The notes beneath the pieces were generated by a model. It saw only the letters and a program-made list of their open reading frames with translations, did not search any database and was not told the DNA's origin. From contig JAJEKV010000002.1 in assembly GCA_021234155.1 (NCBI GenBank), positions 2,628,178-2,692,177 on the forward strand: a stretch of 64,000 bases of DNA, read 5' to 3'. This document shows positions 1 through 64,000 of the stretch, one piece after another (position 1 is the stretch's first letter; the number at the start of each line of letters is the position of its first letter). The position numbers and the translations under genes are program-made. This DNA is from Isoetes taiwanensis (lineage: Eukaryota; Streptophyta; Lycopodiopsida; Isoetales; Isoetaceae).

Positions 1-1928
1 TTAATAGAATTGCAAACATATTTAGGCAGGTTTCTTAGCTCAATCCCCTCTCTTCGGACATTAAATGGCATCAAAGACGCAGCTGTATAGCGTTAATTTT
101 TTTTCTGAAGCATTAGGAAATCACGTATGACTCTTTTTAAGCTGTATGCAAACTCTCAATTGCAGGTATGTCAGCCAGCCAGAGCCATTAGCAAAATTAT
201 TTCAGCATATTTGGCCATCTTTTAAAGCCGTGTTCTCACAGTAAGATCCCTTATATGGTGTCGATTTTCTTTCGAGAGCCCTAGATGGTCACTCCATTTT
301 GATGTTACAGGAGGTCTGCTGATCTTTTGACCATGGAAAGACTATGTAGAGCCTGCAAATATGCTGTGAGGAACCTATTTTTACTGTAAATATGCCGTGT
401 AACAATTAGTGATTGATTACTTCTGTTTTTGTTTTTAGGTTAGGACTTGTGGGAGGTCTCTAGGGCCATCGATGGAGCCCTTGTTGCAAGAATTGCAGGA
501 ACAATTTCGACTGAACCGGCATTCATGTTTTTTGTACCTTGCGAGCGAAGTTATTAAGGTAGGCCCAGTGATGTTTTGTGAATTATTATTATGTTCGTAT
601 TTATAGATGTTTTTTTGTGAGTGATTTGCTGTCCTTTAGTGTTGCTGTTTACACATTTGCATTATTCATGTAGTGATTGCGATGTGGTTTCAGGTGTTTG
701 GTGGTGATTCTGCATGTGCGCATTACCTTGGCAATCTAATTGGTGTATTATTTGGAGAGACATTTACATTGTTGAGAAGAATTGAGGTAGGCCTTAAGGA
801 ATCTTTTGTGCTCTCTTTGTGTTCTCTTTCTCCTCTCTTCCTTCAACTTGACACTTTCTTTAAGGTATTCTGAGATATTCCTTCGCCTGGATTAGGATTT
901 TACGTCAAGGCCTGATCTTGTAGATGATTGTTTTCTATTGGCTTCAAGATGTGTGCGGTATTGTCCACACTTGCTCTTTCCAAGTGCAGTGTTTCCTGCA
1001 TTGCTAGATTGTGCAATGGCTGGAATAACAATCCAACACAGGTAATAATAGTATGAAAAGCTATATCTTGGTTTTGGTTGAGCACAGAATTTACTTGTAT
1101 TTCTTTTTGGATGGACATGGTTTGTCAGTGTTCTTATTCTGGGTTTTTTCTAAGTGAGTTGTGCAATGCAAGCATTAGGAGTCGATTTTTATTTCATCAT
1201 CTGTTTTTGCTGTCCATGGTCAGTTGTATTTTTTTCAGATGCACATGGTTTGTCAGTGTTCTTATTCTGAGTTTTTTCTAATCGAGTTGTGCAATGCAAG
1301 CATTAGGAGTCAATTTTTATTTCATATCTATTTTTGCTGTCCATGATCACTCCAATCGCACTAAAAGTAAATGATTGTAAATTTTATGACATAGGGAAGC
1401 ATGCCGTTCGATATTGACATTCCTTGTAGATGTCATGGAGCTTGATCTGTCTCATGGAGGACGGCCTTATAAAGCTGCCATAGATGCTGCGATGCTACTG
1501 CGTGGTGCAACATTGACGCGAGTTCTTATTGCTGCATTAGTTGGAGCTTTACCAGAATCACGTCTAGACGAGGTCAGCTTTGCTTCTAGAGTTATATTTC
1601 AGCAGTAGGCTTTAATTAATGATTAAGAAAGCCCTGCACGGATTTGCAGGTTATTCATGCAATTTCAACTCTTGCTCGGCTTTATGGAGGGAGTGCCATA
1701 CAATGGGCACAAGCAACTGCTGCGCTTATCCCTGCATCAGTCGTTACAGAAAATGAGAAGTTGACGTTCTTGCAGGCTTTATCTTCTGTAGCAGCTGGGG
1801 CAGAATCTTCAGCTGTTAGTAGTTCGATGGAGGAGATATCAGATGTTTGTCGGCGGAACAAAAAGGTCTTGGAAACAGTTCAATCTGCGCTCCAACCACT
1901 TCAGTTAGCTTCATCTCTAGCAGGGTAA
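1..1928 (+). CDS. MOS14: Transportin-SR / MOS14-like nuclear import receptor, 3' exons (partial)
   Basis: Importin-beta family receptor that carries SR splicing factors into the nucleus; MOS14 in Arabidopsis, TNPO3 in animals. Exons read as 1-25 (partial), 166-240, 311-365, 439-558, 694-786, 896-1041, 1395-1572 and 1650-1928, with matching phases, giving about 322 C-terminal residues; the family is about 950 residues, so the first two thirds lie left of the window. Diagnostic stretches are RLCRACKYAVRT, HSCFLYLASEVIKVFG, DDCFLLASRCVRYCPHL, CAMAGITIQHREA and the tail SDVCRRNKKVLETVQSAL. These are C-terminal HEAT-repeat helices. All introns are GT-AG except the first visible one, which best fits GC-AG. 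I see no disruption. Identification rests on recalled family sequence, so the family is secure and orthology is inferred. Confidence 0.87.
1097..1352. repeat. Two-copy tandem duplication in a MOS14 intron
   Basis: Two imperfect copies of a 128-bp unit, each holding ACATGGTTTGTCAGTGTTC (at 1115 and 1243) and GAGTTGTGCAATGCAAGC, lie within the intron 1042-1394. They make the intron longer but leave the splice sites untouched. Confidence 0.85.
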
Positions 1929-4206
1929 ACTTAAGCATTGCAGCAATGGGAATTTTGTTAGGTTGTAGAGCTATCAGCATTATTTTGTATTCTTTGTTGG
2001 GGTATTGCTCTAGTAATTTATATCAACATTTGTATATTATCCACCCCTGTTATAATGGATTCATTCTTTTGGAAGAAGTGAAATGTGCATGATATATGAA
2101 GAAAGCTTTGGTCTATTGCAATGCTTTAGGAATCATGGTGCATGATCTGAGGTGAGCTCGGGAATGTATGGAAAGAGATGCAAGAAACTGGAATACACGA
2201 GATTGATTAGAAAGCCGTCTACATAGAGTTAAATATCCACCTTCTAACAGACTAAATAAATATTGGCTAATATGCCATCATGCCCATCTTTAAAATCGTT
2301 TGGCCAAAGCAATAATTCCTGAGTTGTAAACATATAACTTTACTAAGCGAAAAGGCAAATGAAGATCCTAAAATAAGTGTGACAGCCATTCATTGAGGAC
2401 CTGTACATAAGGCTTTGAGTTCAGCTTCTGTGGTACTTAAACTTTGAAGCGCCTGAATCCATCATATGTTTTGGAGAAACAAGAGAGGTATTCATGAGAA
2501 AATATAGAAGATAACACCACTATTCGTCATGTTGCATTTGCAGTGTTGGAACTGGATGAGGAAGAAGATGGGGGCATGTCCTCTTAAGAAGATGGGGGTT
2601 TTCAGTTGTAGGAAATAAACTTGCATTCCTCCACATGAATCCAATGTATGAACTGCCTGCCTTAACCACTCCCCATGCAGGAAACAAAAAGATATTATTA
2701 AGCTTCCTCAAAACATTTTGCTACATTCAAACAAATGGGATTGGCAGAGGCAACACTTTGGTTAGCCAGAATTGGTAGAGGCAATACTTTGGTTAGGATA
2801 TGGCTGTAGAGGTGGCGGTTTCTTTGTGCAGCTTTTCAACCATTCAAAGACTTACAATCGATCTTTGCGTGAAATCTTTGATATATGATGGAATAAGCTA
2901 GTGACATCTAAGTCATCAGCCAAGCCATGGTCATTCAATACATTTATGTCCAAACTACCTAGTTGCTTAATATTGCAGGTGTTTGTGACGCAATTTATAC
3001 TTTTGGTATTTGAGAGCTTGGATTGCAGTTGGAGTGGTAGGCAAAATGTTGCTAGAGATTATGATAAGGACCTTAGAGATTTCTAGAAGGGAAATCTTGG
3101 GTTTGCAAGATTTGATCAGTTCTATTGAGCCTGACTCACTCTTGGCAATTTGACTATGCTTGAGAAAGCTCATGTCTCCATAACACATATCCATTTTTTA
3201 TTAGAAGTTAACGTGTTAGGCTAGACTCTATTTGGGAAATCATAATAAAGCTACTACATATCTTATTTGGACCACTGTGATTACACGTGTGTTGGAAATG
3301 TTAGTGCACAAACATAACTAGATGCCACAATACATAGAACTATTCCTTCCATGCATTCTCCTTATCAGGCTTTAAGTTGCCTAAAGACAGAATACATCAT
3401 TTCCTCTGCCTATTCATAGCAAAGGCAATGTGCAAGCTCAAGTTTGAAATACATTGAATGGTCTTTCATCACATGGAATTGTTTTCCTTCTCCAGACAAT
3501 TCTTGATATTTTACTTGCACATTGGTTGGATTTCACAAACTTATTCTATCAAACTTTATATCAAGCACATTGCTCACAATGGCAACTTTGAAGAAAGATC
3601 TATCTCCCACAACTTTTGAACTTCTTACAGACGGACGATTTTTTTCTCGACAAAAACTGACGACTGCATGATGCCATTGGCAATTCTTGGCAAAGCTTCT
3701 ATTTTGGCTTTTTGTCGATAGTTTGACAGCTTTTTGGATGAGTATATTTCCAAAGTTTGCTTCTATTGTTTATTTGCCGGGGGGCAATGAGGAACTTGGA
3801 GATATTTCTTCGTCGATCTTTCCGTAATGGATACCAAAGAAGTAAGCTCCGAACTTGATTATGTTAGTGATGCATGTCTCGATGTAGTTTGATTGCCAGA
3901 GCTGCAAATTTCAAGAAGTTCAATTCGATTCAATTGGAGATCTTCAGATCACTTCACGAGGGAACTCCGTAGTTTTCATGCCAGATGTGGGTAATCTGGC
4001 CAACATGTATCAGCCACAAAGAAGGCACTCTTCGAATTCGAAGCCCAAAAACCAACTATATTTTGTTTCCATGATCGATCTCTTCCTCTCTTTGCATGCT
4101 TTTAAAAGCATATTAAGCTGCCCATGGAGCATCAAGAACCATCCGTTCAAAATTTCTGCCGGGCGCAATTTTAAGCCTAGGTTTTTGGTCGAATAATCAC
4201 TTTTTG
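1929..4206. other. MOS14 3' flank and intergenic DNA, no gene seen
   Basis: The MOS14 3' UTR is expected to start here. Open frames are short and none resembles a known protein or shows a convincing splice pattern. No LTR, TIR or tandem repeat was noticed. Confidence 0.6.
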
Positions 4207-4348
4207 GTTGGATTAACCAACTGCTGATATTGGATGGCCGGATTAACTACCTGGCAATATCGTATGGCTGGATTAACCACTCTGGCTGATACTGTGTGAC
4301 TAGATTAACTATCCTACCACAAACTTTTGGCCGGATTAACCACATCCT
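4207..4348. repeat. Short tandem repeat with about 35-bp units
   Basis: Four imperfect units share GGATTAACYAC followed by CTGGCTGATAT or CTGGCAATAT. The copies are diverged from each other and lie in non-coding DNA. Confidence 0.75.
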
Positions 4349-6540
4349 GCTTGGAAAATACGAAGTTCCCTTCATACACAATTCTAGTCTGCTCCAAAGT
4401 TACGGTGGTTGCACCAGGGCTCGTTGAAGCCAGAAGACATCCAAGGTTTTCTAGACTGACGGAGGAGGATACATCACATTTCCAGGAAATCATTGGAAGT
4501 AATGGCATAGTTACGGACCAAGATGACTTGCAAGGTGGAAATGCAGACTGGAAAAGGCCAGTTATCTGAATAAAAAAAACTGCACCAACACATTATCACA
4601 AATGCTGGAACCACAAGTGGGTTTAAAATGTATATATAGAGATAGAGGCCCAATCCAAACTTAATGAAGCCCAAGGCCATGCAAGCTTGAGGCTTAACTG
4701 TTGGGCCGTCAGAGACTTCACCCATAACCAACAGAGCCAAGGCATAGAAGAAAAGTTCACGAAGATATATACAATAAACAGTTATAAATACTTTATGTAT
4801 AAATTCAGAATTAGGAATGCAATAAGCATTGTCAGGTTCTTCCGGAATCTAGCATTCCCTTTGCAGGTGATATAGATGCTATCTGTGGCCTTTGCGGGAA
4901 GAACATACATGGCTATGAAATTTGTTCTGAAAGGGTTGTAAAAACCTGTGCAAATTGAATGCAAATGAGAAACTGAGGATGCTTTGTTGCAAAATATTCC
5001 CGATTACCAGCTCTGCGCCAAAGTTTTTGAGCGAAGGCTGAACCATAGATCCAACTCAAAAATCACTATCATGTCGAATATGCTTGGAAATAATTACTGT
5101 TCTGGTTCACATCTTAAATTCCCATGCAAGTTTCGGCAACTTTACAAAACTGCAATTCAAGAAAAATTGCAATTCAAGTTATTTCCATGGGTAATACTAG
5201 CCTAGTGGGTGGAAGTGTTCCTCTGTTTGATGAGGTGAGATTATTTGGCATTCTTCTCTCTATGTATCATATCAAGTACAATAATCTACAAGATTTTTTG
5301 CATTAGAGCAAGTGTAATGAGCAAAATGTGTAGATAGATCATATTAAATGGACTACGCACTAGATAACTGGATACTTTTTCTGCATTTGATGCTTGTTAT
5401 ATACGACTCTTTTCTAGAGATCATCATTGGTATCAACACATAGATTGCAATACGTCCATTAAAAATTTCATTTCTTGGTATATGTCATACTTAGTCTTTG
5501 AGCAATGGACTAGATTATATCCTTTAATAAGATACAAGTTTTAGTTGCTTATATTCCTTTACACTTGAAGCATATTTTCTTAAATGCCAATTTCTATTCA
5601 GGTTAGTGGAATTTTGCTATGCCAAGCAGGATGCATTCTTGAAGGTCTTGATACTTTTCTTGCAGCCTTGGCAATGTCTCTTACAGCCACTGTTTTGTAG
5701 GAGAATATAAGTGTCTGCCATTAGTATCCCTTTATGGTTATGTCTGGTGGTTGACTTTGCCTCTGCTATGTTATCTTAGTTTTGTGCTTCTTCAGCGCAG
5801 TTAGGGTCTTGTCTTGCCTTTAATTTTATTCTTAATAATTTTATGATGCCTTTGGATTTGGGAGCAAAGGGTTCTTGCCAAATTGGAGAAAACGTTAATG
5901 CCGGTGGCTTGAGACTGCTAGGTTATAGGACATTGCATGGAAATGTTCTAGTAGTTCTTATCCCAATATTTATGGTCTGAGAAATTATTTCATTCATAAA
6001 GTATACTTCAATTGTTGATCCTCTCTCAATTGTTGTTATTTCTATTCTCTCAAAGAAGGCCATGCATGTCTGCCTGCCTGTTTCTAAAGCAACAAAATTA
6101 GATGTTCTAAAGAAGACAAGAACTGTTGAGGGTGTGGCATACCCAAGCCAACTCCATCTTGCAAATGTCCAAGACATGCATGGCCCCTTGTGAACAAATT
6201 GGAGCACCAGAGAATGCATGTTGTAATGCATATCGGATATTGAAAGCCATAGACGCATTTGGGATTTTGACTCAACAACTAGAATAATTTTCTTCCATAA
6301 TGGTCTCAAACATATAGAATGGAATTTTCTAAGAGAAAATATTATATATTTGTCTTGTTTCTCCATAAGAATTTCTAGTCATTCATTGTTGTATACTTGA
6401 CACTATTTTGCTAGAACTACAAGAACAAAGGTTCTAGAGTTGCGTGCTTAATCTGAGTCTAAATTTAACTATAAATTGCATATAAAGTAAGAAGAAACGT
6501 CCAAAGTTCAATTCCCAAACCGAATGGAATTGATATAATT
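4349..6540. other. Intergenic DNA, no recognisable gene
   Basis: Only short open frames. The longest, 147 codons on the minus strand at 5923-6366, has no motif I recognise and no gene-like neighbours. The right part could hold the decayed 5' region of the LINE that follows. Confidence 0.5.
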
Positions 6541-8015
6541 ATGTTTTTTGTCTAGCAGAGAAGGAAGGTTGCCATTGAATGTTGAAAGTGTGGGAAATAG
6601 TGTTATATTACAAAAAAGTGTCGGAACAATGGAGATACATCAGAAGATAGTAAGTATAAAGATGGTGGAAACAAAGAAGATCAAAGAAAACCCCATGATC
6701 CAAAGAAAGTCTCTCCAAAGCAGAAGGGTTCTTCCAAGAAAGCTGATCACTGGCACATCATTTTGCTGTATACATGGGGTCCTTTTTTTTTTTTTTTGTG
6801 GGAAGCTTGGAGATGTCATTAAATGAGTGGCTCCAAAGTCAAGATACCATGATCTAGATGCAATGAGAAGGATTAGATTATTGAGTTAAGAGTTATCGAT
6901 GCCTTTGGCGATTACTTGGCAATGAGAGGCCCTGTAAACACTAACTTAGAACTATCAAGGATGTCATATTTCTGCCATTTATTGGGTTGCTTCCATTGAT
7001 AATAAAGAAACATTTGCGACATGTTGATCCATGTAGATTAACTAAATTCGCTCAATTCTGCTGCCAGTTCCTCTTTAAATTAAGTCCAACTGGTGAGTCT
7101 CTGCCAGAAGGCCTGGGAATTCAAGAGAATAGACCACTAAGTCCACCTGGCCAATTTATGTCAGCTGGCCTGGAAATTGATTCAGAAAGGAACAATAGGC
7201 CAATAAGCCCAGCTAGACAGATCTTGGATGAGATTAAAGGATCAGAAAATAAAATTACTAATGCCAAGGGAGTGGAGATAGATGGAGATAAGTTTTATAC
7301 TCCTCATACCAGGAAGAAAGGCACTAAGATAGTGCATTTTTCGGAAAACAGTCCTGCCTTGAACTTGAGAAGCCAAGGCAAAAAGAATCTCTTTGCCCAA
7401 TGAGGATCACAACTTGGAACCTGAGAGGAATTAAGGGCCCTCTCAAAAGGAAAAGGGCATTGATTGCACTAAAGGATATGAAATCAGAGATTATTATGCT
7501 ACAAGAGCATAGGTTACCTGAATTTGAATCTTCAAATTTAGGAAAATGGATCATACCAAATGGAGATTCCATATGGGCTGCAGCTGATGGTACCAAGGGA
7601 GGTATCTGTATGGTATGGAAAGACTTCAATTGTAAGGAAAAATATAAACATGACAGTGGCAGGTGGACTGTGGCAGTACTGGAAAAAGGAGATAATGTCA
7701 TTGGAATAATAAATGTATATGCATCCACTGACCCAGCAGAAAGAGAGGACCAATGGAAGCAAATAAATGCCTGGATCCAGAATCATCACATTAAAAATTG
7801 GCTCATGGCTGGTGATTTCAACAACACACCTGTGTGGGATCAGAAACTAGGGAAACAAATGAATATGTCCAAAGGAGAGAGAATTACTTGGGATAGGCTG
7901 ATGTCAAACTTCATCTATATTCCTCCCTCTTCCTCTCACCAGTACTCTTGGAGCAATAAAAGAAAAGGAGATCAAAGAACCTACTGCCTTCTGGACAGAT
8001 TCTACCTATATAAGT
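6541..8015 (+). mobile_element. L1-type LINE, 5' part (ORF1 tail and endonuclease)
   Basis: A plant L1-like non-LTR retrotransposon on the plus strand. ORF1 is read in pieces: a degenerate CCHC knuckle near 6570-6620 (a stop inside the knuckle and Y in place of H), then a basic tail to the stop at 7401-7403. ORF2 starts with ATG at 7400, overlapping that stop, and encodes an AP-endonuclease domain of about 200 residues: TTWNLRGIKGPLKRKRAL, then IIMLQEHRLPEFE with the catalytic E, then NWLMAGDFNNTP and the ending CLLDRFYL. The endonuclease is followed directly by a palindromic junction near 8016, and no reverse transcriptase follows. The element is therefore cut at its 3' side, which target-primed insertion does not explain, so a later deletion or rearrangement is inferred. 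Confidence 0.85.
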
Positions 8016-8047
8016 ATAAAATACTTATACAAAAACTTATGAGCTAG
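7400..8047 (+). CDS. LINE ORF2 fragment: apurinic endonuclease domain
   Basis: 215 codons, of which about the first 205 are LINE. The domain nicks target DNA to prime reverse transcription. The visible order is WNLRG at the start, QEHR near residue 35, GGICMVWK near 70, NVYAST near 110, AGDFN near 138 and a C-terminal LLDRFYL, all usual for plant L1 endonucleases. The start codon is chosen because it sits in ATGA overlapping the ORF1 stop and because the fold begins at once. The last 10 or so codons (YKYKILIQKLMS) come from the junction sequence. Non-functional as a LINE because the reverse transcriptase is absent. Confidence 0.85.
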   Translation: MRITTWNLRGIKGPLKRKRALIALKDMKSEIIMLQEHRLPEFESSNLGKWIIPNGDSIWAAADGTKGGICMVWKDFNCKEKYKHDSGRWTVAVLEKGDNVIGIINVYASTDPAEREDQWKQINAWIQNHHIKNWLMAGDFNNTPVWDQKLGKQMNMSKGERITWDRLMSNFIYIPPSSSHQYSWSNKRKGDQRTYCLLDRFYLYKYKILIQKLMS

Positions 8048-8147
8048 TTAAGGGTCCCACCATATAAAATACGCGTGGAAAACGGCTTGTATAACCCTAA
8101 AACCCTAAACCCTAAAAACCCTAAAACCCTAGCTCATAAGTTTTTGT
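8029..8147. repeat. Perfect 19-bp inverted repeat enclosing telomere-like repeats
   Basis: The arms at 8029-8047 and 8129-8147 are exact reverse complements (ACAAAAACTTATGAGCTAG). Between them, 8095-8132 is a run of CCCTAAAA, CCCTAAA, CCCTAAAAA, CCCTAAAA and CCCTAG, close to the plant telomere unit CCCTAAA. A second palindrome, ATAAGTATAAAATACTTAT, lies just to the left at about 8010-8028. The right arm is the broken edge of the adjoining copia element. The whole looks like a DNA-break repair scar. Confidence 0.85.
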
Positions 8148-10959
8148 TTCTTCAAAGGACTTTAGCTCATCGTTCATGGCTGCTATCCATTTGTTTTGGT
8201 CATAACTTTGTATAGCTTCATCAAAGCTTTGTGGGATGACTTCATCTTCCAAGATGGCCATAATTTGTTCTGGTTCAAAAGTGACACTTCCTCTACTCCT
8301 CCCTAATTCATCTCTGCCATACAATTTTCCTTCTTCTAATTTTGCCTCCTCTAATAATTTTTCTACCTCAGTCTTTCTTTTTCTCTTTTCTACATGATGA
8401 TCAACCAACTCTTGCTCTTGCATTCTGATTGCTTCTGAAGCCTCAGTTTCTGCTGTGCTCAATTTTTCCTCTTCATTATCATCTGCATCATCTACTTCAA
8501 ACTTAGGTATTTCTGGTTTTGTTATCCCTTTGTGTATCTGCCCTTGTAAAGTATATTCTCATTGAACACCACATCTCTACTAATTATGACAGATTTAGTT
8601 TCAGGGACATATACTCTGTATCCTTTGGATTGCTCATCATACCCTACAAAAAATCCCACTTCAGCTTTATTATCTAGCTTTTTCCTTAATTCAACTGGTA
8701 CATGTGCATATGCCAAACAACCAAAGGCCTTTAGCCTTTCATAATTTATTTTCTTATTTGGATTCCAAAGAGCATTCGGAATATTTCCTTTTAAACTAGC
8801 TGAAGGCAACATGTTTTGTATTAACACTGCAGTTTGTAGTGCTTCTTCCCAAAGTTTGTTTGGCAGACCACTTCCTTTAATCATGGCTCTGACTGCATCC
8901 ATTATAGTTCTATTCTTTCTCTCAGATACCCCATTCTCCTGAGGAGAGTATCTGCAGGTTAGCTGCGTTTTAATTCCATGAGCTACACAAAAATATTTGA
9001 ATTGTTTAGCCAGGTATTCACCTCCTCTGTCAGACCTTATGCATTTGAGTTTAAGACTGGTTTCTCTTTCCATCTCAGCCACATATTGCTTAAATGCACT
9101 CAATGCTTGTGATTTTCTTGTCAAGCAATATGTCTTGCATTTTCTGCTATAGTCATCTGTGAATGTTATAAAGTATCTTTTGTTGGTTCTACTTTGCACA
9201 TTTAAAGGGCCACATAAGTCAGAATGCACTAACTCAAGAACTTGCTGAGCTCTTGCTTTACTTTTGGTAAATGGCAGTCTGTTTAATTTTCCTAAAACAC
9301 ATCCTTCAGAAATAATTTCATTTGGCTCACTGTCATGATAATGTATGTATCCTTGCTTCAATAACCATTTCAAATTTTTGTGATTAGTATGTGCCAGTCT
9401 TCTGTGCCATAAATCTATACTGTCTTCTTGTATTGCATTTATGCTATGATGCATAACATTGTCCATCTCAAATAAATTGCCAACTCTTTTAGCAAAGACC
9501 TTTAGTTCATTATTCAGGTACACATTACATTTGTCTCCTTCAAAAGTAACTTTATATCCCAAATCACAAAGCTGACTGACAGAAATTAGATTTCTGATTA
9601 TTGCTGGAAGACACAAGACATCTTCTATGTTTACAATATTGCCACTTAGATCTTCTAGCTGCAACAAACCCCTTCCTTTCACCTCTTGAAGGGCTCCATT
9701 GCCTACTTGAATTTTCCTAGAACTTGTAGTTGATATATTTTTCAAAAGCTCAGTAGATTGAACTACTGATCTTTCAGCTCCACTATCAACTATCAAGTGA
9801 TCAGATTTATTAGTTGCAATACTTTCATTCACAACAGCAAATTCAATGCTTACCTCATCTTCATCTACCTCCTCAGTAACTCCTCTGGTACTGACCTCCT
9901 GTTCTTGTGTAACATATGCCTTCTCATAGCCTCGACCTCTTCCCCTTCCAGATCTACCTCTACTAGACTCTCCTCTTCCTCTGGATTTTCCAAAATTCTT
10001 ATGGGTTGGGCACTTTGAAGCTACATGCCCTCTTCCTCCACATGTATAGCAATTAAATTCTTTCTTAAGCCTAGGGCATTCATTTTTGTAGTGCCCTAAC
10101 TCATGACAGTTATAGCACACAATTTTTTCCTTCTTCTTTACAAACAAGACTTCTGGAGTATGTTCATTTTGACTTTGTCTTAAAATCTTCTTTTGTTCCC
10201 ATTCAGTTCTTAAGGTAGTTTCAGCTTCCTCCCTAGATTTACATGAGTTTCTTATAAACAAGGCCAGAGTCTCATTGTCACCTATGGCTCTTGATATTTG
10301 CAAAACCTGACTTCTTTCAGAAATCACAACTCTAGCACCATTCAAATCAACTATTAAGTTGTCAAATTTACTAAAAAATTCTTCCACATCTTCATCCTCT
10401 CTTAATTTCAAGCCTCTTAATTCATTTTCAAGCAGATCTATCTGTGAGGAGGTTTTTTCCTCATAATGTTTCAACAGAAATTTCCACATATCTCTAGGTC
10501 CAAGAGATCTAAGCTTAAGGCGAATGGAAGGACTTACCTTGCATGAAATGATCCCTTGTGCTTCCTTGGACTTGACTTGAAGAGACTTTCCACCACTGGA
10601 GCCACTAACTCCTCCTCCTGCTGTGGACTGTGCTGCTGTGCCAGCTGCAGACCCTGTAGAATCAGATCTGCTCAAAATCCCTGCTTCTGCACTAACAGTG
10701 CCATTTGGATCTACCAGATCCTAGAGGTCTTCCACCTCCAACACATATTTGATGGCGTCCTTCCAAACCTGGAATCCTGGCCCACCTTTGTACACATCTA
10801 TAGTGTTCAATAGACTTGCAGCAAATCTACTAGACATAATGTAGCTCTGATACCACTGTTAGTATTTGAGCAAATATATTCTTGAATTTCAACTTAAATG
10901 TCTAGCAAGATTAATCTTCTACAACTTATTTTCTAAACATGTATAATTGTTATACAACA
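8129..10959 (-). mobile_element. Ty1/copia retrotransposon, 5' LTR through integrase, partial
   Basis: A fossil copia element on the minus strand. Reading leftward: a putative short 5' LTR about 10857-10959 (TG..CA ends, boundary uncertain), a primer-binding site at about 10845-10855 complementary to initiator tRNA-Met (TGGTATCAGAGC), and one long gag-pol frame at 8522-10675. That frame holds a gag domain, two CCHC zinc knuckles (CYNCHELGHYKNEC and CYTCGGRGHVASKC), an aspartic protease with VDSGAERSV, a GAG-pre-integrase HxxH/CxxC-like region and an integrase core (HSDLCGPL, then DDYSRK and QENGVSERKNRT). A further piece up to the start of the reverse transcriptase is at 8129-8462. The 3' half and 3' LTR are not present. 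Broken; age cannot be estimated with one LTR. Confidence 0.88.
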
Positions 10960-11181
10960 GCATCTTGGAATATTCGTGTCGCCGGGGCACGTATCTTGGT
11001 CGTTGATTTTGCAAGGTGTTGATTCGAAGCAAACATAGGATTCTTGAGAGCTATTCAAAGTTGCTTGCCTTTCAAGGCAAGCAAGCGGAACTGGACCATC
11101 TATTTCGCCGACTCTTAGTGATGACCATCCATTCTTCACCGAGGTTGCGATATCTTCAAGGACACTGCATCTCTGATCCAA
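10960..11181 (-). CDS. Hypothetical open frame next to the copia LTR
   Basis: A minus-strand frame opening at MDQRCSVLEDIATSVKNGW and running about 70 codons before entering the copia LTR. Its even amino-acid use suggests former coding sequence. I do not recognise it. The copia element may have landed in or next to it. It could equally be a chance frame. Confidence 0.25.
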
Positions 11182-11333
11182 AATCTTGAATCGCAGGAAT
11201 CGGTGCCTATAAATTTACTCTTCGGCTTTGGCAAAAGTGCATCAAGAGTTGCATCTTTGGCTCCTGCGGAATAGGGCGTAGTTTGGTTTACAGCAGTGCA
11301 TAATATTTTGGGGCGAGTAATGCGAGCAAGTTT

Positions 11334-11495
11334 CTAAAATTCATCTTTCGCCAACAACGCTTTCCATTTCTCCACGAAGCTTCGGGGAGCTTTTGGATCT
11401 AGTTTATGGATGTGTTGCAACAATCTTTGCACTTCACCAGCAGGTTTGTTTTTCTGTTCAAGTTCAACGATGTCCAAAAATGCAATCTCCTTCTG
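11334..11495 (-). pseudogene. Putative terminal exon of an unidentified host gene
   Basis: On the minus strand a TTTTAG acceptor is followed by 53 codons and a TAG stop. The peptide starts QKEIAFLDIVELEQKNKP, contains EVQRLLQHIHKLDPKAP and ends EKWKALLAKDEF. Its charged, helical character and clean acceptor make it look like a real last exon. No convincing upstream exon was found to the right, so it is probably a relic. Function unknown. Confidence 0.4.
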
Positions 11496-14020
11496 CTAAA
11501 ATGAATCTATATAGCTGGATTGCCACTATCCTTAGATTCTGGTAATGGATTTTTAATTAACTTACAGGCTGCAAGCTTGCAAGCAGAATAATGCCATAGA
11601 ACTACTGTGAATGTAATTGAGGAGCATTCGAGTAGGCTTAAGTGGCGACCAGGGCAGTTCAAGGTATGCTTTTAGAGTATTGAACATTCCCTTATAATGC
11701 AAGTGAATTAGGTGCCGCACAACGAAAAAGCCTCTTAGAGTGCTAGTAAGCTTTTTTCAATTCAATGCTATAATTTTGTGGTTGTAGTTTTTCGCTTGAT
11801 TTGCTTATGTAAAAGCTTCTGATGACCAGGCTTGCAAGTGAGAAGAATTTTGCCCATTGGAGATGTTCAAGGTGAGTCCCATGTGCCAGGAGAGCATCAT
11901 TTTTCAGGAAATAAACCGCATTTGATTTCATTACTTAGCCCATTGTTTCTGGCTTAGAAACTTGTGATAAAGGAAATATGCCACAGATATGTTTCATCAT
12001 GAAACGGGACCACTGTGGACTTTCAAAGCGTTGCTTCTATGCCAAGTCACGAAAAGTGTGGGACAATAAATTGTCTTCCTCAATAAACTGATGGATGTAT
12101 TAGTTGTTAGATATATCTCAATGAAATCCTTTCTTGCTTGGTCATATATCTTCAGAATACTAACTGAATCCTATGGATCTAATAGGTAAAATATCTTCTT
12201 TGTCTATGTGGTTGCGCTGCAAATTCATATCGAGCTACATAGCCAAGGGCAAATTCATATGGGGCTACACAGCCAAGGGCAACTACAAAGCCAAGGAAGA
12301 CTCTCTAAAGATCATGCCACGTTCTTGGATGTGCAGCAGATTATGAGGTTAAGGTTAGGAACCTCTTAAATGCGTACAATGATTGATATATGCAATGCAT
12401 AACTAACTAGGCCTCTGCCTGTCTTTTGACAAAGCAGATGGCTGAAATGGAAATGAAATTGTCACAACTGAAGTCTAAAAATCAACTCTTGGAACCTGGA
12501 GCCACAAAAAGTGGTGATAAGGTACTGCCTTATAATCTATATAAATGTAAATTTTGAATCATAAATCTCATATTGTTAAAACCATAGCATTAATTTAGGA
12601 ATGAAAGACCTCAAGAAAAATAGCAATAAGAGGAATAGTTATTACCGCTACGAGGGGCCTAATGTAACGAAGATACAACTTCACGAGCGCCGGGACAAAG
12701 AGAAAGCTTGAGATTTGTCGTAAAACAAAATGCCGATTCCAACGTGAGAATGAAGGTCTTATTAAAGAACTGTAGGAAGTAAAGAGGAAGGAAAGGTGAG
12801 TTGCAATATGAGATTTAAAGTGCGTCACATCCTCAAATTGAAATTGATGTACCTTTGAGCTTAGCCTAAGTCAATGTTCTTCATTCATATGACATTGAAT
12901 ATATGCAGGCAGAAAGGAAAAGCTTGGAAGATCTTGCCGCAAAAAAGTAAACTTCTTGCAAAAGTAAAGACACATCCAGACCATCAATTTGCTTTTATAT
13001 GTAGCACTGGACTTGCGGTGACATGTAGTATATTGTTGGCATAGGGAGGTGATAAAGAAAGAAGATGAACTCTCCAACTAAAGAAAAAAGGCGTTGAGAG
13101 CACCATCAGATCAAGTGCTTCGTAAATCAAATTCTTCACATAATGATAATCCAAAATTTTTAAGCTTGATAAATGCGATTGGACAATGGCTAGAAACAAT
13201 TAAAAGGTTTTGTTAGGCTTCTAGTTACTGATTTCTGGTGATGTGCATTACTAAGGTTGAAACTCTCTTGCAGTTGGCAGTATTAAGTTTGATTCTAGGC
13301 AATTAAACAAGTATGTGATTAGCATATGTGGCTCCATTTGGTTCAGCTGAAAAGTTTTACATCGTGTATAATACTTTGCTTTGCGATTATGAAGGGAATT
13401 CTCAAAATAAAAAATGAACTTTTTACCAATATTGCACATAAAAGACCATGTCAATTGGTAACACATATGATCTGATATCACATTGTTGGCATCCAATGTG
13501 AACTTATCACCAATATGTAAATGTAAAAATAAGTATGTCTATGTCAAATTGCTGATGGCAGATGGCAAGCCACCATTGGGTTTCAACTTTACAAGCTTCA
13601 AAATTCTACTTTGCCAGTACAAATATCTGTTATTTTGTTTTTTTAGCTTAAGTCATGAACAGGCTCCCAAACAAAATATCTGAAAGCTAGCAACTTTTAG
13701 CAACCATGATTGGATGTTGATGCCAAAAGTGGGTCGGGCATTTTTAATAGATGTAAAAAGTTCTTGTGTGTAGATGATTGTGAGTAGAGATGTAAAATGT
13801 CAATTCAATGATGTTTCTTACTTCTATTAAAAACATGTAAATGTCAAAGTAAATGAAATTTTGGCCAGGGGCCACTTGACATTGTGACATTGTACCATGC
13901 GACGTATTTTCTTTTTGTGAATGTTAAATCAGAAGAAAGTCGGTGAACAATGTTAAGGTTTTAGTTACCTGCACCATCGGTAGCACATCATTAGCTTAAG
14001 GATGTTGGATTTACAACCTA
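11496..14020. other. Decayed intergenic region with exon-like scraps
   Basis: Several short plus-strand stretches look like exons between AG and GT: 11570-11663, 11831-11870 and 12437-12522 (the last reads MAEMEMKLSQLKSKNQLLEP, coiled-coil-like). Their frames do not join into a gene I recognise. A 32-bp unit with GCTACAYAGCCAAGGGCAA repeats about 2.5 times at 12221-12290. Nothing else was recognised. Confidence 0.35.
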
Positions 14021-14041
14021 ATCTAGGGTCGTGGCTTTGAA

Positions 14042-14524
14042 ATGGATGTTGTTGTAAAAACTGCTCTTATTAATTTGTATGCTAAATGTGGAAAGGTTGA
14101 GGATGCCCTCAAAATATTCGACAAGACGCCTCGTAGGCCTGCAGTTTCATGGGCTACCATGATTGTACGACATGGCCAACATGGATATGGAAAGCAAGTT
14201 CTTCATATGCTCCAACAATTGCAACTTGAGGGCATTCAACTTGACGAGTTTTCTTTATGCAACATTCTTTTTGCGTATAGCCATACTGGTCTATTAAATG
14301 AAGGTTGTCATATATTGTTTTCCATGAAGGATTGTCATGTAGTAGTGCCTATAGTTGAGCATTTCAATCAAATTATTGACATGATTGGTTGAATAGAATG
14401 GCTAGAAGAGGCAGAGTTAATAGTTCTTCATATGCTACCGAAACTTGGTGCGTCCACTTGGACAACATTGCGTGGGACATGTAGAATCTACACTGATATT
14501 GAAAGAACCCTCAGGTTATTCTAA
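14042..14524 (+). pseudogene. PPR (PLS-class) protein gene relic
   Basis: Pentatricopeptide repeat proteins bind organelle RNA. Here about 160 codons survive: VVVKTALINLYAKCGKVEDA and KIFDKTPRRPAVSWATMIV are a classic PPR pair, followed by a repeat with FSLCNILFAYSHTGLLNEGC and, near the end, an E-type motif with LPKLGASTWTTLRGTCRIY. A TGA interrupts the frame at about 14391, directly before the segment IEWLEEAELIV. The upstream repeats are absent or degraded (a weak continuation reads GRGFEMDVVV), and no DYW domain follows. A host gene fragment, clearly non-functional. Confidence 0.85.
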
Positions 14525-14876
14525 GTGAATTTTATGCAAGACCGTATTTTGTTTAGGGATTTTCCTGTTTTCTTTATTGAGGCTAACTTCGATATAAAGC
14601 TTTTCGAAGAAGTCCTTATGAAGTAGAGGCAGCAAAGGATTTATTGCTCATTCGGATGTTTAAATAAACCATGACCAGTCTGTGGAAGTTGTAAATGCAA
14701 AAATTTAAGTTATGCCAAACATCAAGTCTGAGACATTTGAATAACACCATTTTCTTCTCCGTTTGCAGAAGTTGAAGCAGGAACAATCGAGAATAGATAT
14801 TTGTGCTATTTGAAGCTTCCTAAAAAGTGGGTGAAAATATTTGTGCTTTTTGAAGCTTCCAAAAAAGTGAGTGAAA
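14525..14876. other. Spacer with a short tandem duplication
   Basis: No gene. Near 14796-14880 a 44-bp unit containing ATATTTGTGCTNTTTGAAGCTTCC followed by AAAAAGTGRGTGAAA is present twice and abuts the inverted repeat of the next element. Confidence 0.6.
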
Positions 14877-15399
14877 ATATAAGTCGTATTTAATTAAAGT
14901 GGGACTCATTCCATTCCCATTTTTTTTCGGAACCCTGTTAATTTACATGAAAAAGAGCACCCCGACCCGAAAACTATCCTTAATTCGATTTTTTGTCTAG
15001 AACTCACGCATGAAGCTTTCCTCCAGTTTTCCACGATTAGCGAGTCGAGAACAAGAACAATGCAACTGAAACAAAGGAAATTCATTAAAGATTGAAATCA
15101 AAGTTCTAGATTGAAACCAAAGTTTACAATGGTTGAAGATACCATGATGGTGGTGGTGACACAAATATTACATCATCTTCGCACAATGACCACCCACCGG
15201 GAACAACATACGAGCAAGGTCTAAAGCGTTCCAAGCCACAAGAGCAACTTGAAGAGAATAGAAATCTGAACACGCTTAGCCCGACGTGGCTCCGATCATG
15301 TCCTTTCTGTTCAGCGATTTGTCTGCTGGGAAAGGCAAAATCAAGTTAGTGCAAGTGATGCTTCTGAACAATACAAATAAGAGAACAACCAGGTTCTAA

Positions 15400-16300
15400 G
15401 GGCCATTTCTGAAGAATGTAGGTATGAGGCCTTTCGACTTCAGCGAAGTCGAGAAAGGCCCCTCCGATGTAACTTAGAGCCCAAAAACAAAAACAAAAGA
15501 AAAAAAATTCCTTCTTTTTTTCTAAGTAGGCAAAAAAAAAATGAGGGGTTCTCGACCGCGAGTCGAAAAGACCCTCAAGGCCTCTATGGCCTTTCGACTC
15601 GCGAGTCGAGAAACGTAGCTTCGAGTAAAAAAATTTTTTTCCTTTTTTTTACTAGGAAAAAAAAGTTTTTTCAAAATTTTTAAGGGCCTTTCTCGACTTC
15701 GTGGGTCGAGAAAAGCATCTGAGTAAAAAAAAACGATTTTTGGGGGTTGAAAAAGAAGCTCGAAGTGAAAACAGAGTTCGAGGTCGAGAAACGATCTCAG
15801 GACCTTTCGACTTCGCTGAGTCGAAAAGGCAGCTCAAAGGAAAAAGCGTTGTTTTAAAGGGTTAGAAGGCCTTTCTCGACTCGCCCGAGTCGAAAGGCAG
15901 CCAAAGCCAAAAACGCAGTTTAGGGGTTAGAAGGCCTTTCTCGACTTCGCCCGAAGTCGAGAAAGGCGTCCAAAGCCAAAAACGCAGTTTTGTTGGTTAG
16001 AAGGCCTTTCACTTCGCGAAATGAAAGAAAGGCAACTCAAAAAACGCAGTTTTAGGGGTCAAAAGACCTTTCGACTTCGCGAAATGAAAGGCGGCTCAAA
16101 GCGAAAAAACACGGGTTTGAGGGTCTTTCTCAACTTTCGAAGTCGAAAAAAGTTCTAAGGCCCTTCAAAGTAAAAAATATAGGTCTGAGTGGAAAAACAT
16201 AGTTCTAAGGCCCTTCAAAATAAAAAACGCAGGTCTAAGGCCCTTCAAGATGAAAAACACAAGTCTAAGGCCATTTGGAGTGAAAAACACAACAAGTCCG
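15400..16300. repeat. Array of 65-70 bp repeats, each with a palindromic core
   Basis: About ten to twelve diverged units follow one plan: AGGCCTTTCTCGAC-type left arm, GC-rich loop, GTCGAGAAAGGC-type right arm, then AAAAACGCAGTTTTAGGGGTTAGA. Cores include CGACTTCGCCCGAAGTCG (15942), CGACTCGCCCGAGTCG (15877), CGACTCGCGAGTCG (about 15596) and CGACTTCAGCGAAGTCG (about 15437). The right-hand units lose the palindrome and keep only AAGGCCCTTCAAARTRAAAAA. Not coding. Confidence 0.9.
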
Positions 16301-16417
16301 AGAAGGTTGAAAATGAATAACCTTCAAACATCATATCATATTACTATACCTTTGTTCACATGTGATCAAACATACAACAAATGTGGCGAACCTACTTGCC
16401 TACTTGTCTCCCTTTTT

Positions 16418-16870
16418 TAATATGTCAATGTTTATCTATAGCTTTATTCAAAGATAGCTTTCTTAAATGAAACAGTATATACTATGTATTTTCTAATAAG
16501 ACAATATCTAATTTTCTAATTGGACCATATTCTATATATTTTCTAATGCACGCCATATCCTATGCACTTTCTACGTATAGTAATACAAAAAATAGACGCT
16601 CTCCCCTTTTTAATATGTCAATATTTACCCATAACTTTTTTCAAACATAGCTTTTTTAAATGGGACGCTATATACTATGTATTTTCTAATTTCTAATAAA
16701 CACAATATCCTATGTGACTACAAAATGGGAAGCTTTTTTAAATGGGACACTATATACTATGTATTTATTAATAAGCACAATATCCTATGTACTATGTATT
16801 TTTCAATAAACACAATATCCTATGTATTTTCTATGAAAAAAAATACACTCCTTATATATTTTCTATGACA
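16418..16870. repeat. AT-rich tandem duplication, period about 193 bp
   Basis: TAATATGTCAAT starts copies at 16418 and 16611. Each contains ATAGCTTTNTTAAATG and ACTATGTATTTTCTAAT; the motif with CACAATATCCTATGTA recurs further at 16740-16840. Non-coding filler inside the TIR unit. Confidence 0.8.
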
Positions 16871-17009
16871 ACATAGACCATCACAAACTCTAAACGAGCC
16901 TACAAAGAATGCTTGAAAGAATGCCAAATAAAACTTGCCAAATAAAACTTGAACTTGCGAAAATTTGAAGCTTCAAAAAAACAAATACTCTATTTCTTTT
17001 TTAACTTTT

Positions 17010-17150
17010 ATTGTTCTTTTTACTCTACCCACTTTTTTTTACCTTCATTTTCGAAATTCGAATTTGGTACATATTTATTGTTCTTTTTACTCTACCCCGC
17101 TTTTTTTTCCCCCTCATTTTCGAAATTTGAATTTGGTACATACCTTTTGG
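17010..17150. repeat. Two-copy 67-bp tandem duplication
   Basis: ATTGTTCTTTTTACTCTACC begins both copies (17010, 17077), and each ends with TCGAAATTYGAATTTGGTAC. Sits directly upstream of the ATG-rich frame at 17199. Confidence 0.85.
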
Positions 17151-17198
17151 TCCTGCTCTTTCCCACGATGGCTCTAATCCCCTGCTGAAGACCCGGCT

Positions 17199-17462
17199 AT
17201 GGCGATGGCTATGGCGATGGCAGCCTCTCTTTACTCCTTTTCGAAGCTATTTTCCGGCACTAACATATGCTATTTTGATGCTGTGCAAAGCCCGGATTCG
17301 CCAAACCCATCATCAATGCTGCCAATAACAAAATATATGAGCGCCCCATTCCGGTTCTTTTCAAGAAAAGAAAGGGCCGAATGTGTTTTTGAAGAAAGCA
17401 GATTGAAGATTTCTGATCCGGGCCAGAGTCGGATCTGTGCTTCGTCGGATCTATGTGAATGA
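17199..17462 (+). CDS. Hypothetical frame inside the TIR unit
   Basis: 87 codons starting MAMAMAMAASLYSFSKLF, a Ser/Ala-rich start resembling an organelle transit peptide, with no charged folded domain after it. From 17410 the frame runs into copies of a GTCGGATCTG repeat, so the C-terminal part is repeat-derived. It may be a captured first exon or a chance frame. No similarity recognised. Confidence 0.2.
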   Translation: MAMAMAMAASLYSFSKLFSGTNICYFDAVQSPDSPNPSSMLPITKYMSAPFRFFSRKERAECVFEESRLKISDPGQSRICASSDLCE

Positions 17463-18504
17463 TGGCAAGGTCGGATCTGTGAGAAAGGCCAGAGTCGGAT
17501 CTGTGAGAGGTCGGATCTGGCAAGGTCGGATGCTGCAAACACGGTTCTTCTTCTCTTTATTCTGCCGGATCCGGATCTTGCCGTTTACCTTTATCTGTAG
17601 GTTAAATCCCTGACCTCTCAAGAATGTAGCAAATAGAAAAGCAAGAAGAAGACGAAGACAGATCAAACACGAAGCAGATGAGGATGCAAGATGCAGGGGA
17701 TGAAAGTCGGATCTGTGCTCCGGCGCTAGTTCTGTCGCCTCTGCTGGTGAATAACCTAATAAGCTGGCCGGCTAAGGCAGCAATTGCACTCTCCTGCAAC
17801 ACCGTAAGTCTCTCTTTTTCTCGCAGTCATACAGAAGACAGAATGCATGGTTTCTGGATAAGGAACCTTGCTGTTCCAATAGCTCAGATGTCTCAAGCGC
17901 TTCCTCAAGCAAGCTCTGTTCACAGAGTCCTGGGAGATCTTTAAAATTCCTGTTATTGCACAATAATAATTGTGAGACACCTGAATACCTGTTTATCGAA
18001 TGTGAAAATGGAATGGAATGTGGTGCTGGGCTCCATCTTAGCGTTCTTCGTTGCGGCCACTTGGCTCTTGCCTCTTACTCAACGCCCCCCTTTCCTCTTT
18101 CCAGACTCCCCCTTTCCTCTTGGCTCTTGCCTCTTACTCAACGCCCCTCTTGGAGTATGGATCTTGCCTTTCCAGACTCCGCCCATACCCGCGGCTTCAA
18201 GCCCATCAGATTGGACGGTGACCACCATCAGCCCGTTCCCATCCCTAACCACTTCTGCACTCAGTATTTTTACCATCTGCAAGTTTCTTTTGTTCCGGTT
18301 TTACTCATTCATTCGTTCACATTTCCTCACATTTGGGCATCGTTCACATCTCATCATGCTGAGCCCATTCTCGCCACGCGGGTCGAGAAAGAAAGAAAAA
18401 GAAATTATCTAATTAATTATGTTTATTTGTATTTATTAAATAATTTATTGAATTTTAATTGTATTATTTATTATATTGTATATTATTATTTATAATCCTT
18501 ACTT

Positions 18505-18825
18505 TTAGATTCATCCCCTCTCCCTCTTTTTCCCTCCCCTTGCCATCTCCTCTTTGCCATCTCCTCTTCGGACTTTGCTCCTCCCTTGCCCTCCTCTGCC
18601 CCCCTTGCCCCTTGCCCCCTCCTCTTGCCCCCCCTTACCCCTTCCCCTTGGCCCTCCTCTTGCCCCCCCTTGCCCCTTACCCACCTCCCTTTGCCCCCTC
18701 TTCTCGCCCCCTTTCCGAACTTCCTCCCTCCCCTCCTTCTAACTTACCTTCCATGACTTCTCTCAACTTCTCCCCCAACTTCTCCCCTTCCCCTCCCCCT
18801 TTCGGTCTCACCCCACTCTAGGTTT
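18505..18825. repeat. C/T-rich low-complexity tract
   Basis: About 320 bases made almost only of C and T, with repeated TTGCCCCCCCTTGCCCC-like blocks. The long open frames across it are a product of composition and are not annotated as genes. A nearby duplication of TTGGCTCTTGCCTCTTACTC is at 18061 and 18120. Confidence 0.85.
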
Positions 18826-19050
18826 TTGTAAACTTTCTCAACTATTTATTTGGAAATGTGTCTCATTTTCAGTCTGAGTCCCAAAATTCGAGATTTGTCC
18901 CACTTTAATTAAATATGACTTATATAGTCTGTCAAAACATTTATGGTTCTGCAAATTGATTTGTTGAATGTTATTGTTTGTGCATTTTGCAGATGCTAGA
19001 TGGTGAGAAAGCAACTATTATAATTAGCAGCAAGGTAATGATTTGTAGCA

Positions 19051-19675
19051 ATGTATATGCAGTCAAAAGGAGATATTCACTGCCTACAACTACCAGGGGA
19101 AGGAGGTAATTTTTCCATTATGCAATACGCTGATGATACTTTTGTTTTCTTGAAACAAGATGGGGAAAGTCTACCAAATTTTATAACTGCAATGGAGAAG
19201 TTTGGCAGTATATCAGGTGTGTTTTTGAACAAAAGTAAATGTGCCATAATTATGGATTCCCAGGAGGGATCTATGCAAGGAATTAAGGTGCAAAACAAAG
19301 AATCAGGTACAGTGATATTAGGTATCCCTTTGGCTTTGAACTCTTCACTCAAAGGACTGTGGGAGCCAATTGTTACCAGGATCAAGAAAAAACTTGGGAC
19401 ATATGCATCTTGCCTTTCCTTGGTTGGCAGAATACAGATTGCTAATGCTGTCATAGGTAGTACTCATGTTTATTTTTCTTCAGCAATCATTGGGGACAAA
19501 GCTTCATACACCAACATAGAGGCAGCCATTAGGAAATTTATTTGGCAGGGAACACACAAGGTAGCATGGGATGACTTGACCAAGTCAAAGAAAGAAGGGG
19601 GGCCGGGATGCAAGGATCTCTTTGTTCAAGCACAAGCTCGGGCAGCTAAAATGATATGGAGAGCCATCCATAACA
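19051..19675 (+). mobile_element. LINE reverse transcriptase fragment
   Basis: About 205 codons of a plant L1-type reverse transcriptase. The catalytic YADDT motif is at codons 26-30, followed by NKSKC, the thumb-like LGIPL region and the conserved FIWQG and WDDLTKSKKEGG of the region after the polymerase. It stops at 19675, where it meets the truncated LTR of the next element; the open frame continues into LTR sequence by chance. It could be the 3' part of the LINE whose endonuclease lies at 7400-8015, but the intervening reverse transcriptase core is missing, so a separate insertion is equally possible. Confidence 0.82.
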
Positions 19676-20268
19676 ATTCTGGGCAGTTTTGGAGCCCGAA
19701 ATTTGAAGCATCATATCTCGGCGACCCGAGATCGTTTTCAAGTGATTTTTCTTTTGCTGGAAAGATCTTCAAGTAAGCTTTCCGGAATCAGTCTGATCAG
19801 GCCGAAACTCATCCGTATGAGAAAGTTATGACAGAAATAGTGATGCTGAGTCATAATTGACTGCACTATGTATGTTCTTCTGCAATTTGATTCTTAGAGT
19901 TAGAAGACGATTTTTGGAGGGGCAATCAATTGCAAGGGGTCCAGAGGTCCATGCGCAAAGAAATTCTCAGGTGGGGAGGTGTTGTGAGTTGCCATGATTA
20001 GTCTGTACATGATTTTTGCATGCAAATATGATAGATTATGAATTTGTTGGAGACTCATAAGGCTAGAGAATGTAATCAATGATTGGAAACATCTCTGTAA
20101 GGGCTGATTCTAAGTCAGGAATGGCCGAATATTACATGAGAAGCACCGATTAAGCATGAAAACTTCAGAAAAGGCAGAATTGAATTAAATCTGGTCGGCA
20201 CCGAGCTGTCCAATGCCATTTTGTGTTCATGTTATGTTTTTGTCATTTTGTGTTTTGTGCTTTATCTT

Positions 20269-21427
20269 TTTTTTTTTGAAAGATCAAGTTAACTAATATT
20301 AATACAGAGTGAATACAAGACAAGCGATACTAGGGTACTCCTGCCCACACTGGAGCGAGAACCCACACAACATGGATACCTACCTACGACTCATGACACA
20401 AACCTGCCAATACTGTCTACAATGAGGAGGGTCCTTTCCCAGACCGCTGCCTTGAACTGCTCTTTCCGAGGGGATGCCAGGTAAGAAAGATATAGTTTGT
20501 ACCTCAACTGTGGGATCAAAACCTCAGGCTACACCTCCTCATTCCTGAACACCTTCAAAGCGTCGTCGCTTCCAAATGAGCCACAACAACCAGGCTTTAC
20601 ACAAATGGAAGGCCAAACTCTGAAGCTGGGACCACCCGCTAGGGTACACCCCCAAAAGAACCTCTTGACTACGGAGGGAGATGTAAAAGAGGCGCTGGAC
20701 CCACTGCCATGCCGACTGGATGTCTAAGCAAAGAAACATACAGTGCTCCAGGGTCTCTACACAGGCACTACACATTGGACACAGGCCGCTGATCAGCGGA
20801 TTGATCCTGTGAACCCACGTGTTCACCCTTAGGGAACGGTGCACTATCTGCCACAGCAACACCCGAATCTTGGGGGGCGAGATTGGGTTCCACACCCATC
20901 TCCAGATGTTGCCCCAGTCATCTCCCGGCACCTGGAGACTCCAGTCGTCTGACGGAGACAGCTCATCCTGAATTGCCAAAAGCTCATAACAGGACTTTAC
21001 AAAATTTGAAGGATCAACTTTTGGGTGACACCTCCACATGCCTGCCGGGAGTTCAGCGGCAGAGCATTAGCCACCCCCGCCTAGATAGCGCAATCCCATT
21101 CCTGAAGTCGAAACCTGTGGCGAAAAAGCTGCCAGGGTGCCAGCTGCCCGTCGACATACCACTCCCCCACCGTCAAGACCCCACGCTGCGCCCATCTGCG
21201 ATGAACTCGGGGATCGACGGATGTTGCCAACACCAAAGGTGATGCACCTGGTCCAAGCGGAATCCACCATGGCGATGCCTCTAACTGAATACAACTGGCA
21301 GCGTCAATCGCAAACAGCGGGTGGACCTGCTCCCAGGCTCGCAGGAGTCCCTTCAGAAAAGGAGAGGCATGAGCATATGACCTAATATCCGTGAATAACA
21401 CCCACGGGAGCCGCGCAGGCACGGACG
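20269..21427 (-). mobile_element. 5'-truncated LINE inserted in the first giant LTR
   Basis: A minus-strand LINE tail. It ends in a poly(A), seen as T's at 20269-20277, and is flanked by a 10-bp target duplication GCTTTATCTT at 20259-20268 and 21428-21437. The undisturbed target is seen at about 24484 in the other LTR. The frames 21081-21422 and 20539-21039 encode the segment after the reverse transcriptase and the zinc-binding zf-RVT domain: WVWNPISPPKIRVLLWQIVH, then CPMCSACVETLEHCMFLC. Same family as the insertion at 30585-31315 (both have LLxVYPSxW and a W-IWKR motif). Confidence 0.92.
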
Positions 21428-23166
21428 GCTTTATCTTGTTGGTCTTGTATTTGCTGCTTTTATCAATTTATTTGTATGTCCTAATATAAAGCTAAGTACC
21501 CATGGATGGAATTGAGTTGCATTTGAGCTTAGCAGCAGAGGAGATCGGAGCATGAAGAGCTAAGCAGAATAATCATAAGCAGTACGAATATGCATTGTTT
21601 GAATAATTGTCTAACTATGGTAAAATTCTAAGGATTGGGATAAAGTATCTTTCTTAGCTCATGGAGATGGGGCTAATGCTGAGAAGTAGCCTAGCACAAA
21701 TGTAGAGCGTCAACGACCCCTCGGCATCAAAGATTTCAGCATCAAGTTTGCATGTGGATCTTGAAATAGGAATAAGCGGTCATCCGACATCAAGGATTAT
21801 TGAGATTGAGACGGGTCCACATCGGTACAAGGAGAGCCATGTGAAGCTTGGGAGTTTCTGAATGTGGCTATAGCATGAACTACTGCTAGCCTGAGTGCAT
21901 AACTGTAAGTTTCTAAGTTGTTGCATTGTATTTTATCAAGAGCATCATAGCTAATGGATTCAAAGTATAAACATTATAGAACGTTGTATTCCTCATGGGA
22001 GGATGATTTAGAGGTAAGTTTTGCATTATAGAAGATGTTAGTATCTTTCCTTGATCAGTAACGTATATAGGTATTGGAGCTACATCAATGACAATCGGGC
22101 TCGTAACTTCCTCCACATGTTTGGATTGTGATCATGATCTTCACCAATGAGTTAGCTACTTCGGCATGGTTAGATTGTATAGGCAGCCTCGGTAATGACA
22201 AGATCTAGGCACATGTTTAGTAAATATTGTAATGAACATCACATGTTATGGTCTTTGCATTGTTCCACTGTTGTCTTGGTATTTGATTATGTCTATTGGA
22301 ACCTCCGGGGTCGGACTTCTAGGTTCGGTGGCCTAGGTTGCTCCGGCATGCTCATGTTCATCTGTGATTCTCTATGGTATTCTTGTGCTCTGTGACACCG
22401 GGCGTAGCTTCCCTGATCAGGATGCTACGTCAAGTCTTGTGACTCTATGGTAAGAGGTCCTCCAGTGCCAGACGTGGGCTGGGAAGGGTATGCGCATACG
22501 AGGTTCACCCCACCAACTCTGCCAACGGAGCTCGGAATGTGAGCTGGCTGGGCATTTCTCTGCTAACAGGGCCTGCATGTAGGCTGGCTGAGCTTCCCAT
22601 TGTCCGGAGCTATGTTGCTGATGTTTTGTTATTCTGGCTATGTTCTTTGCTTTTGTTGCTCAGAGTTTGGTATTTCCTTGGATTATGTTATCATTGTCTA
22701 GTACTATACTCACCTAGAATCTCTTGTTTGCTTGTGCTTATGTCTTTGTATCCAAGATTTCAGAGTATTTCCATGCATGCAATGGCATCCAGGGATCACT
22801 TAGTCACGAGGACTAACCCCAATGAGTGCATGTGCAGTGAACAAGCAAGGTAGTGGTTGCGCAGATGGCAGCAATGTAGCTAAGGATCGTTTGTGATATG
22901 GAGTTAAAAAGCTTTTATTTAGCTTGCTTAGCAGTGTTTACGCATATATATTGAGAGTATTGTGGATAATACATCCTTTGAATTTGTATTCCTGATGGAT
23001 AATAAGAATATATTGTATCTCCGTGAGGATGGATTTCTTGTAATGGTTTAAGTTTTAATTGTGCAAAAGGAAGATTCAATTCTTCACCACCATTAACAAG
23101 CTAGAATGTGCAAGTTTTGACAAGATCCCGAGTTGCCTGGAGGGTCAACTCGGCAGGCTCGTCACA

Positions 23167-23488
23167 GTTGGTATCAGAGCAGGGCTCGAGTTCGAGTCTC
23201 CATGGGGGCAAAGTATGACCCGGAATACCGTTGGACGGTAGGTCATGACTTGGGCTTGGACACCATGGGATGATGTGGTCTATGGTTTGTGATGCTCAAG
23301 GACGAGCATAGTTCTAGTGGGAAAAGATTATAACGGACCCATGGAAGACTGCTCGAGTGGATCTTGGTGTCGCGTTCCCGAGACACCGGCATAAATGGGT
23401 AGAAGCGACTACTCATAAACGTCTAGATGGTTTTGCCCAGTTGGCTAAGGGCATTTCAGTTAGGAGCATTATAGTTGGTATCAGAGCA
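23167..23488 (+). promoter_or_regulatory. Primer-binding site and a second copy of it
   Basis: GTTGGTATCAGAGCA at 23167 lies directly after the LTR end, where the tRNA primer for first-strand synthesis anneals in this class. The same 15 bases recur at 23474-23488 inside the interior. Confidence 0.75.
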
Positions 23489-26090
23489 ATGTTGGATCCT
23501 TGGGTGTTGATATTATGATCTGTGGATTGCAGAGAGATTTAGAAATGCTATCCTCAGGAAAAGGAGTAGTATTTAGAGGCTTCGTGGTTACTATAGAAGT
23601 ATTCAAGGGAGAAGTCTCCATATAAGCAATGAGAGCAACTCTTGATGATGTTGAGGTATGAATTTGTGAATAAGTTGGCATTGCATATTAATTCTATAAG
23701 TCGTTGGAGAATTGCTTTACCAAATCAATGATCGACCCATGAGGACATGGGTTAAATTTTAGAAGGGGAGACTGTAACGGTCCTGGCCACCTGATGGGTC
23801 AATATACTTATATACGTATATACGAACTCATGGCATGTATGCAGCATGAGATTAGGGTTTTGTCTCTTTGGAGAAAGGATTGTTGCAGAGCATGAAGGCA
23901 GGGAGAAATTCTGGGCAGTTTTGGAGCCCGAAATTTGAAGCATCATATCTCGGCGACCCGAGATCTTTTTCAGGTTCTTTTGGTGGAAAGATCTTCAGGT
24001 AAGCTTTTCGGAATGGGTCTGATCAGGCAGAAACTCATTCGTATGAGAAAGTTATGACAGAAATAGTGATGCTGAGTCATAATTGACTGCACTATGTATG
24101 TTCTTCTGCAATTTGATTCTTGGAGTTAAAAGATGATCTTTGGAGGTGTAATCAATTGCAAGGGGTCCAGAGGTCCATGCGCAAAGAAATTCTCAGGTGG
24201 GAAGGTGCTGTGAGTTGCCGTGATTAGTCTGTACATGATTTTTGCATGGAAATATGATAGATTATGAATTTGTTGGAGACTCATAAGGCTAGAGAATGTA
24301 ATCAGTGATTGGAAACATCTCTGTAAGGGCTGATTCTAAGTCAGGAATGGCCGAATATTACATGAGAAGCACCGATTAAGCATGAAAACTTCAAAAAATG
24401 CAGAATTGAATTGGATCTGGTCGGCACCGAGTTCTCCAATGCCATTTTGTATTCATGTTATGTTTTTGTCATTTTGTATTTTGTGCTTTATCTTGTTGGT
24501 CTTGTATTTGCTGCTTTTATCAATTTATTTGTATGTCTAATATAAAGCTAAGTACCCATGGATGGAATTGGGTTGCATTTGAGCTTAGCAGCAGAGGATC
24601 GGAGCACGAAGAGCTGAGCAGAATAATCATAAGCAGTACGAATATGTACTGTTTGAATAATTGTCTAACTATGGTAAAATTCTAAGGATTGGGATAAAGT
24701 ATCTTTCTTAGCTCATGGAGATGGGGCTAATGCTGAGAAGTAGCCTAGCACAAATGTAGAGCGTCAACGACCCCTCGGCATCAAGGATTTCAGCATCAAG
24801 TTTGCATGTGGATCTTGAAATAGAAATAAGCAGTCATCTGACATCAAGGACTATTGAGATTTAGACAGGTCCACATTGGTACAAGGAGAGCCATGTGAAG
24901 CTTGGGGGTTTCTGAGTGCATACCTGTAAGTTTCTAAGTTGTTGCATTGTATTTTATCAAGAGCATCATAGCTAATGGATTCAAAGTATAAACGTTATAG
25001 AACGTTGAATTCCTCATGAGAGGATGATTTTGAGGTAAGTTTTGCATTATAGAAGATGTTAGTATCTTTCCTTGATCAATAACGTATTGGAGCTACATCA
25101 ATGACAGTCAAGTTCGCAACTTCCTCCACATGTTTGGATTGTGATCGTGATTTTCACCAATGAGTTAGATACTTCAGCATGGTTAGATTGTATGGGCAGC
25201 CTCGGAAATGGCAAGATCTAGGAACATGTTTAGTTAATATTGTAATGAACATCACATGTTATGGTCTTTGCATTATTCCACTATTGTCTTGGTATTTGAT
25301 TATGTCTATTGGAACCTCCGGGGTCGGACTTCTAGGTTCGGTGGCCTAGGTTGCTCCGGCATGCTCATGTTCATCTGTGATTCTCTATGGTATTCTTGTG
25401 CTCTGTGACACCGGGCGTAGCTTCCCTGATCAGGATGCTACGTCAAGTCTTGTGACTCTATGGTAAGAGGTCCTCCAGCGCCAGACGTGGGCTGGGAAGT
25501 GTATGCGCATACGAGGTTCACCCCACCAACTCTGCCAATGGAGCTCGGAATGTGAGCTGGCTGGGCATTTCTCTAACAGGGCCTGCATGTAGGCTGGCTG
25601 AGCTTCCTATTGTCCCGGAGCTATGTTTCTGATGTTTTGTTATTCTGGCTGTGTTCTTTGCTTTTGTTGCTCAGAGTTTGGTATTTCCTTGGATTATGTT
25701 GTCATTGTCTAGTACTATACTCACCTAGAATCTCTTGTTTGCTTGTGCTTATGTCTTTGTATCCAAGATTCCAGAGTATTTCCATGCATGCAATGGCAGC
25801 CAGGGATCTCCACTTAGTCACGAGGACTAACCCCAATGAGTGCATGTGCAGTGAACAAGCAAGGCAGTGGTTGCACAGATGGCAGCAATGTAGCTGAGGA
25901 TTGTTTGTGAGCTGGAGTTAAAAAGCTTTTGCTTAGCTTGCTTAGCAGTGTTTATGCATATATATTGAGAGTATTGTGGATAATACATCCTTTGAATTTG
26001 TATTCCTGATGGATGGTAAGAATATATTGTATCTCAATGAGGATGGATTTCTAGTAATGGTTTAAGTTTCAATTGTGCAAAAGGGAGGAT

Positions 26091-27208
26091 CTTGAGGGAT
26101 GGTTCTTGGCGTAGGCGGCAGCTGCAGTGGCTAGGGCGGATCCGGAGGCAGGGAGCCGCCTCTGCCCTCCTTTTCCGGCACTGTCTCTGATATCTTGATC
26201 TTTTCAAAGCTGAATCCAGTTGCTAGCAGGGAATCGTCCAATCTGGCGGAGGAAATTCTGGAATTTCTTAGTGTCAGGAATTTGAAGTAGTATCAGGCGG
26301 TTCTTCCTAGATTTTTGTTGGTAAGCCACTAACGTGGCCTTTTTGCTCTTCTGCTTCGTGGCAGTATGATTCTTGTCTGGGCTCTGGATTGGATTCTTTG
26401 AATCTTGATCCTTTTCTAAGGCAAGAACGCATCGAAATGGCGTGGATGCCTATAAGATGGAGTAATTACGCAGGCAGATCTATCAAGTGATACAGCTTCA
26501 GTTTCTTGCAATCTTACATTCTAATCATCCAGCAGGTTCTTTCTCATTTGGCCATTTCCTTTTCCTACTCCTTCTTTCTAGTAGAAGGGTCCAGATTGTA
26601 TATTGGATGGTTAGATAGATTCTTTCCTTGGCAGTGTGTTCATGTGGGTCTTGATACCTTGCTGGATTTTGGTTTGAAAGTGCAGAGGAAACAGGATGTA
26701 TAGGACTAGCAAGCAGTTTAAAATCTTTTAGCACTCGGTTCCTATCTCAAGTACTGCTATGCTTGAGTAGTTGCTGATTCTTAATGTGCTTCGGCTTTTA
26801 TGCCAAGAACTCTCGAGTACTACTATGCTTGGGAGATTTCTCATTTTTTATTGGCTTTGGTATCTTATGCCAAGAACCTCATAACCTTCACAAGTACTGA
26901 TATGCTTGGTTGGTTATGCTCAAATACTGATATGTTTGAGTGAGAGCTTCTTGAGATTCATACTTCTTGCTACACCTTTGCGGATATGGAGCTTTACATT
27001 TTTCTTGCCTATTTTCAGCATTATACAAGACTTATGTGTTTCTGCTGATATGAATCCTTCAGGAGCCTTCAGGGCTTGTCCTCAGTATCATCATGTATTA
27101 TTTGGTTACCATGTGGGAAGACTTATGAGATCTACAAGTATATCAGCTTCAAGAGCAATTCATAATAAGTTTTTTGTTAGTAGAGAATGAAGATGTTGAG
27201 ATTACTCC
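26091..27208. other. 1.1-kb segment present in only one of the two giant LTRs
   Basis: Where the first LTR has about 34 bases (near 23071-23105), the second has about 1.1 kb. It begins GGATCTTGAGGGATGG and holds a G/C-rich start, then at 26740-26945 a repeat built on CAAGTACTGMTATGCTTGAG and TATGCCAAGAACY. No coding content recognised. Either the first LTR lost it or the second gained it. Confidence 0.6.
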
Positions 27209-27267
27209 GTGCAAGTTTTGACAAGATCCCGAGTTGCCTGGAGGGTCAACTCGACAGGGTCGTCACA

Positions 27268-28007
27268 TATTGCCATGTGTTCCTTGCCCATATGATACAT
27301 AGATGCTAAGCTCGATGACCATCCACATTGCGCATGATATAATCCATCGTTATTCTCTTTAACAATGGCTATGTATAGGAACCTTTTTATTTGTGACGTC
27401 ATCATGATAATAGTTTTGGTAATTCAATGCCCATCTGAAATAAGATGATGACAACATATAACTTTAACTGCACCTAATAACTCAAATCACAAACAATATA
27501 CATTCACTAACTAGAATTAACAAAAGGAAAATGTCGCTTCAATAACAACCAACCCAAAATTCAACGATGTTACCCATTAGGAAAACTTATACCTTGCTTG
27601 AATGCAAAGAATGCGCTCACACCAATACCTCGATTGCTTTCAATGTGTTAAAGTGATGGAAGTGCCTTCTATTTATAGTATGGAAGACCCTTTAAATAGT
27701 CGACATATGTCATCGATCAACAGTTATTTTAATGCCACGTGTTTGCATTCTAATCCACATGTGATAATATCATTGATGATGATGGGTGTAATCATTCAAA
27801 ATCATTATCATAAAGGCATGTAAATGCAATAAGGCACATGTTAAAACAAAATCTATTATGATTTACACCAAAATAGCCCACGTGTCTATTCGTGATTTCA
27901 AATCCATGCAATCATAGTTTGTAATAAATGCTATGTAATAAATGACCCTGTATCTGTATAAAATGAGACTGTACACGTGTAATACTCGGCTAATTTGTAA
28001 GCAAGAA
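27268..28007. other. Spacer, no gene; left copy of a local repeat
   Basis: Nothing coding was recognised. The last part, 27935-28012, matches 33713-33794 on the other side of the copia element, so the copia element landed beside an older tandem repeat. Confidence 0.6.
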
Positions 28008-28012
28008 AATGA

Positions 28013-31000
28013 TATTAGTATATAACGAAATTGAGACTCTCAAAAGGCATCTTCCTTAATTGAAGAAAAGATAGCTTATACAGATTACATCGGCGCCTTT
28101 TTATAGAAGGGCCAAACCGCAATGCAGATATTCGGTATCTCCTCCAATTCAGGACGTCTGCTATACCAAACTCAAACGACTGATACTTGACTAAAACCCT
28201 AACACATGACAGATGGCAGCCATATGATAGAAGTCATTCTTGTTCACATGTTTAAGTCCAACACTCTTCCTCAAGATCGACTCTGTCATATTTTGTTACA
28301 ACAGTATATGAACTTAAACATAAATCAAACTACTCTCTTGACTGTAACAGAAAGAAAGAAAGAGACAAAGCAGTAATAAAATAGATGTTTTCCATGATGA
28401 TGCTACTAGTGCATCAGGTTTGTACCTCCCTTACGCTGGCCATTCCCATTTCTTCAATACATTCCGTATATCTCCTTTTTGGCAAAGGTTTCATGAGTAC
28501 ATCTGCAGTCATGACATGTGTTCTAAGGTGTTTGATAATAATTTTATTTTCATTTACCTTTTCTCGCGTGAAATAGTACTGCACCTCAATATGCTTGGCC
28601 TTTGTAAAGTTGCTGGTGTTCTTTACAAGGTTGACTGCTGCTCGATCGTCATTGTACATCACTGTAGGCTTTCTTTGATCTACTCCCAGATCTTTCAGCA
28701 ACCTTCTGAGCCATATAGCTTCTTTGGCTGCTGCACATATGGCCATGTACTCAGGTTCACATATGCTGATAGCAGTTGCCTTTTGCTTTTTGCTTGACCA
28801 GCTAATCACTCCCCCCGTCAACTTAAAGCAAAAGCCTATTCGGGACTTCCGTAAAGATGTGTCCCCCGTATAGTCGGCATCTGCAAAGCCTTGTAGCAAA
28901 GGAAACTGACCAGCTGTTCCATGATAAGTGAGCCCAAGATGAGGAGTACCTTTGAGATATCTCAATATGCGTTTGACTGCTTTGCCAGTGTGGAGCATCT
29001 GGTTTTTCCATAAATTGAGAAACAATGATGACACTTTCTGATATATCCGGCTGACTGCAAACCATAAGGTGCATGAGTGATCCAACAACACTTCGATAAG
29101 TAAGAGGTATCTTATGATCGAAGGGCATACATGCGTCTGAATTTGGATCAGAATTAAACTGGGTAGAAACAACATGTGTGTTTATCTCTTTGCAAGTGTG
29201 CATTTGGCATTTGTGAAGAAGAGATTCAACTCCTTTGGCTTGGTGGACTATGATAGTTCGATTAACGAGGTTTCTACTAATCTGCACCCCAAGGCAATAT
29301 TTCAAGGCTCCAAGATCCGTCATTTGGAACTAGGTTTTCAAAGCTTGCTTAGTTTACGCCATTAAAGCAGTGGAATTAGATGCCAAAATGAGGTCATCAA
29401 CATACAAAATCACCAGCTTTCCAGCATGCTTCACATAAACGTTCCAATCAGCCTCACTTCTAGAGAAGCCTTGGGCAGTGAAGAAAGAATGTATGGTCTT
29501 ATACCAAAGTCGGGGGATTGTCTGAGCCCATAAATAGCCTTGCGTAACTTGCACACTTTATTTTCTTGGCCTTGGGGTGCATACCCGAGAGGCTGCTTAA
29601 TGTACACTTCCTCATCTATCTTACCATGGAAGAACACTGATTTGACATTCATCTGTTGGAGGTCCAAGTCATATGATGCTGCTAGGGCCAGAACTGCTCT
29701 CACAGGCGTTAATCGTGCCACCGGTGCAAATGTTTCTTGATAGTCCACCCCTGCCCATTGGGAACACTCTCGAGCTACGAGCCGGGCTTTGTACCTGTTG
29801 ATATTACCATTCTCGTCATATTTTACTTTGTACAGCCACTTGGTGGTGATCATTTTTTTGTTTGGTGGCATGTCGACAAGCTCCCAAGTTTCATTGTGCA
29901 GCAGGGAGTCAAACTCCTCATCCATTGCTTGTTTCCACAACTTGCTTTCTGAACTGTGCATAGCTACTTTATACATAGATGGTTCCTCAATAGAAGCATT
30001 ACAATGCATGGCTATGAAAGCTGATCCTCGTGCTCGCCTGCTGCTTAGGTACTCCACCATATTTTTAGTAGGTTTCGAAGTTCTTGAGGATCTTCGAAGC
30101 GTAGGCTCTTCACGTTCATTATCACTGCATACCCCTTCTGACTCAGGCTCGGAAGGGAGATCATCTTCTTCAGGGGGAATATCTCTTGGTGAGTCCTCTA
30201 TGTCTGATTCTAAGTCACTTGAAGTTTCAGATTCTTGTTCTGTGGCTGTTATAAGAGGATCATACTCCAAGGGTTTATGATTTTTACCAATGCTAAAGTC
30301 TAGCTCATTGAATGATACACTCCGTCTCACAATCATTTTCTTGGTTGCAGGTACATATAGCTTGTATCCTTTCACATGCTCCCCATAGCCGATAAACATA
30401 CAAGGTGTTGCCTTATTCCCAAACTTGCCGGACTTTCTTTCTACTTTAAATAGATGCACATATGCTGTGCATCCAAATATTTCCATGCCCGAGACATCCG
30501 GCTTCCTTTTAATCCATGATTCCTCTGGCACAGTGTGTGGCACAGCCTTGGTGGGTACCATGTTAATGATGTACACAGCTGTATTTTTTTTTTCTTTTTA
30601 AGGACTTGAGCCTTTATTACCCAGAGAAAGTTACAAAGTACAATGGGGACAAAAAACTCAGTGGAGAGAATGTTCACAAGAGCAAAATCACCCCACCCAA
30701 ATACAACATCTAAACAATATGAAGAGCAAGCAAAATCTCATAAGTAAGCGTGAATCTAAAGATAGTGCTCCCAAATGCAACTCTTCACATCATTAGCAAT
30801 TGATGAGCACCTGAATGCTTTGACAATTCGTTGTTAGGCATCAAGAAGGATCTGTGCATCTGAACAAGCAAGACCTTTGAATATGAGAAGATTCTTTCTT
30901 TTCCAAATGGACCAAATGAACCATGCAAGAGCCAAATAAAACGCCCTTTTTGCCAAATTATCCCAACTACTTGGATAGACTGCTAATAACACCTGCTGGC

Positions 31001-33666
31001 TATTCAAATTGCAACGAAAGAGGCCTTCAAGCCACAACCAAACATGTCTGACATGTCTATACAGAAAGAAACAATGCTCAATTGTCTTGTCCCTCTGTGC
31101 ACATAAGGGACAAAGTGAAGATACCTCTGGACGAAATCTTTACACCAGAATATTAACGTGCAGACAACGATGAATGACTTGCCATCATAAAACAAATACT
31201 TTGGGATGGAGTAGTTTATCCCATACCCATTTCCATACTGCTTTCTGTCGATCTCTAGGAATGACCAAAGGCCACTTGGATGAAGGAGACAAGACGTCTG
31301 CAGCAAGTAAGACCTTGTACACAGCTGTATGTACTGCTTCAGCCCAAAATTTAGGCTATATGCTCTTAGAAAGGATCATAGACCTAGCACATTCCAGTAC
31401 AGTCCAGTTTTTCCTCTCCACAATGCCATTCTGTTGATGCTCGTGAGCCATCGAGGTCTCGTGGATAATACCTAGCCTCTTTAAGAATTCATCAAATTCA
31501 CCACTGTTGAACTCTCGTCCCTGATGACTTTGGATAGTCTTCACCTTTTTTCCTATGAAGTTCTCTGCCATGGCTTTCCATTGCTTAAAGTTCTCGAACA
31601 CTTCAGACTTATGGGCTAAGAAATATACCCAATTTTTTCGAGTATAGTCATCTATGATCAATAGAAAATACCTGGACCCACCTAAAGACTTTACCCGAGC
31701 AGCTCCCCATACGTCCATGTGGACCAGCTCTAGTGGTTGATTGGCTCTTGCTCCCTTTTTGCGTGTGATACAATTTCCTGCTCAGTTTAGCCAGCGCACA
31801 TCCCTCGCATATTCCTGGAGGGGCTTTAACTTTGGTTAGCCCTTTCATAAAGTTCTGGACCTGCATCTTTTTGAGGAACTGGAAGTTGGCATGTCCAAGG
31901 CGTTCATGCCAAGTTTGACTGGGATCTGTGCTACTTGTATTCAGCGCTGTTGATGCATCTTTGATTTTAAATTATACATTTTCCTCCTCCAAATGTGATG
32001 TATAATTGAGCATCATCCATTTTTGAAATTGAGAGCAGATTGGCTTCCAAGTCTGACACATAGAATGTATTTTTAAGCAGGACCTTTCCGGTGGCTAGTT
32101 TTAACATCATAGTTCCCCTGTCTTTTACACTTAACAGGTCTTTGCCTATTTTTACCTTCCATTGTCCTGATTCCTCTTTAAACTCCTGGAATAATTCATG
32201 TTTTGATGTCATGTGATCACTGGCTCCAGAGTCAAGGAGCCATGTCCCTTGTGCAGTTTCTACCATGAGAGCCACCGCCTCAATTCCACATGAATTATTC
32301 CATGTATCATCTTCTTTTGGCTGACAAAGGATGGCCTTTATAGCATCTGCAACCTTTGTAAGCATGCTTATGATACTGCTGACTATCCAAGGGGATATCA
32401 TTATGATATTGCTTTGGTTTCTATCCAGCTTACACGTTACGAATGCACATGCTACAGACACAAGCGAATCACCGCTGGAGCTTCGATCAGAGTTACCAGA
32501 CTCACTCACCTTGGAAGCTTTGTGAGCATGGACTCTTCTCTTCTTCATTTCATCTTTGTTAGCCACCACCACCACCTGTTTCTTCTTTCCCTTAGAATCA
32601 TTTCTCTTATTGTGTTTAGGACAATCCCTCGCAATATGCCCATGTTTGTTGCAATTGTAGCATTTACGGGTCTCTACATTCTCTTGTCTTCCAACAAGTG
32701 CGTGGCCTTCAACTTGTCCTCCTTGCTTGGCTCCTGCCTGATTGATCTCCTCCATTAAGATCTGCTGCCATGGCCATTCCAACTCTACATGTTCTACAGA
32801 TCCTATCAAATTCTTTACGTTATTGAAGGTTGCAGGCAATCCTAGGAATAGAGCACCAATAATCAGGTCATTTTCGAGCCCCTTTTCCATACCTTTGAGT
32901 TGGAGTGCAGCTGCCTTAATTCTGGAAATGTATTCTTCTGCTGATTGGCAGTCCTTTAGCTTTGTGATAAAAACCACAGAGTACAAGTTAGCTTGTTGGG
33001 AAAAGTGTCTCTTCTTGTAAATCCTCGAGATATATTCCCAAGCAGCTTGAGCACTTTCAACTGCCTCCATTTGTGCAAACATGGTATCATCTAGATACCG
33101 CATCATCCTATTCCTTGTCTCCCAGTCACGTTGCATCCATTTGACCAAGGCTTGTCTGTCTTCCACAAATGTACCAGGCTCTTGTTTGCCTTCTCCCTTA
33201 ACAACCTGAGCTGCTATGAGTCCCGAGGGCTTGCCGAGCACTGGTCTTGGCTCATTACCGGATACTACATGCCATAGTCCCTTCTCAGAAAGCTTTTCAT
33301 GGACCTTGATAAACCAGTAAAAGGCGTTATCATGAGAAAGTTTCTGTATTTTTCCGATTTCGTTCTTGTGCAGCGCAGCTCCTTACCCGAATGGATCTGT
33401 CTGCTCTGATATCATATTAGTACATAACGAAATTGAGACTCTCAAAAGGCATCTTCCTTGATTGAAGAAAAAATAGCTTATACAAATTTCAGCGTTGCCT
33501 TATTATAGAAGGGCCAAACCGCAATGCAGATGTTTCGGTATATCCTCCAATTCAGGAGGTCTGCTACACCAAAATCAAACAATTGATACTTGACTAAAAC
33601 CCTAACACATGACAGATGGCAGCCATATGACAGAAGTCATTCTTGTTCACATGTTTAAGTCCAACA
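28013..33666 (-). mobile_element. Ty1/copia retrotransposon with both LTRs, broken
   Basis: A fossil copia element on the minus strand. LTRs are at 33415-33666 (5') and 28013-28263 (3'), about 251 bp each, flanked by the 5-bp target duplication AATGA at 28008-28012 and 33667-33671. The primer-binding site at about 33398-33413 is a variant of TGGTATCAGAGC; a purine-rich tract abuts the 3' LTR. Parts from right to left: gag with knuckle CYNCNKHGHIARDC and protease WLLDSGASDHMTS (31967-33241), integrase with QNGIVERKN (31356-31866), copia reverse transcriptase (29354-30576) and RNase H with SICEPEYMA (28414-28900). It is broken in several places and carries a LINE at 30585-31315. The LTRs differ at roughly 8 percent by eye, so it is old. 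Confidence 0.93.
30585..31315 (-). mobile_element. 5'-truncated LINE inserted in the copia element
   Basis: A minus-strand LINE tail of about 730 bp with a poly(A) (T-run at about 30585-30593) and a perfect 15-bp target duplication TGTACACAGCTGTAT at 30570-30584 and 31316-31330. It encodes the end of the zf-RVT region: WKWVWDKLLHPKVFVL, IHRCLHVN and, at 30834-31037, LLAVYPSSWDNLAKRAFYLA followed by WFIWSIWKRK. Same family as 20269-21427. It is younger than the copia element that hosts it. Confidence 0.93.
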
Positions 33667-33844
33667 AATGAGTCATGTGTTACCATACAAAAAGTATCAC
33701 AATAATATCTTGCAATAAATGACCCTGTATATGAAATACATTGTATTAAATGAGAATGTACACGTGTCACAGCTAATTTGTAAGGAAGAAAATGAGTGAG
33801 AACAAAAAATTGATACTGCTTTATATAGGAAGGACAAGAAACAA

Positions 33845-34005
33845 AATAGATAAAGACATCAGGCAACTATATCTAACCTCAACAGATAAAGACCTCAGGC
33901 AGCTATATCTAACCTCAACCATCTATATTGCTATATCTAACCTCAAGCGTCTATATCTAACCTCAACAGATAAAGATCTCAGGCAGCTATATCTAATCTC
34001 AACCA
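33845..34005. repeat. Minisatellite with about 38-bp units
   Basis: Three full units of CAGATAAAGACCTCAGGCAG followed by CTATATCTAACCTCAA, plus partial units that repeat only the second half. Non-coding. Confidence 0.85.
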
Positions 34006-34053
34006 TCTGGGAAAGGAAAACACATAACCATGTGGATCTATTTTGGAGAACCT

Positions 34054-34248
34054 TCAACATATCTTTGCTGATAATTGTTCCAATCGATACATATATAAAG
34101 CGGTTTTGAATTTTCCATTGTTTTTGTCCCTCTCTATTTTTTCCACGCCGCAATCTAAGTGTGGCTTTATTCGCCATGTGTTGATGCTTGCAGGAATCTT
34201 GGACGCCATAGCCCATTGCTTCACTGAACCTTGCACTGCCATAGCCAT
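34054..34248 (-). CDS. Hypothetical 64-residue frame beside the outer LTR
   Basis: A minus-strand frame starting MAMAVQGSVKQWAMASKIPA and continuing through KPHLDCGVEKIERDKN. The Ala/Ser/Lys-rich start could be a plastid transit peptide. The LTR element at 34283 lies just upstream of the ATG and would separate it from any promoter. Not recognised; could be a broken first exon or chance. Confidence 0.25.
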   Translation of the reverse strand: MAMAVQGSVKQWAMASKIPASINTWRIKPHLDCGVEKIERDKNNGKFKTALYMYRLEQLSAKIC

Positions 34249-34859
34249 GGAAGCGGATGCCGCCACTGAAGCCTGAGGCACCTGTTGATATTTGGGGTTC
34301 TTGGCATCACCTTGCAGCAGCAGTCCATGACTGCCGGATGCCACAAGGCTGCCACAAATGCTCATGGATCAACAAAAGAAGGTGGGAAGAAACTCCAAGA
34401 ACAAGAACAAGAGAAAGAATGAACAAAACAGAATCATATTGATGCTCCAAAAGGAGGTGCTCCAAAACGTGAGCAAAAACCTAAACAATGAGAGGAAATG
34501 CTCTCTCTAAATAGTAGAGCAAAACCCTAACCCTAAATGACATCTCACCTACCACAGATCTAGGCTAAATCTGGGCCATAGATTGTGGGGTCCAATATGA
34601 CAAATACATGTGGCCTATGCCACCTACCACATATGTGGGCTAAATCTGGGCCCTAGATCAAGTGGTCCAATGTGATAAATACATGTGGCCTATGCCACTC
34701 ATACATATGTTTAGCCCAAAGGGCTAACACTCCCCCCCACCACACCAAACTATATAGCAGGTTAAACATTTACAACAGTGTCCAAAGTGAGGGGAAATAA
34801 TGAGAATGTCGCCGAAGTCGTGACCCAAAAATGCCAATGTCGATGAAGTACAAAAATCG

Positions 34860-35300
34860 TAAGAGGTTGAGAAGGCTGTCACCACTTCTCTTGAGCTTGC
34901 CACAAGCTCCTTTAATTCCATATAAGTCAAATCTAATGTTGAGAAGGCTGTCACCACTTCTCATAGAGCTTGCCACTTAGCTCCGAATACATGCGCCAAT
35001 CAAAGTGTCTTGTAAGGAGTTTGAACAAAAATTTGGAAACAAAAATTGTTGAAGGGGCGGAAGGCCCTAAGTCATCTTCACGCCATTGTTGAACTTGAAA
35101 AGTTGTAACAAGGAGTTGAACTTGAAAGAGGTAAAACATAAGTGATTGAAGGGGCGGAAGGCCCTAAGTCATCTTCACGCCATTGTTGAACTTGAAAAGT
35201 TGTAACAAGGAGTTGAACTTGAAAGAGGTAAAACATAAGTGATTGAAGGGGCGGAAGGCCCTGAGTCATCTTCACACCATTTGTTGAACTTGAAAGAGGC
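34860..35300. repeat. Tandem repeats in the outer element
   Basis: A 97-bp unit beginning GAAGGGGCGGAAGGCCCT starts at 35051, 35148 and 35245 (about 2.6 copies). To its left a 71-bp unit with GAGAAGGCTGTCACCACTTC occurs twice (about 34870 and 34941). Confidence 0.9.
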
Positions 35301-35569
35301 TCAACCGCCATGTATTATGGACGGCCGAGATGGATTGAAAAAAATTGTCTCTCAAACGCCCTGCATTTGGGTCGATGAGATAAGCTTGAATGTTGAGAAA
35401 AGATTGCTGAAAAAAGGCCCACACACGCCATAGGGCTGTGTGAGGTTTGTTGGTACAAGGGTGCAAAGAAGATCTCCAAGAATGCGGCAAAAGATGAGGC
35501 GTCCCCCAAAATGTGCCAAAAATATGCTCCAAAGACTTCTTGCATGAAAAAAAGAATTGAAAGGTGTGC

Positions 35570-36130
35570 TCGAAGTCACGGCGTGAGGGGCCGTGACAAT
35601 TTTGTGTTGGACTCACGCCATGGGGCCATGAGCATGTGGCAAAAAACCGTCGATAAAAAATGTCTTTAGATCTCACGATGAAAATATGCCACGCCTTAAT
35701 GGGCCGTGGGATGTGATGTGGTTCACGCCAGCAAGGGTCGTGAAAGAAAATCAAATTGTGCCACGTCGTGGGGCCGTGGTTATTTGAGGACGCCACACCG
35801 TGGGGCCGTGGGCTGAAGCTTTAAACACACGCCGTGGAAGGTCCACGCCGGGCGTTTTGAATCCTCGGCCACGCGATGGCCGTGGGCTAGGGTTTTGTAG
35901 ACCGGAAGCCACGCCGCGATGGCCGTGGGTCGCCGCTGATGCCGACAAAGCCCGGAATCCGCCCGGGTGCGGGATGATCCTCCAGGAAGTGTGGCCCGTG
36001 ATGGGTCGTGGACGCCAAGAGCATGGACGCCGCCATCGGCGTCGGGGGGTCGCACCGAAGGTCCGCGGAATAAAATTTGTCCACGCCAAAGGGCCGCGGA
36101 AACGTTTTTGTGTGCGCAGGTTTTGCCGCC
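35570..36130. repeat. Dispersed short motif array in the outer element (CACGCC/GGGCCGTGG)
   Basis: Between 35570 and 36130 a degenerate motif of the form ACGCCRTGGGGCCGTGR recurs about ten times at 40-70 bp spacing. It raises G+C sharply and creates overlapping open frames on both strands. The motif is partly self-complementary (CCACG with CGTGG). Confidence 0.65.
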
Positions 36131-39100
36131 GGATGATTTAGTTGGGGCATGCCATGCCCGTAGATAGATTGTTAACCGTGAGCCTTGCTTCAAAAGTTGG
36201 AGTCACGAAGTCAATGGGGTGCTGGTCAATGAAAAATCTGCGCTTGGCGCCGCTTTAGTTCATCCTCGATTGGTTTGGGGCAGCCAAAGCCGATAAGAAA
36301 ATTGCGCGAGCCAAGTATCTGCCCCGAGAAGTTGCTACCTGTGTGATGCCGGATATGGCAAATCAATTCATGGTATCTAGGTTGAGACGTTGATGAGCCG
36401 GCTACAGATATCGCAGACGAAGCAGCTACTTAACACGCCTTGTGTCTTTGATGCGGCATAAAATATTTTTACTCCTTGTGCAAATCGGCTGTTCCTGAAT
36501 GCTGTTTTGCTGCATTTAGAATGCCATAAGTCATTGCATGTGATATTTGCAGATGTCTTGAAGATCTGGCCATGAATGCTCAGCAGAAACAATCTCTGAG
36601 CTGGGAGAAAAAGAGGAACCAGGGGATTTTGATTTTGTGACGTTCCACATATTTATACGCATATTTAAGTATAAATACGTGACACGTCACTATGAATAAT
36701 TAATAGCACATTAATTATTCATAAGCTAAGGTTAGCTATGTTAATAATTAAATTATAAAGGTGGAAACCTAACCAAAACCCTAATTCGAATTTAGGGCTT
36801 ATCCTAATATTAAAAAGGGCTAAAATACCAAATTAGTTAATTTATGACATGCCACCTGGCCCAAATCGATTGGGCAAGGTAGGGTTGCCATTTTGGACAC
36901 CCAAATTAGGGCTTTTGTGCCCCACCAATTGGGAGCAATTGGGGATGGAGGAGGAGGAGCAACAGCAGCGCCCTCAAGTTAGTCGAGATGGAGCAGCCAA
37001 GACCGATTTGACTTAGTCAAGAGGTTACTATGTTGATTTATAGCATAGCCTCCTACGTGGTGTGTTCTCTCTCTGCTTTCTTTGTGGTTTACCCCGTTAG
37101 GCTAACCCTTGATTGATATGGTGAGTATTCTTTATCTCTAGTCTCCAGACGTGCTTTGGTTGATGGTTTAGTAGTTCTTTGCTTAGTTAGCACTCTCAGG
37201 AGATGGGGATTACGGGGTAGAGACCGAGCCCATGTATTGTAGTATGCCCTAGATAGAGCCCCAGATATTCCCATTAGTTGGGCGGCACATTGCACAAGAG
37301 CCCACCCCGGTCGTGGATGCTATGGAGTGACTTAGCACCAAATAAGGGACACAGCAGGAAGTGGGGGTGGGGTCTTGCACGAACATAAAAGGCTCCCGCG
37401 ACTCCTATAGTGGACTAGGCCTAATAGCCGCCGGTGAGCTAGGCGCGATCCAGCCGGGTATGGGTCCGGACACTCCACGGGTGTAGTTGGTGTGACCCGC
37501 ATGGGGCACCTTGCACTTTGAGTAGATTTAGGGCGCAGTAAAGTCGGTACGGATGCGGGGTCGCCGATGCGGCACGATTCTCTAGTCCACCCATGGAACC
37601 ACCGTGGATCCCGAAGGGGACGCTTCCCCGACCTCCGCCTCATCTGGACGGGACTTCATGAACCCCTCGTAGGCTCCTGGGGTGATACCTTGAGTCCGCG
37701 TGATCCCAAGGCTATAGTGACGCCCATAGCGATTGACTCATCCGCAGTGTGCACAGTGAGGGGCGGATGGAGTGGACAACCCTAGCCGATGTTCTATGCC
37801 GCCCAACGCCGTTATACCTCCTCGCCGATCTCTTGAGGCGTCGCCGCCGTCACCATCCTCATCGGAGTCCGAACCGGGTAGAACCTCGGGGTTTGGGGTG
37901 TTTTCTTTAGGTTTAGATGCATATTCTTTGTCGCTGGTACTTGGATGGATGGATGCCACCCTTCGTGGTGGTTATTTATATATGATTTATGATGTGTGCT
38001 AACATGTATTCACGCCTCAATTTGGAGCCCCATTGAAGGCGTGCGTAATGAATGACCTTTCCGTGTCCTTCTTTTCGCATCATATTATAGATGGCCCGAA
38101 ATAGACCGGAGGGTTCCCCGCTCATGGCGAGATGGTCATGGGAGGGGAAAGTCCTCGCATGTATAATGCCCGAGGGTCGATATGTTCGTGGAGCCCACAA
38201 AGGTATCGAGCCATTGATTTTGGTTGGACCGAATCATAGCATTCCACTCAAACCCTAACTCGCTAGTTCGGTAGTTAGGGGAGAGAATTAAGCAAGAGTG
38301 ATTGTTTAAGTCTTTCATGTTTGATTTAGTGCTAGGTTAAGGTAATAGACTGTAATTTCTAAGGAAGTCTAGGCCGCTGAGAGGACCCAAGTTTCGAGGG
38401 GCCATAACTTTTGTAGGTAGCTCCTGATGAAGGCGGTAAAACGGCTCCAATGGATCGGCACCTCTCAAATACCCTAGGGGCACGCCTCCCGAGGCAAAAA
38501 AACAACAACAGCCGAAAACAAAAAAGGGCTCGACGTATCCGGGGGTGTTTTTGAAAATAAAACGCCAGATAAGCATCGCCTAATACTTTCCATACGGTCC
38601 GGGCCAGATAAAAAATACGCCACCGCTTTTTTAAAAAAAATAATTTTTTCCATTTTTACGCTTTTAAACCCGTGACCTCCAACTTCCAACCCAACACTTT
38701 TTCCATCTTGCCAACTATCTTTATATAGTACATACATGTTCTATTACTTTGTTATACATATCTAATATTCTCGTTTTGTCCGGTTAGCGGTTTTTAAGAA
38801 AAGGTACATCATGGGATTGAACCCCTGACCTTATGCACCCAAGCCAACACCTTTACTAATAAGCCAACTTCTTTCTTGAAGTAATATAATGCTTTTTCTA
38901 ATACTTATAGTGCATCTATTCCATATCTAAATTAGAGGCATGTCTTTGGTAAACCCACCGAGGCAACAACTCCTCTTGAAGCAAGCTCTTCCGCCATAGC
39001 CGGAGTGCTCTTTTCTTGCCATTAGCCCATGGGAGACGACCTCTCTCCGCTATAGTCAACCTGGATAACCTGCTAACCATATATAAAGCTAGTATCCCCT

Positions 39101-42100
39101 AGGAATAAACCGACCAAATGGCACGACGTAACCTAGCAAGTCCGCCAACTTGTTATGACAACATCAACTCATTTGGTGGGACTAATTCGAATTTAATTAA
39201 CAACGACAGGGCAACTTCCTAGAATAGCAAATGGGTATTATATCCTTGATATTCTTTTATCACGGTAATAATACCCGCCATCTTTTCTCGACCTATAACT
39301 TTAATTATTTTTCCTTTGGTAGATGCCTTGATAACACAATTTCTTCGGCCTTGCCATGATTCAATCCATACTACATTCATATGCTTTATATTAGACCTTA
39401 TTCGACGTTATATAAGTAATGTTTTATAGACATATTTATAATTAACGGTGTCTGTCTCTCTAGTGTCTAAACCTTGACTCGCCTCATTTCCCAAAGAAAG
39501 GATTTCTTTTCAACCAACCAACCCGAGGGACTCCCATGCAAAGACCCTCTAAACCATGGGTAGCTTTAATCCTACCACGGTTCACTACTTCTTCTCAATG
39601 GTCGTGTTCTTTTTGTGGACCATTTTCCCGCACTCCTGTACCAACTCAGAATAATGCAGTGAGTGCTTGTGTTAGAACCCCCATAATAATGTCAACACTT
39701 TGTGCCGAACTTCACCATCTATATGGATGTCATTAATTATCTCAGGTCACACACGCTGTCAAAGTGACAAAGAGCCTACCCTCTTTGGAGTTGTTCTCCG
39801 CACATTCCAATGCCACCCAACCATTGTTGATTACTCACCTCCTTCTAGGGTACCTAGATAAGGTCCGAGCCAAATGTTTTCAACCATTATTTTAATGCCT
39901 AGACGCCTTTTAAGTCCCAAAAATGAATCTACGTGATTCCAAAGGATTACGTGAATATCCCAAAGGACAAGCACCACCCAAAGACCCCCTCAAGGTAGGC
40001 CTCCTCTATTCGGAGATCTTGTGTTCAAGTCTTTGGGGTCAGCTATATGTCCTCGGGGACACCGCCAATGTCATGGCATATAAATGCTATCTACCTATCT
40101 ATCTATTTAAAAAAAGGTCCTTGGTGAACTCAATTCACCATATTGTCCAAGACATGGACGTCTTCTTCCCTAAGCCATGCACCAAATCTTTAAGGAGTTT
40201 TTCACTCTCGCTACCTTTCAAGCCGCTAAGTCTACCTTTTGTATATTAGCAATGACCACCCTTCATGTTAGATACCTTTCTATCCAGGTTGCTAAATATC
40301 ATGCATCGTGGTCCCTTTTTTCACAATATGTTTTCTACGCCTATGGCCAATTTTCAAAGATCCCGCCCTTACATCCGCCACATCGTATACAAATCATCCT
40401 TTAGTTGTGATCTATATTCAATAGAGTCACCAATCCAATTACTCCTTTTATTTTATCCGTTAACCGCCTTGTGGCTTCCAAGCCGCTATTATATGGCCCT
40501 TATGTTGTAAACCTACCTATCATTGGGGGTTATGATCCAACGTTGTCCTACATCCTCGAAATGTTAGTCATTACATTTCTCTGTCATGATGTTATGCTGC
40601 TGTTCTAGCATTCCAAATGACTTGGCATCTTCATTTAAGCCATAGTCATGGCCTAAGAGCGGGTGAGCCTTCGTAAATTACCTGGAGTCATCAAGGTGCT
40701 TGCCTTGTATTTTGTAAGCCTTTCTACAATTACCTACGTCTAATATAACCCGGGCTTGTATCAATGTTCGAGTCCTGTATATGTTAACTTGCACCCCCCC
40801 ATGTAACCCATGGCGTCAACTCTGCCTGATCTAGGTATGGATCATGTGGGAACGCTAGTCTTAGGTGTCTATGCAAGACACATCCGAACATTTAGCAGGT
40901 AACTGTTATTCGCTACTTATCCTAGAATTGTATTATTGTACTACTCAACCCCACTACCTTAAGCTTTATTCCATTGGCCGTTGACATTTATTTCCAAGTG
41001 CCAACTACCACATCATACCCTAGCACGCAACGGATTGACGGTCCTTTGCACATTTCGAACGATCTCCGTGATCCTTCATCAAGAACTTTAGGATACGCCG
41101 TTTTCCTCCGGTGTCGCCACCTAAATTACCTCCCCTAAGATGTTTATCGTGATCTCATACATGGTATGTACATAATAAACATATCTCCACATCCCACAAT
41201 GCTAGAGCTCTGCTCTAACTTAGCTATAGTGTAAGCTTGGTAGTTCCTTGAAACAAAACCTATTGCCTATGTACCTTTATCCTGTGGCTGTGCCACCTAC
41301 TTCCCAAATGGACAGGGGCCAACTCTATGTTGGACTTGTATATGCTGCCTATATTTGGATAGGGTCTCTACTTATTTCAACCATTCCTTTAGTGCCTGAT
41401 GGTACTTTAACCCTGTACATAACCTATGGTTTCCCCCACGGGATTATGCCATAATTTCGGGGGCTATTACCCACACATGCAGCTTTTCTAAAGGCTTTTT
41501 CATACCACCCATGCTTAGGATCCTTTATGTTCCATACCACCCATACTTAGTTACAATTAACCTATTTTTTATTAAAAACCCAATGTTTCAATCTTCGTTA
41601 GTAACCGCCATATGATTATCCAATTCCTTACCCTCTTAAGAGTTTCAAAGTCAGAATCTCTAACGGGTCTATGCCTCAAGGCAACGGATCCTCCACCTTC
41701 TACTTCAGTACCTGCAATTGTTCCTCGCGAGTAGCGTAACTCTTAAGATATATGGACTACTAGTCTATATAATCTCACTCCTTGTAATCTACACACCTCG
41801 TCTTGATTTTTATCGGGACTTGGATTGCAATGTATTGCCCTCCTCTCGGTTATCCCTAAAAGTATAATCGTCAAAGTCATCGCATTCCTTCTTTTCTTCC
41901 ATCGTGGGATGCGATATTTTATACATCTTCTTATTTTCCAAAACTAAATAAATGCTCTCAAATATAACAATGAAGTAACTTCATTGGTATCTAGAACCTT
42001 TGAGTAGCTAAGCTCTCATTAGCGGTTATTCCAACACTGCTCCAACCATCCCTGGATGTTTTTGAATGTAACATCACCGTATATGCTAGACTTACTCTAG

Positions 42101-43404
42101 CTATTCTCGCCATTTAAACTCTTTTCATCTCCCTTAGTACGACGATATCTAAGATAGTCAACTTCAACCATTGGGATAACTTGAATGCTTATCTCCGTAA
42201 AGCATACCTAACCCAATATCTTCGTGATATAAGCATATCATTACGCCATTCTTTAAACCTTGTCAAGCAATATTTCCCCACTACATAAATATTCTACTAT
42301 CTTTTAATATGATATACATCCTAATATCACAATCGACATCCTCGATAGGATCACCACTATAGTATTTGATACTACTAAATCCTTCCTACATCCAGGACCG
42401 CTACGTTATATGATATAGTAACATGTGTGCACCAACCCTAAGTCTAGACTCCTATGTAACTTGTTGACATAGGCATCTAGCTATATTCATACTTGCGGCC
42501 AACTTATTTCCCCAACTTGGTTATCTAGTACCATATACATGTTGTGGTTTCACACCACTAACCTTACTTTTGCCTTCGTCCTCAAGCTCTAGTCATAACT
42601 TCCACAGGGGCAAATGCCAACCTAAGTCCCTTGTGGACATGTTTCATCTCTAGTATAACAACTCTTATCTTCATTTATAGGGAATGTGAACTAAAAGTTC
42701 TACTATATATCCTATCTTCTTTTAGTTATGTTTTACTATTAAATGGTCCTAGTACACATATATCAACGGGAGTTACTCCTCGATACACACACGATACCAA
42801 GTCCGAGCACATCCTCCTTGGTGAGATGTTCATTGGGTGCCTACCTTGTTCATACTCCGGACTTTGGTACATTCAACGTGTCATTCCAAACTTCTATACT
42901 TGAAACGTTGTTTACAACAACTTTCAAGCACCTCTTCTCTCCCACTTGTCGTGTGGGTACATTACTTGCCTTCCTAATGTATCATTACTTCAAGGTCAAC
43001 TTCCATTCATAATCTAGCTTCACCAAAGATCCAACATACCTTGCACCTTTTCGATGATTCTGCTTGTTCCTACCAATTGTCGCCTTCTCTTGACCTTATG
43101 TAGAAATTACGCTCCACACTATCCTCTAGTTCATATATAAAGATCTCGATGCTCCCAACATAATATGTGTCCGCTTTCCTTAATTTATACCATGCATAAT
43201 GGTCATGCATTTGACCAATGTCATTAAAAGCGTGATCCACGGGTTACGTGGTCTTCTTAGTCGCCTATAATCTTGCGCTTTTATTTCACGCTAGAACATC
43301 AATCTCTTTACCAAACACAATGTATATGTAATTTTATAATCCATAGCTTATGGATCGATATCCTCATACACCATGACCTTCAAGGTCCCATGGGGGGATG
43401 ATTT

Positions 43405-43433
43405 AATATATTTATTTATTTATTTATTTATTC
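43405..43433. repeat. TTTA microsatellite
   Basis: A short run of TATT/ATTT units inside the interior of the nested LTR element. Confidence 0.8.
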
Positions 43434-44859
43434 TCCGCCATTCCGCGAATCATACCTCGATTCAAGTAGCAATAGTTATAAAGTGTCGGACATGCTATAC
43501 CTTCACCACCATTGTCAAAACCTACACTTCTAAAGTGATCTCCCTTTCATGAGCTGGGTACTTGTAATCCAGTTTCCACCTTAGCATAGTACCTCCTTAA
43601 CATGGTCTATAGTAGATAATCATAAACCACTTCTCCAACGTATATATGGTGCTATCCAAATTTTCTACATTGAATAGCAATCTAGATGCCGCATAATAAA
43701 TCAATCCTCGTAATTATTAGGTCCAGTATTTCACTTAGATACCAAACATCGTCATACCAATTTTCTCGAGTATCCATCCAAAATAGGGATATTTTAACAC
43801 TCCTTATTCCCAACATTCAGCGCTTCTACTTCGAGTAAGAGCCCAGGACCTGCTCAGTCATCGCCATATAACAGGCTCAGCACAGACCAGGCATGCTTTC
43901 GATGCTTCCGCCGTAGACACCATGGTCACAACTGGTCTTCTGTGATATAGGACGTTTGCATAGCCATAGCACTGCCGGATAGCGACCGGTGTGGTACCAA
44001 TTACGTCGAATGTATATGTCAGCTGTACCTGTGCCCTGTAAATATAGCAGTGTCTGTATGTGTGATAAATTTACGAAAATAGCAATAAGATAAATAAGTA
44101 ATTCAAATGTAAGGATATCGGGACGTCTAACCAATGAATTAATATGTGTCCTCATGTGATTATAATCTATGCTAAAGATAGAGGGTGTGAGTGTGGAAAC
44201 ATTAACGATAATCCAAAGGAGCAAACTATTTAAACATATAATCAAATATAATAGAAGGAGATAAGTATGTATGTCTTACACAAACTTCGGAGGGAATAAC
44301 GAGACTTAGATTAGGTTATAACAAGGTTATGAATAATAAGTCATGAACAACGCCCGCAATCTGACTTAATATTAAAGTATATAGGTAAGACTGCCCGATA
44401 CAAAGATAATATATAGTTGTATTAAAGGATAAGTATAACTGCCAGGACCTATTAAATAATCGAGGATAGGAACATAATGAGTTCTTAAAAACTCAGAAAA
44501 AAAATAGGAAAACAAAAATTTGCTACAAAATTAAAGTAGGGATGGCTGAATGAAATGAATTACAAAGTGAAGCGAAATATAATACACCTACACACACAAG
44601 TTAATATCCTTAGAATGACTTTCTACTAAACAAAGGCGAGGTTAATAACTCTGCATTATAATATAACAACAAATAGCAGCTTCTTTATATCTATACCTAT
44701 CTTTAATATATAATCACACTTACGTATGTATAGAAGGAACGATTTCTAAAATAGATAGATCGTGAACTCGCCACCACCGATAATGAAACAAAGGAGATCG
44801 TTCACTTTGACAGGTCCTAACCGATGATCACGCCCGATCTATCCGTGACATTAAAAATC

Positions 44860-44992
44860 TCTTCTTCTTCTTCTTCTTCTTCTTCTTCTTCTTCTTCTTC
44901 TTCTTCTTCTTCTTCTTCTTCTTCTTCTTCTTCTTCTTCTTCTTCTTCTTCTTCTTCTTCTTCTTCTTCTTCTTCTTCTTCTTCTTCTTCTT

Positions 44993-45022
<30 letters not shown>
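44860..45022. repeat. (TTC)n microsatellite, about 54 units
   Basis: An uninterrupted CTT/TTC run of about 160 bases close to the 3' LTR of the nested element. The poly-Ser and poly-Lys frames across it are artefacts. Confidence 0.98.
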
Positions 45023-45023
<1 letters not shown>

Positions 45024-48000
45024 TATCCCAAAGTTATAAATTGCACATTACAAGTCATTTCAAACTTGATCACTTTGAACATGACAACGCCTCAGGTGAC
45101 TTATAATCTCACGCCATCTCTTAAGGAGGGAGACTTCCTTCCAATGTATGATGTGTTGCCCCGCAACAAGAGTAATCTTGATGCCGAGGACGATCATTTT
45201 TAAGGTGGGGGAGAATGTGACGCTCCACATATTTATACGCATATTTAAGTATAAATATCGTGACACGCCACTATGAATAATTAATGGCACATTAATTATT
45301 CATAAGCTAAGGTTAGCTATGTTAATAATTAAATTATAAAGGTGGAAACCTAACCAAAACCCTAATTCGAATTTAGGGCTTATCCTAATATTAAAAAGGG
45401 CTAAAAATACCAAATTAGTTAATTTATGACATGCCACCGCCCAAATCGATTGGGCAAGGTAGGGTTGCCATTTTGGACACCCAAATTAGGGCTTTTTGTG
45501 CCCCAATTCGAATTGGGAGCAATTGGGGATGGAGGAGGAGGAGCAACAGCCAGCGCCCTTCAGTTAGTCGAGATGGAGCAGCCCAAGACCCATTTGACTT
45601 AGTCAAGAGGGTTACTATGTTGATTTATAGCATAGCTCTGGGTGTGTTCTCTCTCTTTTCTTTGTGGTTTACCTCGTTAGGCTAACCCTTGATTGATATG
45701 GTGAGTATTCTTTATCTCTAGTCTCCAGACGCGGCTTTGGTTGATGGTTTAGTAGTTCTTTTGCTTAGTTAGCACTCCTGAGATGGGGATTACGGGGGTA
45801 GAGACCTCTGAGCCCATGTATTGTAGTATGCTCCTAGATAGAGCCCCTCAGACATTATTCCCATTAGTTGCGGCTCAGTGCACAAGAGCCCACCGAAATC
45901 GGGATGCTATGGAGTGACTTAGCACCAAACAAGGGACACAAGCAGTGAAGTGGGGGTGGGGTCTTGCACGAACATAAAAGGCTCCCCGAGACTCTACAAA
46001 GGGACTAGGCCTAATAGCCGCCGCTGAGCTAGGGCGATCCAGCCGGTATGGGTCTGACACTCCCCAGGTGTAGTTGGTGTGACCCGCATGGGGCACCTTG
46101 CACTTTGAGTAGATTTAGGGCAGTAAGCCTGCACGATGCGGGGTCAGCTGGAGCGCACGTATTCTCTAGTCCACCCATGGAACCACCGTGATCCCGAAGG
46201 GGACGCTTCGACCCCGCCTCATCTGGACGGACTTCATGAACCCCGTAGTAGGCCTCTCGGGGGTGATACCTTGAGTCTAGCATTATCCCGAAGGTTATAG
46301 TGACGCCATAGCGTGATTGGACTCATCTCGCAAAGTGTGCATGTGGAGGGGCGGATGGAGTGGACAACCCTAGCCGATGTTCTATGCCATATAACGCCAA
46401 AGTTATACCTGCCTCACGATCTCTTGAGGTCGAGCCGCCGCCCATCCTCATCGAGTCCGAACCGGGTAGAACCCGGGGTTTGGGGTGTTTTCTTAGGTTT
46501 AGATGCATATTCTTTGTCGTTGGTACTTGGATGGATGTGCCACCCTTCGTGGTGGTTATTTATATATGATTTATGATGTGTGCTAACATGTATTCACGCT
46601 TCCGCGACGTAGGAGCCCCATTGAAGGCGTGGGCCGAATGACCCCTTCGTGTCCTTCTTTCGGGCATCATATTATAGATGGCCCAAAATAGACGGAGGGC
46701 CCTGCTCATGGCGAGATGGTCGCCATGGGAGGGGAAAGTCCCCGTATGTATACGTCCGAGGGTCGTATATGTTCAGGGAGCGTCACAGATTTTGTGTGCA
46801 AAGAAGGGCTTGCAAAAACGCTGATGCTCTGATGATTGAGGTGAGTCGTGAGGAAGCCAAATAGATGGGATCATATTGTTGAAAAATGGCTCAGATTTGA
46901 GGCAACCGAAAACTTTGTGAAAATGGGTAGGTATTAGAAAAAAACGTTGCAGTGCCATTGAGATAGCCATGATTGGCGGCAGACATTACTCCCAGAAACG
47001 AAACATGGAATAGAGCCTCTGCTCTGGTTGTGTGAACAAAGCAATATCAAACTTGCGGAAAAACTTCTGAACAAGAACCCTTGTGCTTGAATCTGCAGAT
47101 GGATTTCAGAACAGAGCTAAAAATTTCCTCTGGTGCTTTTGCAGGTACAAGGGACGGTGAAGTTGATTCGATTCGCCTGGAATATGGCTGATGAGACCGT
47201 GTATTTCAGCCCAGAAATTCTGAAAGAGCCGTTGGGCCTCCTTTGTTTTTGTGGCTCGGTTGCGGTGGCTGAGAAAAAAATCCCAAACATCCTTGAAACT
47301 GCCCATTACCAGATTAGAAACACTTGAAGGTGCCTATTAGCAGATCAGTGTATGTGCTGACAGTGCAAGAACGCCTTGTGTTGGTTTGAACCATAGGGCT
47401 AATAAATGCCCTTGTTTTTACAGAGATAGCGCCAAGGCTGTAGAGCGAAATCAGGTTGTGACGATAGACCCCTTCACCTGAGGAAGGAAAATACTTCAAC
47501 CAAGAAAACTGATGGGCAGGTGGACGGAGCAGAAGATATGAACAGAGGAAAAAATATCCCTGTAGTATCCCTAATGGGATTGGTGCCTCGTTCAGAACGA
47601 TGGGGCTTAGCCGAAGATAAGAAGGGCACCCAAAAGAGAAGATCCCTGAAGAATGTGTACAAATATGGCTGCTTGATAGAAATATGCACAAAACAGAGTA
47701 ACGAGATTTCCATGATATAGGAGGAAAAATGTCGATGAAAACCCAAGTGTTTGAGAAAAAGAATTGCGCCAGAAGTTGTCCCGGATTGGTCAAATATCAT
47801 AGAAGATGGTGACGAAAAACAGGCTGAAGACCCGAAGAGCATCTCCAGCACTTTTTTAGACAAGAGGCAGATATAAGAGATAGCAAGCCAAAAAATTTGT
47901 CGATGAAGAACCAAATAGGAACTGTATTTTGCCAAAAACCAGTTTTGCCCCAAATATGGGCAAATATCAGAGAGGTGAATCCAAGTAATTGTCGATGTAG

Positions 48001-48539
48001 AACCAATATTTTTGCTGAAAAACTTTTGGAGATGCTTGAAAAGAAAACAAAGGATGATCATGAGCCCAAGAGACCCCGGCATGAGGCGCCAGTGTTGATA
48101 TTTGGGGTTCTTGGCATCACCTTGCAGCAGCAGTCCATGACTGTCGGATGCCACAAGGCTGCCACAAATGCTCATGGATCAACAAAAGAAGGTGGGAAGA
48201 AACTCCAAGAACAAGAACAAGAGAAAGAATGAACAAAACATAATCATATTGATGCTCCAAAAGGAGGTGCTCCAAAACGTGAGCAAAAACCTAAACAATG
48301 AGAGGAAATGCTCTCTCTAAATAATAGAGCAAAACCCTAACCCTAAATGACATCTCACCTACCACAGATCTAGGCTAAATCTGGGCCATAGATTGTGGGG
48401 TCCAATATGACAAATACATGTGGCCTATGCCACCTACCACATATGTGGGCTAAATCTGGGCCCTAGATCAAGTGGTCCAATGTGATAAATACATGTGGCC
48501 TATGCCACTCATACATATGTTTAGCCCAAAGGGCTAACA

Positions 48540-49981
48540 ACACCTGTTTTCTTCGAGCTCCAACTGTTTCTAGTAAAAGATCACAGCTTAGATCACAGCT
48601 TGCCCATCATTTTGCACAAACTTCGCTTGAATAGGCTTTGCTGCGATTCCTATGAAATTGGAAAGGAACTGAAAGATCCGAGCCCAGCCACATGGTGCTG
48701 AAAGCTTGAAAACGAGGAAATTTATCCCCATCGATCCGATTTTTCTAGCTTTATGGCTTGGTTCTGCGCCGCTGCAGTAAACGGCACCGCTGAGGCCATA
48801 CCCATCATCAGATCCCTTGTTTTATTGGGCCCGAACCCACCCACCGAGTTGGAATTGAAAACCCAAAGATAATGTGCATCAAATTCATGCCAGGCGGTAA
48901 AAATCCGCCTTTGGGCACAAATTCAGAGCTCAAATTCGAAGCAAGGAGAGGATTCGACCAACTGGGTCAGACTGGCATGCTCTGCCGGCACAACAACTCT
49001 GTTTCTTTCTATTCCATCCATCTATTCTATCTACTACATACACCACCAAGCCAAAAACCTAGTCTTTTCCTGCACCATGCCACAACCCCCACCATACATC
49101 ATGCCCCTGTATCATCGGTTTTTGGCCCCCAGAACCCCAAAAACCAGGTACGGATGGGTAAGGGCCTGCCAGGTGATTTGTGGCGGATCTGAAGAAAAAA
49201 GGATGCGGTTTTGCTCTAAAATCCTCCCCCCAAACAGGGAATCTTCTTCTTCTTCTCCAGAAGCCTTTGCCTGCTGCATCAACCCATTCAACCCACCAAC
49301 ACCAATACGCCCCTGCCCCTCTGTTATTCCTCTTCTTCCAAAAACCAAGTACGCATGGTTTTCAACCTAATTTCAATGCTCTAATTATTGTTTATTTTTC
49401 CTTGCTGCCTGGTATCCCAATTGGACTCCTCTCCTTCTTAATTGGACCTGAGTCATGTATAGAAGTTGTATGAAGTGGCCCACTTAAAAAAATATTACAA
49501 CTAAGTTAGATAGATTCCAATGATGAGTCATGCGTTAAGCATTGCCATTTGAAGTTATTGGATGTGCCTAGAAAATGGAAAGTCAATTTGTTTTTCAACT
49601 CTGAATGCATTTATATTTTGCGGAGATACTAGGCTATAAATTAATGTATGGTTAGCATTACTAGGTCCAATACTTAACTGTTAAAATGGCATTTTCCCTT
49701 GGTTAATAAGGTTTTATTTAAATGTTTGCTTTTAAACAAACTTCTAACTAATGCGAGCAAAGTGAATCTCAAAATTTGAACTTATTTTGAGAGCCTTGAA
49801 ATAGCATTATTATCTTCAATATTCAATATTCAATATGAGGGCAAAGCATCATGGCTTGAGATATGCTTGAAGATGTGTTTTCAGGTTGGTTCCAAGTTGA
49901 CCCATGTAGATAATAAATGAAAATAAGGGATAAAAAACACCGCCGGGTAACCTGGGTATCAACGGAAGACCAACCACAGCT
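48540..49981 (+). promoter_or_regulatory. Upstream region of the histidine gene
   Basis: No gene recognised. It lies between the right LTR of the outer element and the ATG of the ATP phosphoribosyltransferase gene, so it should hold the promoter and 5' UTR. A pyrimidine- and C-rich stretch at 49000-49360 has two similar segments (CCAAAAACCAGGTACGGATGG and CCAAAAACCAAGTACGCATGG at about 49138 and 49339), whose short frames look non-coding. No TATA box could be assigned with confidence. Confidence 0.4.
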
Positions 49982-52900
49982 ATGGCAACTACGGCGGCCA
50001 TGCAGCTGCAACTCCTTCCTAACAATGGCTTGTCTTCTTTTTGTGGATCCAAATCCTGCGCACCCTTTACCTCTGTGCATCTCCTCCCAGCTCATCTTCT
50101 TCCAGCAGGTCGTCGGGAACCATGTTACATGGCTTCTCCATCCCCCTCCATGGTTTCACAGCTGGAGCTTTCTTCCGTTGGGAGTATGAATATTACTTGT
50201 ACCATTTGCATTTGATGTTTTGTGTTGGAATGGGCTCGTTCTGTTCATGCCCAGCTGAATGGTGCCTTAGTTATTGTTGGTTACTTATACTCCTGATCCA
50301 TGTTTGCAGGAAATTTGAATCTGGGCTTACAGCGTAAAGCGGTGCGCTTAGGATTACCGAGCAAAGGTCGGATGGCAGAAGGGACTCTCGCCCTCTTGAA
50401 GGTTTGGGATTTCTTCAAGTTGAAAAATTTTTCGCCAGCCCTTTGTACGCAATACTAGCACCAAACTAACCTAGCCTAGTCTAATCAGGAGAAACGTACT
50501 AGAAGCTCTACGGCACAAATAACTTGTAGCTAACAGCATAATTTCAGGAAGACAATCTAAAAACTACATTCTCAACATTTGCTGCAGCATATCAAACTCA
50601 GTCAGATTGGTTGTGGACATGATTGCAGTGTTGCTATGGCTGCCACTTCATTCATCTTCATCATCACCATCTTCATCTTCACTCTCCTCCGCACATTCCT
50701 CTTCCTCCTCAACATCTTCTTTGTCATCCGCGTATGAGGCAGTACTGTCACTGTCCAATCGATGGGATGTGACTCTTACAGCAGAAGTGGCTGTGTGAAA
50801 TTAGCAGCCACACATTCATAGATATCATGTTCCTCTTCATTGACAATAGCTTCATTCTCGTGCAATTTTTGGATATGGCTAAAAATGCGATTGATCAGCC
50901 ATGAAATGGCCAAGATATAGCTAAGCACCTGATGACAGTACCTTAAAGTTTCATGTCTTAATGTTTCTAACGGGAAGTGGTCTCAATTCTACCATGATTA
51001 GGATAGACATCTACTAGACATTTATATTTGGGTAGTCTTATCAATCCAGACAGGCATCATCTTATCACTGGCTTATAGCGCACGTTGGCTATATGATATT
51101 TGCCACAAGCTCGTTACTTCCATTGTCCAATCTTGCTGCTTTGTGAGCAGTTTCCAGTTATGACAAAGCAAGTGATTCTTTTTTTCTCTTTCTGTGCACA
51201 CCATTCTTCTCTTTTCTCCAGTCATCTTGAATCTAGTCATTTCAAGTTTTGATGCAAGAAGATCAGCAAGGTCTAATTTGAGAGAGAACTCCATAATCAT
51301 TATTCTTTCTCTTGGTTTGGCTTTAGAAGAAGAGGAGCTTACAAAATGACCATCAGAGTCATAGTCTTATATATTGTGTATAGTAAGGCGATCTAGACTT
51401 CTCGATGCAGAACTATATATCACACAGCATTTAAAGCCTATTTAACACTTTTGTTCTATCACCAATTGCCATAGAATTAGATATAGGGCTAATGCGTCAA
51501 AGTTGATTTCCCTGAATAGTGACAGTAGTTTTACGGAATGAAATGTTTATCTTCAGGAGTGTCAGCTCTCTGTGCGCAAGCCCAATCCTCGACAATATGT
51601 TGCGGATATCCCCGAGGTAATGGGATTTTTATTAGCAATCATGTTTTTAAAGATTTACTTATTATTTTCTCTGCTTATATGTGCTATTGGTTGTCTGTAT
51701 ATCTCCTAATTCTTTGCATTTAATATTGTTGTTTTTACGCATCAGCTTAAGAACTTGGAAGTCTGGTTCCAGCGAGAAGCTGATGTAGTAAGAAAGATAC
51801 TTAGTGGGGATGTGGATTTAGGCATCGTAGGATATGACGTTGTTGTTGAACATGGTGAAGTAAGTGGTAAAGTTGGCAATTTTGTTTTCAATAGTTCTAT
51901 GATATTCAATTATGTTTGGCTTATCAAGAACATGAGGATGTTTTGCATTTTTTAAAGTTCAAATACATCCCTGCAATCTAATTTGGGTTTTTACTCTAGG
52001 AGAATGAAGATTTACTAGTTCTGCACGATGCATTAGGTTTTGGTGAATGTTACTTAGCACTTGGGGTAAGTAACATCCAGCAAAATTTGATTTCGAAACA
52101 TTTAAGATTTTGGTCTCTATATACTGTATTTGCAGATCCCCACTTATGGCATATTTGGTGATATTACATCCGTGGAAGAACTAGCAGCTATGCCTCAATG
52201 GACAGCAGATAGACCTTTGCGTATAGTGACTGGGTTTACAAATGTAAGTTTTTATTGCATGACAAGGAATGCATCTTTGATCACATGTTTAAGCCAAAAA
52301 GTTAAAATTTTAATGTGTTGGAACATGCAAACAAAAAAAAAAAGGAAAGCTTATGAAACGTGATTAGATTTGCAGCTTGGCCAGCGGTACCTCCAAGAGA
52401 AGGGATTTAAACATGTGAAGCTTTCCACAGCTGATGGCGCACTAGAGGCTGCACCAGCAGTAAGACCTTATCATATTCGTCTTTTTTAAATTTTTGTGCC
52501 CCGCTCTGGCTAAGATCCATTAATTTCAAGCACATCCTTAATGCATCTGGTAGGGGTCAACTTACATGCATTTGTCAAAGTTTGTATACGTTATGTCTGC
52601 ATTGTCATGAATGCAGAAAATACCTAGACTGGTAAGACTTCTGACCTAGTCTCTCCAACCAGTATGTTGCATACTTATAGTCTCAAAAAGGCGATCTGGT
52701 GCAATTTTTTTTTTTTGCACTTTGTAACTCAAGCTGCTTCTGCTAATCAAATATAGAAGAATGTCCTAGAAAATATCATTTGAAGAGCAGTTCTACATTT
52801 TGAACGACAATCAGGAATTTAAAGTCTTAACAATGTCTTGCAGGCAAATTCTAGCTATTCTATATCTTAAAACTTCCTTGTCAAGTCCCAAGGATCGTTG

Positions 52901-54547
52901 TGCAGTTGTATCATGAAGTTGTTATGTGAAATATTTGAACTGATTCACTATCCTCGGCGATCTAAATCTGTATCTACTATTATATATCTTTGGAAAGAGG
53001 ATGGACAAAGGACGAGTCATATGTCAATTGAGCTTACCATAGATGTCTCTGAGCCAAGTAAATGTATGAGCATCACTTTTTGGCATGTCATGTCTCTATC
53101 TCTCTCTGCTGTATCATTTTCATGCTTCTGAGGCAGTTTCCCATGAACCCAGAACCTCGAGGGCTTCTGGAGGTTAGGCGTAGACCTGGGGCATTCCCGT
53201 GAACACCTCACCTCAACCTACCAGCCTGGTCAAGTATTTGTTTCTATGATTTTCAACGTCCAGGTCCACAACTCCTGTTATTATTCAGAGCAGATGTTTT
53301 CAATTTACTGAAGCAGCTCCCAAATTTGTGCTGATCCAGTTAACCCCTTCCTGCCAAGAAACAAAATTCAGGATCGCGTGTTCATGCGAATGGCGCTCCT
53401 TTAGGTTTACCATGCCATGTGGCCTAGAATGGGAAACCATCCTGAATGCCTCAACCAATACCTATCACTGTGGAAGGGAGTTTTACCTTGTAAAATACAT
53501 TTCTGTATGATACAGGTCCCTACGAAAAAATCTACAAAGCTTTTCTTTTCAACACTCAATCTTTATTGTATAAACCGTGGCCCCAAACTAAAAGCTCGGC
53601 TTCATCAAAGCACTTATAGGTCAACTAATAGCCCCAAACTTTCTTAGTTATGAAGGATGTATATTCCATTGATGGCATTCTATTTATGACAGATGGGTAC
53701 AGCAGATGCCATTCTGGACCTTGTTAGCAGTGGGACAACACTTCGCGAAAATAATCTTAAGGAAATAGAAGGTGGCAAAGTTATGTCTAGTCAGGTAAGC
53801 TTTTACTTCCAGAAAATATGTTGTAATCTCTTTTTAAACTGAAAGTCAGCATCTTAATTTTTCAGGGCGTTTTAATTGCTAGTAGGAAAGCACTATTGGA
53901 GCGTCCAGGAGCCTTGGAGGCTGTACATGAAATGCTTGAACGTCTGGACGCACATCTTAGAGCTAGGGATCAATTTTTGGTAGAGAGTTCGATCACTTTA
54001 TTGTACTATCATGAGAGCATTGGCTAATTTTATTTCCAAAATCAGTGACTTTCTATCTTAGTGTTCTCATCACTGGTTCTGGATGCCATGTAGGTGACAG
54101 CTAACATGCGGGGTGACTCTGCTGAAGATGTCGCTTCGCGAGTATTGAAGAGTTCACAAGTTTCAGGTTTACAGGTAAAAGCTATTGGCTATAAAGTGGT
54201 ACAGTCATGGAGGGTCAAAGATGTTCTAAGAACCTTGGAGTTACATCATGCAGGGACCGACTGTGAGTCCAGTGTATAGTCAAGAGAATAGTCTTAAAGT
54301 CAATTATTTTGCAGTATCAATCTGTGTAAATAAGAAAGATTTATACAGTTCTGTGAAGAAACTGAGAGGGGTAAGCTATATGTTGGTTGTTTGTGAATTT
54401 TAATAATCAATTCCTTTATCTCTGAGATCCTTATCTCTAAAACCTTCACAGATGTCTGGTAGTGGCGTGCTTGTGGCACCCTTGACCTATATCTTTGAGG
54501 AAGAGTCTCCACGATGGCGCACACTGCTTGAAAAGTTGAATAAGTGA
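49982..54547 (+). CDS. HISN1: ATP phosphoribosyltransferase, plastid, histidine biosynthesis step 1
   Basis: Joins ATP and PRPP to phosphoribosyl-ATP plus pyrophosphate, the first and feedback-controlled step of histidine synthesis, in the plastid. Twelve exons: 49982-50183, 50310-50401, 51557-51616, 51746-51859, 52000-52065, 52136-52243, 52376-52459, 53693-53794, 53866-53979, 54094-54174, 54254-54370 and 54452-54547. All introns are GT-AG; every intron after the first is phase 0; the product is 411 residues, as in Arabidopsis. Residues 1 to about 70 are a transit peptide; LGLPSKGRM at 81-89 opens the catalytic domain; [11 protein letters not shown] follows; [12 protein letters not shown] at 252-263 is the PRPP loop; [10 protein letters not shown] and GPTVSPVY lead into the C-terminal ACT-like HisG_C domain of the long form, which binds histidine. 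It looks intact. The ATG is the first in frame with a transit-type leader. Confidence 0.96.
50648..50790 (-). pseudogene. Antisense terminal exon inside intron 2 of the histidine gene
   Basis: On the minus strand a TTCACACAG acceptor is followed by 46 codons and TGA. The peptide starts [20 protein letters not shown] and ends in a strongly acidic tail ([20 protein letters not shown]). A 56-codon open stretch in another frame (about 50779-50949, with [20 protein letters not shown]) and a 75-codon frame at 51073-51300 lie upstream on the same strand. Together they suggest a gene or gene fragment nested in the 1155-bp intron. The family is not recognised; the acidic run could also reflect a GAA-rich simple sequence. 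Confidence 0.4.
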
Positions 54548-54836
54548 TTTACTGTGCAAGAGTCTGCCAGGTGGTATTTAAGGATATTTATTAGCCATGG
54601 AGAAGATGGCACTATTTTTGATCATCATGTATTTTGAATTCTCAGGCTGGTTCTCACTTTGCACACCAGTTTGTTAATCTAAATGCCAAGAGGCTAGTTA
54701 GTATTTTGTATCTTGTTCCTGTCAGAGCTATGGGCCTCCATTCTGATATGGATAGGGGCCTCTCCACATTTGGAACTAAGGCAACGAAGCCAGCAGCCAG
54801 GCTCAAACAAATCATTAAATACCTCTTAGATTTTCA

Positions 54837-57800
54837 CTAATGCCGGTTCAGATGGTTTAACAAAATAAAAAAAGAGACTTTCCCCGCCCAAGCACCCTTG
54901 ATTGCTATCTGCATATCTTCCTTGAGCTCGTGCCAAAACTCAAGGAGGAATTCCGGTGGAAAACCGACAGGGTCGGGTGTTTTCCCATGAGGCATGGATT
55001 TCAGAGTTCTATGAACCTCATCGAACGTAATGTCCCCAAGAAGGGCACTATTATCCTCTTCTAAGATTTCCAGTTGAAGGGCCTGTAGGCACTGCTGAAG
55101 GTCCGCTGCATAGGTACTAGGCAAAGGCTTTTCAGCAAAAGGTATTCAGTAATCGAGGATGGGTTCTCGATCTTGGCTTGATTGGCATTCATTACTGGGG
55201 TTATTATTGATCGGTCTGATTCCAGCCAGCCTAAAGAGCACTTTTGAACTTTCTTTATCTGCATGCTCATACCAATGAGCCTTTGCTCTCACAGCAGCAC
55301 CTCTTGCTTCATCTTCCTCTATATCCTTGAGCTGAAGCTCTAATCCTTTCTCCAGCACATGTAGAGTCTCAAGGTTAGGCTTAAGGATGAGTTCTTGTTT
55401 GATCAATCTGATCCTACTCCTTAGATCTGCTTTCCGACTTCTAAACTCAGCAGCTCGCTAAGTTTATTCTGTCATCTTATCATGCTGGGAAGTTCCACTT
55501 GCATCGGAAGCGTGCTAAAAAAAACTCTGAGCGCAGTGCAGAATCCACTTTTGGAGAGGTAGGATACATTGAATTTGAATGTGGTACTTGCAGCTTTGGT
55601 AGCTTGTTGGCATGGCCCCATGAACAAATATTGGGGGATATTATCCGACTGGATAAACCCCACACCAGCTTTCACATAACATTGGCAACATTGGGATTTG
55701 CAACGTAACCCCTTTTGCTTGTTTGGCCATGAATATAGATGATTTGTAGGAGGCACCAGCTTAAGGCCTATTGTATCCAGCAGAATTTCTCAAGTAATTT
55801 TTTCTTGTGGAGATAAGTTACGTTGGATACCTACCTTTTGCTCTCACGAGTCTGTAATATTGTAATCACCAACCAAAACCCAATTTACAGTTGCTTGATT
55901 ACCTGCCCATTGAGCTATACTGCGCCAGATGTTGGCTCTTTCCGATGTGGAGTTGGAGGCATATACATTAACAAGCCCCCAGCTACTTTCTTCAGTAAAA
56001 AAAGTAACCGCGTGCCATCTCCCATTCCCACTGGTATGAGAGTGCTGGATTATTAGATCTCTATGCTTCTTCCAGAGCAGGGCTATACAATCAGCCCTTG
56101 AAGCAATAGAACAGTATCCATCTATCCAATCGCATAGAGACTGAGCACCAAAATCATCTAAGCGATGTTCCTGCAACAACATTACATCTAGAGACATAGA
56201 CCTCAGGGCTGCAAGAACCCTGGACCTTTTCAACGCTCACTTTATGCCATGCAAGTTCCAAGAAAAAATCTTCATTGCAAGTATTAAGAATGACCCAAAT
56301 CTACACCCCTTTGATGCCAAGAGACACTTACTTGAAGAGAAGTGCCTCGGCTATCTTGCCCGCAGATCCCATCGTGCATTTCTTCTTTTTCTTGCTATCT
56401 TGGCTCGTGGAATTTGCATTTGCCACAATTGATGAAGAAGCCCCTCCCTCCACTTCCTTGAGCAGCACTTCAATTGGAATCTCATTGCTTACATCCTCCA
56501 ATCCTTGCTTATCTATGATAGTGGTAGTCTCGGAGACTAAGTTATCCACCTCAATAGCTATCTCAGCCTCATGGTGCACCAAAGCTGGGCATGCCACCTT
56601 AGCAACCACAGGCTCCAGCTCATGCACCAGAGCTGGAGCTGCAAGTCATTTGCACCATCCAGTCTGGCATCTAGATCACTCGCCATCTCAAGAGGGGATG
56701 CCACCTCGATTCCAACTGTTGGATTGTTCACCCTTGACATAACCGTATGCAAGTTTGATGCATGCAACAAATCCGTATCAGGAACAGAAGCACCTGCCCC
56801 ACTCCCTATAGGCTGTTGGGAAGTTAACAGATTCTTCCAATGTCACGTCGGAATAAAAGTCTCTGCCCCACTCCCTATAACCAATGTCATGTCAAGAACA
56901 GAAGCATTTCCACTTCCTTGAGCAGTACTTCAATCTGAATCTCATTGCTTACATCCTCTAATCCTTGCTTGTCTGTGACAGTGGCAGTCTCTGAGACTAA
57001 GTTATCCACCTTAGCAGCCATCTCAGCCTCATGGTTCAGATCATGTACTAGAGCTGGGCATGCCACCTTAGCAACCATCTCAGCCCCAAGCTCCAGCACA
57101 TGCACCAGAGCTGGAGCTTCAAGTCATTTGCACCATCCAGTCTGGCATCTAGATCACCCGCCATCTCAAGAGGGGATGCCACCTCGAGCCCAACTGTTGG
57201 ATTGTTCACTCTTGACATAACCGTTTGTTTGCAGGCCTTGATGCGTGTAGCAAATCCATGTCAGGAATAAAAGCACCTGTCCCACTCCCTATAGGTTGTT
57301 GGGAAGTTACAGATTCTCCCAATGTTACGTCAGGAACAAAAGTCTCTGCCCCACTCTCTACAACAAATGTCATGTCAGGAACATAAGCATATGTCTCTCT
57401 CCCTACATGTTGTTGGGAAGTTATAGGACCTCCCAATGTTTCGGCATTCTCAACTACATTTCCCCCACTCTTCTCTAACACTTCAGTAGCCAATATACAA
57501 TCATATATCCCCTGGACAGTGACACCATCTTCTACATCCCACCCACGCTCTTGCCCTTAGCATCTCTGTTTGCCTGCTCAGTTTGACGTGAGCTTTCACC
57601 TTTTTCATAGATTGATGGCAGTATGCTAGCCCGGCCCCTGCCTTTAGCATAAGAGGAGCCACGACCCCTTCTTGAACCTGGACTTCTTGCAACTGTAGTG
57701 AAGTCCACCTTCTCATCAATGGCAAGATCAGGCTTGGGAATTTGATTGATAGAGCCTTGGCCTTGGGCACAATTAGGCTCATACAACCTTTTATGACACA

Positions 57801-58600
57801 TGTTATAAACATCAGGCAATCCCTCAAGCTTTAATGAGAACCAACATTCTTCACCATAAAACCTCAAAATACCACTCCTTCACCTCAATCATCAGACATA
57901 TTCGAGGGGCTGAATCAGGCCGAATTTCAAGCTTGACAAACTCTCAACCCTCTCACAGATGAGTCTCAGTATTGATTCTGTCAAGTATTCTGAGCATAAC
58001 CCCTTGAGTGATGCCCAAGCCAGAGAAGGAACTTTCGAAGGGTTATCACATTGAAATTGGACCTCCATCTATGTAAGATTATTTCTCCCTTATAGACCCC
58101 TGTCTGAGCAAGATTTCAATGTCTTTGCTATCGTTGGCTTCCACTAAGAAATAGGGAAAATTGAGCCATTCTACTCTAAGCAGAGCAGCCTTTCTACACA
58201 CTGTTTCTAAGGCACGCCCGATCGCAACAAGGTTTGGCTCACCCTTTATGATTCATCCAGTAATCCACTCCCTTCCAATCTTTTAATTCTATTAGCTACA
58301 TCTTGTGTCTGCAGAGAGACCAAGCAATTGTTCTGTAGATCCACCAGGCCAATTACACATGTTAGCTCTTGGTACCCGGGGTAACTTGAGCATAGGAGGG
58401 TTGCTCCTTCAACAGCAGGGCCCATTGATCTTTGACTTTATGTTGAGGTGGAGTGGGAAACAACCTCAGAGTTATCCGCCCTCTTAGCCATTCGCAATCG
58501 ATTTTGAAGACCCCTATAGAATGAATCGAGCTAGTAAGCACGATTTCATTAATTGGAGAAAATAAGCCCATTTTGAGAATTTTAAGCACACCTAATTTGC
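54837..58600 (-). mobile_element. L1-type LINE, 5' two thirds, decayed
   Basis: Reads leftward. ORF1 runs from about 58590 to 56328: an N-terminal piece with DCEWLRGRITLRLFP, a degenerate knuckle region LEGLPDVYNMCHKRLYEPNC at 57532-57867, then a duplicated hydrophilic section ending KIAEALLFK. ORF2 starts near 56279 with MKIFSWNLHGIK, a stop shortly after, then the endonuclease with MSLDVMLLQEHRLDDF and WVLVGDYN. It continues through a linker (55146-55406) to the beginning of the reverse transcriptase, with FPPEFLLEFWHELKEDM near 54930, and stops at about 54840. The rest of the reverse transcriptase, the zf-RVT domain and the poly(A) are missing. It lies about 290 bp past the stop codon of the histidine gene. 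Several frame breaks; dead. Confidence 0.85.
56451..57410 (-). repeat. 460-bp tandem duplication within LINE ORF1
   Basis: CACTTCCTTGAGCAG begins both copies (56451, 56911), which stay alike to about 57370. The period of 460 is not a multiple of three, so the duplication shifts the reading frame of ORF1. Confidence 0.92.
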
Positions 58601-59957
58601 TCTAGCACGAATACTTTCACCTACTTCTCGAGCACAAGAAACATGAGGTAATTAACATACACATATACATAAAAATTTTGTGTTATACTTGTACGTGTAC
58701 ATGACACTCGTAGAAGCTCAATAATGGCCCTACATTGTACACCAATAATTCACATAAATAATTTTACTTCACTATAAAAAAACGCTTGACGAGGGGTAGA
58801 GGCCATTCATCTTCCATGGCTTCCTCGATGCCTCGCCCGTGAGCACATCCGCTCTTTCAAGTGTTACTTGAGCTACAAACGATCCGGGCGAATCGCTTAG
58901 AAATGGCGTTAAGCTTGATCCATGGCTCTTATCTAAAGCTGATGGACCTGCTAGTGCTTGCAGAAGCTCACTCGTGTTAAGGTCCACATTTATCGCTTCC
59001 CGACCGGAGATCTATGAGCTGAATGGCATCACGAGCTTTGATGTTGATGACGAGTGAATCGCACCGCCAATAATGTAATAATGACATGGGTACCTAATAA
59101 CTAAGTAAGGATGTAATAGCATTCTGATTAAGGATGTAATATCACGCACCTTTAACCGAAAGTATATTGTAACGATGTGCTATCCCACCTCCACTTTTTC
59201 TCGCGTAAGTCGCCATTGAATTCAATCATAGCTAAATTGGCAAGCAAACATGTTTTCAAACATACGATATTAGTATGAAATCAGTAATATTCTTGTAGAC
59301 GATATTAACAACAGTCGATGAACGTGTATTACACGCTCAATAATGGGGGCCAAAGTCTACCCCAATAATTCACCTCAATCATTCCACTTCACTATAAAAG
59401 CTTCTCACTTGGGCTAAATTTCATTCATCCCCATGGATTTTTCGCCTTCTTCAATTCACCACATTGAGGCGATCAAGTGCTCAATGAGCCACGAAGATCT
59501 TGTTGGTTGCCTAGACAGGGCATCTTCTTCTTGATCCCTACCGCGAAGAAAAGCTTTGGCCGAGATTCATTGCCCTCTGCACCAATTCGTGTTATGATCC
59601 ATCCGATTTGGTTTCCCGAAAGATGAGCTATGAGATATCGTGGATCACTACTACGATATGTAGGGGATCACTACTACAGTGAAGATGAATGAATCACCGC
59701 TTGGCATTGTATAGTGTAAGAGCTCTTGTGTTGAGATGAAAAACACAAAGCCTAATGAATAATAATTAGTCTATTGTAAGTCGCATGTCATGTATGATAT
59801 AGTAATTATGTAAAAGAGCATTGCATACCTCAAGAGTTCTCATCCTCGCTCGTTAGCTTCTTTAGCCACTAATTCTTGCAACCGAGCCCCCACACTCATC
59901 GGGGATCACCGGCCGACAACGGCCTGGTCCCTACGGCCCAACCATAGTCTATCGTTT
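58601..59957. repeat. Spacer with a diverged duplication, offset about 619 bp
   Basis: 58715-58780 and 59334-59400 share GCTCAATAATGG, CCAATAATTCAC and ACTTCACTATAAAA, and weaker likeness continues for about 300 bp. ACTATAAAA looks like a TATA box in both copies, each followed by a CCATGG start context. No frame gives a recognisable protein. Confidence 0.4.
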
Positions 59958-62131
59958 TCAAATGTTGGTATCGTGGCGGGTCATTAGGATTCGGGTCTCC
60001 AATTCTTGCTCCAAAGAATCTCTATACCGCATTGCATATGAGGTACCCTTTTCCGCAACAAAGCTCAAACCAAGAAACAAACACCTCTTCATAGTGAGGG
60101 AGATTAGGGTCCTCACTCGGTCCTCTTCCGCAAAGGCCATCCACGCCGGGCGCTTATCATGTGGCCCGATCGGCAAGAGCATTCCTTTCTTCACATCTTG
60201 GTAGGGGTCGAATATTTCAACAGGGTTCTTGGGTCTACCAGAGAAAGGCCCGACATAATGAGATGCACCAATGTGTTCATCTACCAATAAGTTGTCGGGT
60301 TCTTCTAATGCAGTTTGTCTCGTGCTGGGCCAGAAATCCTGAATGACAGTTCTCCCGGGCTGAACGTCCCCAAGCACTCGCAACAAGGTGGACCAGTAGT
60401 CAATAACTTCATTCATATATGTGTGAGACCATGAGTTATCGCGGCTCTAGAAATAGCTGCCCAAAGGCATCATGTACTTGGCAATTGAAGCTCTCAAGGC
60501 ACCTATATCTGTCAAGCTCTGATATGGCTGCACGACCTTAGGTGACCCTCTAGGAATCATAGGTAAGCCTTGGGCATCCTCCTTCCACATTTTAATTCCC
60601 TTTCGTAGCCACTCCCTATGCCCCGCCTCATCTTGTAGAACATTAGTGGCCATCCATCATTCATGCGAACTTGAATAGTAGAGGTTCCAAATGACCACAT
60701 AAACGGTCCTTCTTATCGTGGATAAAACCTTTCACGAATTCTTTCCGGTTGGGGAACCTCGGACACAAGGTAGGGCGTGGAGACTTTGAACTACACCGCC
60801 TCAAGAGTTGCATAAGCTCCGAATAGTCAATGCATCCGATCTTCTCAATAGAGTGGAGTAGTTTCCAAAGAGGGCATCTATGTCATCGCGGGTGTGTCCA
60901 ACCATCATGAATCCCATTGCACCTGATCGAAGACACCTAACTGCACCAAATATGACAAGTAAGAGAAAAGATACCTGTTCTTGTTTTGTCCCGAGCAATT
61001 GTCTAGCTGCAAGTAAAGCCTCCTAGGCAACTTCTTCGATCGAGGGCCCTTGATAGGAGGCATAAAATCATTTCTAGTGCCATTCACCATTTTTGTCCTA
61101 AGGGCTTCCGTGTTCATAATTGCTCCACCCCAAAAGAGCCTTCCTTGATGATCCAGATTTCTCAAATGACCCCATTGTCCTCGATTGATTCTCTAGTGTT
61201 TTCAAGGTATGATTTAAAGATCCCACATGAAAATTCGAATCATCCGCCGAGGTCCAGCGAGAAGTGGCCCAAAGCACCTACACCATGCCCATGCATGAGA
61301 GCACCAAGAAGACTCACCTTCAACCGCTCACCCTCCATACAGATTTTGCTAGCTTCTCCGCACGAGGAACCATCGCCTTATTCTGATCCATCTTATCATG
61401 TATAATGGTTAAGGCATTTTCAGAGATCGATGAGACAAAGCTCTCCACCCACCGGGAGACTCCTCAGGAAAGTTGGGTCTGTCATGTGAGATTTCCTTTC
61501 CACGGCGAGCTCTCTTCTCTCTCTTGGATCTCTAGTCTTGGCAAGTTTCTCCTTTATCACAATACAGGTATTACACTTAGAAAATGCTATCCTTTTGGCG
61601 ATTGCTACCTCAGAGTGGTTCTCCTTCCACGCTGACAAGAAGGACGATTGAGAAACATGTTTTCCGCCATCATCGTGGACGGTTATATCTACCTCTTGAT
61701 GTATGTCCTTTTTAGTCAAGATGGAAGGTAATCTCTTCACATTTTCTCTAGTTCCCCACTCGTAACCTTTGAGCTGTGGCATAGTTTCAAAGATTTTCAT
61801 CTATGTACATAGATAGCACAAAGACCTCCGCCCGGTGTATGAGACCTTGGCTTCATGGACCCGAGTTTCCATGTTCCGCAATCCTCGTGCTTCCATAAAA
61901 AGCTTCCTCCATTTGTAAAATGTAGAAACTGGTATACCGTATGCACTATGCCATGCCTTCACACAGACTTCCCTGTTGTTCAGCATTAGCTTTTTCACAC
62001 ATCCATTCTCTGAACAAAGATCTAGCATGTTGTACGCAAAAGTCGTACGTTCTGAGTTTTTCATGTTCCAAAAGAAAGGTCCTCATGGCGGATATCTCCT
62101 TAACTGTGAAATTAGCACAACATCTCTTCAA
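59958..62131 (-). pseudogene. DUF7869-like (transposase-like) gene, decayed
   Basis: Pieces in several minus-strand frames follow the order of a protein family I recall as DUF7869, which looks like an RNase H-fold transposase or a gene derived from one. From the N-terminus: a region with RTFLLEHEKLRTYDFCVQHA and the helix-turn-helix-like IPVSTFYKWRKLF (61801-62131); AFSKCNTCIVIKEKLA (61420-61800); LYLQLDNCSGQNKNRYLFSYL (60905-61165); MVGHTRDDIDALFG (about 60900); and GLPMIPRGSPKVVQPYQSL (60447-60653). LDNC..NKN and VGHT..DID are the family signatures. At least four frame changes separate the pieces, and there is no single long frame. A further frame (59958-60416, with KKGMLLPIGPHDKRPAW) may be its C-terminus or a neighbour. 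No terminal inverted repeats were found. Confidence 0.6.
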
Positions 62132-62941
62132 GCAAAGACATCGAGGACCCGAATCGCAAGATAGCTTCAGTGTGGTTTTCCTTTCACCTTTTTTTGGGGT
62201 CGAAAGGCCCTCTCGCCTTCCCCCTTCACCATGTGGTAATCGCTTTTTTTGTTACTCCAGCCCGCCCGACGGGCATAAGCTTCCTTCTCGACCTCGCCTC
62301 CTTCACGGCCGTAATTAGGCTAGAAACCGAATATCGCCAACGAGAACCAATGCTATTGGCCATCTCACCAAGTCATGCATCTGCGGCATTTCTCGCACAA
62401 GCCCGACAGAGCATAGAAATCTTCTCGCATTGGCAACAAATTCATAACAAAAACCCCTATCCATGCTTCACCCAACTTCATGTCGATACGGCATCGCTTG
62501 GATCTCAAAAAACGATGACACCAGAAGCATAAGGCGCTTTGCGATTCGCGGCAAGAACTCACATGTCTTTTTCCACTAGTTTATCCCCGCGAAATCCCCA
62601 ATTCAATTGGTTCACCGCTTCCTTCACGTGAGTTTACCGAACTTGCCAATTTATCCGCTTGATCCGACCAGGTGGTGTGCTAACATCGGTGCCGGAGTGA
62701 TTTCATTCTCAACGCCGCTTTTGGACCAAAGAATGAAGCTACCAACAAATTCTCCTCTAGGTGGTTCAATTCCTGCTCGAAACGGCAGCGGGTATCCTGC
62801 CCATCAAAGACAACGACAAGAGAAACTACTATCAATTGGTTCGCACGGACGTTGTGGTGATTTTTGAAGTTATGCACTCAGCTCTCGGCCACCTTCTTCC
62901 CCAACAGTAGAAAGACCAGAGCTTCCATCCCGAAGAAAGTC
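62132..62941. other. No gene recognised
   Basis: Moderate G+C with short frames on both strands; may include the decayed 5' part of the DUF7869-like gene. No repeat or motif noted. Confidence 0.45.
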
Positions 62942-63395
62942 AACATCGCCAAAAATCGCGATGGCGACCTCCGACCTAGAAACTTTGTCTAATCTAACTA
63001 ACCATTTAAAACCACTTATCTACCGGACTTACTTCCACAAGATCGCAATCGCGATTAATTCGGATGTAATCTCGCCGCTATATAACCGCTATGTTCCCAT
63101 GAACGCAGCCGCGATTCTTTTCAGTGCATATCCGAACAGTCGAATCGAAAGCAAGAAATAGATGCTCGCCAACATCGCTGATGGCGACCGGCTGACCTAG
63201 AAACTTTGTCAAATCTAACTAACCATTTAAAACCACTTATATAATCGGACTTACCTCCACAAGATCGCAATCGCATTAATTCGATGTAATCTCGCCGCTA
63301 TATAACTCGCTATGTTCCTGATGAACGCAATGCGATTCTTTTCAAAGTGCATATCCAACAGTGTCTAATCGAAAGCAAAAAATAGATGCTTGAGT
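62942..63395. repeat. 229-bp tandem duplication
   Basis: AACATCGC starts copies at 62942 and 63171. Both carry GACCTAGAAACTTTGTC, AACTAACCATTTAAAACC, GTAATCTCGCCGCTATATAA and end near ATAGATGCT. The copies differ by scattered substitutions and short indels. Confidence 0.93.
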
Positions 63396-63511
63396 AAGTC
63401 TCGCAAATCAAATGTCTATGTGAATATTAATTGCACCGTTATTTCCACAACGAAAAATTGCCTCGCCGGGCTAATTAAAATGGAGATTTGTCGTGAATTG
63501 AACAGGTGGGA

Positions 63512-63546
63512 GCAGAACCATTAGCAGAACCATTAGCAGAACCATT
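63512..63546. repeat. Three copies of a 12-bp unit
   Basis: GCAGAACCATTA three times in a row, the last incomplete. Confidence 0.95.
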
Positions 63547-63767
63547 GTGTTACCGTGATATTCCCTCACTATCAATTAGTCCGAGAAATAAACAATTCAA
63601 TTGGGCCTCGATAACCTATCTTGTTATGGTTGTGAAGGCACTATTATAACCTATACATAAACAACAAATCGAAAATCTCTCCTGAATTCGACAACTTCTA
63701 GGTGGCTAGACAGTAAGGCATTAGGATTTTGTACCCCGGTAGCTTAAAGTAGGCGAGCGCCTTCAAG

Positions 63768-63923
63768 ATGAGCACTACAGCCCTGAAGAACAGATCGAGC
63801 GGCTCCAAAAACCCAACGAGCGCCCAGACGAGAAGAACGAGCGCCTTCCAGAACACACTGCTGGATTACAAACTGGAAATCCCGCCCTCTTCATCGAGCG
63901 CGAAATTCAGGTTTAAAATTTGA
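63768..63923 (+). CDS. Hypothetical small frame or first exon at the right edge
   Basis: 51 codons starting MSTTALKNRSSGSKNPTSAQ, rich in Ser, Thr, Lys and Arg, with LDYKLEIPPSSSSAKF near the end. TTCAG/GTTTAA at about 63910 could be a splice donor, making this the first exon of a gene that continues past the window. G+C is higher than in the flanks. Not recognised. Confidence 0.3.
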   Translation: MSTTALKNRSSGSKNPTSAQTRRTSAFQNTLLDYKLEIPPSSSSAKFRFKI

Positions 63924-64000
63924 AATCAGTTGTCTCTTTCAGCCTTCAACCGCTGCCCGTGAGGCGCCTTAATTTTGGTTCCGAGGTCCTTTATTACGCA

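Follow-up and report, generated by a model that had tools for sequence, protein, structure and literature searches.

How can a retrotransposon look older than the element into which it was inserted? Bursts of retrotransposition are usually dated by the divergence between LTRs, and in a stretch of 64,000 nucleotides of the Isoetes taiwanensis genome (the window) two nested elements seem to run this clock backwards. The inner element interrupts the outer one: both of its termini, TGTGACG on the left and CGTCACA on the right, directly adjoin a perfect GATTT. As the original prediction had noted, the outer LTRs differ at only 3 positions of 447 aligned (two transitions, one transversion, no indels) and the inner LTRs at well over 50, with many short indels. 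The latter count rises to 71 transitions and 74 transversions, or 145 substitutions, plus 44 indel events comprising 87 bases, over 1525 aligned positions in an alignment that runs a few bases past the end of the 5' LTR. The gap between the two pairs is far above chance (Fisher p = 2e-13 for all substitutions), but its spread is unlike that of mutation. We put a probability of about 0.92 on the reading that the older look of the inner element is caused by uncorrected long-read errors in its LTRs, and not by biology.

Table 1. Positions of the nested elements and their parts in the window.
Feature	Position	Strand	Remark
Outer element	34283-48539		interrupted by inner element
Outer target-site flank, left	34278-34282		GCACC
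Outer left LTR	34283-34729	-	3' LTR if the element is on the minus strand
Inner target duplication, left copy	36631-36635		GATTT
Inner element	36636-46787		10.15 kb, inside outer element
Inner 5' LTR	36636-38199	+	left (outer) edge clean; middle and right (inner) edge noisy
Inner PBS region	38200-38213	+	aberrant form
Inner internal region	38214-45215	+	between PBS region and 3' LTR
Inner 3' LTR	45216-46787	+	middle noisy; final 170 bases adjoining flank clean
Inner target duplication, right copy	46788-46792		GATTT
Outer right LTR	48093-48539	-	probable 5' LTR of outer element
Outer target-site flank, right	48540-48544		ACACC, one mismatch to left

Both elements carry recognizable structural landmarks. 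The outer LTRs run from TGTT to AACA, the left one matches 48079-48539 at 98.5%, and their target duplication is imperfect; a C-rich tract follows the left LTR and a PBS-like tract precedes the right one, which suggests that this element lies on the minus strand. The inner element is an LTR retrotransposon by its paired direct LTRs with TG...CA ends, its flanking duplication and a purine tract immediately 5' of the 3' LTR, and its PBS region, which in this family presumably matches the initiator-Met tRNA, is aberrant. None of the 23 non-repeat open pieces of at least 60 aa in its internal region scored above the Pfam cut-off (six others consist of the CTT tract), nor did any of the 10 pieces sent from the 27 of the outer internal region; the best match among these 23 and 10 had an E value of 0.0093, short of the cut-off. 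Among known elements, the inner one comes closest to LARD-like elements, large non-coding LTR retrotransposon derivatives. It shares with such elements its length, LTRs of about 1.57 kb, a PBS region, a polypurine tract, a 5-base duplication and the lack of a Pfam domain in those 23 pieces, but differs in that its frames may be broken by false indels, so the absent domains do not prove a loss of coding capacity.

The differences between the inner LTRs are unevenly spread. Within five bases of a CG or CHG site 132 of 887 bases differ, versus 13 of 640 elsewhere (p = 6e-20), and the pair contains perfect stretches of up to 116 columns. Eleven of the 13 distant differences lie within three bases of another difference, leaving two that are isolated. 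Isolated substitutions away from CG/CHG thus number 2 in 640 for the inner pair and 1 in 338 for the outer (p = 1.0), and therefore no age inversion is left. When clustered changes are counted too, the figures become 13/640 versus 1/338 (p = 0.04), and one LTR pair reaches 2.1% divergence away from CG/CHG; some pairs therefore carry real age. The original prediction had staked its claim on dissimilar substitution rates in the two pairs, a claim that stands for raw rates and falls for isolated distant substitutions. It had also proposed that gene conversion homogenized the outer pair. On this reading the inner LTRs are truly old and the conversion followed the insertion, as the raw counts of 3/447 and 145/1525 would allow. 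Since both pairs are equal in isolated distant substitutions, such conversion is not needed, and it is exceedingly improbable given an inner divergence that sits in CG/CHG neighborhoods, with transitions and transversions in a ratio of 1 and clustered scrambling.

Other copies of the inner family were sought in the whole genome (1,658,258,908 bases in 1110 contigs). A first search listed 47 matches, with the best 40 of 1684 candidates scored, and yielded 10 copies besides the window's. A second listed 41, with the best 40 of 7781 candidates scored; 30 became loci, eight of which duplicated LTRs already in the set. Because the hits of each search were ordered by their similarity to the window, the copies are not a random sample. 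Twenty stretches were taken, five of which (L010, L013, L022, L027 and L028) had no full-length LTR by our filter. The final set, from which loci L001-L008 were excluded by locus number, holds 37 distinct LTRs; 18 were typed as 5', 15 as 3', and four are untyped. Nine of the 10 LTR pairs, the window's included, are flanked by ordinary exact duplications of 5-6 bases, and each such pair is therefore a single insertion; the pair L011/L012 has no matching duplication and was retained in the divergence and context counts.

The comparison with these copies, which the original prediction had called for, bears out the pattern. CG/CHG concentration, as expected of unpolished Nanopore error, recurs in 8 of the 9 other pairs; the one exception in 10, L051/L046, differs at 8/144 CG, 5/108 CHG and 10/371 positions more than 10 bases off. 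With L026 taken as the reference, the cells that differ within a pair, summed over nine pairs including the window's, are 230/1206 at CG and 283/1017 at CHG, 299/2934 at 1-2 bases off, 131/2880 at 3-5, 69/2484 at 6-10 and 110/3771 beyond 10. The internal stretch 38500-40000, set against seven other copies, shows 13.8-18.1% divergence near CG/CHG and 2.9-5.0% far from it. Methylation-driven decay, in which 5mC deamination makes the CG/CHG-rich LTRs of a silenced element age faster than CG-poor LTRs, would likewise concentrate differences at CG and CHG. Ordinary repeats in the window also have 1.6- to 3.2-fold more differences near these sites, a weaker excess, and are mostly transition-dominated: transition to transversion counts in four other repeat pairs are 20:8, 13:1, 32:14 and 37:9, each pair having 2-5 indel events, against 71:74 and 44 in the inner LTRs; a Copia LTR pair shows 10:8. 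Some of the 145 substitutions may well be such changes. Deamination produces point transitions, however, and fails to explain 44 indel events, equally frequent transversions and changes several bases off the site; as the main source of the divergence it is very unlikely.

The two LTRs of an insertion are also clean at opposite ends. In the first 60 bases, 5' LTRs differ among themselves by 0.007 and 3' LTRs by 0.067, a 9-fold lower value for the former (matched or exceeded in 14 of 5000 label shuffles); in the last 170 bases the values are 0.165 and 0.056, 3-fold lower among 3' LTRs (43 of 5000). The middle (700-1200) shows no difference (0.176 versus 0.197; 882 of 5000), and at 1300-1400 the 3' LTRs are no less variable (0.082 versus 0.070; 3105 of 5000); these shuffle counts are uncorrected for the six regions tested. 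By the last result the zone that is clean across the family spans no more than about 170 bases, less than read-pair polishing might leave. When the window's two inner LTRs are judged against 31 other LTRs, odd columns in the 5' and 3' LTR number 1 and 4 in the first 200 positions, 22 and 18 at 200-600, 46 and 54 at 600-1200, 24 and 2 at 1200-1400, and 40 and 1 past position 1400. Noise thus fades toward the host flanks, as unpolished error predicts. Gene conversion does not account for the opposite LTR being odd at each edge, and deamination cannot spare the outer edges of an element in mirror image. To our knowledge, neither a mode of transposition nor a mutational process produces this arrangement. 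A real process in this lycophyte that rewrites methylated CG/CHG neighborhoods of a single retrotransposon family with small indels and transversions in the interior, sparing the outer edges beside the host DNA, would be a most improbable cause. With the mirror image and the ordinary duplications in 9 of 10 pairs, the special arrival route that had also been suggested becomes unlikely.

Divergence would not measure age at all if the inner LTRs came from different elements through recombination or a chimeric join. Family members do diverge from one another to a similar degree (four comparisons), yet GATTT is perfectly duplicated here, and 9 of 10 pairs are flanked by duplications that match, which speaks against this origin. 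Within the first 320 columns, four of six other pairs have 0-2 differences, with 84-151 in the remainder, in line with clean outer edges; the other two, with 12 and 16, fit such edges less well, as does the window's pair with 12. These 12 lie inside the range of 0-16 of the six other pairs, and a composite origin has hardly any probability.

Error is the more plausible source, and its recurrence across contigs bears on what kind of error it is. Among the 18 5' LTRs, the window's included, the PBS takes its usual form in eight, a common form one base shorter in nine and another form in one. Of 64 odd columns in the window's 5' LTR, 30 recur in one or more of the 17 other 5' LTRs and 20 in one or more of 14 other 3' LTRs; single columns could be inherited variants. 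Among the 5' LTRs the remaining 34 are confined to the window's copy, so not every error recurs. These 34 would suit random single-read errors introduced by gap filling, a step reported for this assembly, which used LR_Gapcloser with long reads (PMC8566536). Raw-read errors would strike every context, however, which sits badly with the perfect stretches, with the three of nine other pairs that have no substitution in 557-580 bases far from CG/CHG, and with one aberrant PBS form common to 9 of 18 copies. Gap filling is thus an improbable source, if the least improbable of the alternatives.

Systematic base-calling error would best explain these features. CG and CHG are heavily methylated in plant transposons, and the cytosines of this family presumably are too. 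The R9.4.1 signal over such modified cytosines would be miscalled as substitutions and small indels over some five bases around the site, and read consensus would retain these miscalls because they would be largely systematic. Illumina polishing would correct them only where read pairs can be placed, near non-repeated sequence; if the flanks are unique enough, it would reach in from them and leave mirror-image clean edges. The inner LTR interior would stay unpolished because it is long, rich in CG/CHG (114 sites in 1,572 bases) and part of a family of dozens of copies, while the outer LTRs would be nearly right because they are short, with only 10-12 sites in 447 bases. The inner element would then be a later, fairly young insertion, in agreement with the nesting. 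The original suggestion of unusual assembly error is thus strongly supported, and the inverted age is most likely only apparent. The assembly is described as built from ONT R9.4.1 reads with Guppy 3.1, miniasm, racon and pilon with 2x150 Illumina reads (PMC8566536). For Brassica nigra, an ONT assembly is reported to be 99.986% accurate prior to short-read polishing (PMC7419231), a figure that counts against the unpolished-error reading.

If that reading is true, dating elements is unsafe in this kind of assembly. The clock would be broken for long, CG/CHG-rich LTRs and perhaps nearly right for short, site-poor ones; its error would scale with LTR length and CG/CHG density, and relative ages can therefore invert within one nest. 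Ages taken only from isolated substitutions off CG/CHG should be less biased. Comparing 5' with 5' and 3' with 3' edges needs no reads and could show, for other assemblies, whether LTR divergence is real or an artefact of this kind. Within the same assembly the errors may also distort repeat libraries, estimates of repeat content and conclusions on coding capacity.

Two known cases come closest. Lineage differences in DNA methylation have been named a likely cause of a general basecalling model losing accuracy in plants (PMC9749173). The likeness lies in unfamiliar methylation degrading Nanopore base-calling; the difference is that its relevant passages concern read accuracy, and its text does not use the words 'CHG', 'polish', 'repeat' or 'systematic'. 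In barley, the Morex V1-V3 assemblies reportedly show the same element family as older on average in poorer versions, with LTRs enriched in nucleotide differences between versions (PMC8290290). There, as probably here, LTR insertion age depends on assembly quality. The barley authors blame scaffolding and error-prone short-read gap filling, whereas in Isoetes the cause would be errors left uncorrected in the long-read consensus, marked by their CG/CHG context and by the mirror image between 5' and 3' LTRs.

The nest of the inner within the outer element (see the table) is real, and the perfect GATTT duplication expected around the inner element is present. Pairwise alignment bears out the divergence counts of the original prediction: the outer LTR pair has 3 substitutions and is free of indels, whereas the inner LTRs differ by 145 substitutions (71 transitions and 74 transversions) and 44 indel events. 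The substitution rates of the two pairs are thus unlike, well past chance (p = 2e-13). What does not follow from this raw contrast is the proposed age inversion, in which the inner element is older than its host. Near CG or CHG (within five bases), the inner LTRs carry 132 substitutions in 887 aligned bases. Far from these motifs they carry 13 in 640, a higher rate than in the outer pair (p = 0.04), but for 11 of the 13 another difference is no more than three bases away, and isolated far substitutions are equally frequent in both pairs (2/640 inner, 1/338 outer; p = 1.0). These counts are compatible with an inner element as young as nesting requires, and separate the two ages no further. The inner divergence most likely reflects uncorrected long-read error in the assembly.

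Coordinates of the nested elements and other repeat features in the window
Feature	Position	Strand	Description
Outer element	34283-48539	probably -	LTRs of 447 bases
Inner element	36636-46787	+	LTRs of 1564 and 1572 bases; perfect GATTT duplication
CTT-repeat tract	about 44860-45022		>160 bases; within inner element, a little upstream of 3' LTR
Direct repeat	35037-35295		about 162 bases, 95.7%, about 97-base spacing; within outer element
Copia element	28009-33666	-	two LTRs of roughly 256 bases sharing 92.6% identity; domains for gag, integrase and RT spread over several frames
Copia open frame	8525-10720	-	732 aa, unbroken; gag, integrase and SH3 domains

The inner LTR differences are patchy, with identical runs of up to 116 columns between scrambled stretches. 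Across nine LTR pairs of the family (the window's and eight others), and taking one family LTR (L026) as the reference, the substitution rate is 0.28 at CHG and 0.19 at CG and drops with distance: 0.10 for bases 1-2 away, 0.05 for those 3-5 away and 0.03 farther out. When L053 serves as the reference and the L052/L053 pair is omitted, the corresponding values are 0.24, 0.18, 0.10, 0.06 and 0.04 to 0.02. A nanopore senses about five bases at a time, and a reach of about five bases around CG and CHG is therefore what such a pore would be expected to produce. In five other repeat pairs of the window, taken as controls, the near/far ratio is 1.6-3.2, against 7.4 for the inner LTRs, and there are 0-5 indel events per class. 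Transitions clearly exceed transversions in four of these five controls; the Copia LTR pair has 10 and 8. At 19675-26084, three segments, with 594, 434 and 1184 aligned bases, are each present twice within 6.4 kb at 94-96% identity, and substitutions dominate the differences between their copies.

Comparison with other copies of the inner family found the same CG/CHG concentration in most of them. The genome searched, the window's own, comprised 1,658,258,908 bases in 1110 contigs, and the sample, ten copies fetched in part plus 30 further LTR loci, was taken among the matches listed, ranked by likeness to the window. Of ten LTR pairs, nine, among them the window's, are flanked by an exact target duplication, so each of these is one insertion whose LTRs are expected to have been identical at the start. 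In the ten pairs, the bases near CG/CHG nonetheless carry 24-146 substitutions and the other bases 0-14; the lowest near count belongs to a copy (C911; LTRs L051/L046) that is almost devoid of CG/CHG excess or noise. Within the internal region, at 38500-40000, seven other copies differ from the window at 13.8-18.1% of near and 2.9-5.0% of far bases, differences that are partly true divergence.

Several pairs begin cleanly. L011/L012 shows no differences in its first 320 columns and 151 in the remaining 1272; the corresponding counts are 0 and 84 for L025/L026, 2 and 124 for L015/L016, and 2 and 128 for L017/L018. Starts are less clean in L019/L020 (16, 71), L023/L024 (12, 196) and the window pair (12, 220). 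Transition:transversion counts in the six pairs other than the window's are 53:51, 50:35, 45:41, 31:21, 75:86 and 30:22.

From their preceding and following sequence, 37 LTRs were typed (18 5', 15 3', 4 unknown), and variation within each type was measured. The shuffle counts that follow are inexact as probabilities, as six regions are uncorrected and some rows are both LTRs of one insertion. Over the first 60 bases, variation is almost absent from 5' LTRs (0.007) but reaches 0.067 in 3' LTRs (14 of 5000 label shuffles as extreme); in the last 170 bases the values are 0.165 and 0.056 (43/5000). The middle (700-1200) varies similarly in both types (0.176 and 0.197; 882/5000). At 1300-1400, 3105 of 5000 shuffles are as extreme, and the family-wide clean zone therefore stops at about 170 bases. 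The same 16-base string forms the end of 11 of the 15 3' LTRs, 7 of the 18 5' LTRs and 2 of the 4 of unknown type. When the window pair was scored against 31 other LTRs, odd columns in the 5' and 3' LTR numbered 1 and 4 up to position 200, 22 and 18 at 200-600, 46 and 54 at 600-1200, 24 and 2 at 1200-1400, and 40 and 1 thereafter, with 35 more columns unclear or odd in both. The first LTR bases adjoin host DNA in 5' LTRs only, and the last in 3' LTRs only. Since both LTRs of an element are copied from one template at the same time, we know of no model of age, conversion or mutation that predicts such mirror-image edges. Short-read polishing extending inward from the flanks would leave clean outer edges.

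The errors in inner-family LTRs are some recurrent and some private: among the 64 odd columns of the window's 5' LTR after position 1200, 30 have an odd letter that recurs in one or more of 17 other 5' LTRs and 34 have one that is absent from all of them; for 20 of the 64, the letter recurs in one or more of 14 other 3' LTRs. Of 18 primer-binding site (PBS) regions beside 5' LTRs, 8 are of the usual form, 9 (the window's included) are shortened identically by one base and 1 is different. L025 and L043, on different contigs, share a non-PBS sequence downstream of the LTR (27 bases common in the part displayed), as might be seen if there were a second type of leader or if the two copies had a neighbour in common.

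A Pfam search of 23 non-repeat open pieces of at least 60 aa found no coding domain at Pfam's cut-off in the internal region of the inner element. False indels may account for part of this lack and may mask such domains, and the element is for this reason classed as an LTR retrotransposon and no further. The Copia frame of 732 aa is unbroken; noise is therefore not in every repeat-derived stretch of the window.

According to its published description, the v1 assembly of I. taiwanensis totals 1658.30 Mb, with 204 scaffolds plus 909 contigs, and rests on ONT R9.4.1 reads, Guppy 3.1 base-calling, assembly with minimap2 and miniasm, polishing with racon and pilon, and gap filling with LR_Gapcloser (PMC8566536). 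Its repeat content is given as 38% (PMC8566536), and that of the I. sinensis HiFi assembly as 63.15% (PMC10541799); repeat noise may lower repeat annotation in the former. A study of base-calling in plants names methylation as a likely cause of accuracy loss (PMC9749173). For Brassica nigra ONT data, accuracy was described as already high before polishing, with more error expected in low complexity regions with poor Illumina matching (PMC7419231). In barley, LTR ages shift with assembly version (PMC8290290).
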